Below are positions 1-64,000 of a stretch of 64,000 bases of DNA, one piece after another. A program made the position numbers and the translations under genes. Source of the DNA: Trichopria drosophilae (taxonomy: Eukaryota; Arthropoda; Insecta; Hymenoptera; Diapriidae); contig CM059582.1 in the NCBI GenBank assembly GCA_030407085.1, positions 200,616,001 to 200,680,000 on the forward strand. The letters run 5' to 3'. The notes under the pieces were generated by a model. The model searched no databases. It saw nothing but the letters and a program-made list of their open reading frames with translations, and had not been told where the DNA came from. How positions within the stretch are numbered: the first letter of the stretch is position 1; each line of letters starts with the position of its first letter.

Positions 1-2148
1 ATGAAGAGACACAACGATATAGTTTGGTGACAAGTGTGAAAGACGAACATCTTATTGTTCGGAATATAATAACAATTTTTGCAAGGTACTTACGCTTCAA
101 ATAATTTCATAAAATTACATAGATTTACCATATTACTGTTGACTTGATTCACTGTTGTCATTTCATGGAAAAATCCAATATAAAAAATGTTATCAAAATG
201 GAAGAATAAAAAAAATTATTTTTTTTGTTAATGAATTAATTGTTAATGAAAAAAATACAAACAAAATTTAAAAAGTACTAAAAAATAATAAAAAAAATGA
301 CTTTCCGTTGTGATTTAGTGGTGTGTAGGTAATTTATTATATTTATCATCAGGAATAAACAACTTCGAAATTAGGCATTGGAGGAACGATGCATTTACTC
401 CGATATTCACGTTTATTAAATCTACAAACGTCAAAGTACCAGGTAGCAATGCGCACAAGATGTGCTGCACTCCATTATTAGGTTATAAACCAATCACTGA
501 TAGGTCACACAAACGTATAGACTAATTTTCAATTTCACACGTACGTAATCATGCGGAAAAGTAAAAAATTGAGATAAACCCCAATTGTATATAAATAATT
601 TGAGGTTATGAATGAATTATGATGATATTAGGTATTCACTAATGATAATTACTTTTTCATCCCAATTCTCCCTGATTTCGACCGTTACACGATCATATAC
701 TCGATATTTGTGCTACAAAATGCAAAATGACAACTTGCAGACGCCATATTGAAGAAATCATTTTGTTTTTTGAAAAAAATCTGACCGGACAAAAAAGGAC
801 TGAGTAAAAAGATGCGATTAGCACATTTTTCAATGGTCAGCATTACCCTTTTCAAGGCCAAAAAAAAGCGATTCTTGCGAAGAAACATCGAAAAAATTAG
901 TATTTTTTTCAACAAAATGATCATAACATTTTTCTTTCAAGTCGCCGGCTGATTCTGCCTAACAATGAGTTATTCGAAAGAGGAGGTCCAAATGTATTGA
1001 GTTTGACTTATTTTAATGTTTTCTAACGATGTTTGAAACAAAAGATACAGCGTTGAAAGTTGTGTCTAAATTCCAGACTTTCATTTAGTAAACATTATGA
1101 TATATAAAGAAATAAACAACAAAAAATCGTCATATTTTGAAAATGCAACATGGCGGATTGGATATGGCCTACCAAAAATGTAAATATTACCTGATCGAGA
1201 CGAAACTGGGTATTAAATATACAATTAAGTTTTTCCTGGTAATACGGTCCTCTTACTAATTCTGAAAAAAGTAAACAAAGAAAATATGACGTAACTGGGA
1301 CATCAGTTCACGTCTAGCGCAATAAATTATTCGGTACTTATATGTAAAAATTTTGAATCACCTACTATTGGATTTAATATTAAAAACCATCCCTCTAGCG
1401 CTTAAAATTAGAACTATTGTCAAAAATGCGTTTCGCACCAGGATGCCATGTTGTGCTATTCAGCAGGGCTTATGGCATCCTTGCCCTGGACGCGATATTT
1501 AATTTTAAGTTTGTAAATCTAATTTTCATTTTATACTGCATTAAATGCCGGGATATAGCATTTAAGCAGTGATAAAATGTAGTGTATATTCTAGACTTTG
1601 ATATTAGTACTAGTACGTTGTGTAACCGATTATAGCAAATAAGTAAATATAGGTATATTTTTAAACTGGGTATTAGTATTTTTTTTGAGTCACTGATTAC
1701 GAATATGAAATCAGATTTGTAATGAACAAGCCTAAAACACACTGAGTACTTTTCAATTTTCAAAATCTGAGTTCAGATTCGTAATAAACGATCTCAAAAA
1801 ACCCCGAGCACCCAATTTCATGAAAAATGGTTCATCAGAAAATGTGTGCAGGAAAAGATTAAAGAACATGTTTTTCAAACCACCAATTGAGTTTAAACTA
1901 ATTTCTCCCAGCTGCGTTTTGGAAAAGCTTTGGAAGGGACACCAGAATGTTAACTTTTCGTGTCTTCTAAATTATTTTTGCAATATTCTAAAATACCTAT
2001 TGACCGTTACCGCGAATCATCATTTTATGACACGAAACTCAGTGAGAAATCAACTTTGTTTATAATTGCACTGAAATAGTGACGTTGTTATACATGATAC
2101 TTACTGTTAGATTAATTTTGCTAATACAAATATTAATTTATTTTTTAG
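1..2148. other. AT-rich stretch without recognisable gene
   Basis: No exon with a convincing reading frame was found. It holds a short imperfect tandem duplication near 1700-1800 (two blocks beginning CAGATT-GTAAT-AA) and a small inverted pair GGATGCCAT/ATGGCATCC around 1441-1477. It probably includes intron sequence of the + strand gene whose next exon starts at 2149. Confidence 0.4.
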
Positions 2149-5100
2149 TACACCAAATGTATGGATTAAACGGAACATCGACCGGGATGCCAGTGGGTAT
2201 AACAAACCTGAAAATGGGTCCATTATTGGGCGGCGTCACGGGGGCAACAACCCTTCCACGGCCGGGAAACTGGCTGCACCCTGCGGGCCTCAGGCACGGG
2301 CACAGCGCGGCCCGGGTCCGCCTCTACTGCCAGGCAAAGTAAGAAGCCACGGCTCTGACAGGTTAGTTCAATTTTTTATTTTATAAAATCTGTTACTTCT
2401 TAAAAGACCAAATGTACAAAGATTTTGATATAAGGGTAGTTCTACGAAGGAAAAATATGAAGCTAACTTCAGGAAGACATTTTGCATGTGTTTAAGTTTA
2501 GACAAGTGTGTTAAAGGCATTCTAAAGTGATCCGCCGGCAAGGTACGAAATTTCACTAAAACACTTAAATTAGAGATGACTGAATAACATTTTCAAAATT
2601 CGGGCTCTGTAAAGAAAATTCTCATTACTATAAACGGTTTCCTAGAAAATACCAAAGGCATCCATTTAGAACTGACTAAGAATTTTCGGAAATAAATAAA
2701 AATCACTTATTTCCGAAAACTTTTGGTCAGTTTTTTACTAATTCCTTTGGCATTTTCTAGAAAACCGTCTGTAGAAATTAGAATTGCCTTTACAGAGCCC
2801 GAATTTCGAAAAATTGATTCAGTCATTTTTCATTTACAATTTTTTGTGAAAATTCTTATCTTATCGGCCAAGCACTTTAGAACCCCTTAAGCCAAAGTTA
2901 ATAACACTGTCTAAGCTGCGGCCAGACAAAAAGTTAATATTTATAAATTTTAGAGCCATATGTGTCATTTCACGACAATTCAGTCAGTTTTGAAATCGAT
3001 CGAATTGATTGTTCACCTTGATATGTACTTTTACATAGATATAAAGAACATTTTGTTACGATTTGTTTACACACATTTTTCTACGTTTAAAGTAATAAAT
3101 TTAAGATTTTTTGCTTATGGAACATTTTTATATTTTTTTTTGTTTATTAAATTCACAAACTACTGAAAATAACGAACAATTTGCGGGGTCGTATAAGTTG
3201 GCTAGTAGTTTCATTAATTTTGTACAGAATTTTATATTTTTTTTACAATTAAGATTTTTGCAAAAATCTGAAGGTTTTAGATTATCGAATTCACAATTCA
3301 CTATGTTCCTCTTTTTTGTGTGTTTTCGATGTTTATTAGTAATTCAAACCATATATTAATATAAAGAAATTGTTTTTTTTTTCATTCTAGTAAAGATGTA
3401 CTTGTTTATATTCAAATAAAGGAAACTTCTTTCTTAGTGTGTAAAAATTTCTTTTAAAAATCCCATTATTATAAATTAAATATTCGTTCACATATCCAAA
3501 GTTATTATACAATTTGATATTGTATTACACAATATAATATTTCGTAATTACTTTCAATTTTTGAATGAATATTTCATTAATATTTCAATTGGAAAATGTC
3601 AAATTTAACGATTCGATTAAACAACAATTTATTAATAAAACGTTCTCAAATTAAATCCATCGAGAAATTTCCTCCGGTTCATATCGATTGTTACGATTCA
3701 ATTTCCATTACAGACACGTTGGTTCAATATTATTCTCATTCTTGTCTTCATTTCATTCCTTGGTAGAATCGATTCGGTTATAAGAATACGTTATAACTAA
3801 TAACTATTTTAAGTGATTGGTTTTTACTACATGTTTAAAAGAAATTTTGGACGATTTAAATATTCCTCTCGAATTTGTAAGAAAAAGATTAAAAAATATT
3901 AGGTTTTTCTACGGCGTTTAGTTTCCGTTACATGATTCATAAATTTTAAAAATACAGAAACATCAAAAATAGTGTATGTGCTCTAAAAATAGATTCTGAT
4001 CTGTTTAATAAAAAATGTCTTTTAATGCACTGAAAAAAATTATTCATAAGTATATTTATTTCGATATACCCAAGTACATAATATACTGACTTGAATCTGT
4101 TTTTCTTAAATGAAATAATATTAACTAAAAAGAATAATATCATTTGTAAAATTAAAAACGTAGTTCAATTTTGTGTTTGGCTACTTTTTAAATAATGATT
4201 TACTTAAATATAATCAAACAAATCTTAATCTTGCTTTTAATTGAAAATATAGCAAATATTTTCAAAAATTGGTGTACTTCTTATTACCTTAGAAGTGATT
4301 GTAAAACAAGTATTAAATATCGAAATAAACACATTTTTTAATGATAAATAATCTTTATATTGTACATTTTAATACAAAATTCTTCTTTAAGTTTTATGTG
4401 TTTCATGTCTGTATTAATAAATTATTATTTTATCATTGCAGCGATATATCATCGGGTCAGAAGGATGAGTGGTTTGTGTAGGTGAGTGTATTCCCTTAAA
4501 ATATTATATCTAATGTTTAAAAAGCAACGTGTACGTTTTAAGGAAAAGGTGGTTGAAACAAGGAAATTACTTATTCAAATGAGAGCTCACGTTTGGGATT
4601 TTGCTAAGTAGGCAAAAGCTTAGAGTAAAGATTTCATACTTTCCTACTCTAGACTGCAATATTCAACAACCAGCTGCATTAGTCGTCTGACACGACATTT
4701 TCGATATAAGCGCGGCATGCACAATGAGGTTTATAAATTCAGACATTGTGTAATCTCTATAATATAGAAAATATAAGTATTTTCCAAATATTTAATGACA
4801 AATTTTACTTTGCAAAAAGGCTTTAGTACACAGAAAAATTTAGTGCAGGAAAAAAGAATAGATGATTTATCAATCTGAAAAATAGCTAATATAACGAACT
4901 AGATTTGTTAAATTTTTAACTATAAAAAATAGTCAGTTATAAATATAGGTTCATATATTTTTAGGGTGGTTGTGTACTCCAACTAAAAAAAAATACTAAG
5001 TTCAGTTATTTCCGTTATTGAACAAACGATTTTTATATATCTTAACTATTTTTTTAACAGATTGAACAACTATATTGTGTAATAACTACACTGTGACTAA

Positions 5101-8100
5101 CATATCCTGTTTGATATCGGGAAATATGATAGGGAATTCAGACATAACATATTATATAGCATAGAATTTAATGCTACCGATCTGTCAATTCTAAATTTCG
5201 GTAATTAAATACAATCACGTGGCAATGACCATTAAGGGGTCAATAATGGCATGTTTCATTTTGTCGAGAACAGATATCAACATAGAAGTAAATGTTAAAG
5301 ACATTTTGGCCCTCTCGGGCGCAAAATTCGATTTTACATCATCCAAAATTATGCAGCTAACAATTCCCCACCTAACCCAAGTAGATGAATAGGGACAGAT
5401 CTCACGGAGTTCCCGCCGCCGCCACCAGGCGTCGCCACAGTCGCGGCGCTGTCGCAGCATGCGAGGTGGTAGATTCGTGAACTAATTCGCAGACTGATTC
5501 GTGGACTAATTCGTGGTTTGAGTCGCGGACTGACTCGCGGGCTGATTCGCGGATTGATTCGCATTTTTGATTTACTGTTTAGTACGCGGGCTTATAATTC
5601 AAGACTCGCGGCGCTGTCGCAGCATGCGAGGTGGTAGATTCGTGAACTAATTCGTGGTTTGAGTCTCGGAATGACTCGCGGGCCGATTCGCGGATTGATT
5701 CACATTTTTGATTTGCTGTTTAGTACACGGTTTCAAGACTCTCACATTGGAAAATCTGACCGTCGCTAATGAGGTCATTTAGATGACGCAAGACTTCGTG
5801 GACGGTCCCATTAAGTTTTCGAAGATTAATGCTGTAGCGTTATGCATATATCTTTCGATCTTTTAAATGTGCCCTGTTGGGGAAATCTCTCTTTCAATAT
5901 GTCGTTACCGACCTAATTCGGATGTTACATATCTTTTTTTTTTTTGATGAATTGAAAGCGTAGATTTCCATTAGTCTAAATACCAGCTTGAAGCGCAATC
6001 TCGTATATCGACGACCTACTTTTTAAATCTCACACAAATTTTAAAAACCTACAATCAGGGCGTTGACCTCTCCCTTGTCATGATGTAAGTTCGAATTCAC
6101 CTTTCAGAGTTTTCTCTCGTCGGGGAAATCTATCCATATACCAGCTTGAAGCGTAATCTCGTATATCGACGACCTTTGCCATGTGTCGAAAATCAAATTT
6201 CAAAAGTCGCCTTCATTAAAGGTCAGATATTGCTACATTATAGTCGCTTATGGAAATACATCGTATTCGGTAGGAACCGTATTGAGAGTGAAAGTAAAAT
6301 GACCTTTTCCTCGTGCGTACACCGTTACCGACCTAATTCGGATGTTACATATCTTTTTTGATGAATTGACAGCGTAGATTTCCATTAGTCTGAATACCAG
6401 TTTGAAGGTGTCTAGCTCAATCTCGTATATCGACGACCTACTTTTTAAATCTCACACAAATTTTAAAAACCTACAATCAGGGCGTTGACCTCTCCCTTAC
6501 CATGTTGTAAGTTTGAATTCACCTTTCAGAGTTTTCTCTCGTCGGGGGAAATCTATCCATCAATATGACAGTCGTCTTGACAAGCCGTTAGTGTATCTCA
6601 ATGATCTCCAATAGTGACGAAACCGCTGAGCCCCTTCACACAAAACCGCTAAGACCATTTTAAAATTAATTTAGAAAAGCCTCTAAGCAAGTCTCAACGC
6701 GTTCAAAAGACCTGGTGTCGACCCCCTGATGCGCGGAAACCTTTTCCTCGTGCGTTCTACTATCATCTCTCTCGCTCTCGCATACTCTTATTTAGATCCA
6801 TTAACATTAGCAGTATACCATTTTCACGGTCGTCGATTATCCATCGATCACTTATTCACCGTACATTTGTTTTCCTGAAACTTTCGAAAATGTATACGGG
6901 TCCAGACACGTTTAAAAGGTCATTGCACAATTTCTTCAAAACATTATCTATTTACCAAATTTCGGCAATCCGTGACGTAAGAGAAAGGAAGCAGTCTAAT
7001 TCAAATATTCCAATGTCATAATTTCTATGATCTCTCTAGCTCTCACATACTCTTTCTTATATCCATTAACATTAGCAGTATACCGTTTTCACGGTTGTCG
7101 ATTATGCGTCGATCACTTATTCACCGTACATTTGTTTTCTCGAAACTCTCGAAATTGTATACAGGTCCAGACATCGTTTCAAAGGAATGTCGCGTTCCTG
7201 TGTCTATGTTTGACAGTACGTAAGCACCTCTATTTCAAATATTGTATTTCTACATCAATATGGTAGATGTCTAAAAGATTTTTGAGGCCTTGAACAGGGT
7301 TTACAGCACTCTTGAAGAAGACGCTGCTGAGGATCAATTTTCCAACTTCATTCGAGAATCCATCAAAAAGATTGAGAAAATCAATTAATTCTTAAGGACC
7401 AATCCTCACATTCCAAATGGGGTGAAGTTATCATTGGAGACACGTATTCATTGCATCACGGTACAGAGGGTTACAGCTGCTCACAGATTAATTAGCGTAT
7501 CTCAATGATCTCCAATAGAGACAAAACCGTCGAGTCCCTTCACCCAAGACCATTTTGAAATTAACGTAGAAAAGCCGCTAAGCAAGTCTCAACGCGTTCA
7601 AAAGACCTGGCGCCGACCCCCTAATATTGTTATAAAAATGTCCAGCCGTTAGATGGTCATTGCAAACGGCCTCTTTCTAATGCGTGATCTTAAGAAATTA
7701 GTTCATAAATATTGAAAAGTACTGGCTCTTACACATTAGTATTGTCATGTGAGGAATGTCGAAAAAAAAAAATGCAAAAGCAATTCATTAAAGGTCAGCT
7801 ATTGCTACATCATATTCGCTTCTCGATGCCTATGTGGAAATACAGCGTAGGCTGGGAACCGTATTTTGAATGTGAACATAAAATTCTAATAATGACCTTT
7901 TCCTCCTGCGTGCTACTACCATCTCTCTTGCTCTCTAGTACCCGTTGTTAGATTATACCGTTATCACGGTCATCGAAATCGCCGATTGCCAACCGATCAT
8001 TTTCACCATATATTTTCCATGTATACAGGTTCAGACGCGTTTAAAGTCATTGCGCAATTTCATCAAAAGGTATACCAAGTAACACATTTTCTCTTTCCAA

Positions 8101-11100
8101 AATTTTTAGACAACCTCCACCATAATAGAAAGGAGATGATCTCAGTTCTGTATTTTATCTAGGAATAACATGGCGGGCCACCTGTAGACCAACTCACCCC
8201 TTTGTTAACAAAAGTAGCATAAATAAATAAATAAATAATTTATAATAATAATATTTAAATAGTAATAAATTTCACATAATCCGAATAGCGTGTATTAAAA
8301 TGTATAATATAGAAATGATGGAAGAAGCTAGCAGTAATTAGAAAGAGAGGATGACACGCTTATTCCCTATGCATTTATCTATTCACGATATTTACGTGTT
8401 TTCATGACGTTCGAGCCATAGCTATACGAGTTTGGACACGTGGGTAATGTAATTAATCAGGTTCCTGACCGTTTTTTAATATGTGTACAATTTACGACAT
8501 CTTAAACATCGCCATACAAGTTTCGACCTGTTAATTACCCGTAGACTTTACTATACGATAACAATGAATCTGACTTCTCACAAGTGACGAACACATACGA
8601 GTATCGACTTGCTTCTAATATAATTAATTAATCTTCATTTAATATTTCCCACTTTTAAAATTTCTGAGAATAAGAAGATCGAAATGACGACGTAAAAATC
8701 TAAGAGAAGCGTGTAAAATTCAACAGTTTCTTTCTATCTTTACGCACAGTTTTGTGTCTTTTAAGTAAAAAGTTAAAGGAAATGATAATGCTGCCATCTT
8801 TTGGTATGTTTAAAGAGATTGAAGAATCTGCGTGTTGCAGAATGAAATATGTGGGTGCATCTAAAATGCATAGATTCATCGTAGGCTGTCATCATACACT
8901 TGCTGATATGAGTGGCTATGGAGCGATTACAACTGAATATGAAGTTCTTGAAAATTGAATCTAGTTGACAATTAACCTTATTATCACCATACAAAAGAAT
9001 ATGAAAGTGAAATTGTTAAATATTACCGCGCATCTACTGCAAAGCGAAAGCAATCTCGCTATTTTTAAAATACCTATACTGCCATTACTAGACATCCCTC
9101 TGAAATTAACACTTTGCATAGTCTTTAATCATAGGCGGTTGTCTATCTGCGGTATCATCACTCGTTTCAAAACGTTTATTGACGACATTCACGTAAATCT
9201 GGATGCATTTGCATTGTGAGTGGTAAGCATGACCATACTTCTTCAATTTCAAGTTCTGCAAACGTTGACATGAAATCTATAGGTAGACTCGATGTCTTTT
9301 GTTTCCATTAATGCAAGACGCTTCACTTCATAGTAAATTCTCATTGACCTTCGAAGAGATGCAGGCTAGTCTTGAAGATTTTACAGTATACAATTTTAAA
9401 GCATTTTAACATTTTCTTTAGCACACTTTCCGTTAAATGTATGATTTTCGCAATTTATTGAAAATCGACGTTGTTGTTGTCCTATGAGTTTCGGTAGAGA
9501 TGGACAGGCTAATATGTCTATATCGACAATATTGTCAGCATCTAAAATTTCCTGCAACCTATGTCTTTTATTTGTCTGCGCCTTTTATGTATATCTTGTG
9601 AGCACATGTAACGATGTCTTCCAACGTTTCGTTGATTCCATCAAAGGGTATATCGCCCGATTCCAATCGTAGACCATGATAATTGTGCATTAACCAATTG
9701 TTTTATGTTCAAAACGTACTTTACTACATTACTGTCGGAAATATCCATAATGTACATTTCCTTCGATATAAACTGATTACCAGATCCGGGGAATCCTTGC
9801 ACGTCGACAATATTCTACATTTCTAGTATCTAATACTGATTTGCTTGTCCCCTTCATTAATTGACGCATCATTCTCTCTCACACACACTCTTTGCCCCTT
9901 CCACATATGGCGTGGTACCTCTAACTTATGGGTATACGTCGTACCTTTCTCTCTCTAGATCGTAGTATCTCTTCGTAAAATCCTATGAATCGGAAATCAA
10001 ATCAGAGTGTAACAAAAACGTCGATTCTTCAGCGGGCCAACACTTGAGATTTTCGATAGTTTGTGAGTTACGATACTCAGATGATGAAGAAGTTAAACGT
10101 AATATTAAATCGTTTCAAGTACTAGCACCAGTATGATGGTCACCGCACTTTCACAATTGAATAAATCTTTTCTACGATATTCGATCTAATTGAAATGTGC
10201 ATAGACGTATGAATACAAGTTTCGATTGGTTTATAATACAATTGAGCGTGCCAAAGATCTCTAAATTTTAAATAAAAAATGATCAGTCATTAACTTGACA
10301 TCCTTTAAACAATTAATTTTTGTATGTATATTAAATAGCGATACACTGCAGTCTTAAATCAAATAATTAAAATCATTACATCTTAAAGTCAGTCCATGCA
10401 TAAATCTTACATGGTCTAAGTCATCTTATCTACACTACATCTTTCTTTCTGTAAATGCAAAACAAAACGAAAGACAACAAAGTATTTATCATTATGATAA
10501 TAACAAATTCTTTCACATTAGAACCGCGTCTAATAGCCCACATAAGGTCGCCTTATTCGTAGTGAATTTAACTTTCGAACTGTCATCTTTAATTGTCGAT
10601 CATTCTCTCTCTCTCTCATTAGCTACCGATTTGTTGCATCTATACGAATACTCTTACATCAAATCGAGTCGTATGCACATTCTTGTGTTGTAACATTCAC
10701 ACGACTATGGAATGAAATTCATTCTTAAAACCCAACAAGTACAAGCGTAAATGTATTTTAATACTAACGAATGGTATACCTCTTGATTCGAAATTGTATG
10801 TAGCGTAACCGACATGACTATTTAATTCCGTTTACAATAATGATTTGGAGATTCACACCGCACGAAACGTTGTTATATTTGACAGATTTTTGCTACTTCC
10901 ACATTGTAATCTTAATTAGTTAACTAAGTTATTCACGTATCAATACTATTGTTATATGTAGGTATTTTGTTAAATATATTGCCATAAGGAGAATGTCCTC
11001 CTATCCATCACACCTAGTGTAATACCAAAAGATACAAGTCATTATATCAATAAATAATTTTCATAGTAATAAATTAACCTTTAAAAACTTCTCATGTTTT

Positions 11101-14100
11101 CACATCATGCACTAAAATTTCAGATTATTATTATTATTATTATTAATAATATTGAATCGTTTATAGAACTGATGTTTTCATACATAATCACTTAAAAAGA
11201 CTGCTGTTGTATATGAAATATAAGACTAAACAACAATTCAACATGAAGACATGCATAGATTAATTCTACTTAAAACATTAGTCATTTTGAAAGGAAAAGT
11301 GAAAAATTCTCAATGACCTATCTGTAAAGCTTCTATCTTACTTCTATCTTACTTCATGTTTCTTTTCGACAGTCCAAACACATCGGTACATAAACACACT
11401 TTCAATAATTATTGAATAATTTCTTATATAAGGGAGTAAATATTCAACGATTTTTTCGTAAATAATGAAACAATTTAATATATACGATCATTATACAATT
11501 TTACTAAAACAAGCTTAATTGCGGTGTTTTGGAAATGTTGATGACAAAGTATGAATATGCAATTAAATGAATCATTTAACACACGTATCTCTATCACTAC
11601 GTTCAATTATATAATTTTTTAATACTATAACACGTACATATTTACAATATTTGCAGACTGTACGTCAGTCTTTTCATTTTCACGTTTAGACTAAAATGTG
11701 CGTCAAAACTGACTCTTGCTCGTCATTAATTATAGGCATCTAGTACATCGGAGCTTTGAAACACCTTTACAATATGTTGTATATGTTCTTAAATCTGAAT
11801 GCATTCACGTTACTGATGACAATAATGATTCTTTAGTTTAATCTTGACCAAAGGTGCAAACGCAACATATTGAGATGAGTACTATTGCCAGTGTCTGAAA
11901 TTTCTTACCCACACCGATGAAGGAAATGTCGTATATTATAGGCAAAAGCATTCACAGTTATTAATATGATTCTTTATAAATCATAAGTATATACTGTCGA
12001 CTAGATTCATAATAAACATATTGTTTAATGTAGATCGGTAAGTATCTAATTCCTTATCTTACATTTAATTCCTCACAATATTCAATATGTACCCTTCAAA
12101 GCGTCGTGTTTTATTTTTGATTATTGTATTTTGTAATATATCTGCTCGCACTCTCTATATTGAATTCATATTTTAAAGATAGATTGTAGCCACTCCAGAT
12201 ATTAACGAACACCTTACTAAGAACTAATACCTACACTAATATTCTACCTATACCAAAAACATCTAGCAAATAATCGAGATAATATTTTCACTTCAAATTT
12301 ATTATTATACTTGAAATATTTCTCCGAGTCTAAACTTCTCTTACAAGTTTACTGTGTTCTGCATCTCACTTATCTTATATTGGAAACGTTAGTTAACTAA
12401 TATTTTATGCGTGAAATTTGTATATTTTCCAATCCATATGTTTGAACACATTTATTCTCTAAAGATTACTCTAAGTGTTTTCTTTCGACTCTGAGAGTAC
12501 AGCAATCTACCGTCTTATTTCATACTGTGCACACTTAAACGTGTAGAATATACGAATAATATTTATTTACCCATAATTAATAATAATTTTATATACATTA
12601 TTACTTTCCCAGTATTACATTATACTCTCACTGATATTCTTCTTCTAACATAATACATCTCAATCGTAGTATTCACTTTCAAAATTTGTAATTATTTTGA
12701 ATTTTCCATTAATATCTCAGTAGCTTTCTTATATTATAAGTTTATTTCGTATCGTCTCTGCTAACATTCCTCACACTATTAATATTCCCTAACTTCATCT
12801 ATATAGTTTCAATATTTCCATAGCACATACCTTTTGACTATGGCGTAATCGTGTATTTCATATTTTAAAGATAAAAATTGCAGCTACTCCAGATATTAAC
12901 GAGCACCTTACTAAAAATTAAGACTGACAATCAAAGGACATAATTTCCGTTATTTCGGCCGTCGAAGATTTGGTTCTTTTATTTGTTTACGACATTGCGT
13001 GAGTTGGTCAGTTTCTGTGTAATACATACATCATTTATTTGACACTTACATTATTGCTCTCTCACACACAAAAGGTATCATAAATTTCTGCACGTTTGCT
13101 GACACGATTTTGAAATTATACTTAAATATTACGATTTTTGTCGGTTGCTCAATTGATGATCCCTCTCCCCCCCCTTCCCCCCCCCCCCCCCCTTTCCTCC
13201 CTCAATCATCAATTGAGCAACCGACAAAAATCGTAATATTTAAGTATAATTTCAAAATCGTGTCAGCAAACGTGCAGAAATTTATGATACCTTTTGTGTG
13301 TGAGAGAGCAATAATGTAAGTGTCAAATAAATGATGTATGTATTACACAGAAACTGACCAACTCACGCAATGTCGTAAACAAATAAAAGAACCAAATCTT
13401 CGACGGCCGAAATAACGGAAATTATGTCCTTTGATTGTCAGTCTTAATTTTTAGTAAGGTGCTCGTTAATATCTGGAGTAGCTGCAATTTTTATCTTTAA
13501 AATATGAAATACACGATTACGCCATAGTCAAAAGGTATGTGCTATGGAAATATTGAAACTATATAGATGAAGTTAGGGAATATTAATAGTGTGAGGAATG
13601 TTAGCAGAGACGATAAAAATTGCAGCTACTCCAGATATTAACGAGCACCTTACTAAAAATTAAGACTGACAATCAAAGGACATAATTTCCGTTATTTCGG
13701 CCGTCGAAGATTTGGTTCTTTTATTTGTTTACGACATTGCGTGAGTTGGTCAGTTTCTGTGTAATACATACATCATTTATTTGACACTTACATTATTGCT
13801 CTCTCACACACAAAAGGTATCATAAATTTCTGCACGTTTGCTGACACGATTTTGAAATTATACTTAAATATTACGATTTTTGTCGGTTGCTCAATTGATG
13901 ATCCCTCTCCCCCCCCTTCCCCCCCCCCCCTTTCCTCCCTCAATCATCATTTGAGCAACCGACAAAAATCGTAATATTTAAGTATAATTTCAAAATCGTG
14001 TCAGCAAACGTGCAGAAATTTATGATACCTTTTGTGTGTGAGAGAGCAATAATGTAAGTGTCAAATAAATGATGTATGTATTACACAGAAACTGACCAAC

Positions 14101-17100
14101 TCACGCAATGTCGTAAACAAATAAAAGAACCAAATCTTCGACGGCCGAAATAACGGAAATTATGTCCTTTGATTGTCAGTCTTAATTTTTAGTAAGGTGC
14201 TCGTTAATATCTGGAGTAGCTGCAATTTTTATCTTTAAAATATGAAATACACGATTACGCCATAGTCAAAAGGTATGTGCTATGGAAATATTGAAACTAT
14301 ATAGATGAAGTTAGGGAATATTAATAGTGTGAGGAATGTTAGCAGAGACGATAAAAATTGCAGCTACTCCAGATATTAACGAGCACCTTACTAAAAATTA
14401 AGACTGACAATCAAAGGACATAATTTCCGTTATTTCGGCCGTCGAAGATTTGGTTCTTTTATTTGTTTACGACATTGCGTGAGTTGGTCAGTTTCTGTGT
14501 AATACATACATCATTTATTTGACACTTACATTATTGCTCTCTCACACACAAAAGGTATCATAAATTTCTGCACGTTTGCTGACACGATTTTGAAATTATA
14601 CTTAAATATTACGATTTTTGTCGGTTGCTCAATTGATGATCCCTCTCCCCCCCCTTCCCCCCCCCCCCTTTCCTCCCTCAATCATCAATTGAGCAACCGA
14701 CAAAAATCGTAATATTTAAGTATAATTTCAAAATCGTGTCAGCAAACGTGCAGAAATTTATGATACCTTTTGTGTGTGAGAGAGCAATAATGTAAGTGTC
14801 AAATAAATGATGTATGTATTACACAGAAACTGACCAACTCACGCAATGTCGTAAACAAATAAAAGAAACCAAATCTTCGACAGCCGAAATAAAGGAAATT
14901 ATGTCCTTCAATTTTCAGTATTAATTATTAGTAAGTTTCTCGTTAATATCTGGAGTAGCTGCAATATTTATCGTCTCTGCTAACATTCCTCACACTATTA
15001 ATATTCCCTAACTTCATCTATATAGTTTCAATATTTCCGTAGCACATACCTTTTGACTATGGCGTAATCGTGTATTTCATATTTTAAAGATAAAAATTGA
15101 AGCTACTCCAGATATTAACGAGCACCTTACTAAAAATTAAGACTGACAATCAAAGGACATAATTTCCGTTATTTCGGCCGTCGAAGATTTGGTTCTTTTA
15201 TTTGTTTACGACATTGCGTGAGTTGGTCAGTTTCTGTGTAATACATACATCATTTATTTGACACTTACATTACTGCTCTCTCACACACAAAAGGTATCAT
15301 AAATTTCTGCACGTTTGCTGACACGATTTTGAAATTATACTTAAATATTACGATTTTTGTCGGTTGCTCAATTGATGATTGAGGGAGGAAAGGGGGGGGG
15401 GGGAAGGGGGGGGAGAGGGATCATCAATTGAGCAACCGACAAAAATCGTAATATTTAAGTATAATTTCAAAATCGTGTCAGCAAACGTGCAGAAATTTAT
15501 GATACCTTTTGTGTGTGAGAGAGCAATAATGTAAGTGTCAAATAAATGATGTATGTATTACACAGAAACTGACCAACTCACGCAATGTCGTAAACAAATA
15601 AAAGAACCAAATCTTCGACGGCCGAAATAACGGAAATTATGTCCTTTGATTGTCAGTCTTAATTTTTAGTAAGGTGCTCGTTAATATCTGGAGTAGCTGC
15701 AATTTTTATCGTCTCTGCTAACATTCCTCACACTATTAATATTCCCTAACTTCATCTATATAGTTTCAATATTTCCATAGCACATACCTTTTGACTATGG
15801 CGTAATCGTGTATTTCATATTTTAAAGATAAAAATTGCAGCTACTCCAGATATTAACGAGCACCTTACTAAAAATTAAGACTGACAATCAAAGGACATAA
15901 TTTCCGTTATTTCGGCCGTCGAAGATTTGGTTCTTTTATTTGTTTACGACATTGCGTGAGTTGGTCAGTTTCTGTGTAATACATACATCATTTATTTGAC
16001 ACTTACATTATTGCTCTCTCACACACAAAAGGTATCATAAATTTCTGCACGTTTGCTGACACGATTTTGAAATTATACTTAAATATTACGATTTTTGTCG
16101 GTTGCTCAATTGATGATTGAGGGAGGAAAGGGGGGGGGGGGGGGGAAGGGGGGGGAGAGGGATCATCAATTGAGCAACCGACAAAAATCGTAATATTTAA
16201 GTATAATTTCAAAATCGTGTCAGCAAACGTGCAGAAATTTATGATACCTTTTGTGTGTGAGAGAGCAATAATGTAAGTGTCAAATAAATGATGTATGTAT
16301 TACACAGAAACTGACCAACTCACGCAATGTCGTAAACAAATAAAAGAACCAAATCTTCGACGGCCGAAATAACGGAAATTATGTCCTTTGATTGTCAGTC
16401 TTAATTTTTAGTAAGGTGCTCGTTAATATCTGGAGTAGCTGCAATTTTTATCTTTAAAATATGAAATACACGATTACGCCATAGTCAAAAGGTATGTGCT
16501 ATGGAAATATTGAAACTATATAGATGAAGTTAGGGAATATTAATAGTGTGAGGAATGTTAGCAGAGACGATACGAAATAAACTTATAATATAAGAAAGCT
16601 ACTGAGATATTAATGGAAAATTCAAAATAATTACAAATTTTGAAAGTGAATACTACGATTGAGATGTATTATGTTAGAAGAAGAATATCAGTGAGAGTAT
16701 AATGTAATACTGGGAAAGTAATAATGTATATAAAATTATTATTAATTATGGGTAAATAAATATTATTCGTATATTCTACACGTTTAAGTGTGCACAGTAT
16801 GAAATAAGACGGTAGATTGCTGTACTCTCAGAGTCGAAAGAAAACACTTAGAGTAATCTTTAGAGAATAAATGTGTTCAAACATATGGATTGGAAAATAT
16901 ACAAATTTCACGCATAAAATATTAGTTAACTAACGTTTCCAATATAAGATAAGTGAGATGCAGAACACAGTAAACTTGTAAGAGAAGTTTAGACTCGGAG
17001 AAATATTTCAAGTATAATAATAAATTTGAAGTGAAAATATTATCTCGATTATTTGCTAGATGTTTTTGGTATAGGTAGAATATTAGTGTAGGTATTAGTT

Positions 17101-20100
17101 CTTAGTAAGGTGTTCGTTAATATCTGGAGTGGCTACAATCTATCTTTAAAATATGAATTCAATATAGAGAGTGCGAGCAGATATATTACAAAATACAATA
17201 ATCAAAAATAAAACACGACGCTTTGAAGGGTACATATTGAATATTGTGAGGAATTAAATGTAAGATAAGGAATTAGATACTTACCGATCTACATTAAACA
17301 ATATGTTTATTATGAATCTAGTCGACAGTATATACTTATGATTTATAAAGAATCATATTAATAACTGTGAATGCTTTTGCCTATAATATACGACATTTCC
17401 TTCATCGGTGTGGGTAAGAAATTTCAGACACTGGCAATAGTACTCATCTCAATATGTTGCGTTTGCACCTTTGGTCAAGATTAAACTAAAGAATCATTAT
17501 TGTCATCAGTAACGTGAATGCATTCAGATTTAAGAACATATACAACATATTGTAAAGGTGTTTCAAAGCTCCGATGTACTAGATGCCTATAATTAATGAC
17601 GAGCAAGAGTCAGTTTTGACGCACATTTTAGTCTAAACGTGAAAATGAAAAGACTGACGTACAGTCTGCAAATATTGTAAATATGTACGTGTTATAGTAT
17701 TAAAAAATTATATAATTGAACGTAGTGATAGAGATACGTGTGTTAAATGATTCATTTAATTGCATATTCATACTTTGTCATCAACATTTCCAAAACACCG
17801 CAATTAAGCTTGTTTTAGTAAAATTGTATAATGATCGTATATATTAAATTGTTTCATTATTTACGAAAAAATCGTTGAATATTTACTCCCTTATATAAGA
17901 AATTATTCAATAATTATTGAAAGTGTGTTTATGTACCGATGTGTTTGGACTGTCGAAAAGAAACATGAAGTAAGATAGAAGTAAGATAGAAGCTTTACAG
18001 ATAGGTCATTGAGAATTTTTCACTTTTCCTTTCAAAATGACTAATGTTTTAAGTAGAATTAATCTATGCATGTCTTCATGTTGAATTGTTGTTTAGTCTT
18101 ATATTTCATATACAACAGCAGTCTTTTTAAGTGATTATGTATGAAAACATCAGTTCTATAAACGATTCAATATTATTAATAATAATAATAATAATCTGAA
18201 ATTTTAGTGCATGATGTGAAAACATGAGAAGTTTTTAAAGGTTAATTTATTACTATGAAAATTATTTATTGATATAATGACTTGTATCTTTTGGTATTAC
18301 ACTAGGTGTGATGGATAGGAGGACATTCTCCTTATGGCAATATATTTAACAAAATACCTACATATAACAATAGTATTGATACGTGAATAACTTAGTTAAC
18401 TAATTAAGATTACAATGTGGGAGTAGCAAAAATCTGTCAAATATAACAACGTTTCGTGCGGTGTGAATCTCCAAATCATTATTGTAAACGGAATTAAATA
18501 GTCATGTCGGTTACGCTACATACAATTTCGAATCAAGAGGTATACCATTCGTTAGTATTAAAATACATTTACGCTTGTACTTGTTGGGTTTTAAGAATGA
18601 ATTTCATTCCATAGTCGTGTGAATGTTACAACACAAGAATGTGCATACGACTCGATTTGATGTAAGAGTATTCGTATAGATGCAACAAATCGGTAGCTAA
18701 TGAGAGAGAGAGAGAATGATCGACAATTAAAGATGACAGTTCGAAAGTTAAATTCACTACGAATAAGGCGACCTTATGTGGGCTATTAGACGCGGTTCTA
18801 ATGTGAAAGAATTTGTTATTATCATAATGATAAATACTTTGTTGTCTTTCGTTTTGTTTTGCATTTACAGAAAGAAAGATGTAGTGTAGATAAGATGACT
18901 TAGACCATGTAAGATTTATGCATGGACTGACTTTAAGATGTAATGATTTTAATTATTTGATTTAAGACTGCAGTGTATCGCTATTTAATATACATACAAA
19001 AATTAATTGTTTAAAGGATGTCAAGTTAATGACTGATCATTTTTTATTTAAAATTTAGAGATCTTTGGCACGCTCAATTGTATTATAAACCAATCGAAAC
19101 TTGTATTCATACGTCTATGCACATTTCAATTAGATCGAATATCGTAGAAAAGATTTATTCAATTGTGAAAGTGCGGTGACCATCATACTGGTGCTAGTAC
19201 TTGAAACGATTTAATATTACGTTTAACTTCTTCATCATCTGAGTATCGTAACTCACAAACTATCGAAAATCTCAAGTGTTGGCCCGCTGAAGAATCGACG
19301 TTTTTGTTACACTCTGATTTGATTTCCGATTCATAGGATTTTACGAAGAGATACTACGATCTAGAGAGAGAAAGGTACGACGTATACCCATAAGTTAGAG
19401 GTACCACGCCATATGTGGAAGGGGCAAAGAGTGTGTGTGAGAGAGAATGATGCGTCAATTAATGAAGGGGACAAGCAAATCAGTATTAGATACTAGAAAT
19501 GTAGAATATTGTCGACGTGCAAGGATTCCCCGGATCTGGTAATCAGTTTATATCGAAGGAAATGTACATTATGGATATTTCCGACAGTAATGTAGTAAAG
19601 TACGTTTTGAACATAAAACAATTGGTTAATGCACAATTATCATGGTCTACGATTGGAATCGGGCGATATACCCTTTGATGGAATCAACGAAACGTTGGAA
19701 GACATCGTTACATGTGCTCACAAGATATACATAAAAGGCGCAGACAAATAAAAGACATAGGTTGCAGGAAATTTTAGATGCTGACAATATTGTCGATATA
19801 GACATATTAGCCTGTCCATCTCTACCGAAACTCATAGGACAACAACAACGTCGATTTTCAATAAATTGCGAAAATCATACATTTAACGGAAAGTGTGCTA
19901 AAGAAAATGTTAAAATGCTTTAAAATTGTATACTGTAAAATCTTCAAGACTAGCCTGCATCTCTTCGAAGGTCAATGAGAATTTACTATGAAGTGAAGCG
20001 TCTTGCATTAATGGAAACAAAAGACATCGAGTCTACCTATAGATTTCATGTCAACGTTTGCAGAACTTGAAATTGAAGAAGTATGGTCATGCTTACCACT

Positions 20101-23100
20101 CACAATGCAAATGCATCCAGATTTACGTGAATGTCGTCAATAAACGTTTTGAAACGAGTGATGATACCGCAGATAGACAACCGCCTATGATTAAAGACTA
20201 TGCAAAGTGTTAATTTCAGAGGGATGTCTAGTAATGGCAGTATAGGTATTTTAAAAATAGCGAGATTGCTTTCGCTTTGCAGTAGATGCGCGGTAATATT
20301 TAACAATTTCACTTTCATATTCTTTTGTATGGTGATAATAAGGTTAATTGTCAACTAGATTCAATTTTCAAGAACTTCATATTCAGTTGTAATCGCTCCA
20401 TAGCCACTCATATCAGCAAGTGTATGATGACAGCCTACGATGAATCTATGCATTTTAGATGCACCCACATATTTCATTCTGCAACACGCAGATTCTTCAA
20501 TCTCTTTAAACATACCAAAAGATGGCAGCATTATCATTTCCTTTAACTTTTTACTTAAAAGACACAAAACTGTGCGTAAAGATAGAAAGAAACTGTTGAA
20601 TTTTACACGCTTCTCTTAGATTTTTACGTCGTCATTTCGATCTTCTTATTCTCAGAAATTTTAAAAGTGGGAAATATTAAATGAAGATTAATTAATTATA
20701 TTAGAAGCAAGTCGATACTCGTATGTGTTCGTCACTTGTGAGAAGTCAGATTCATTGTTATCGTATAGTAAAGTCTACGGGTAATTAACAGGTCGAAACT
20801 TGTATGGCGATGTTTAAGATGTCGTAAATTGTACACATATTAAAAAACGGTCAGGAACCTGATTAATTACATTACCCACGTGTCCAAACTCGTATAGCTA
20901 TGGCTCGAACGTCATGAAAACACGTAAATATCGTGAATAGATAAATGCATAGGGAATAAGCGTGTCATCCTCTCTTTCTAATTACTGCTAGCTTCTTCCA
21001 TCATTTCTATATTATACATTTTAATACACGCTATTCGGATTATGTGAAATTTATTACTATTTAAATATTATTATTATAAATTATTTATTTATTTATTTAT
21101 GCTACTTTTGTTAACAAAGGGGTGAGTTGGTCTACAGGTGGCCCGCCATGTTATTCCTAGATAAAATACAGAACTGAGATCATCTCCTTTCTATTATGGT
21201 GGAGGTTGTCTAAAAATTTTGGAAAGAGAAAATGTGTTACTTGGTATACCTTTTGATGAAATTGCGCAATGACTTTAAACGCGTCTGAACCTGTATACAT
21301 GGAAAATATATGGTGAAAATGATCGGTTGGCAATCGGCGATTTCGATGACCGTGATAACGGTATAATCTAACAACGGGTACTAGAGAGCAAGAGAGATGG
21401 TAGTAGCACGCAGGAGGAAAAGGTCATTATTAGAATTTTATGTTCACATTCAAAATACGGTTCCCAGCCTACGCTGTATTTCCACATAGGCATCGAGAAG
21501 CGAATATGATGTAGCAATAGCTGACCTTTAATGAATTGCTTTTGCATTTTTTTTTTTCGACATTCCTCACATGACAATACTAATGTGTAAGAGCCAGTAC
21601 TTTTCAATATTTATGAACTAATTTCTTAAGATCACGCATTAGAAAGAGGCCGTTTGCAATGACCATCTAACGGCTGGACATTTTTATAACAATATTAGGG
21701 GGTCGGCGCCAGGTCTTTTGAACGCGTTGAGACTTGCTTAGCGGCTTTTCTACGTTAATTTCAAAATGGTCTTGGGTGAAGGGACTCGACGGTTTTGTCT
21801 CTATTGGAGATCATTGAGATACGCTAATTAATCTGTGAGCAGCTGTAACCCTCTGTACCGTGATGCAATGAATACGTGTCTCCAATGATAACTTCACCCC
21901 ATTTGGAATGTGAGGATTGGTCCTTAAGAATTAATTGATTTTCTCAATCTTTTTGATGGATTCTCGAATGAAGTTGGAAAATTGATCCTCAGCAGCGTCT
22001 TCTTCAAGAGTGCTGTAAACCCTGTTCAAGGCCTCAAAAATCTTTTAGACATCTACCATATTGATGTAGAAATACAATATTTGAAATAGAGGTGCTTACG
22101 TACTGTCAAACATAGACACAGGAACGCGACATTCCTTTGAAACGATGTCTGGACCTGTATACAATTTCGAGAGTTTCGAGAAAACAAATGTACGGTGAAT
22201 AAGTGATCGACGCATAATCGACAACCGTGAAAACGGTATACTGCTAATGTTAATGGATATAAGAAAGAGTATGTGAGAGCTAGAGAGATCATAGAAATTA
22301 TGACATTGGAATATTTGAATTAGACTGCTTCCTTTCTCTTACGTCACGGATTGCCGAAATTTGGTAAATAGATAATGTTTTGAAGAAATTGTGCAATGAC
22401 CTTTTAAACGTGTCTGGACCCGTATACATTTTCGAAAGTTTCAGGAAAACAAATGTACGGTGAATAAGTGATCGATGGATAATCGACGACCGTGAAAATG
22501 GTATACTGCTAATGTTAATGGATCTAAATAAGAGTATGCGAGAGCGAGAGAGATGATAGTAGAACGCACGAGGAAAAGGTTTCCGCGCATCAGGGGGTCG
22601 ACACCAGGTCTTTTGAACGCGTTGAGACTTGCTTAGAGGCTTTTCTAAATTAATTTTAAAATGGTCTTAGCGGTTTTGTGTGAAGGGGCTCAGCGGTTTC
22701 GTCACTATTGGAGATCATTGAGATACACTAACGGCTTGTCAAGACGACTGTCATATTGATGGATAGATTTCCCCCGACGAGAGAAAACTCTGAAAGGTGA
22801 ATTCAAACTTACAACATGGTAAGGGAGAGGTCAACGCCCTGATTGTAGGTTTTTAAAATTTGTGTGAGATTTAAAAAGTAGGTCGTCGATATACGAGATT
22901 GAGCTAGACACCTTCAAACTGGTATTCAGACTAATGGAAATCTACGCTGTCAATTCATCAAAAAAGATATGTAACATCCGAATTAGGTCGGTAACGGTGT
23001 ACGCACGAGGAAAAGGTCATTTTACTTTCACTCTCAATACGGTTCCTACCGAATACGATGTATTTCCATAAGCGACTATAATGTAGCAATATCTGACCTT

Positions 23101-25896
23101 TAATGAAGGCGACTTTTGAAATTTGATTTTCGACACATGGCAAAGGTCGTCGATATACGAGATTACGCTTCAAGCTGGTATATGGATAGATTTCCCCGAC
23201 GAGAGAAAACTCTGAAAGGTGAATTCGAACTTACATCATGACAAGGGAGAGGTCAACGCCCTGATTGTAGGTTTTTAAAATTTGTGTGAGATTTAAAAAG
23301 TAGGTCGTCGATATACGAGATTGCGCTTCAAGCTGGTATTTAGACTAATGGAAATCTACGCTTTCAATTCATCAAAAAAAAAAAAGATATGTAACATCCG
23401 AATTAGGTCGGTAACGACATATTGAAAGAGAGATTTCCCCAACAGGGCACATTTAAAAGATCGAAAGATATATGCATAACGCTACAGCATTAATCTTCGA
23501 AAACTTAATGGGACCGTCCACGAAGTCTTGCGTCATCTAAATGACCTCATTAGCGACGGTCAGATTTTCCAATGTGAGAGTCTTGAAACCGTGTACTAAA
23601 CAGCAAATCAAAAATGTGAATCAATCCGCGAATCGGCCCGCGAGTCATTCCGAGACTCAAACCACGAATTAGTTCACGAATCTACCACCTCGCATGCTGC
23701 GACAGCGCCGCGAGTCTTGAATTATAAGCCCGCGTACTAAACAGTAAATCAAAAATGCGAATCAATCCGCGAATCAGCCCGCGAGTCCGTCCGCGACTCA
23801 AACCACGAATTAGTCCACGAATCAGTCTGCGAATTAGTTCACGAATCTACCACCTCGCATGCTGCGACAGCGCCGCGACTGTGGCGACGCCTGGTGGCGG
23901 CGGCGGGAACTCCGTGAGATCTGTCCCTATTCATCTACTAACCCAATTTGAAATACGGGGTATGAATTCGAATTTTACATCCACTTGGGAGATAAATATT
24001 TTTAGTATTACGGGTGGTAAACTTTATTTTAATCCGTTTACGAAAAGTACTATTCAGAAACTTTGAAACTGATAGAACATGTCTAAAAATTCGAAGTTAG
24101 GTACATGTTTATGAATTACATGTAAAAAGTATAAAATTTGAGGTTAGGGTTACTATTCACTGTTTGAAGAAATTTATATCGAAGTAAATAATTGGTAAAG
24201 TAGCCATCGAATGAAACATTAGCTCATTAAGTTAAATAACTGCACATTATCCTACAATTTTAATTAAAATAAAAACGTAAATTTTCTCAAAAAACTGTTC
24301 CAGATATTAAACTATTTTTGTATTATAATTGGGATGGCTATTTGCAGGTCTTTGTGCAATATTAAATAATTTTCCACGTAAGATCTATCACAAAAATTCT
24401 ATCGCATTTGCTTTCGTTATTATGGTATACTTTGACAAAACTTTTGGATTTTTTCTTAATTTTTTAATTTTAGTATTAGGTCACATTCAATGTATGTGTG
24501 AAATTTTAATTAACTAAGTTATTAGTAAGCCACTTTATATAGTGTACATCCAAATGTCAGCTAAAGCGCGAAAAAACCATCGATAAATTCAGGATTTTTT
24601 TAATTTAAAATGATACACTTTCAGAAAAAATGTTACTAAATAAAATATTCAAAGAACATATGATAATTTTTAAAATAATAAAAGTGTTCTTTTCGAAAGA
24701 CTTTCAGAAAAAACATTATTGAACGACATTGAAATTTTACTAAATGTTTTGAAAACTTAAAAATTTTTAAAAATGTTGGAATTCTGACAAATTGACAAAG
24801 TATTTTAAAAATTCTGTATAAATATTAGCATATTCTTTGATCAATTCTAAGAACGTTTTGTTAGGTAACATTTTTTTTCGAAAATCTAGCAGTTTTATGT
24901 AAAGAATTCCTGAACTTTTCAACGGATTTTTTGTGTTTGAGCTGACATTCTGGATGTTTTCTCCTTTACTTTCAAAATACCTGTATACACGTTTTAATGT
25001 TTTTTTTTACTTCAAGTAAGAATTCCGAAATGATTTCAATGTGAAAAAACGAGACAAAACGAAATACATTTGAATAGTCCATGTTTTTTTGCAAAAAAAA
25101 AACATGTTTAGCATATGGTTGCATTTTTTTGGAATGTTAATAACATATTCTGAAAGTGCAGTTAATTTTACGTCAGATTAGCCTTCTTATAGATTTTGTA
25201 CATCCTGTTTCGATGCAATTGAAAACTGTAGTGAAAAAATGTCCATTTAGGAGTTTCCAATCTCATTTGAGTTTGGTTCAAATACTTATCATATGGCAAT
25301 ATACGCAAGGAATTTTATAATAACAAAATTTTGTTCCCCGATCTTTTCATATACATATATGTATACTTAACTTTTCGAAAATCGATTTTTCGAGTGTTTG
25401 ACCCAAAATTATCTGGAAACCTGTTTTTTGGTGGACAGATTTTGGTTTGTGATAATTTTCGATAAGAATAGGTAAAGTTGATTTCGTTGGAATTTAGACC
25501 CTCCGATGGGTCATTTGGGGTCAAAAAGTCTCGGAAAGCGATTTTCGAAATGTTAATGTTTTATATGCTGGAAACTTTATTTAGAGATATAAATTGTTTT
25601 GAGCTCATTTACGATAAGAATAGACGAAGTTGATTTTTAGAGAATATTGAACCGTTGTGGGAATAACATGGGGTCATTTAGGGTCACAAAATTTTCGAAA
25701 AATTAATGTTTTATACATTTATACATTACAATAACAAATCCATCAATTCTGTTTTTAGAGGCAGGCCTGGACCAAAGTCCGCAGGGTGAATCGGAGCGGT
25801 GGTGCCCTCACCGCGCCTCATTTGCTTTCGTCGCATCTCATCGACGGAACAGACGTCGTACTGTTGTCAAATTATCATCAACGAACAAAAACATAA
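2149..25896 (+). CDS. 3'-terminal coding exons of an unidentified host gene, with alternative ends
   Basis: I do not recognise the product. Exon 2149-2361 follows a good acceptor (TTTTTTAG) and is open in one frame that enters with the last base of a split codon. The encoded tail is hydrophilic and rich in Gly, Pro and Arg. Two donors exist: GTAAGA after 2338 and GTTAGT after 2361. Using 2361, the frame joins exon 4442-4481 (acceptor TTGCAG), adds about a dozen residues ending DEWFV, and stops at TAG 4479-4481, immediately before a GTGAGT donor. Using 2338, it joins 25759 (acceptor GTTTTTAG) in phase and stays open for 45 codons to TAA at 25894-25896. Both joins preserve phase, which supports real exons. 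The 18.5-kb palindrome lies in the intron between 4481 and 25759. Upstream exons are outside the window or not recognised. The short C terminus ending in Val could be a PDZ ligand, which is only an inference. Confidence 0.55.
2511..2890. mobile_element. Palindromic MITE with TTAA ends
   Basis: A foldback element of about 380 bp. The left half, from TTAAAGGCATTCTAAAGTG, reappears as reverse complement in the right half ending CACTTTAGAACCCCTTAA. Internal blocks such as TTCGGGCTCTGTAAAG and the CTAGAAAAT-CCAAAGG block also occur in mirror orientation. TTAA at both borders fits a piggyBac-type target duplication. There is no coding capacity. It lies in the intron after exon 2149-2361. A related copy lies at 31004-31376. 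Confidence 0.7.
2891..4441. other. AT-rich intronic sequence
   Basis: Between exons of the + strand gene. It is very AT-rich with long T and A runs. Small open frames on both strands (for example around 3.0-3.36 kb) are low-complexity and have no recognisable motif. Confidence 0.5.
4482..5373. other. Intronic AT-rich sequence ending in a dispersed repeat
   Basis: No gene seen. The last ~85 bp (about 5296-5379) are the left half of a dispersed repeat that was split by the palindromic insertion. Its right half resumes at 23940. Confidence 0.5.
5460..5720 (+). repeat. Subterminal minisatellite of the palindrome arm
   Basis: Two runs of degenerate 12-15-bp units built on GACTGATTCGCGG / GACTAATTCGTGG, separated by about 50 bp. 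Translated on the other strand they give Arg-Ile-Ser-Pro-Arg repeats, which explains the open frames here. The mirror copy is at about 23599-23859. Confidence 0.75.
7274..7387 (+). pseudogene. Short coding-like fragment in the left arm
   Basis: Between in-frame stops, about 36 codons of amphipathic, acidic and basic composition (blocks EEDAAEDQFSNF and RESIKKIEKIN) are free of stops and look protein-like, unlike the AT-rich noise around them. No family is recognised. The mirror copy is at about 21932-22045 on the - strand. It may be the C-terminal remnant of an element gene. Confidence 0.25.
9396..9811 (-). pseudogene. Relic of an element-encoded gene (left-arm copy)
   Basis: Mirror twin of 19508-19923. 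Read on the - strand it shows VDVQGF near the start, NYHG in the middle, a VTCAHKIYIKG segment, then CPSL and a C-x-x-H / CAKENV tail, spread over three frames. See the right-arm copy for detail. Small + strand open frames here are shadows. Confidence 0.5.
12749..16574. repeat. Central tandem array of five nested palindromic modules
   Basis: Five modules spaced about 740 bp, each a palindrome with arms of about 290-410 bp around a 36-44-nt homopyrimidine or homopurine loop. Loops are at about 13161-13200, 13903-13940 and 14641-14678 (C-rich on +) and 15381-15420 and 16118-16161 (G-rich on +). Arms meet the loop with TCAATTGATGAT / ATCATCAATTGA. The outer modules also contain a ~140-bp extension absent from the inner joins. 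The third loop is the centre of the 18.6-kb palindrome, so the array is itself mirror-symmetric. The right arm of module 3 (about 14870-14970) is more diverged than the others. The proline-rich open frames at 13110 and 16003 are just translations of the C-tract. Confidence 0.85.
14661..23939 (-). repeat. Right arm of the giant palindrome
   Basis: Reverse complement of the left arm. All left-arm features recur mirrored at 29319 minus their coordinate, for example the minisatellites at about 23599-23694 and 23744-23859. It ends at CATCTACT (23939), followed by the second copy of the AACCCA duplication. Confidence 0.85.
19508..19923 (+). pseudogene. Relic of an element-encoded gene with VDVQGF, NYHG and CPSL motifs (right-arm copy)
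   Basis: Three consecutive blocks in different frames form one degenerate protein of about 135 residues. Block 1 opens with VDVQGF (19511). Block 2 carries NYHG, then SGDIPFDGINETLEDI and KIYIKGADK. Block 3 carries ILACPSLPKL, an NCENH pair and CAKENV before a TAA at about 19921. Frame breaks lie near 19620 and 19750 and look like single-base indels. The motif order matches a family of uncharacterised arthropod proteins that, from memory, I associate with Maverick-like and other selfish elements; an RNase H or exonuclease-like fold is possible but unproven. Both arms carry the same breaks, so decay happened before the mirror duplication or was homogenised afterwards. Confidence 0.5.
23946..25758. 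other. Intronic sequence: split dispersed repeat, then AT-rich DNA with a tandem block
   Basis: The first ~90 bp (to about 24035) are the right half of the dispersed repeat split by the palindrome. The rest is AT-rich. A block of about 150 bp containing CGATAAGAATAG and GGGTCATTT is duplicated in tandem, with copies starting near 25461 and 25612. No coding signal. Confidence 0.5.
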
Positions 25897-28800
25897 ATTC
25901 CTGAAGTCATCCATCTCTACAATAACGGAGAAAACCGAAAAGTTATACGCAATCCCAGTGCCTCTTCGTTCGATGCCCCGGAATTATCGGGAATCGTATT
26001 CTCCTCATTTACGCATCAAACAACAATCAGATTTTTTACTTTTGTCACATCAATCAACGATCTCTAGATCTCGTCTTAGTACGCCACTTACAGCAATTTT
26101 ACACGATAATGCGATCAATGTCAATAATCTACGATACTTGGAGATTTTTATACGATATTTTATATCTTGATTTAAGAGACTTTTAATGTCAACGTAACGA
26201 ATGAGCAATATTTCAATTAGTTCGGACTTTGACGGACATTTGCAATATCGAACATATCAATACGATCTTTTACACTGTCAATAAGTTCTTTTCGAACGAG
26301 CTTTCTTATGATATTTGAGCCCAGTTCCCGGGTTATGTCGAACCGGGGCTCAAGTTGGGATTTTGTGTCTGGAAACGATTGTTTGTGCGATGCCTGGGAC
26401 TCGAGAGATCGACGAATGATTGAATGAATTGAACAAGAATGAATGTAAATCGCGAAAATGTATGAATGCCATCGACATGAAGAGAGTAACCTATAAGAGG
26501 GTTCTAAAGTGGTCGGTCGCTAAGATAGTAATTTAAACAAAAAATAAAAAACACTGGGAAATATTTACATTTTTTTCAAACGTAATGAAAGGAAATAACT
26601 TATACGATGTCTGATTTTATTGTAAAATACTAACTTGACGATATACCAGATTAGATCCCTTTAATGTCGATAATTTGTAGACACGAGTCTCTCCATCGTA
26701 TCAGTGCACTTTGTTTTACGTAGATAGCTTCGAATGCAAGCTATTTCGATGTGCATTTGTGAAATACTTTAGCGAAAATCGTGTTATAGTTAGTTCTAAT
26801 CTCGCGGATCGTCGACTAGTCGCGACACCCTTAAGTATTACTTTACAAGTACTTCACCTGAATATAATTTAAATTCAAATTACGTCACACCAAATTTCTG
26901 CAAAGAAAATCAGTTTCACAAAATCGGATTATGAGAAAGTTTTTTTGAGACAAATTCGTCGCGACTGTCGATCATCCGCGTGGTAAATCAATTACAAGTA
27001 GGAACAAGAGTTTATGGATTACCATTGTGAACTGTTGGATACGTCGAAACCGGCGAATCCAGGAGAAGTTTGCGCCAGCGAAACTTTTTACTGATATTTT
27101 TTTCTAATGTGGAATAAAATAAAAAAAAAGTCACTCGGTGTTTTGTCTTCGGGATTCGCCATTTCCCGTATGAAAGTCTCGTATAGCTCACCGTTTCAGA
27201 GAGAACTTGGTTCGACTAATTTTTTTTATAATTAAACATAATTTCGTTCGGTGATATTCAGAGCAAGATCGTTCTGGGGTTCTCTTTGAAACGAGTGTCC
27301 TTGTAAAATACTTGTATTTAACACTAGCCGTTCAGCTTTGTGCCGTCTTTATAGAAAATTATGAAAGCGATGAAGATATAAGCGTATAAATAAAAGTAAA
27401 TGAACGAATAAATAATATATAAATATATAATATATGACTAGCTGAATGATATAGTGTTGCAGTGAATCGAGGGAGGTAAAAAGTGTCGAAATCTTTTCGA
27501 GAAATGTTATGCACCCAAGACCAGCAAGATTTTACACCTAATTAAAGACCTCTCTTAATTTATATCCTCTGAAAGTCGCTTTGCGCGAATTAGTGAAAAA
27601 GGATGACGAACCCATCTGAATCTGGTCACTTTTATATGATCCCACTTAGCGCAAAGACAAGGGACCGATGCTAAGGATGCGTCGAACCAAAGATTAGTGA
27701 AAAAAATTGATATAAATTAGCGATATTTAGTGAGTGCAAGAAAAAGCGACTGCAAGATATTGTGTTGCTTGGAGTGCGTGCCTAGGAGAAGGTTTGTCGT
27801 CGTTGAGATTACGGATCTGTAAGTACGTAGATAAGGTCATCCATTTTCATGAAATGGACACGAGGAAGCTAGCTCTTAAACTGCCATGAAGAGAAATGCG
27901 ATTCGGATGAGTCGTGGAGCTTATTCACAAAAGTGATTAAGGAAACTGGTGTAGGAGAGTATTTTTTATTTGTCAAAAATTTTGTCTCGTCAGTAAAAAT
28001 TATGACATGAAACCACTTCCATGTTTCCCTCAAGAAAAACAGAATTTTCCTTTACAATTTTTAATCCTTTGGATTTTAAAGAAGTGATTTCTGTTCCATT
28101 TAAAATGTTGTAAAGAAATTAATGTAGTTTGGTAGAAATATGAACGTATGTAAAGCGTATGTGTTGCGTTCTGATCGTGAAAATTTCCGTCGAGTGTCCA
28201 GCATTTTACTTATGCAGAAGGCAAATCGTACTATACAAAGCGCTTAGAAGGAAGAATTGTATATAAATGACTGTCGAAGGCCCAAGATTTGTTTCTGCAA
28301 ATAATTCTGTTTAAATGCTGAAGTAAATTGCTTCTAAACTACCAGAAGAAAACGTATTATACATGGGCATTCGACAGTATTGGATGCAGGGGGGGCGTAG
28401 GATTAAGACGTGAGTAGCTTCTAATTTAACTTTCTCTTGTAGTCACGAAATATTTGTTTAAATCCGCTTGTAAAATCAAGTTAATAAGAAGGTAACACCG
28501 TTACTTCCTACAACCAAACTTAATTACTTTCCTGCACGCGATGAGGATTTGTACGGCGTGAGGCAGCAACTTTTTGATCAATTTACTATAAAGCTTTTTA
28601 TCGAATGAAAATGCTTCATTCGACATCTCTACATAAGGATTTGGAGTCAAAATTTGATGTAAATGATTGTGATTGTAACTACCATTGCATAAGGAATGAT
28701 CCGAAAAAAATTTGTTTTGATTGAGAATAAAACAGACGACGTAAAGAATTTTTGATGAAATATGTTTATTACTTTCGATAGTATTTGTAACATTGTCGAT

Positions 28801-29800
28801 TATTACTTTTATATGCAAAAATTGATGAAAATCGCATTAAGACTGCCAATAATGTTTTTACGAAGCCTGAACTTCCATTATGTGAGTAAAATTTAGAAAA
28901 ATAGAATGACCGCGATACCACCCTCATTTATAAAGAATCATGAACTCCGAAACATTGTTTTAAGTGAAGAGGTACTGTAATTCGTCTATACTGTATAAAT
29001 GAAACGCTCGTCACGGTTACAATCATAAGGCAAATGAATAATATTAAGTAGTTAATCAACATTACTAATATAGTATTGGAGTTACGAATTTTTTAATCGT
29101 GAAACTAATAATATTCGTCTGTCTTACGAATGCGAATGATAAAGTAATAATTAATTAATAATAAACAATCATTTTCATACTGTTTTTACTTTTACAACTA
29201 TATTTACTTATAATTGTAACGGAGTTTTTACAAAGCAATTGTACATTTGCAAACGAACTATCCTACATTTTCATGTGACGTAAAAGGAAAAGCGAATGAA
29301 AGCTGCATATTATGTGAAATTTATAGTTTATATATGTAGTGATTTGCGAATTATGTACACTTTCGAGGTGGACATAATGAAAAAATTACTGGCAAGTTAA
29401 TTGCTGAGAAATAAAGAATCGGATTAAAATATAAATAAGATGAAAGAAATCATACAATTTAGGAAAATTGATAAAAAAAAATTATATGGACAAAGACGTA
29501 TTCGAATGAGTCATACAGATAATATTGTCTCGTAAAACGGGAATATTGAATAGAGTCATAGAATATCTTTAAACTTCGAACGGATGTTAATGTCTTTCGT
29601 TGTTGTGTATTATACATATACGAAAAGGTAACTCATGAAGTTTGCAGTGAAAACTCTCATTTAGTATAATTTAAATAATTTATGCTTAGCGATAATGAAA
29701 TTAAGTATTTGTCAATATATGTATGTACATGTACGCGCAGTTATTAAAATAAAGAATCAAACCGCCCCGAGTCACTATTGTCATTTTCTTAAATTTTCAG
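25897..29800 (+). other. Probable 3' untranslated region and downstream DNA of the + strand gene
   Basis: After the TAA at 25894-25896 the sequence keeps a more balanced base composition to about 27.5 kb, as in a long 3' UTR. Possible polyadenylation signals AATAAA occur around 27387, 27410 and 29750. The 123-codon open frame at 25799-26170 overlaps the terminal exon in another frame and starts after an in-frame stop, so it is not called. Nothing recognisable after about 27.5 kb. Confidence 0.35.
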
Positions 29801-30149
29801 ATTTTACCTTCCAGGAAATTTAAAAAGTTATGCAATGATTTGTCCATCATAATAATTAGTAATATGATACTTACGTATTAACAATAGAAAGCCACTGAAG
29901 AAATATTTTTTCTCATCAAATTCCTTAATATCTTCTAAAGGTAATCTATGGTACTTGTATAATAACAATTAATTTACAACATTGGATACACTTGTTTCAA
30001 AATAAAATACAGTTGAAGGATATTTCTAGACCATACACGAAAATGCGAATACAAAAATAATAAATACTAAAATTAGAAAAATATAAAAGAAACGAAAAAG
30101 TACCATGTTTTCATGTATTATGTGATAAATAATGCGTAAAAAAACTGTA

Positions 30150-32675
30150 TAATCTTTTTTTTTGGTAACTGTGTAGAAGTAAAGACTAAAAGAAGATTAA
30201 ATGCAGTTCTATGTTTTCAAATTTTTAGTAATATTACAAGCAAAAGGTAGATTCTTTATTGGAGTACTCAATTTTGGAGTTTTCGAATTTTTAATATTTA
30301 ATGGATAATTTTTCTTTAATACGGGTAGTCAGAGACTAATTTTTTTTTAAATATAGATTTTGTAGATTTTTTTCATGGGTTTTCATGTGGAAATATTTAT
30401 TTTTAATTACACATTGATTATCTTAGTAAAAAATCACTTTAAAATTTGTAATAATTTGTAACAAATTCCAAGAATTTCCACCTTACATTTTATTTGTCTT
30501 TTTTGCGACATACAAATTTCGTAAAATTCAGGCATTACTTCTTACTACCCAGCAAACGAAAATTCATTGAAATTCATTGAGTGATTTTGAATGAATCTCG
30601 ATTGATTTGAATTTGTTTTCTTAATCACTATTATATCAATAGAAATCAAAAATCTATTCAACAGAGCTGTAACCAAGGATTTTCTATTGTTTTAAAATCA
30701 TTGATTTCAGTACGTGCTTATTATATTATTGAAATTCATTCAATTTCATTGGCTTTCGTATTTTTTAATGATTTTGTATTAATAAAAGGTTGTACATTTT
30801 GTATATTAATTTTTCTAATTATTTATTATTACATTATGGTACTTCTTGTCACCTAGAAAGGAAATATTATTGCTAAGACTTAAATTGTTTTTAATTTTAT
30901 AGTATCATGGTGTTTTTCAAGCTGAAAATCTTGCAAAATACCTGAAAAAGTTGGAATAAGTTATATTTATTAATTAGAAACTTTTAGAGTAGATTAAACT
31001 ATCTTAAGGGGGTACTATTAAGTAGTAATCAAAGCTACAAAAATGTAAATTAAAAAGTTCTGGCTCATTTTCTTTAATTCGGGCTTCATAAAGGTAATTC
31101 TAACCATTGTTTACTATCTTCTACAGAGAATCAAAAACAATTAAAGAGAATTGACTGAGAATTTCTGCAAAACATAATTTTTCGATTTTGTAGAAAATTC
31201 TCGGTGAATCTCGTCAAATTTCTTTGATTTTTTTAAGCAAGGATAAAACATTGTTAGAATTGCCTTTATGAAACTCAAAATTTGAAAATTCGATTCAGTA
31301 ATTTTTAATTTTGATTTTTTCATTACTACTTTCTTCTAAATTGATGTAAAAATTTTGAACAATCGGGTGAACTTAAAAACACATTTTTTTTAAATTATGG
31401 GTGGATTTAAAGAAATTAAATTTAAAAAACAAATTTGTACATTTTTTATTCCAACACTACTGAATTCCGCGTCAGAAGTTACTCAAGAACGAATTTCTTT
31501 GACCCATTAAAATTCGCTAAATTAATTTAAACATTCAAAAAAAGTTTGGTAAACAGAAAAACATATATCCGAAATAAGTACGCATGGATTTTAAAAAATT
31601 CCATTTCTGTTCGAGGAAAAAATTGTTTTGGGTCAAACAATTTTTTTACAATTTTGATTATACTACCTTTGAATTCCTCGTAAAAAATTACTAAAGAACC
31701 AACTTTTTCGTATTTTTTGAACGATTGTTTCATTTAAATATTTTATTTCCATTCAAAATCAAGAATAGGTAAATAACCTATTCGATTTGATTCATATCAG
31801 TTGCATATTCATCTAATTTTTTTCGATTCAAAATCATTAAATTTGTTGTCCTGTAATAATTAAATATCCATTGAAATTCATTCGCGGCAAATACAACTAT
31901 TTGTCAATTAAATTCATTGCTATTCGCACTTTTCAAATCAAATGTATTCAATGAAATCATTTCTTCATTCCACTGTTTTCTCATTCAAAATCATTAAATC
32001 GAACGACTTTTCATGAGCTAATAACGATTCAAAATCATTGAAACACATTTTCTCATTGAAATTCATTGTAGAAGATCAGAAAACGAATTCACAAGTGATG
32101 AAATAAGAAAAAGAACCATCGAAAAATATTGCAATTTGTGAATTTTTAAAACGTTTTTTTTTTGTATTTTTAATACAATTTCCGACAATATTTCCGGAAG
32201 TCTCTGAAACTATACTTACCTGCATAAATTTGTTTATACTACGAATATTATGCTGAAAATTCGCACCAAGGGAAAAGTCAAGGTCACAACATATAAAACC
32301 CTCTCATTTCTACCGTTTTTTGCACTTATTTTTAAAAATATAAATCTGACGAAAAATGTTTCAGTAAAAAGTTATATCGCAAAATTCTCTTCAAAAGAGA
32401 TTGTATACAGTTTTTTTTGTAACGTTAATGGGAACTGTTTTAAAAAGAAGTATAAACACAGTTTTATGTTTTCAAATTTTGAGATTAGAAGCAAAAGACT
32501 CTTTTATTCAAGTACTCAAATTTTCAATTTTCGAATTTTCACTATTAGCTTTTTGGTTAATTTTTCGGTAATACAGGTAATCAGAAACAAATTTTTTTAA
32601 ATATAGATTTTGTACATTTTTTCACGGGCTTTCATGTGGAAATATTTATTTTTAATTATACGTTGATTACACGGG
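30150..32675. repeat. Diverged direct repeats flanking AT-rich repeat DNA
   Basis: About 270 bp at 30150-30425 recurs, diverged, in the same orientation at about 32400-32675. Shared anchors include AAATATAGATTTTGTA, TTTTCATGTGGAAATATTT and TTTTTAATTA. Between them lie a palindromic MITE (31004-31376) and two stretches rich in AATTCATTGAAATTCATTG-type motifs (30548-30780 and 31760-32090). They could be remnants of one element split by later insertions. Confidence 0.45.
31004..31376. mobile_element. Palindromic MITE, relative of the copy at 2511-2890
   Basis: TTAA occurs at both borders, with GGGGGTACTATT after the left one. Internal inverted blocks (CATAAAGGTAATTCTAAC against GTTAGAATTGCCTTTATG) match the internal inverted blocks of the 2511 element in order and sequence type. 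Non-coding. Confidence 0.5.
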
Positions 32676-33685
32676 TCTACAAAAAAAAGAGGTCTAGGGT
32701 AGAATCCGAATTTTAAGTTATTTGAGGTTATGTACTCGAAAAAAAGCGTTATTTTGCTGTGTTTGAGATTTTTCTCAACAATTTTTGTTGGACTTCTATT
32801 CTATTTGCATCTTTTAGTACCACCTTTACCCCTTCCAAGTGAAGTTTTATGCGATCACCTACGACTTTTTCTCACAAAGTTACGGCCATTTTAAAATTAC
32901 GAGATATATTCCATAAATGTCATGAGCATATTCTTTAAATACTTTGAGGCAGATATTTTTTACTGAGTATCTTCATTTGAAAATTTATTCTGGGAATGTT
33001 TGGCGTTGTCAAATTTGAAGGGAAAATATTAACATTTTTTAATTCAAGAAGGCGGTTTCAAAATTACTAAATAAACAATAAAGAATATAAAACTTTTCAT
33101 TAAACAGTCACAATATGTGTTTCGTTATAAATATCCAAATGTTGTATAGTTGTTGATATTTATATAGGTTTCATGACACTGAATTTGACTCATTAAGAAA
33201 CAAAAATGTTAAAATTAAATTTTAAGACTTTTGATTAGTCAATTGGAAATTTAAAAAATCCCAGAAAATAATTATAACTTATGAAGGAAGTGATGATATT
33301 GAAAAAACATGGGTTGAAAGGTACCCAAAGGGTTGTTCAAAATGTTACGAAACATTTAAAATGTGTGTAAAATTCAAAATATTTTAATAAGGCAGATCGG
33401 ACATTTTATATTTATGGTGTCCGTACTTTATTTCCTAGGAAATAATTTCCCGGATGTAATTTCCTCGTCAGAATTTCCATGGACAACCTGTGGGGCCATA
33501 TCCTTTTAAGCATTATTTGGGGTAATTTCTTGTTTTGAGTTTTTATACTTACCTTTTATTTGTTATTTACATTATAAATATTATATAAAATCGTAGCATT
33601 AATTAATTTTCCTTTTAATAAAAAAACCGTTGCTCGAAAATCCCTTTTTTCCCAGTAGTTTTGAAAAAAATGTGTTAAACATAAT

Positions 33686-34018
33686 TTTTGTTTTTATTTA
33701 TTTATTTTTTTATTTATTTATTTAACGGTCGGAATCGCCCTTTTACACAAAATGTTACTCATTTAATTTATCGTAAGATTTGCGAGAGCAAATATTAGAT
33801 CGTCTTCCTAGATGGCGCCTACTTTTGTGGAAGAAATGTAGGAACTGCAGAAACCTGCACCAAGTACAACAACGGCCACGAGTCAAATTCCGCCGGAAAA
33901 ACAATTTTGAACAAAATTTACCGTCGCAATTTGAAAAAGCAATCTTAAAACTAATAGGATACAAAGGTCTTAATTTTTTAAAAATTGCTACAAAAACGAT
34001 GCTGAAATCTATGTGCAA
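33686..34018 (-). pseudogene. Possible 5'-truncated LINE 3' end with TAAA-repeat tail
   Basis: On the - strand an open frame of about 87 codons ends in TAA and is followed by a GGCGATTCCGACCGTT-type short 3' UTR and then a run of AAAT units (33686-33723). A coding end followed by a simple-repeat tail is typical of non-LTR retrotransposons. The protein end (Cys/Arg-rich, then a basic tail) has no motif I can assign. No target duplication was established. Confidence 0.35.
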
Positions 34019-36220
34019 ATTGTGTACATTTGAGCGTTAAATGGTTAACCTTGACTTTTAGTATGCGCAGCTAATAACATCCGCTAGATATCGTTAAAAA
34101 ACGAGGGTTTAACATTCAGGTTGCCTAAACATACTACTTTTAAGTGAAAGAGGCAATAGGAGGGTCCATGTTTAAAAAAGGTTGTTGAATTGCGATAAAA
34201 GTCCAAAATGAATACTACGACGATTAGTTAATGCGAATATTAGTAAGTCCACATGGGACATTGTAACGCTCAGGTATAGAGAAAAAAATAAGTCTTATTA
34301 TTTAAGACCATGGATGGGCTACATTTAAGATGTAACAAAAACAAGCCCGATTAGAAAAGTACAAACTTATGCACTATACATGGACTAATTTTAAGCCTGA
34401 ACAGGTAGTTGAGGCACAATTTTAAGTAAAGTAACAATTTTAAGACTCATTTTTTCTGTATAGCTCTTGTGCCTTGCGATATTAGGTCTAGAAAGGTAAC
34501 ATATATTTCACTAGTTGTAAGATGTTCGGAAGTGCCACCTATAAGAGACCACGTGCTGCAAGGCAGTAATGTAACATATGGGTTAGAAAAGCAAGATTGA
34601 AGAGTCAAATATACACAGTCCTCAAATCCGATTTTCAGTTATATGACAGGGGCATGGTTAAGACCGTGCAGATTAGAAGAGACCTAAAAGTTGCCAAGTT
34701 GGTGCTCAGCTAAATATCAGAGACCCCAATTACCTACCCTAGTATTTAAATCATCATCTGCTACAAACGAGTATTCAACAAAAAGCCATCGTCTCATCGA
34801 AGAACCCCTGCTACAATTTTAAATTAGTACAAATTGCGTTTGAGCGCAATTAACATTATCGATGACTCGATAGATTTCAGATGAAACTAATTAACAGCTT
34901 CAACCATGCTACCTTTAGGCCGCATGAAAACAGTCTCTTAGTGAGAGATCAGACTAGAATACTGTATAGAATTGCTTTTTTATCTCAGATATGAGGCCTC
35001 AAACCCTTATACCTATCATATACTTTGCCCTCGTTTCGATTCTCATGATATGTGTTGTTCCTTGTCTTCATCCATCGCAATTTTAGAACCTCAGATTATT
35101 TAAGTTTGTATTCGTCTTCAGGATCTTTTAATTTAACCAAAATAAGTTTCAAAATATAATTCAGGATGCTAATATTGAAAAAAATTGTCCTAAGAACCTT
35201 AGCACGCAATACTATTGTTTAAACCCAGAATAACTGATTATACAGTTAAAAAAACGTTGGAAAGAGGAACCTGCTGTGACTCAGCTCCGGCAGGGCAATA
35301 CCCGAGCTTAACGATTTGTTTATTTACCGATTGTTGTGAAACTATTGCTAATATTTATAGTTTCATTATAGCTTATTTTTGATGATACAAGTAATAATAA
35401 TAAATAATGTTGTATTAGATTCCATATTGTATTCTATACACCAACTAATTACAGAAGAATAAAAATTCATAAAAATGAAATACCTATTAATTTCAATGAA
35501 TATTTTTACAGTTTCAGTAGATATTTTAAACTGATGTATAATCTGTCCCATCGCACGGATGAGCTGGATTATGATAAGTGAGTTAGGCCTTGATGAAGCT
35601 GGGGGTTCCACTCTAAATCGGTTCTACAATCTACAGCAAGTACTCAGTTCTTCATCCCAACACTAGGGTTTTATCTTCAGAGGTTTGGGAATATCTTTTT
35701 ATAAAAGTGTGCCAGGACTACCTAAGGAAACTATGGCCTACAAAGGCACTTCACCTCCGACTCACAGATTCTGATTTACCGACAGGTCCCTGACATTATT
35801 ATTATTATTATATTAAAAATGAAAAAAGTTTGCAACCATCACAGATTGAATATGATACAGCTTAGTCTAAGAATTAACGTTCATGAACCAAAGTATTAAT
35901 TAAAAATATTTTAAAAGGTGTTTAGTTAAAAGTAGTTCAGGATTTGTTATTTGTTTCGTTTATTTCGATCTTTCTGTTCTCAGAAATGTTATACATTTTG
36001 CTACCAGATCGTATTACTTATTTGAACGTTTTACCTTCAGAACTGCGTTTCGTATTTTTATAAAATATGTAATAGCGCTGCAAAGAATCATAATCTAAAA
36101 TACGTATTTAACATATAAGCTTCAATGCCGATTTGGATTGTTTCAGTATATCGGTGCAAGAATACTGAGAGTTGAGTACTGATTTGTAATAAACTATTTT
36201 AAAACTTCCTTAACAGCATT
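34019..36220. other. Gene-free, repeat-derived stretch
   Basis: No credible reading frame. A segment of higher complexity at about 35260-35796 ends in an ATT microsatellite (35797-35812), suggesting another non-LTR element or SINE tail on the + strand. A possible AATAAA signal for the mucin-like gene on the - strand lies at 35959-35964. Confidence 0.4.
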
Positions 36221-39200
36221 TTAACGTGTACTGATGTCACAAGGATATGGATCAGATGCATCTGTACTAGATGTTGGTGATGGTTTTGTATCGGCACGTG
36301 CTGTAAAGGGTTCTATAGAAACAACTGGTGACGGTTTTGCAATGGTAACTGGTGCAGGCGATACAGTGGTTGTCGGATTTTCCATGGAAGTATCTGGTAA
36401 CGAATTTTCCGTGGAAGTGCTTGATGATGGAATTGCTACGGAATTAGCTGGTGGCGGAGTTCGTAGAGACATACCTACAAACGGAATTTCTCTGGTAGCA
36501 TCCGGGGACGACATATCCGTGGGAATGTCTGGTAACGGAATTTCCTTGGCAGTATCTGGTAACGAATTTCCCGTGTCATTATTTGGCGACGGAATTGCTA
36601 GAGAATTACCAGAAGATGGAGTTAACGGGTCTGTTGAAAAATTGTCCCGGGAAGTGATTATTGGCTGTTTTTCCGTGGAACTGTCCGTTGATGACTCTTC
36701 CGGGGAAGTCTTGGTTGCCGAAACTTCCGTTGAAGTGTCTGTTGACACGTTTTTCGGAGAAGTAGCTATTGACGAATGTTCCGTGAAAGCGTCAATTGAC
36801 GAAGCTTCCGTGGAAGCTTCCGTTGATGAAGCTTCCGTGGAAGTAGTCATTGATGAATCTTCCGGGAATGTGTCTATTGGAGAGCTTTCCGTGGACTTGT
36901 CCGTTGATGACTCTTCCGGGGAAGTTTGAATTGACGAAGCTTCTTTAGAAGTGTCCACTGCCGAAGCTTCTGTGGAAGCTTCCGTTGATGAAGCGTTTGT
37001 AAAAGTTCCCGAAGCATTACTTGGCGACGGAATTGCTAGAGATTTACCTGAAGACGGAATTAACGTGTCTGTTGATAAATTGTCCCGGGAACTGTCTATT
37101 AGCGAATTTTCTCTGGAACTGTCCGTTGACGACTCTTCCGGGGAAGTCTTGGTTGGCGAAGCTTCCGTTGATGTGACTGTTGACAAGTTTTTCGGGGAAG
37201 CTGCTATTGACGAATTTTCTGCAAATGTATCCACTGACGAAGCTTCCGTGGAAGCTTCCGTTGACAAAGCTTTCGCGTAAGTGTTCATTGACGAAGCTTC
37301 CGTGAAACTGGTCGCCAACGAATATTCCGTGGAAGAGTCTGCTGGCAAACTGTCCGGGACACTGTCTATTGTAGAACTTTCCGTGGAACTGTCCGTTGAC
37401 GACTCTTCTGGGGAAGTTTGAATTGATAAAGCTTCTGTAGAAGTGTCCATTGACGAAGCTTCTGCGGAAGCATTCGTGAAAGTTCCCGAGGCATTACTTG
37501 GCGACGGAATTGCTTCAGAATTACCTGAAGAAGGAGTTAACGGGTCTGTTGAAAAACTGTCTCGGAAAGTGACTATTGGCCGTTTTTCCGTGGGACTGTC
37601 CGTTGACGACTCTTCCGGGGAAGTCTTGGTTGCCGAAGCTTCCGTAGAACTGTCTGTTGACAAATTTTTCGGGGAAGTGGCTATTGACGAATTTTCCGTG
37701 AAAGTGTCCATTGACGAAGCTACGGTGGAAGCTTCCGTTGATGAAGCTTCCGTGGAAGTAGTCATTGATGAATCTTCCGGGAATGTGTCTATTGGAGAGC
37801 TTTCCGTGGACTTGTCCGTTGATGACTCTTCCGGGGAAGTTTGAATTGACGAAGCTTCTTTAGAAGTGTCCACTGCCGAAGCTTCTGTGGAAGCTTCCGT
37901 TGATGAAGCGTTTGTAAAAGTTCCCGAAGCATTACTTGGCGACGGAATTGCTAGAGATTTACCTGAAGACGGAATTAACGTTGTTGACGAAGCTTTCGCG
38001 TAAGTGTTCGTTGACGAAGCTTCCGTGGAAGTTGTCGTTAACGAATCTTCTGTGGAAGTGTCTGCTGGCAAACTGTCCGGGACACTGTCTATTGGTGAAT
38101 TTTCCGTGCTACTGTCCGTTGACGATTCTTCTGGGGAAATCTTGGTTGGCGAAGCTTCCGTGGAACTGTCTGTTGACACATTTTTCGGGGAAGTGGCTAT
38201 TGACGAATTTTCCGTGAAAGTGCGTACTGACGAAGCTTCCGTGGACGCTTCCACTGAGGAAGCTTTCGCAGAAGCTTCCGTTGACGAAGCTTTCGCGTAA
38301 GTGTTCATTGACGAAGCTTCCGTGGAAGTGGTCGTTGACGAAATTTCCGTGGACGTGTCTGCTGACGAATTGTCCGGGAGAATGTCTATTGTCGAATCTT
38401 CCGTGGTACTGTCCGTTGACGATTCTTCCGGGGAAATCTTGGTTGGAGAAGCTTCCGTGGAACTAGCTGTTGACAAACTTTTCGGGGAAGTATCTGGTGT
38501 CGGATTTGGCGTTGTTAGAATCTTCTTAGGACACGGGCGAACGGTCTCTGACAATATAGAATAACCAGTGAATTAATAAGTGAATTTATATCCAATTAAA
38601 TCACGTGAAGCGTTCATCAAAATTTATAAGCAATGAGAATGGATGTAAGTCTCCTTCTGCTGGATAAAGATGGACATGCTATCTAATGGTTAATATTTTA
38701 CCTCTAAAGTAAAAGAACTCGATCGTATGATTCAAAGTTATTTGAACATCGTTGTAACAATATTGAGTGTACAATTTTTTACGATTTTTTAAAAACAATT
38801 TTATATTTTTGATAAAAGATAAGAAACTTGAGAAATTCGATGCCCTGTGACTCAACCCCGAGATCTTCTATCAACTGAGCGACGCGATCTTTGCAGTAGT
38901 TGTATTGGTTAGTTTAATACCTGTATCAGACGGAATTTCAGTGGTAGTCGGAATGGTTGGTTCAGTAGTAATAGCTTCTGGTGGACACGTTGCATTGCAT
39001 TTTGACGGCTGATTCAGTAATGTAAAAGAAAATAATGTCTATGAGAATTTGAAAAATTATTAACTTATTTTCAACTACTTACCGTAGCACAACAATTCGG
39101 AATGAAAGCCACAATAATACTTGGCATACAGTTCTCCGTACAGTTTGAATTTATAGGTGCTGGAAATGTCTGCTTTTGCAAGTTTCGGACTCTTTCACTA

Positions 39201-40326
39201 TCCTATGATAGTTTTCAGGATTAATAATTTATGTTATTACTCTACTTATAATATTGTAAATATGCTTATTATGTAAATTGAAAAAAATTATGGTTATTTA
39301 TTGGCTTAAAGCTTATCTGCACATGAGCTCGTTTTAAAAGTCATCATTTTAGCAACTATAGAAAAAAAAAACTAAATAAACTGAGCCAACTTCCATTGTC
39401 ACATCATTATCGTTTTTTGTATGATTTATCAGTTCATTTTTTGAAACTTTATCTTGTGACAAAAATGATATATCTCTTTTGTTTTTATTACATTAATTTA
39501 TTATCAATACTTTTCCAGTAACCATCAAGCTCCCATTATCATTCACTTTCACATGTAGAGGCGGAAGAGTTGCTCCTGCATACTCCAGATCTGAAATGAT
39601 GAATTTTTAGTTTTTTATTAACTTAATTTTACTGTATATAATACAATGGTAATAATTTAGAAATATGTTCAGTTAGTTTTAGAAAAGAAACTATTTATGG
39701 TTTAAACCAAAAATTAATAATAATTTCTATTGCCTCTACTAATAACTAAGTACTTATGTAACTGAAAAACACAGTCATATTTAATTAGAAAGTAATAATA
39801 GTTTATTTTAAACATTACACATGTTGGTATTACATATTGTAAACTTGATGGTTGTCTTATTGTCATAAAGTATGACAAAACTTTGAGATTAGCGCTGAAC
39901 ATGAATATAACCTACTTTAGTCTGTATGATTTCATATAGGATTGGTTAAATATTTCTCAATGTGGTTGAAACTTCGGCATTATTAAACGATGGTTTATAA
40001 CTTAAGAAATTTGCTTCTGTCCTTAATATTTCTCTAGAATCAATCTATATAAAATACATTCATAGCATACCTATTTTAAGTGAATCACCACTCTTAGATA
40101 CCCTAGCACCGTACTCCTTCTAAAAGTTTCAAATACTTATTTATAGATTTCATTATAAAAAATTAATTTTGCAAAAGTTCTATATCATTTATATTATATC
40201 TATTCTATTAGAAAATAACATTATTATTTGTGATAATATATGTTTACTCTGACATACCACTGGTGCATTGGATCCTAACTGTGCTGTGCATAACAGTATT
40301 GCCCCAAACACCGCACTGGATAGCAT
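36221..40326 (-). CDS. Secreted mucin-like Ser/Thr-rich repeat protein, six exons
   Basis: Exons (5' to 3' on -): 40258-40326, 40071-40119, 39511-39590, 39083-39202, 38921-39008, 36221-38547. All joins use GT/AG and keep phase, giving about 910 residues. Exon 1 encodes a signal peptide (hydrophobic core AVFGAILLCTA, likely cleavage near SNA). Exons 2-3 encode a short domain without cysteine. Exons 4-5 carry seven cysteines (NCTENC, NCC, SKCNATC, plus RPC at the start of exon 6), suggesting a small disulfide-bonded domain. Exon 6 is about 775 codons of Ser, Thr, Glu, Ala, Pro and Asp in repeats such as SPEESSTDSSTE and STEASTEASS, ideal for dense O-glycosylation, and ends shortly after a lone Cys. 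No transmembrane segment is seen. The role is unknown; a secreted mucin, salivary, gut-lining or venom-type product is possible. Strongly biased, repetitive codon use. Confidence 0.75.
36580..38460. repeat. Higher-order tandem repeats inside the mucin-like exon
   Basis: The block beginning GGCGACGGAATTGCT on + starts at 36585, 37023, 37500 and 37938, giving spacings of 438, 477 and 438 bp, all multiples of three. Inside each block are shorter degenerate units of about 30-45 bp (GACGAAGCTTCCGTGGAAG-like). The repeats keep all + strand frames partly open, which creates the antisense open frames here. Confidence 0.8.
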
Positions 40327-43059
40327 AGTTCAACTGAAATAGAAAATTATGGATCTTATTAAAATTTTAAGTCTAAAAAATCACTGAATTCATATGTATG
40401 AAATGGTAATCGTTACCCCCTAGAAAATGTGAGCATTTTTTGGCTAGTTACCAGCGATTATTTTTTGGCGGATGGGCATGCATATATTGGCCATCTTTTC
40501 AGGCCAGTTTTGTTATGAATATTTAACGCTTAACTGGTCATAATCTGGCCATACTAGATGGCCATGAGCTCGTCGAAATTATTGCCCATTTTTTCCCAGT
40601 TACCGGTCATTTTTTTCTTGCGGCGAGGCATACTTATCTGCTTCGCCGTAGAATTCCTATTACAGGAATTTTTTTATTATATTACTATATTATTTTGTGA
40701 CAGTACTTTTTCCAGCTGAATCATGATTATTAGGCATCCCATTTCAAGTTGATTGAACGACAGAAAGCATGTAACAAGTGTGTTATATGGTCCAAGAAGG
40801 AGAGAAAAATATCGCAATTTACTATCGTTACATCTCCTTTAACTTTCAATGAAAGAGACCTTATAATCAGGTCTCGGGTTTGCCACACTCTCAAAAACTA
40901 AAAAAATTAAACATATTAATTTTCTTAACGTTTAACTCCAGATAAAGTCGTATAAAGAATGTTGCCAAATTGGACAGCAACTACGCTTTACCCCTTTAAA
41001 ATATCAATTATGGCCAGAAACTTGTTATTTTCTATCACAATTCACACTGGTTTTTAGTATACTATAATATATCAAAAAATAACATAAAAATAGAAAGATA
41101 ATAAAATAAAAATAACAGATTACGGACCTCAATTACGTCCAAAAACTGGCCAATTTCAAGCTGTTTTATAGCAACAGAATGTGGACATTATGTCCAATTC
41201 TTGGGCAACAAACATCTCAGATGGTCACATTCTCGGCCAGGACTCTGAAAACAATTTGCTCGAATCGTGATATTCTAAAATTTTCAACCGATTCTTTTTT
41301 TATTTCGTTTTTTTTTAATAAAGGAGCACTAGTTGCCGGTAGCAGTATATAAGATTTATTACATAAATGCTCTCGCAAATCTAATTTTGGAGAAAACGTG
41401 CCCAACATTTTTTTATTTTCTAACTTTTTCTTATTTACAGGCACACATCATTAGTCATTATTTTTTTGTTCTTTAGGTAGTAGTGCGACTATAAAAAAAT
41501 GTCAAGTTATTTATTACTGACAGGAATGTGTTAAAAAGAATTACAGTGGTAGAATGTAAAAACCAAAAGGATAGCCCCACTGCTGTTGTGGATAATTTGA
41601 AGGACTTTGACATTTCTTATACTTTTCAATCATATATAGAAAAAAAGAACATGGACTTCCCCCCCCACCCCCTGTAATGACTAATTTGTCATTAGGGTGG
41701 GCAGAATTCTGACTGGTTGGGTTAGTTTAGTTTCGTGACGTTGCCATTTCTCCGACTCACCATTTTAGTAGGCGAACTTTTATCTAAAATAATTCTTGGC
41801 ACAATAACCAGGATCAAATAGTCTGACGCCAACACGGCGGAGCCAAAACATCCGGCGTCAAACCAGGGGGGCCAAAATGTTTTAACGCCAAAATGGCAGT
41901 GACAAAAGCCTGACATGAATTTCTGTGTGTAATGTTTCTTTTTTATCACGGTGATATTTGTGTTTATGGTTATTTATCCATGTAATATTTTTTCATACGA
42001 TCAATTGTCATGTTCTATTTTGTCGCGTGATTAGTTGTCATGTGATATAAAAGCGTGGAGCCGAAAATCATAATTATTCGAAATATAATTTTTTGCCTAA
42101 GTATAATTTATTTCACTCTCGTGTAGCATTAAATAGCGCTACAAGTTTGTATGCACTTTGTGCGCGCATTTACCGAATGGGAACATTAAAATTAACAAAA
42201 ACATTTTATAGACGAAATCGTAAAAATGTTTTATTAAATTTCTAATATTATCGTATTCACATGACGTTCACATGTGATAAACGTGCAAGTTATATACTAA
42301 CCTTTTTTAATACTCAATATTATGACGATAAGGAAAATGTACTGATAACTGGGATACAAAAATTGCTTGCAGTCTTAAGGAATAAACAACACTTGAAAAC
42401 TGTGATGTTGTCGTGCTAATAATAAATTCTCATGACATTACTAAAATGTTCTTCTCAGATGATCCTGACATTATCTAAATCATTTTGTCTTTTCTATATT
42501 TTCAGAATATTATAACAGAACACGTTTAAGGAACTGGTAAACATCGACTCGCGGCATTTTAATCAAATTTGTATTAAATTTGATTTTACCGGATCCGTAT
42601 TTCCATTGAAAAACAGATATGTCAGGGTGAATTCGTAATGAATTACTATGTTAGAGCGCTTTTTCACATTTTTTATGAATGTACACCAGGTTTCAGCGAG
42701 ATAGGCGGAGCATTAAGTGAGAATTTGCAAGAATAAATTTTATACGTGACAACGCGAACTACTCTGCTACCAAAAAAATTTAGTCTTATGCCAACGCTTA
42801 CCCAATTCTGGAACGTTGTCGTTGACAGTCGGTATGCATTTCCAGAAAATGCGAAAAATAACTCTAAAATAGATATGAACTTGAAAATATGTCGAATTTC
42901 TGTTTATTTGAATATTTTAGGTTAGGAAGTGAAGTTATGCATTGTGCTTTCCCTAATAAACCTCCCTGAATGTTTGACGTTATTTAAGAAGTAGAGTGTA
43001 AGATTATTTAATATAAGGTCACATATCCATGTAATGAAGAAGATGTTATTAACATACTT
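40327..43059. other. Upstream of the mucin-like gene; no gene seen
   Basis: The first few hundred bases should hold the mucin-like promoter on the - strand, but no core element was clear. A small hairpin CGGCGAGGC/GCTTCGCCG lies at about 40620-40648. Around 41800-41900 a GC-richer patch has repeated GCCAAAA-CGGCG-like motifs. The rest is AT-rich. Confidence 0.4.
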
Positions 43060-43239
43060 CCCAAGTAACACTCTTGGCTGCGGTAGTTAAGCAACAGCAA
43101 TCGCAACGTTTATGCAGCTAAAGTAAATGTTAAAATACAGCAATGCTACCTGCAGCGGTGAAAACTCTCTGCAGCAGCAAACTTGGCCGCCATAATATAG
43201 CGTATACACCGAAAGCACTGCAAACTGCCTGCGACAGCA

Positions 43240-43640
43240 AAAGTGAAAGCTGCAGTACAGCATGCGCTCTCAAGATGCTGCAATCTGCCTGCGATAGCTA
43301 ATTTGGCAGTTGTAATGCAGCATGCGCTTGCGGGGTGCTGCGACATGCCTGCGACAGCAACTATGGCAGCCACAATCCATCATGCGCGTTCATTATACCA
43401 CAATCTGCTTGCGATAGCTAATTTGGCAATTGCAATGCAGCAAATGCTTGCGGGGTGCTGCGACATGCCTGAGACAGCAACTTTGGCAGCTGCAATCCAG
43501 CAGTGCGCGTTCATTGTACTACAATCTGCCTGCGATAGCTAATTTGGCAGTTGGAATGCAGAAAGCGCTTGCAGGGTGCTGCGAAATGCCTGCGATAGCA
43601 AACTTGGCAGCTGCAATCCAGCATGCGCTTTGAAGATGCT
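43240..43640. repeat. 60-bp minisatellite arranged as ~120-bp dimers
   Basis: Units contain CTGCCTGCGATAGC or ATGCCTGCGACAGC, then AA-TTGGCAG and a GCAGCATGCGC-type block. The GATAGCTAATTTGGCA version recurs at about 43295, 43416 and 43535, and the CGACAGCAACT version alternates with it. The repeats produce the Ala/Cys-rich open frames here on both strands. Confidence 0.7.
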
Positions 43641-43822
43641 GCAATCTGCCTATGACGGCACATATGTCAATTGAAATACAGAAGATTTCGCAGCACTGCT
43701 GACTGCCTATTGCTACGTTGTAAAGGTTTGGGTTCAAACGATTTCTCGTTGGTGCGGGACGAGTGAACGATAATTGATTACGTTTCGTTGAACTAACAAT
43801 CGTCGGTTTTCAATCTTATTAA

Positions 43823-44020
43823 ATGATGAAGAGTGTCCGTATTAATAAAATTAAAAAGTTTAAATACAGCAGTACGTTTTACCGGCAAATTAAACGTCGT
43901 ATGAACGTTATAATCTCCCCCATTGAAGTACACACATCGACTACTACTTTGCTCGAACAAGTTGATAACCAATCTGCATTGAAAGCTGCTAATGCTGGTT
44001 CGATGCCAGATTTGCAATGA
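43823..44020 (+). CDS. Possible captured or transposon-derived coding fragment
   Basis: 65 codons from ATG to TGA inside the 43060-44620 element. The start is strongly basic (RINKIKKFKYSSTFYRQIKRR), the rest is polar. Composition is more protein-like than its surroundings. It could be the N terminus of a transposon protein or a gene fragment; no family is recognised. Confidence 0.3.
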   Translation: MMKSVRINKIKKFKYSSTFYRQIKRRMNVIISPIEVHTSTTTLLEQVDNQSALKAANAGSMPDLQ

Positions 44021-44721
44021 TCATATATAATGCCTTAGGCAGTTTATGCACTTTCGGCATTTTATCTAGGTCCCGCAATTTTTGCAGCGACAAGGTCACC
44101 ATAATTAGTATTTTTAGCGGATTTTATATGCCAAAGAAATACAGCGGCGTTGTGGTCTAGTCAGTCTACTGCTTATGACATTCTTCCATGCAATAAAACT
44201 CTTCACTTTTACAGTTGAAACGTTACCAGGACGCTTTCATATACAACTGCAAGCTACTTGATTGAATTTTAAGCTACCGATGTGTATGTAATTAACGAAA
44301 GAGCTGCAGTTTTTTCTGCGACAACGTTAATGCAGGTGTTTTATATATATAACCTCATATGACCTCAGTGCACTAGCTTTACAGGTCCTCTACGTACGCT
44401 GATGTATTGTTTAGTTATCGCTGCAATTGTTGGCAGTCAAATAGCTGCGGCATTATTCCGCAACGTTGCCACAGACTGATGGCAATCCCTATATTGGCGT
44501 TAGTGACCTCATTCCAGTGCTACCAGAGAGCTCCGAAGAGATGCTGCGGCAACGATATCGCTGCATTTTTGTCGTGGCAACGTTATGGCAGCTATATTAC
44601 TGTTCAAAATGTTACTTAGGTTACTCTACATAATATCGTAACTGAACTTAGATTTCTATAGCGTCAAATCAGTAACTTATTAAAAATAAACTATTCTCCT
44701 CAACGGTGGCAAACTCTGATT

Positions 44722-44900
44722 TTACGATATGATTTTCGGGCGTAAAATGGTATTTTACGCCCTCAAAAATCGCATAAATAAGATTCCCCATCACTTCGAG
44801 TGTCAAAATCCGAGCCACAAACCCAAATTTTACACCCCATTCAGACGAAAAATGTTGTTTGCAGACCTATTGCACACCCCTTGGGTGTGTAATATTTATT
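44722..44900 (+). repeat. Dispersed ~180-bp repeat, uninterrupted copy 1
   Basis: It starts with a perfect inverted block, GGGCGTAAAAT and ATTTTACGCCC around GGT, at 44738-44762. It goes on through ATTCCCCATC and AAACCCAAATTTTACACC. It aligns with the two flanks of the giant palindrome and with the copy at 46.8 kb, without any insertion at the site equivalent to 5379/23940. Confidence 0.6.
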
Positions 44901-45737
44901 TCACACGCTTCCTTTACTGTAGAATTGATTTTCAAGTCTCGTAAGGTATTTTATACAACTAGTGTATAAAATGCAATTTCATGTGCTATATATATTACTG
45001 AGGGAACATTGCAAATGGAGATAATTGTAGCAAATAATAGTCAATTACGAAATAACGTCAATGAACCGTATAAATAAACATTTCTAGTTATTAATTATAT
45101 ATTAATACTGTATAGGTACACCTTTCGATGATATTGTAGTAAATCTATTATTTAAAAATGTCTAGAAAGTAAAAACTGATCAGCATCATCAGAAAATGAC
45201 GACTTTGAAAGAAATTATGACTATGTGAACAAAGAATATTAACTAATAAATGTAATTCTAGGATCGCTGATTAATCCCAATATATGTTACCTGATATAAT
45301 TCCAAATATTTTTAGTTAATTTTTACTTCATTACAGGTGCGATACCGGCACTAAACTTCTCACAAGGAAGAGTCTTAAAATTTCCTTGAAGTTATTACTG
45401 CTTTTTGTCACGGATGTTATAAATTTTTATTGTAAAATTATCATGTCCAAACGTTAAAGGTTTAAAAGAATTATAATGAAATGTTAAATGTACATTATCT
45501 GTATCATTAATACATATATATTTTTTTTAATGGTTAATGTGGTCAGATACATCAAATTTGGTTTGTTGTTCGTTTATATGACCAACTCGACGTAAATTTA
45601 GACATTTTGAGCGTATCGTACACTTTCATTTTTACCACAGGATCAATTTGAAATAGTCCAATTATTTCAATAAGTAGAATACTTTTTGAATAATTTATTG
45701 ATAGTAAGTTAGATACTTTTCCAACGGTTTTCAATGA

Positions 45738-46330
45738 GCTAAATCTAAATCTGTCAGCAGAACTATTCCATCGCCTCAAGATTTTGAAATATCATAACCT
45801 AAAAGTGCAAAAAACACAATTTTTGTTCGTTTTCAGTAAGTTTTTGTGACAGAACAAAATTTTTGTTCGTAATTTCGCAAAATGCAGGTAATATATGTGC
45901 TATTCATCAGCTTTCAAATGGTCTTTTAGTAATTGCGATTTGATATTTATCATCGATTTATCGTAAAGCAGGATTATGATTTTTGTTTTTTTCAATTTTA
46001 GGTTAGGAAATCTGAAAATCTGGAAGTGATGGAACAATTCTGAGCAAAAAAATTAGCCTCATATTTTTAAATATTTTTATGCAATTACACATTTTCTAAA
46101 TGTATGATAATCGTATATATACCTTGACAAAAGAATCTTATTCTAATGACTAAAAACACACTTAAAACCTGATGAATAGCATTTTAATATGCGTTGTGCC
46201 AAATTCCGAACGAAAATTTTGTTTTGCCACAAAACCTACTGAAAATAGGCAAAACAGGTGTTTTTTCCACTTTTACGTTATGATATCTCAAAATAGTGAT
46301 TAAACAATTCTGCTGCCAGATACAGATTCT
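45738..46330. mobile_element. Foldback MITE
   Basis: Arms of roughly 200 bp face each other: AATCTGTCAGCAGAA, TTTTGAAATATCATAACCT, GTGCAAAAAACAC and GCTATTCATCAG on the left recur as diverged reverse complements on the right. The centre of about 200 bp is unpaired. No coding capacity. Confidence 0.6.
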
Positions 46331-46789
46331 TTTTTTGCAAATATAATTTTGCAAATATATATTAACATAAATTCTCTAATAAATTTTTAGAAATAAATCG
46401 AAGAGATATACTCCATTCAGAACCCATTAAGAAGTAAACTATTTTTAATTAATTCTTTTAGAAAGAATAGTCTATTGTGAACGTATTTAAACGAATGATA
46501 ACATTTATTCTTCTTTGCATTCCGTTATGACGTGTTTTGTTGCGAAGATAACGTCGAAATATTGGAAAAATGTCGAACAAACTAAGGTTGGATATTTCAA
46601 ACACATTCTACCAAATTGAAATAATTGTACATTTATTATTCTAAACATCATACCGGTAGCGACAAAGTCTCCATTGTAATATTAAAATGATTTTAAAAGT
46701 CAATTGTTTAATAATAAAAACAGATACGATACTTTCAGTAATAATTAATTATATAAAGTTAAAGAAGTTGCCGAGTACGCAATAACGAT

Positions 46790-46950
46790 TTTCGCCCTTC
46801 CAGGCGTAAAATCACATTTTACGCCCTCGAAAATTACACGGCTGAGATAGGAGTTCCCCACCTATACCAATTTACAATCCGGGGAATATATTTGAATTTT
46901 ACACTCGCTCGGGCGAAAAATATTGTTCGTATTACGGGCGTAATTCTTAT
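46790..46950 (+). repeat. Dispersed ~180-bp repeat, uninterrupted copy 2 (paralogous empty site)
   Basis: Contains GGCGTAAAAT...ATTTTACGCC, then TTCCCCACCT, ATACCA, AATTTACAATCCGGGG and ATTACGGGCGTAA. The giant palindrome's left flank ends TTCCCCACCT-AACCCA and its right flank begins AACCCA-AATTTG...CGGGG. This copy therefore shows the pre-insertion arrangement with one copy of the 6-bp target. Confidence 0.7.
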
Positions 46951-47756
46951 TAAATTTGTATATACATATGTTATATCCCGAGGAAAAACAAAAGTGATCT
47001 AAATTTCTTAAAATTTGGTGGAAAGCGAATGAATCGGAAAATCGTCAAAATAAAATCATATTTTCCAAACGTTTGTTAAACAGGATGTTAAGTTTTTCGA
47101 TAATCATTGGTTATTCAATCAAAATAGTATAAAAATGAGGTCTCTTTCATTATTTTATCTGCTTTTATAAACACCCATTTTGTGCGGTACTATATGGATT
47201 CAAATTGTATCAGATATTGATCAGAATAGGATCACTTTCTTATCAAAATAAACCTATTAGGTTATATCAATCGACAACTTCTAATTAGACATGATTCATT
47301 TCAAAATGGCCCAAAATATGGAACTAATCAAGTATAAAACTATTCCATAATTAATCATTTAAACCTGAAAAGCTCCATACTTTTCAACCGAATCATCGTC
47401 AAGTATATTCTGTTGGCTGAAAGTTTACATATTTTGTATTATTATAGAAGAACGAATTTTATTTAATAATTGTAATTGGCATTTGAATGTTTCAAGACCT
47501 CAGGAAAGAGGAACATTATAATGGTGCAAAAGTCCACAAAACAATTCTGCGGCAGGGAACTTACAATCTCGACGAAGCCATCGACAAATAGAGACATATG
47601 GAAAATTTACGTGTTACGTTAAAAATAAAATGAAACCACCGAAATCTGACTTCAACACGAATGTCCGCTGATCAATGTCGCGAACAACTCCTGGATCATC
47701 ACAATCTCTTACATATAGCCAAGAAAATGATCAGCAGGTTATTAAATTTGTTGCCT

Positions 47757-48420
47757 TAAGGTAGTTAGACCCCAGGATATAGTATGTTTAGGAAAAATAT
47801 TTAATACCGTTTCCAAGAAATTAATTTTCATTGTTATAAATTATTAACGAAAGAAAGCATTACTATTCTTAAAAAAAATTGAATCCTCCAAAAATAATTT
47901 GTTTCACAACTTTTATTAATGACGCAAATTTTCTTCTTTTGGCCAGTTAAGAATTTTTTAAAAATCAATGGATTTTATCGAATGCTTATTTTGTCCAGAA
48001 AACCATTCTCTATAACTTTACCATATGATTTTTAAAAATTTCTGAAGCTAACGCCAAACATCTCTATTTATTTAAAAAAAAGTTATTATTTTTGACAACT
48101 CGTGCAAAATTTTAGTGATCAGATAAAAAAATTTGAAAAAATTCGTTTAGTAAAGTTGTAAAGAATCTTTTTCTTGAAAAAATAAGCCATCATTCGCTAA
48201 TCCATTAATTTTTATAACGTTTTTAACTATCGATAAGAAGAAAGTTTGAATCATTAACAAAAGTTGTTTATACAATTATTTTGGCAGGTTACAATATTTT
48301 CTCAAAAACAAATAATACTTTCCCTTCAACAATATCATGATTAGTGAAAAATAAATTCTTGGAAACGTTAATAAATATTTCTCCCAAACATACCACATCG
48401 TGGGGTCTAACTACCTTATA
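47757..48420. mobile_element. Foldback MITE with AGGTAGTTAGACCCC ends
   Basis: The left end AAGGTAGTTAGACCCC and the right end GGGGTCTAACTACCTT are inverted copies. Similarity continues inward through ATAGTATGTTTAGGAAAAATATTTA against its diverged mirror. Borders suggest a TA (or mutated TTAA) duplication. Non-coding. Confidence 0.6.
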
Positions 48421-48423
48421 CTA

Positions 48424-48850
48424 CATTACATACATACATTGGTCAGATTTACTTGCCAACTTTATGCCATCTATGGCTAATCGGGCAAGGCTTAGTCATC
48501 ATCCCACACATGACGATACAAACAAGTAAACAATCACAAATACTACACATAATCGACACCGTCAACAGTTAGTCGGCGGCCTGTGCCGTAGCAGACGCAT
48601 CGCAAACATTGTCTTATTTTCTTTCAAGACAATATTGACGAAACGTCGACCACGGAAAAACCATTCACGGTGTCGATAACTACCGACTGATGTCGGTAGC
48701 AGTCCCAAATTCGTACCTTCGCCCAGCAAGGTTTCCTGAATTATCCGCACTGGAAATAATCAGAAAAAGTTGCCGGACGGGGATTCGAACTTACGACCTA
48801 GGGAACGTTCAGTTTACGAGGCGAGCATGCTAACCACTTAATCTCGTTCC
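48424..48850 (-). mobile_element. tRNA-derived SINE, copy 2
   Basis: Flanked by a perfect 17-bp target duplication CTAACTACCTTATACTA (48407-48423 and 48851-48867). On the - strand the head has a tRNA-like A box (GTGGTTAGCATG) and B box (AGTTCGAATCC). The body shares GGGCGAAGGTACGAATTTGGGA-type sequence and a CGACANCNGTCGGTAG stem with the SINE at 52101-52578. The tail on - is ATGTATGTATGTAATG. It landed on the right end of the MITE at 47757-48420. Confidence 0.8.
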
Positions 48851-49263
48851 CTAACTACCTTATACTATAAAATATTAAAAAATGTCAGATGATCGAATAT
48901 ATTTGGAGATGATTCGGTTTAAAATGGACGGAAAGGTGGATCTTTTCAGATCTAGATAGCCAAATTATGAAACGTTTTAAACTCAATTACTTCCACATTT
49001 TGGTCCATTTTGAATCGTTTGAATTTGATTGGATTTCGATAAGAAAGTGATCCTATTTTGATCGATATCGGATAGAATTTAAATCCACACAGTACCATCG
49101 AAATTGCCTATATAAAAAAACGGATAAAAATCAGATCAAATACATATTTAAAAGATTCCTTCCCAAACAATTTTTATCTAATTTCCATTAATTTTCGAAC
49201 CATTTCGCATCCTAAAATGTTTAAAAATTGTGATTTATCATTTTCCGATTCATTCGTTTTCGT

Positions 49264-50011
49264 CGAAATTTGATCAAAATTAGTTCAACTTTTTTAATCG
49301 GACAGGTTGGAGAGAAATAGACATTTTTCCCTTTTTTATAACCAATGATTTTTGGGCTTTCTATTCGTCCTTTCATAGCTAATATATCTGTGGTCGCTTT
49401 GAAAAACCTAGTAACCCCACTTTTTGAAAAAATTAAGAAACCACCAACATACGCATGGGTTTTGTATTTACAATTGATCTGTCGGAACAAAATTTGGATT
49501 CAGTATCATATTTCAAAATTATTTTCAAAAATGAAAATAAAATTTACACAACCTTAAATGTAGATGTGAAACGTTTTGTTTCTCTCAAGTTTGCAAAAAA
49601 TGTGATTATTTTGTTTTTCCTAGCGACCACATATATATTGTTGACATTTCTAAATACCATTTACACGATACCGAAGCAATAAAACATATTCGATAAGATA
49701 GAGTACGCGATGCTTTAATATAATATTTAAATTCAAATAAAAATAAAAAGCTTTAATCGTAGAATTTAGGTGGAAAGGGAATAAAATTTCACTCCAATAC
49801 ACAATCGACAAATCATTGTATTGCCATTATAAACAGCGTTAAAATAGTCGAATTTACAATTCTTTTTTTGAACTCCATTTTTCGAAAAATTGAAAGGTAC
49901 TAAAAGTATGTTGAAGGCAAAAAGTTCTGGACCAAGATAAGCAGTTTATTATGAATAGTTTGAGATGTTTCAAGGATGTGTGTAGGATGTATATATTCGC
50001 GAAATAAAAAA
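49264..50011. other. AT-rich spacer
   Basis: Small open frames on both strands at 49221-49682 have no recognisable motif. No RNA gene seen. Confidence 0.5.
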
Positions 50012-51108
50012 TGTAGGTTTCTTTATTTTACATTTTAATTATACAGGTTAGGGTACAAGAGTAACTGCACGGAAAAAAATAGTACGTCGCTCCAGCCAGA
50101 TTGCCCAGCTAAAACAGCTTCCCACTGCCCAGCAGGTCGCGATGTAAGTCGCGAGTGAAGACGTAAAATGACAATTAAAATTCGAAATCCTTAAAATTTT
50201 TTTTTCTATAAATAGGTATACTTTTCTTATGTCTTTAAGAATATTTCTACATAATTTCTAGACGATGTGGTTATTTATATTATTTTTATATGATTTTTTT
50301 AAAGTCGTTAATAGTGAAAAAATCACTACTTTTTTCATTTTAAGGCTTCCGTATTGATTACCGTGTTAGATACGACAAAAATGCAATGAACCTTTTTTGT
50401 AGAGCACAAAATTTCCTACAAAAAAAGTCAATGAGAGCCATAGTCTAATGTTAATAGATACGTCACGAATAAGATAACTATCTCTGTTCTAAAATTTCAA
50501 TGATTTATTCAATAACTTCCGATGTTTTTCATGCCGTACATATTAACATTAAACTATGGCTCTCACGGACTTTTTTGTAGGAAATTTTGTGCTCTACAAA
50601 AAAGGTTGAGTGCATTTTTGTCGTATCTAACACGGTAATCAATACGGAAGCCTTAAAATAAAAAAAGTAGTGATTTTTTCACTATTAACGACTTTAAAAA
50701 ATCATATAAAAATAATATAAATAACCACATCGTCTAGAAATTATGTAAAAATATTCTTAAAGACATAAGAAAAGTATATCTATTTATAGAAAAAAAAATT
50801 TTAAGGATTTCGAATTTTAATTGTCATTTTACGTCTTCACTCGCGACTTACATCGACCTGCTGGGCAGTGGGAAGCTGTTTTAGCTGGGCAATCTGGCTG
50901 GAACGACGTACTATTTTTTTCCGTGTGTAGCGGTATGCGATCGACGATCAACTCTGTGGAACACCGCGCGCTTTTTTTTGGTGTCTCCGAAGTAAAACTA
51001 CTACACGCCTCGCCCGTATGAGGGCTCCACATTTCGCCAGCGCCAGTGCAGCGCGCCAATTCAAATCAAAGTTCAAACACTTACATTTTATTATAATTAA
51101 TTCCTACA
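50012..51108 (-). repeat. 3' LTR, interrupted
   Basis: LTR segments 50012-50067 and 50928-51108 form the 237-bp LTR; the foldback element 50068-50925 plus a 2-bp duplication (TG) sits between them. It contains an AATAAA signal on - near the outer end. No clear polypurine tract is visible just inside the inner end at 51109. Confidence 0.85.
50068..50925. mobile_element. 858-bp foldback element nested in the LTR
   Basis: It starts CACGGAAAAAAATAGTACG and ends CGTACTATTTTTTTCCGTG. Arms of about 390 bp (to ~50455 and from ~50537) are nearly identical inverted copies around an 80-bp unpaired centre. The uninterrupted 5' LTR shows the empty site, from which a TG duplication is deduced. Non-coding; small open frames in the arms are shadows. 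Confidence 0.8.
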
Positions 51109-51167
51109 AATCGGCCAATCCTGACGCTTATTCGTCCCGAATAATTACGCACATGATGTCCAGGGCT

Positions 51168-52088
51168 TCATATATTCAGCGCATGTGCTGGTTTTTTAGG
51201 GCCGTCCCCAGCATGGGTGACCTTCACTACGTCATAAGTGTTGTTCAATTTAACTTTTTCAACTCGATAAGGTCCTAGATATTTCGCACGCAATTTACAC
51301 CCTGGCACAATTTGGGTTCGTTTGATCGCTACAAGGTCGCCCTTTTTATAATTAGTAGGTTCCCGACGACGTAGATTGTATCCTTTTATATTTTCCTGTT
51401 GCGTTTTAGATATTTGCTCCTTCGCATTCAACCGAGCTTCATCTCGCGAATTTTGGAATTCTATACGAAATGCTTCTTCGATGACCTCCCTTAAAATTAA
51501 GTCGTCTTTTCGCTTCATTGGTACGCCTATTAACAATTCGAATGGAGTGGTACCGATACTTCGCTGAAACGTTGAGTTTAAAATCTGCTGCAAACGATCC
51601 ACATGTAGATACCACTTTTTTGGATTGTCCAATGATAGTTTTGTTAAGGCCGGTATTATCGTACGATTTATTCGTTCGACTTGTCCGTTGGCTCTCGGCA
51701 ATCCGGTTGTGATTGGCGAATGCTGGATGTTTTCTTCGTTACAATAATCTTGAAATTCCTTCGAGGTAAATGCCTTACCTTTATCCGTAATTATACGTGT
51801 CGGATTCCCGAATACTTGTTTCTGCCTATCAAGCTTTGATAGTGTTTCCTTTGAAGTGGTTGACTTTGTCGGATATAGCCAGACGAATTTGGTAAAGCTA
51901 TCTATTATGACTAATACGTGATTATAGTTCTTCGCAGTAGAGTCCAGCGGTCCCAAATGATCCACATGAAAAGTATGCAAAGGGACAGCTGTTTTTGGAA
52001 TGGGATGCAGAAAACCTTCATGCCGTCCTGACTTCTTATTGGCCACAATGCAGGCTATGCAATTAGAAATCATTGTTTCTACTTTTTT
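51168..52088 (-). pseudogene. Integrase, catalytic and C-terminal part (pol fragment)
   Basis: Continuation of pol after the SINE. It begins with the CIAC half of the N-terminal zinc-binding domain. The rve catalytic core shows the D,D-E triad: D in HVDHLGPLD, D in IITDKGKAF, and E in NGQVERIN. A basic C-terminal region follows (NLRRREPTNYKKGD), probably binding DNA. It ends at the stop near 51168, about 60 bp before the 3' LTR. Separated from the rest of pol by the SINE at 52101-52578, so no complete integrase is made. Confidence 0.85.
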
Positions 52089-52100
52089 CCTTAAATCTGG

Positions 52101-52578
52101 ATCGGCGTGATGGTCGTGCGGGCTAAGGCGTCAGTCTTAGTCCGCCCGAACTGAACGTCGCGAAGGGCCCGAGTTCGAATCCCCGTCCTGCAATTTTCTC
52201 TGCTTATGTCCAGTGTGGAATAACCGGGGAACTTTGCTGGGCGAAGGTACGAATTTGGGACCGCTGCCGACCCCCGTCGGCAGTTATCGGTACCGTCAGC
52301 GTCTTATCCGCGGTCGGTACGTCGTGGGTCTTATCTCGGATAAAGAGGGGATAAGCTCCGCGTCGTACTCGCTAAGGCACAGACCGCCGAATCTGCTGGT
52401 GGTACCGATATTGGGGTAGGGGGGACTGGCTCTGGGTGGGTGTTGTGTTGTATATGCCTAGTTCTGTCATTGTACTGTCTGTCTCTGTCCTGTACCTCTC
52501 CACCCGAGAGCCGACCCGCAAATAGACAAATCGTCATTAACGCGGGGGAAATAACCTGTCCTTTGTCCTTGTCCTTGT
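52101..52578 (+). mobile_element. tRNA-derived SINE, copy 1, inside the integrase
   Basis: Flanked by a 12-bp duplication CCTTAAATCTGG (52089-52100 and 52579-52590). The tRNA-related head carries a B box GAGTTCGAATCCCC. The body shares the GGGCGAAGGTACGAATTTGGGA-type core and adjoining stem with the copy at 48424-48850. The tail is a TGTCCT/TGTCCTT repeat. It splits the HHCC domain of the integrase between its His and Cys halves. The tRNA part is not a functional tRNA. Confidence 0.85.
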
Positions 52579-54740
52579 CCTTAAATCTGGGATAAAATAT
52601 TCCCGTCTGATTATTTCTTCAGTCCTTTTAACTGCAAAATGTCCTCGTTCGTGTGCTCTCCGAATAACCTCATCCTCCATTGATACTGGAACCACCAATA
52701 AATCCATTCCCTCGTAGAATTTATAAAGAATGTCTCCTTTTAGTATGTAGTCAGCAGTTGTTTTGGCTTTTGCTGCCTCTATCTTTGGTCCCAAAAGTGG
52801 ATCTTTGCTCTGTGCTCTCTGCAGTCTAATTATAACATCGTCTTCGTCTATAGACATAACTGCGTATCTGCTTAAAGCATCAACGTGCTGCATCCTTGAG
52901 CCAGAGCGATGCTCAATTGTATACACAAATTCTTCAAGCATTTGGGCCCACCTCCAAATTTTTGCAGATACATCCTTCTTATGCATTGTTTGTTTAAATG
53001 CATCACAGTCAGTAACGATCTTGAATGGAATTCCTAACAAATACACTCGAAACTTTTTCAGCGCTCCTATTATGGACAGGACCTCCAATTCATAACTGGT
53101 GTAATTACGCTCAGCTGGAGTTGTTTTCCTGCTGCTAAAATATACAGGGTGCAACTGATGGTCATCGAGCGACCTTTGTAGTAAAATTGCGCCAAACCCG
53201 TCTTGAGAAGCGTCAGTGTGAAGCTCGGTTTGCAGTTTCGGATCAAATATTTGCAAAACCGGTTCATTCGTCAAAGTTTGCTTTAAGCTACTAAATGCTT
53301 CCTTTTGCCGAACATCGAATCTAAACGGTTCATCCTTACGCAGTAAATCACTGAGCGGCTTCGCTAGGAGAGAGTAAAGCTTGATGAATTTTCGGAAGTA
53401 GCCCGTCAATCCCAAAAAACTTTGGACTTCCTTGAGAGATTTCGGCTCAGGGTAGTTCATTACTGCCTTGACCTTTTCAGGCGAAGGATAAACTCTTCCA
53501 TTTTCTACAACCTGTCCCAAGAATTCGATTCTAGTTTTCAGAAACTGGCATTTTCGCTTATTAATTTCCAAACCGTACTCACTCGCTAGCTGTAGCACTA
53601 CTTCCAATCGTATCACGGCCTCATTTACATTACGCGCTAATATTATAACATCGTCCATATACACTAACACAAAACCCTTAATCACTAGCGGTCTAAAAAT
53701 ATAATCAATGAAATGCTGAAAAACTGGCGGCGAATTGCACAACCCGAATGGTGCTTTTAGAAACTGGAACTGTCCGTTGTGAGTCACAAATGAGGTATAC
53801 TTTCTGCTGCCCTCATCGACTTCCACATGGAAAAATCCATTTTTTAAATCTATTGAACTAAAAATTGTTACGTCTTTCAATTTATCTATGTGGTCCTCGA
53901 TAAGAGGCAGAGGAAATCTATTTTTTCAATTGCTTTATTGACCTGTCTGTAGTCTATGCAAATTCGCGGAGTCCCATCCTTTTTCTTAACAACTACTACA
54001 GGGCTAGCATACTCCGAATAGTATGTCTCGATTATGCCCATTTTCAGCCATTCATTGATTTGCTTTTCGACTATTTCGCGCTCAGGTAAAGGAAGTCTAC
54101 GAGGCTTTTGGTAAATAGGAGTATCCTCCTTCATTGAAATCTTCAGTTTAACTTCCGTGAATTTGGTTTTACATGGCGTGTAATTTACAATCAAATCTTT
54201 AACTTTTTCACGCACTATTTCGTCGGTTATGTTTTCGATATTAATATTCTCGTCTTTCTCATTCAAACTGATTTCAGATAAGAATATTGGCAAATTCGTT
54301 TTAGTAACCGTTACTCCTTCTGAATTAAAACTTACGTTAGCAAAATTCAAAATGTCTCTGCCGATTACCGCGTCCATTTTCATTGCATCGTTTTTTACCA
54401 CATGGAAAGTCAAGGGATATTCGTTATCATCTATCTGAACAACGGTTTGAATAAATCCAACGGTTTCACATTCACCATTTCCAAATCCAGTAAACCTCCG
54501 TTTATCCTGACACAGATCATTATTTTGCAACTTCTTAAGAATATTTTCGTGCAGGAAACTAACGCCACTTCCTGTATCGATCAGAGCACTTATTGTTATG
54601 TTTTCAAATTTTATGATTTTAAACGCATTGTTTTGTAATGTTTGATTAATTATGTTTACATCTGAAGAAGACTTACCCTTTACAACTTCTGGACAATTTA
54701 TCGACATATGTCCATACTTATTACAACTGAAGCATTTTTT
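52579..54740 (-). pseudogene. Protease, reverse transcriptase and RNase H of the Gypsy element (pol, broken)
   Basis: Aspartic protease motif LIDTGSG lies near 54560. RT follows with the YMDDV catalytic motif near 53655 and the FGLCNSP region, then RNase H with TELHTDASQDGFG near 53215, then the His half of the integrase zinc domain (HERGH) just before the SINE. The protease to early-RT frame (53886-54707) and the RT frame (down to 52579) are out of register: one base is missing near 53918 in the segment joining them, where the reading frame runs into a stop. It joins gag through a -1 frameshift at 54734-54740. Confidence 0.85.
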
Positions 54741-55882
54741 CCTAACTCCTTTTTATCGCAGTTTTTTGATTGATGCCCTAACATACCACAATTAAAACAT
54801 TTAATCTTAAAGTCTCTAAAATTTGTTGATTTCTTCATTGTGTGTCCTTGAGGTCGTTTCATTCCGAAGTTATTCCTCAGTTCGTCGTCTTTGTCTTTTG
54901 ATGCGCTCGGTTTTTCCTGACGGGCCTTTCGAATTTTCTCATATGTTTTAAGCTTGTCCTTGAAATCCTTTATTGATGTAGCGCCATACAATATCGCCTT
55001 ATTGCTTGGACTATCACCAAGTCCTTCGATAACGTAATGGAATAGAGTGTCTGGGTCCATTGATCTACGCGATGCCAACTCCTTCATTACTAGGAAGTAC
55101 TCCTGTAAACTTTCTCCTTTCCTGATTTTACGTTCTTCCATCATTTTATGCAAGGTTGCTGCAGACAACTTTGTTGCAAACTCGTCATTTAAGATTTCTT
55201 TGAGTTTATTCCACGAATTAACTTTTGTTTCACTTTGCACAAATAATTTAGCCAAACCTGTCAATGATCGTCTTGCAAATACTAATTTTTGAATGTCGTC
55301 CCAATTGAACATTAGAGCTGCATCTTCAAAGTCAGCTATCCATCTTTCGACGGGATAATCATCATTTCCGTCAAATGGTCTGATTGTATCCTCTATATCT
55401 CTAAAATTCATTGCAAAACGAGCATTATCATTGCGTCGAGCTCTTTGTATCTGAAATGCTTGCGGTATTTGCTGATCCACAACTGCATTATTATGAACAG
55501 ATAGTATATCTTCCTCTTGGTCATCTTCATCATTTTCGTCGTCTTCCGTTTCAGCTTGATTAGATTGGGCTAACTCATTTAAATCCATCAGTCCAACAAT
55601 TATTTTTTGCCTTAACTGCTCTTTGTTGCCTGTGTAATCCAATCCAAGTATATTACACACTGAAATAAGATCTCCGGTCGTCAGGGCGCTTGAATAATTG
55701 AGTTTTTCCCGGTAGGCATCTGAATCGCCTGCAAAAGTAAAACCAGCAAATTCACGAATCCGTTTTCTATTACCTCTATCTCCATCTGTTTCAAAGATTA
55801 ATCTATGCAGCGCTAGCACCGCAGACCGTGGTGCTATTTTGATTTTATTTCGAATCGAATCAATCTGCCCTAGCGAATCCAT
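54698..55882 (-). CDS. gag: Gag polyprotein of the Gypsy element
   Basis: 394 codons from ATG at 55880-55882. The N-terminal third has a SAP-like stretch (TTGDLISVCNILGL). An acidic linker and a retrotransposon gag capsid domain follow (RWIADFEDAALMFNW and EYFLVMKELASRR segments). A nucleocapsid with a CCHC knuckle (CFNCGMLGHQSKNC) comes next. A second knuckle, CFSCNKYGHMSINC, lies in the -1 frame immediately downstream, so the natural product is probably extended by frameshifting into protease. Confidence 0.85.
   Translation of the reverse strand: MDSLGQIDSIRNKIKIAPRSAVLALHRLIFETDGDRGNRKRIREFAGFTFAGDSDAYREKLNYSSALTTGDLISVCNILGLDYTGNKEQLRQKIIVGLMDLNELAQSNQAETEDDENDEDDQEEDILSVHNNAVVDQQIPQAFQIQRARRNDNARFAMNFRDIEDTIRPFDGNDDYPVERWIADFEDAALMFNWDDIQKLVFARRSLTGLAKLFVQSETKVNSWNKLKEILNDEFATKLSAATLHKMMEERKIRKGESLQEYFLVMKELASRRSMDPDTLFHYVIEGLGDSPSNKAILYGATSIKDFKDKLKTYEKIRKARQEKPSASKDKDDELRNNFGMKRPQGHTMKKSTNFRDFKIKCFNCGMLGHQSKNCDKKELGKNASVVISMDICR
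54734..54740 (-). promoter_or_regulatory. Canonical -1 frameshift heptamer A AAA AAT between gag and pro
   Basis: In the gag frame the codons read GGA AAA AAT, so the heptamer is in the correct X XXY YYZ register. Slipping back one base continues directly into the second CCHC knuckle and the protease. A simple one-base deletion in the A-run is the alternative. Confidence 0.55.
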
Positions 55883-56596
55883 TTTTCTTTAAATCACTGG
55901 TTGTGATTATTTGGATATCGGATGACGCGAACAAGTAATACCGAAACTCGAATAAGCGCACAGACAACCGCGTCATAAATTATGGAAATCGTCGATAAAA
56001 GCGAACACTTCTTTAGTCGGGCACGCAACGTCACGCCAAACAGCAATGGCGGCGATCGTTTTCCCTTTGTCTTACTACCGGCACGCACACGCACGTCGTT
56101 GAGGAAGTTCTTCCTTCACTGTTATTAACACAAAAATGCACTTCTCACTTTTACGTGTTTGAATTGTCCCTCTTCGTTGCTTACAAAACTGTCTGTTTTG
56201 CACATTGTTTTCGTCGTTATTAGCGAACGTCCTTCCGCGGGTTTTCGTTCGTTGTTGGTCCCGAAGCGTCTTTTCGCTAACCCTTCTTTCCTCACAACGC
56301 GTTTACTAAATTCGCGATACCGGGCTTTCGTTCACCGTTGGTCGCGAAACGTCTTTTCGCTGATCCTTCGCGAAACGTCTTTTCGCAGGCTTTCGTTCGT
56401 CGTTGGTCGCGAAACGTCTTTTCGCCGATCCTTCCCGATATGTTACACGAAAATCGCGAAACGTCTTTTCGCAGGCTTTCGTTCGTCGTTGGTCGCGAAG
56501 GTTCTTTTCGCAGGAAAATTGCGAAACGTCTTTTCGCACGGTTTTCACTCGTCACCGTCGTTACCTCACTCCCGCGTTCTTACAAGAATGCTCCGT
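55883..56596 (-). repeat. Gypsy leader with array of 17-bp imperfect palindromes
   Basis: Five exact copies of GCGAAACGTCTTTTCGC (56344-56360, 56370-56386, 56409-56425, 56456-56472, 56521-56537) plus a variant near 56495. They have 6-bp arms GCGAAA/TTTCGC. The Arg/Lys-rich open frames here on both strands are by-products of the repeats. Confidence 0.75.
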
Positions 56597-56614
56597 ATCC
56601 CGGCTGAGCCCCCA
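56597..56614 (-). other. Primer-binding site complementary to tRNA-Pro
   Basis: On the - strand TGGGGGCTCAGCCGGGAT begins 4 nt after the 5' LTR. It matches the 3' end expected for an insect proline tRNA (…CCCGG-TGAGCCC-CCA) and resembles the tRNA-Pro site of other retroelements. Confidence 0.75.
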
Positions 56615-56618
56615 ATTT

Positions 56619-56855
56619 TGTAGGTTTCTTTATTTTACTTTTTAATTATACAGGTTAGGGTACAAGAGTAACTGTAGCGGTATGCGATCGACGATCAACT
56701 CTGTGGAACACCGCGCGCTTTCTTTTGGTGTCTCCGAAGTAAAACTACTACACGCCTCGCCCGTATGAGGGCTCCACATTTCGCCAGCGCCAGTGCAGCG
56801 CGCCAATTCAAATCAAAGTTCAAACACTTACATTTTATTATAATTAATTCCTACA
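56619..56855 (-). repeat. 5' LTR of the Gypsy element
   Basis: 237 bp, TGTAGGAATT...CCTACA on -. Intact. Only about two differences from the 3' LTR (near 56635 and 56722). AATAAA is present near its end on the - strand. Confidence 0.9.
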
Positions 56856-57467
56856 AAAATGATGAATTTAGCATCACCTTTACATTGTTAAATAGAGACC
56901 TACCTTCTACTAATATAATGCAATGGTGATTATGAGATTAGTAACTTTGTAGTGCATATTATGCAACCGACTACAAATTGCTAAAAATCGAATTTATTAA
57001 AGTCCCAATTTAGTAGATTTTATAATCTCTTCCATGTAGATTTACAGATTAGGGAATATTAAAATATACTTGATCAGGAATTTGCTTTTATGAATTTTTG
57101 ATATTATTGAAAAAACTTTCCAAATTTTCTTTCCAAGTTTGAATCCTTATTCCACTATTTAAAAGTTTTTACAAATACTTCATTTCCAGCATGAGTTAGT
57201 ACATTTACTAACGAAATTTCTATGTTATTTTGATTTCTGACGTAATAGTCCAAAATTACATGATACTATAATGTGCATTTGAGATGTTCATGAAACTCCT
57301 TTCATGTTTTACATAACATTTAAGGAAAGATATTATTGTTATTGGCATGCGAAGTTCGATTATTAGAACACGAATAAATTTAAAAACATTGTTATTGCTA
57401 AATGATTTTTATTTCTGTACAAAATACTACAGCATATTTATAACTACAGTCGTAATATAAGTAACTT
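56856..57467. other. Spacer downstream of the metalloproteinase gene
   Basis: AT-rich, no gene. An AATAAA polyadenylation signal for the metalloproteinase (- strand) lies at 57408-57413, about 55 bp past the stop codon. Confidence 0.6.
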
Positions 57468-60400
57468 CTAATTATTGTTTAATTCTGCTGGCTTTGGTAC
57501 GCATCGTCCGTTAATACAAATCTGTAAGAACAAAAAGGGAAATAGTTATTTATGTTGTCATTTTCAAAATTTTACGTATAATTTACAACTATCAACAAAT
57601 TAACTATGATATATATAGATCACTTCATCAAACTACAATTCTGCTGAACCATCGGTTACAATTGAAATTTACTTGTACTATATTAGTCGTGTTAAATAGT
57701 AGAAAAGAAATCAATAATCGTATACGTACTTTGCTGGAACCCTTTTCGCACACTGAACCTTCCGCAGGTGGTTCATAAGTGGTAAGTTCTTCTGGATGTC
57801 CGTACTTAGCGCAGAACAACATTTCACATGCAGAATTTCCACTCTGTATAACGAAGGAAAGTGGTTAATATAAAATACAAATATAAGGTAGTTACGAAAA
57901 CTATCTTTTAAACAGTTGCTTACCCTGCTGGCTCGTGCATCAGGTCCAAATACTGATTGACACTGTTGAGTTAGGGTAGTCTCAGTTCCTGGGAGTGGTT
58001 TACTGATGGGAGATCCAATGTTGGGTTTGTTGTACATACATTCTCCTTGTCCAGAGCTGAAAAGAACATCAATTTAATACGCGTTTCCTCACATTATTGA
58101 AATGTATTCATGATTTTAGTCTCAGAAATAAAAATTGTGTGAATTGGGACTTACTGGAAAAATTCTCGAATAGCAGCATGACTGCATGGAGAGAATCTCC
58201 ATCTGTTGATACCAGCATTTGAGATTGGTTGTCCTCCGGCATTCATGATGAATCCAGCTTCTTCTGGGCAAGCCATGCGACGTATTTGAGATTCATCACG
58301 GTCGTGACGAGCACCTAACCTGTAATATAACACGAAATTAAAATTATAATATACAATTATTAAATTTTTAATCTTTAAGTGCAAAGGTGAGAAATTACTT
58401 ACATATGAGCGATTTCGTGAGCGGCAGTGCTGGTTCCAGTATAAAGACCAAGATCACGAATGATACCACCAGTTCTTCTGTTAGAGTCGAAATCAAATGG
58501 ATAATCAATTTGGAAATCGATTGTTCTTGGCAAGTGAGATGTTCCTGCACAGGCCGAGCTCAGGAAGGCGAAACCTGCAAGGAAATATATGATATTTAAA
58601 TACAATTCCAGAATAATAATTATTTCCTTCCTCCAAACAATTACTCACCATCAGCCTGAATAATATCTCCGGGACCATTGTCACCAAACATGGGTCGTCT
58701 AAAAATATAATAATTCGAATTAACATTTAGAAGGATCCAACATTCATCCAAATTCAATAAAACACTTACTTTGTCATCGCCATCATGATATCGTAAGATA
58801 CAGCTGGGAGTTTGCGAGCGATATCCAGATCAGCCATTCTATCAAGTGTACTTTCTCCGTGGATGTTTCCATTTCTGATCACAATGTAAGGTGTCGCTCC
58901 CGGATCCTACAAGTGTCCATCAATGTTATTTAAGAACATTCAATGTTTCAAAGGGAAATTTTTATATACTTACGTTGGCAATGATGATTCCTTTGATGCT
59001 CAATCGAAGTTGGGGTTGTGACAATTGTCTGAATCTCAAGTCAACTGCGTTCCAGAATCCAGCTGCGTATTTCACCATTTCCTTATTGTCGGAACCGAAT
59101 TCTCTGAAGAAAAAAATGATCTTTAGTACTGTCTTCCATATCGACAGTAAATTAAGTTTAAGTTGTTAACTCACCTGTAAAAGCTGTTGTCCAAAACTAC
59201 TAATACTTCCAAGTACACAGTGCTGGGCAACGACAGTCTGCGAATAATTGTCATGTTCTTGCTATGTTCTTTTGCCTCTCTCTTGAGTGTGCTTCCCTCT
59301 TTTGAGTCTAATTACAGAAAATTATTAATATAATATGTTACATTTTTTAGACAAAATACTCCTTAATATAGAAGGTTAAGTTTCTCACCTGAAGCTTGTT
59401 TGCCATATCCAGTATAGGTTGGTTGCCATTGGTTGTTGAATTCATTTACTGAGCTACCACCAGCAGGACCGTATTCAGTGTAGATATTAGGGTTGAATCC
59501 AGGATTGTTATTTGGGTTGTATCCAGAAACGATGGTAGGGTTGCTTCCCCAAAATGTGCTACTGTCACCAGTGTCATCTACTGACACAGGGCTCCATGAC
59601 GATGGATTGTTGGGATGGTAGTTATTGAAGTCGGGTCTAGAGGGTGGATGGTTTGGATGGCTATTGGGGTTGTAATTATCGAAGTTGGTAGTAGGGTAAT
59701 TTGGGAAGTTTGGATTGTAGTCACTGAAGTCAGGCTTTGAGGGTGGGTGACTCGGGTAGTTCGGATTGTAGTCGTTGAAGTCGGGCCTGGATGGGGGATG
59801 ACTTGGATAATTAGGATTGTAATCGTTGAAGTCAGGCCTGGATGGTGGATGATTTGGGAAATCGGGATGATAATCACTGAAGTCTGGTCTGGATGGTGGA
59901 TGACTGGGGAAATCTGGGTGGTAATTATTGAATCCTGGATTAGATGGAGGGTAGTAAGTTGGGAAATTCGGGTAATTGGGGAAGTTATTGAAGTCAAAGT
60001 CCTTGAAGTCATTTGATAGACCGCCATATTCTTGCTCAGGGATCCTGGCAATGTTGATGTCATCATCATTATCGTCGTCATCGGTACTGAATATGTACGT
60101 ATCGTTCAAAAATCCTTCCTGTAAACAGTCAAAATATAAATTTAACGTAGTCTACGATTTAATATCGTGACGGTATTTTTACGTAGAAATTTTAAATATA
60201 CTAACCACTTGTCGTCCGTTGGGGCCTTCGAATTCTATGGCTGCAGCGTTATTGTTAGGATCTTGGAGTGGTCGGTATTTCAATTGATTCAAGATCTATT
60301 AAAAAATAAATTATTAGTCTCCAACTGCAAATTTCAATCATTAATAAGAAAACATTTTAACACTTCACAAATACTTACATCTCCTAAATCTTGGTAATGG

Positions 60401-60853
60401 ATATTTCCTCCATAGTTGGATGAAGCACTAAAAACTTTAGTATTTGTTCCCAACAGAACATGACCAGCAGATTCCAAGTAAAGGCTGAAGTCTTGTCCAA
60501 AAGCCGAAAATTTCAATTCGTGTCGGTAGGAATCAAGACTTCTTTTAGATCGGTGAATGGTTCGCTTGACAGGAACTTTGATGATGGCTGTCAAAATAAA
60601 AATGATATAATTAACTAAAAGTTTTGTGATTTTATACTTTGCTTTCAATGGATATAATACGCACCACTTCTGGAAATGTTTCGGAAAATTGAGGAAACGT
60701 ATTTTGGACCAGTTTGCTAAAATAAATGCGTTTGGTTATTTAAAATTGCAGTTATAAATTTGATACTAGAAAACAAAAATTATGACATACCGGTGCACCA
60801 TGAACTATGATGGCTAAAGTCGCCAAGAAGGCGAACAGGATACATATACGCAT
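57468..60853 (-). CDS. Secreted M12B (reprolysin/ADAM-type) zinc metalloproteinase, 14 exons
   Basis: Exons 5' to 3': 60791-60853, 60665-60716, 60379-60587, 60206-60295, 59389-60118, 59175-59307, 58974-59103, 58770-58906, 58649-58698, 58403-58574, 58155-58319, 57924-58056, 57730-57843, 57468-57521. All joins are GT/AG and in phase, giving about 743 aa. Residues 1-20 are a signal peptide (ILFAFLATLAIIVHG). About 21-140 is an M12B-type propeptide with a basic RSKRS site and no cysteine, so no cysteine switch. About 140-380 is an acidic DDDD patch then an Asn/Pro-rich region of 17-residue repeats. The catalytic domain starts around YLEVLVVLD (~415). The zinc site HEIAHMLGARHD is at 584-595, split by the exon 10/11 junction, and the Met-turn is in GFIMN. 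The C terminus is a cysteine-rich ADAMTS-like domain; no transmembrane or thrombospondin segments. An active secreted protease is expected; a venom or haemolymph role is possible but not shown. Confidence 0.9.
59600..59965 (-). repeat. 17-residue Asn/Pro-rich tandem repeats within metalloproteinase exon 5
   Basis: About six units of the type NPNYPSHPPSRPDFNDY with DNA period 51 bp (one unit degenerate, one 18 residues). Likely an extended, flexible linker. It does not belong to the usual M12B layout. Confidence 0.8.
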
Positions 60854-61404
60854 TTTTCAGTTAGTTGTGTGTCCTGTGAATTTAAATTTTATCGTTTAAT
60901 TACACTGATAATTAGTTAGTAATTTGTTTAAATGAAGTTTATCCATAGTTTGTACTTTGTTAAAAAATCTACCAATCATTCATTTTTATAATAAACTACT
61001 AGCTTATGGACATGAAAAGGTGTAGCTGGGACAACTTTTATAATTTAGTCAACTATTTTATAGTTAAACCAAGCCACAAGTATAGTGTCACCACTATTAT
61101 ATAGTTTGTTGAAATCTCCTTAATAGAAGACTTTAAATATGCACAAAGTTAATATTTTTGTACTATGAGAATAGAGTACTAAAACTATAAATATTTATAA
61201 AAATTAAAATAATAGTTATGTCTTTATCGAACCTTAACTTTCTTACGTTTAAAAAAAGTAAGATACAAAAAAGTAATGTTAACTTTTTTTGAACACTGAA
61301 CAATATTTTAAATAATTGATTTAGGTAGAACTTATTCCGTTTCGTTAAAACTAAAGAAATATAGAAGTACTCACCCTTATAGAAATGAACACTCGATGAC
61401 TACT
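60854..61404 (-). promoter_or_regulatory. Likely 5' UTR exon pair of the metalloproteinase gene
   Basis: An acceptor TTCACAG lies at 60874-60880, so the 5' UTR of the coding exon is 60854-60873. A matching donor (AAGG then GTGAGT) follows 61375, suggesting a first non-coding exon of about 30 nt from 61404, where an arthropod initiator TCAGT is present. A TATTTAAA box lies near 61439-61446, somewhat far (about 40 bp) for a TATA box. Confidence 0.35.
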
Positions 61405-61446
61405 GAAAGTATGATGAACATTTTCATTCTCGCACGCTTTAAATAT

Positions 61447-64000
61447 TAAAAATGGTATTAAGATTGTGATCAAAAAGTTAGAAATGGGTTTACTTAAAAA
61501 CAAGTTCCATTGTTTAATTCATCGAATGTAATTAGAAAAGTTACCTCGAATATTATCTCTGTACAGTGTCAATCATTATATGATTTCAATGATGTGCTTT
61601 ATGTTACTGACAATTTGGCTCCTATCTTTTAATCAAAGCTGATTATTGCATTCAAATCGATTATCGTTTCTTAAATTATGTGAATTCAGATCCCTTTAAT
61701 CGGGTTTAAAACATTCGATGTCGATCTCATTAAGGGTTTCGCCCGAGTTATCGTTTTCGAAAATCTTCAAACGTAAAAATAGTTACTTCTAATTACGCTC
61801 ATAGAGTATTTTACTATTATTCTTATAGTCTTCCTTGCATCATGCCAGATTATTTTTATCAGTAATGTAATAAACGAGGTAATCCTCATTAGGTAGACAA
61901 TGGATTTTTACCTATCGGCAGACATATGACATAAACGATTATGCCCTAAAATATTTAAAAAATAGTTCATGTATTACAGAAAATTATATCATAATTTTAA
62001 AAAATGCAATTAATATTGGTTAAGTTTACTTACCATATTTACTAATGGAGATGTATCTGCAAATTTACCTGAAGTGTTCTATATTTTGTGACGAAGAACA
62101 TTAAATATTACTTTTTACATAAATATTAAACATTTTTACACTTTTTAAACGTTTTTTCCATACATTTTATTTAAAATTTCGTAACACTAAACAGAACACG
62201 TATTTTTATTTGAATATATAATTGATAATGTTCTTAAGCCTAGAAATGCAGGTCGACTTTTGCATTGTTTACTGGTATTATCTATTTCAAGAAAAATATA
62301 TAATTCGGAATGCAAAACAAAAATTGTCTATTGTTCTATTGGAGAAAACATATTTGCACATTTCAATTTTCAAATGTATTTTTCATATGGCATTGTTTTT
62401 TTCATTCTTGTTATGATTATAATTTTAATTCTTGATTTGATTAATTTAAGATGTTAAGTTTGAACGGACATAATTCTTTGGGTAAAAAATTAATTAATTA
62501 TATTTAAATCCTTAACATAATTAATGACAATGAAAGAACTAGTTAGTTAGTTTGTAAAAAATTAACAAGCAATTGTTCTTTGGGTAATTGTGATGTACAT
62601 AAAAAGGGAAAACTTAATTTGCAGATTATTGAATCTAAATTAATTTAAATTAAAAAAAGGACAATAGTATTTTATTGTACAATTGTAATTAAGACTTAAA
62701 AAATTCTAATGTGTTTTTTGTTGCATATTGTACTGTAATATTTTTTGCATTTAATTTATTCATTGTACATATTAATTAAATGAAACAAAAATTTGCTTGT
62801 CTGAGAATTTTTGAACGACAGATAATTAAAGTTTTTTGTTTACTTGTCATAAATAAATTTTATTTGTTTGGATGTGTATATAGATTTCATAAATACACCT
62901 TTTTACACTTTAAATTTCATGTTTTTTTTTAACTAAGAAATCCCTTATTGGTAAATTCGCCAGGTGATAATACTAGAGATCTTATTTTTGTTTAGTGAAA
63001 GAAGTTTTTCTAGAAAAAAATCTCAACATCATGATAATTATATCATAAAACTGCTCATTTCACCTTTTAAACACTCAAAATCTGTTAGTAATTAGAAGAA
63101 TTACATAAAGCTCTTTAAATTATTAAAAAATATTTTAATATCATCCTTTGTGTTAGCATTTTTCAAGTTCATCGTCGAAGAAAATATGAAATTCATCTAC
63201 ATTTTTAGAATATTTTGATTGGCACATATTAGTAAACCTTATAATAATAAATTCTTGAATCTTTATTATCGTCCAATGAAAAGTAATTAAAAATTCTTCA
63301 GATTTATTTGGTTAGTAACATTGTTAAATTCTTTCAAAAAATAAAAAACATTGCAGTGGAATGTGCAATGATATTTCATACATTTCTTAATTATTTATTA
63401 TAATCCATACACTGGATTATATCTTCATATTGTATAATATTAGTATTTTAAACAGTAAAATTAAGACTAATATAGTATCTTAAATAATAATAATATACAT
63501 GTACTAGTTTATGTTCGACGAAAATACACGAGAACAATTGAAATTTTGAAATCATTACAAAATTATACTTTTTTCATCGTCTACATCAAATAAAATTGAT
63601 ATCTTCCTATTGTTTATTGTTTAACTTAATATAAAATTTGTTTAATTTCTTGAAACCTACATTGATTTGAAATCAGAGTGGATTGGAATTCTAATAATAC
63701 TTTCAAGTAAATATTTATTGCAACGGTTCCAACTACAATATTCTTTTGAATTTCAAAAAATATCTATTCACTTTTAAAAAATGTCAAGTAATTCTAACTT
63801 AATTTAAGCAAATATTTAATTACTTATAGTAAGAATCTTTTTGCGATTATTCACGTAAATATTTAATTGAACCTATGAAGCATTTGCCAGTGTGTATCGA
63901 ATATTTTAAACGCATGTTTAAACGTGAAAAAAATGATATTTTTACGTTAATTTTACTTTTATAATTATAAAAAAAAATAGATGAACGTTACCAAAAATGG
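61447..64000. other. AT-rich region with no recognisable gene
   Basis: Long A and T runs. The overlapping small + strand frames at 62222-62457 are hydrophobic AT-rich translations without motif. No RNA gene or repeat family recognised. Confidence 0.5.

What the first reader, a model, noticed from the sequence alone, without database searches (positions are those of the whole stretch)
5374..23945. 18.6-kb near-perfect palindrome with Polinton-type ends and target duplication
The sequence shows two 9.28-kb mirror arms, a 6-bp duplication AACCCA on both sides, and 5'-AG termini. Polintons/Mavericks are known for 6-bp duplications, long TIRs and 5'-AG ends, but they carry a unique coding interior. 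Here the TIRs extend to the centre and no element gene is intact. I infer that one end of an element was copied into a head-to-head dimer (for instance by fold-back self-priming during replication of a linear genome) and the dimer integrated as a unit. This would be a non-autonomous palindromic Polinton class that I do not know to be described. Very high arm identity implies youth or gene conversion.
Basis: partly seen in the sequence, partly recalled or inferred. Interest (0 to 1): 0.9.

Follow-up and report, generated by a model that had tools for sequence, protein, structure and literature searches.

The report
Palindromic non-autonomous Polinton transposon family
This 18.6-kb stretch of an insect chromosome is one copy of a multi-copy family of gene-less, mirror-image DNA built from the ends of virus-like jumping elements (Polintons) and inserted at many sites, apparently with the help of Polinton machinery.

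Summary
The element is 5380-23939 (18,560 bp) between 6-bp duplications AACCCA; its arms (9,261 and 9,259 bp) are 99.8% identical around a 40-bp pyrimidine tract. A related repeat at 46788-46938 aligns gap-free across the joined flanks: an empty site. The arms show no gene signal. In the same 936-Mb genome the exact terminus occurs 98 times. I paired 72 of these into 36 elements; 27 of 36 have exact 6-bp duplications. 26 carry the window's arm on both sides, 8 are non-palindromic Polintons, 1 is a separate fold-back of a Polinton's polymerase-side end, 1 is a 1-kb TIR-only copy. Pfam finds capsid and integrase genes in the two Polintons scanned, ATPase and partial PolB in one. The arm shares their TIR and holds decayed Polinton gene pieces. 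Arms of one copy are sisters in 10 of 12 copies. Movement by Polinton proteins and fold-back origin are inferred.

The parts
5374..5379 (+). left copy of the 6-bp target site duplication AACCCA
   Evidence: paralogous empty site
23940..23945 (+). right copy of AACCCA
5380..14640 (+). left arm, 9,261 bp
14641..14680 (+). central 40-bp pyrimidine (C/T) tract, axis of the palindrome
   Evidence: a C/T tract between X and X' also read in six other loci
14681..23939 (-). right arm, reverse complement of the left, 9,259 bp
5380..6736 (+). Polinton terminal inverted repeat (left): 5380-6137 and 6323-6736 match the TIRs of L025-L028 at 94-98%; in L035/L036 the outermost 210 bp match at only 78-83%
22583..23939 (-). 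Polinton terminal inverted repeat (right), by mirror
5472..5562 (+). 12-bp subterminal tandem repeats (7.6 copies), mirrored at 23757-23847
7284..7490 (+). decayed piece similar to the ORF nearest the polymerase-side end (L026:5317-6894, minus strand), 46% aa by tblastx
9094..9841 (-). decayed piece similar to the ORF beside the capsid gene (L025:1566-2426, minus strand), about 70% nt over 9120-9841
12750..16572 (.). central array: P (120 bp) and X (291 bp) blocks in alternating orientation around five pyrimidine tracts; C2:79.88, C1:102.3, C43 and C176 show a single X-tract-X'
46788..46938 (+). related repeat that serves as the empty site

Best explanation
The element is a member of a non-autonomous, palindromic family derived from Polintons/Mavericks. 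SHOWN: it has the terminus, TIR and 6-bp duplication of coding Polintons in the same genome; its arm holds decayed pieces of Polinton genes; 26 of 36 paired elements carry this arm on both sides, 17 of the 26 with exact 6-bp duplications; in the window and the six other loci where both sides of the centre were read, the axis is the same kind of X-pyrimidine tract-X'. INFERRED: a Polinton-derived end was copied back on itself once at a pyrimidine tract, probably by template switching or self-priming while a linear genome was replicated by strand displacement; the resulting mirror molecule, having two good ends, was replicated and integrated in trans by Polinton proteins and amplified as a unit. 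The two arms were made identical at or near each insertion (like LTRs), or are kept so by arm-to-arm conversion. In the window copy the central unit has expanded to five tracts.
For: 98 exact termini, reversed-pattern control 0. 27 of 36 paired elements with exact 6-bp duplications: 17 of 26 arm-class, 8 of 8 Polintons, the fold-back and the 1-kb copy. Polinton genes between the same termini in L025/L026: DJR capsid 401 bits, rve 61.8 bits, A32-like ATPase 29.2 bits, PolB 30.3 bits. TIR shared and gene pieces in the arm. X-tract-X' centres. Arms are sisters in 10 of 12 copies; within-copy identity up to 99.99% against 92-99.8% between copies. Separate fold-back of the polymerase-side end with duplication TTAGAT. 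6-bp duplications and AG-type ends are Maverick marks (PMC8097293, passages); IS3EU and GingerRoot also make 6-bp duplications but end TA..TA or TG..CA (PMC10045372, passages).
Against: Movement in trans was not observed. No PolB match listed (a cut list; 73 of 1,067 candidates scored) falls inside any of the 36 paired elements, the eight Polintons included; the only PolB trace in them is a partial match in one 153-aa ORF of L026, and L027/L028 was not scanned. So the helper may be another Polinton. The gene pieces in the arm are about 70% like the coding Polintons while the TIR is 94-98%, so the direct source was not found. The arm contains pieces of both ends. Nine of 26 arm-class copies lack an exact duplication: three have mirrored host flanks, four are unplaced contigs (four of four such), two are unexplained. 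Arm 4.5-7.4 kb matched nothing in the Polintons compared.
Confidence: 0.82

Rival explanations
1. Assembly artefact: a hairpin read or a collapsed inverted repeat made a false mirror image, or hid a coding interior.
For: 9-kb arms at 99.8% are hard to assemble; four of four unplaced contigs with paired termini lack a duplication; three chromosomal copies have mirrored host flanks; no reads could be examined.
Against: The window's flanks are unmirrored and join into a known repeat at a 6-bp duplication; the arms differ at scattered positions; 17 arm-class copies with their own exact duplications lie on chromosomes C1-C6.
Confidence: 0.05
2. The palindrome arose inside the chromosome, by fold-back repair of an integrated Polinton or by slow elongation of TIRs through gene conversion, and not on a linear replicating genome; it then moved as a unit.
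For: Three of 36 paired elements have mirrored host flanks (1,018 bp, 363 bp, and about 1.5 kb in tandem-repetitive DNA), as if inverted copying ran on into flanking DNA. Foldback structure evolving by TIR elongation is proposed in the literature (PMC4079207, passages).
Against: A shared tract at the axis fits one founding event better than gradual elongation; C4:54.39 has a fold-back with a single-copy spacer and unmirrored flanks with a 6-bp duplication. Neither excludes a chromosomal origin.
Confidence: 0.1
3. A foldback element or MITE of another superfamily that only resembles Polintons.
For: Foldback elements have long TIRs with internal tandem repeats (Tetris, PMC4079207, passages).
Against: Tetris has 8-10 bp duplications; here the exact terminus and TIR belong to elements with Polinton genes and 6-bp duplications.
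Confidence: 0.02

Closest known systems
Polinton/Maverick (adintovirus-like) elements
   Same: same 15-base terminus, TIR and 6-bp duplication as coding copies in this genome; AG-type ends as in vertebrate Mavericks, whose commonest motif is (AGT)2 (PMC8097293, passages)
   Different: no gene; the mirror reaches the centre, whereas intact vertebrate Mavericks have TIRs of 46-1,447 bp
Foldback elements such as Tetris of Drosophila virilis (PMC4079207, passages)
   Same: no coding capacity, long TIRs with internal repeats, presumed to be moved by an autonomous relative
   Different: 8-10 bp duplications, TIRs up to 1,735 bp and a middle domain, no autonomous relative found; here 6 bp, arms of up to 9.3 kb and coding relatives in the same genome
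Fold-back inverted duplications of chromosomes (PMC3907307, passages)
   Same: inverted arms around a single-copy spacer, as in C4:54387610-54396767 (spacer about 2 kb)
   Different: here the product is flanked by a target site duplication, and the window's kind is a repeated mobile family
Defective genomes of protein-primed linear viruses (recalled; search gave no paper that I read on this)
   Same: terminal sequence kept, genes lost, inverted duplication of an end
   Different: no particle or replicating form was observed here

Membership tests
Polinton/Maverick | 6-bp target site duplication | tested here: met
   AACCCA, with paralogous empty site; 27 of 36 paired elements
Polinton/Maverick | termini beginning AG / AGT repeat | tested here: met
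   AGTAGA..TCTACT; the commonest vertebrate motif AGTAGT matches at five of six bases
Polinton/Maverick | TIR shared with coding Polintons of the same genome | tested here: met
   arm 1-758 and 944-1357 at 94-98% in L025-L028
Polinton/Maverick | own PolB, integrase, capsid and ATPase genes | tested here: not met
   81 ORF pieces of at least 35 aa from 5380-12870, both strands, best Pfam E-value 0.028; hence at most a non-autonomous derivative
Polinton/Maverick | replication and integration by Polinton proteins | not testable with these tools
   inferred from shared ends and duplications
Foldback (Mutator-type) | 8-10 bp target site duplication | tested here: not met
   6 bp in the window and in the family; 8-10 bp reported for Tetris
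IS3EU / GingerRoot | 6-bp duplication with TA..TA or TG..CA termini | tested here: not met
   termini are AG..CT (definition from PMC10045372, passages)

The most novel reading that the evidence does not exclude
Polintons throw off palindromic genomes that live as parasites of the parent: each cycle passes through a self-complementary single strand, so that one arm templates the other and the arms stay identical; the length of the least altered copies near that of the parent (15.2-16.0 kb in seven of 26 arm-class copies, against 16.4-16.8 kb in five of eight Polintons) reflects a packaging or replication limit. They would be the insect counterpart of defective virus genomes, fixed in chromosomes as a transposon family.
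Probability: 0.3. Interest if true: 0.92.

Novelty: new variant of a known kind. Interest (0 to 1): 0.84.

Why it matters
Animal Polintons are thought to replicate as linear, protein-primed genomes, but direct evidence of that form is scarce (recalled). A mobile family of mirror images of Polinton ends, plus a separate fold-back of the same kind of Polinton, is the footprint expected of template switching on such a genome. It also suggests that kilobase-scale palindromes with a 40-bp spacer can spread and persist in an animal genome. None of the papers listed in ten searches (open-licence papers only; listings capped, most papers not read) announced palindromic Polintons in its title or the abstract lines shown.

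Tried and rejected
Coding arms: no credible Pfam or PHROG family, no window above the threshold I used for three-base periodicity, ORF lengths as in resampled sequence (a longest ORF of 122 aa or more in 69 of 200), no homologue at E 0.001 for the longest ORF. Rfam: no match. Terminus and arm words in viral contigs and the terminus in genome contigs: 0 matches. Host: of 34 gag homologues the named ones are insects, apart from one record labelled as a rust fungus; the species is not determined. An age from two substitutions (about 23,000-47,000 generations for rates that I assumed) is not claimed, since arm conversion could reset it. A simple dimer of one end of the coding Polintons seen here was dropped, because the arm holds pieces of both ends. 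An earlier count said TA for the duplication at the 858-bp insert; on rereading it is TG.

Full report
WHAT IS THERE. The window lies in a 936-Mb assembly at C1:200616001-200680000; a gypsy gag in the window points to an insect. Between two copies of AACCCA sits an 18,560-bp element, 5380-23939, whose halves mirror each other: 9,261 and 9,259 bp at 99.78% around a 40-bp C/T tract. The outer 7.37 kb of the arms differ by two substitutions and a 3-bp indel. Near the centre a 291-bp block (X) recurs in alternating orientation around five C/T tracts of 44, 40, 40, 40 and 44 bp, with a 120-bp block P between units. One X copy, 14681-14972, is 96% like the others, its changes clustered in about 100 bp.

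REAL INSERTION. The flanks belong to a repeat with a relative at 46788-46938. Flanks joined with one AACCCA align to it with no gap at the junction, and the score falls if two or no copies of the duplication are kept. The flanks are not mirrored. This argues against a hairpin-read artefact at the outer boundaries; the centre was not checked on reads.

NO GENES. 81 ORF pieces of 35 aa or more from both strands of 5380-12870 gave no credible Pfam or PHROG match; no arm window passed the periodicity threshold, and ORF lengths are as in resampled sequence. The right arm was not scanned apart.

A FAMILY. The 15-base terminus occurs 98 times exactly, the reversed control 0 times. I paired 72 inward-facing hits by hand into 36 elements of 1-26 kb; 26 termini stayed unpaired and were not examined. 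Exact 6-bp duplications flank 27 of 36: the window, 8 of 14, 17 of 20 and 1 of 1. Classes rest on halves or near-halves of 14 elements, 600-bp pieces 2.0-2.6 kb inside each end of 18, centre pieces of 6, four of them also in the former set, arm hits on both sides, one whole 1-kb copy, and the window. 26 carry the window's arm on both sides. Of these, C2:105.68 and C2:115.58 gave no mirrored match in the pieces compared, which I read as asymmetric deletion, and C1:109.55 and C1:124.12 are heavily rearranged. 17 of the 26 have exact duplications. 8 are non-palindromic Polintons, 8 of 8 with duplications. C4:54.39 is a fold-back of the polymerase-side end. C3:31.91 is a 1-kb TIR-only copy.

POLINTON GENES. 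In L025/L026 (16,623 bp, duplication TGTCTG) Pfam finds a DJR capsid domain (401 bits), a PLA2-like domain (44.8 bits), an A32-like ATPase (29.2 bits), an rve integrase (61.8 bits) with a chromodomain below cut-off, and a partial PolB (30.3 bits); an adenovirus-protease match is below cut-off. The 25.9-kb L035/L036 has capsid (334.7 bits) and rve (61.7 bits) matches. L027/L028 was not scanned by Pfam; its ORF layout is similar. The capsid gene gives 579 candidates genome-wide; the best 40 were scored, all at 99-100%, and five of these lie inside five of the eight Polintons. So this Polinton kind is abundant and recent, and most listed capsid copies lie outside my paired set.

RESULT AGAINST. 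PolB gives 175 matches, the list being cut and 73 of 1,067 candidates scored. By eye none of those listed falls inside any of the 36 elements, the eight Polintons included. Their own PolB is thus seen only as one partial match, and the helper for replication may be another Polinton.

LINK. The window arm matches the Polinton TIR over 1-758 and 944-1357 (94-98% in L025-L028, less at the outermost 210 bp in L035/L036), a piece of the ORF nearest the polymerase-side end at arm 1905-2111, and a piece of the ORF beside the capsid gene at arm 3741-4462 (about 70%), both decayed with stops. A TIR-like piece lies between them (2113-2246). The arm therefore mixes pieces of both ends, all pointing the same way from the terminus. 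Arm 4.5-7.4 kb matched nothing in the Polintons compared, but for one 20-base hit.

ONE FOUNDER, MANY MOVES. Both sides of the centre were read in the window and in six other loci, on C1, C2 and contig C43: each time X, a C/T tract of 40-85 bp, X'. Seven of 26 arm-class copies are 15.2-16.0 kb long; the others are shorter or longer, the window copy being an expanded form. In a tree of 24 arms from 12 copies the arms of one copy are sisters in 10 of 12 (for the window copy as read on an unrooted tree, support 0.86); within-copy identity reaches 99.99%, while left arms of different copies are 92-99.8% alike. The exceptions are two unplaced contigs, C224 and C406. Within-copy identity is low in C1:109.55 (83%), C1:124.12 (92%) and C1:99.68 (96.5%). 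Arms were therefore mostly equal at insertion, or are equalised later.

SEPARATE FOLD-BACK. In C4:54387610-54396767 the left half follows the polymerase-side end to about 4051 and then returns from 6064; the right half continues back to the end, so that about 2 kb is single-copy between inverted arms. Each arm has a deletion of its own. It is 91-97% like L026 and L028 over most of its length (about 85% at the outermost 186 bp) and has the duplication TTAGAT. The 119-bp filler at the turn seems to hold an inverted scrap of nearby sequence, read by eye. This is the structure expected of fold-back or template switching (PMC3907307, passages). It shares only the TIR with the window's arm.

FURTHER RESULTS AGAINST. 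Nine of 26 arm-class copies lack an exact duplication. Three of them (C1:69.35, C1:109.55, C4:52.02) have mirrored host flanks for 1,018 bp, 363 bp and about 1.5 kb of tandem-repetitive DNA: inverted copying ran on into the chromosome, or the assembly is wrong there. Four are unplaced contigs that may be assembly products. C1:99.68 and C6:75.77 are unexplained. The direct parent of the arm was not found.

MECHANISM. Shown: shared ends, duplications, gene remnants, repeated mirror structure. Inferred: origin by fold-back on a linear replicating genome, mobilisation by Polinton proteins, arm equalisation per cycle. The G-rich strand of the tract could stall a polymerase (recalled; not tested).

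NOVELTY. The foldback element Tetris differs in duplication length, and intact vertebrate Mavericks have TIRs of at most 1,447 bp. I rate the finding a new variant of a known kind.

Noticed in passing
50068-50925: An 858-bp near-palindromic insert splits one LTR of a gypsy-like retrotransposon (LTR parts 50012-50067 and 50926-51110; other LTR 56619-56857), with a 2-bp duplication that I read as TG.
   Followed up: partly
46788-46938 and about 44701-44900: Relatives of the dispersed repeat into which the palindrome inserted.
   Followed up: partly
L084/L085, L086/L087, L088/L089: Three family copies have host flanks that are mirrored as well, so the inverted copy extends beyond the element; no duplication is seen.
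   Followed up: partly
L127 and window 7490: The polymerase-side similarity ends near position 1672 from the terminus both in the window's arm and at a deletion in the fold-back C4:54.39; a breakpoint hot spot or coincidence.
   Followed up: partly
L051: A 1,018-bp TIR-only relative with a 6-bp duplication and 251-bp inverted ends, a miniature Polinton derivative.
   Followed up: partly
14868-14966: Cluster of changes in one X block beside the axis, while the nine other X copies in the window differ by at most two bases; possibly a conversion tract.
   Followed up: no
G000, one search list: Many PolB matches with long open frames outside the paired elements: this genome holds other Polintons whose ends were not examined.
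   Followed up: no
36221-38572: A 783-aa open frame on the minus strand rich in Ser/Thr, over 27-bp repeats.
   Followed up: no
58151-60735: Pieces of a reprolysin-like metallopeptidase gene on the minus strand; Pfam matches below cut-off.
   Followed up: no
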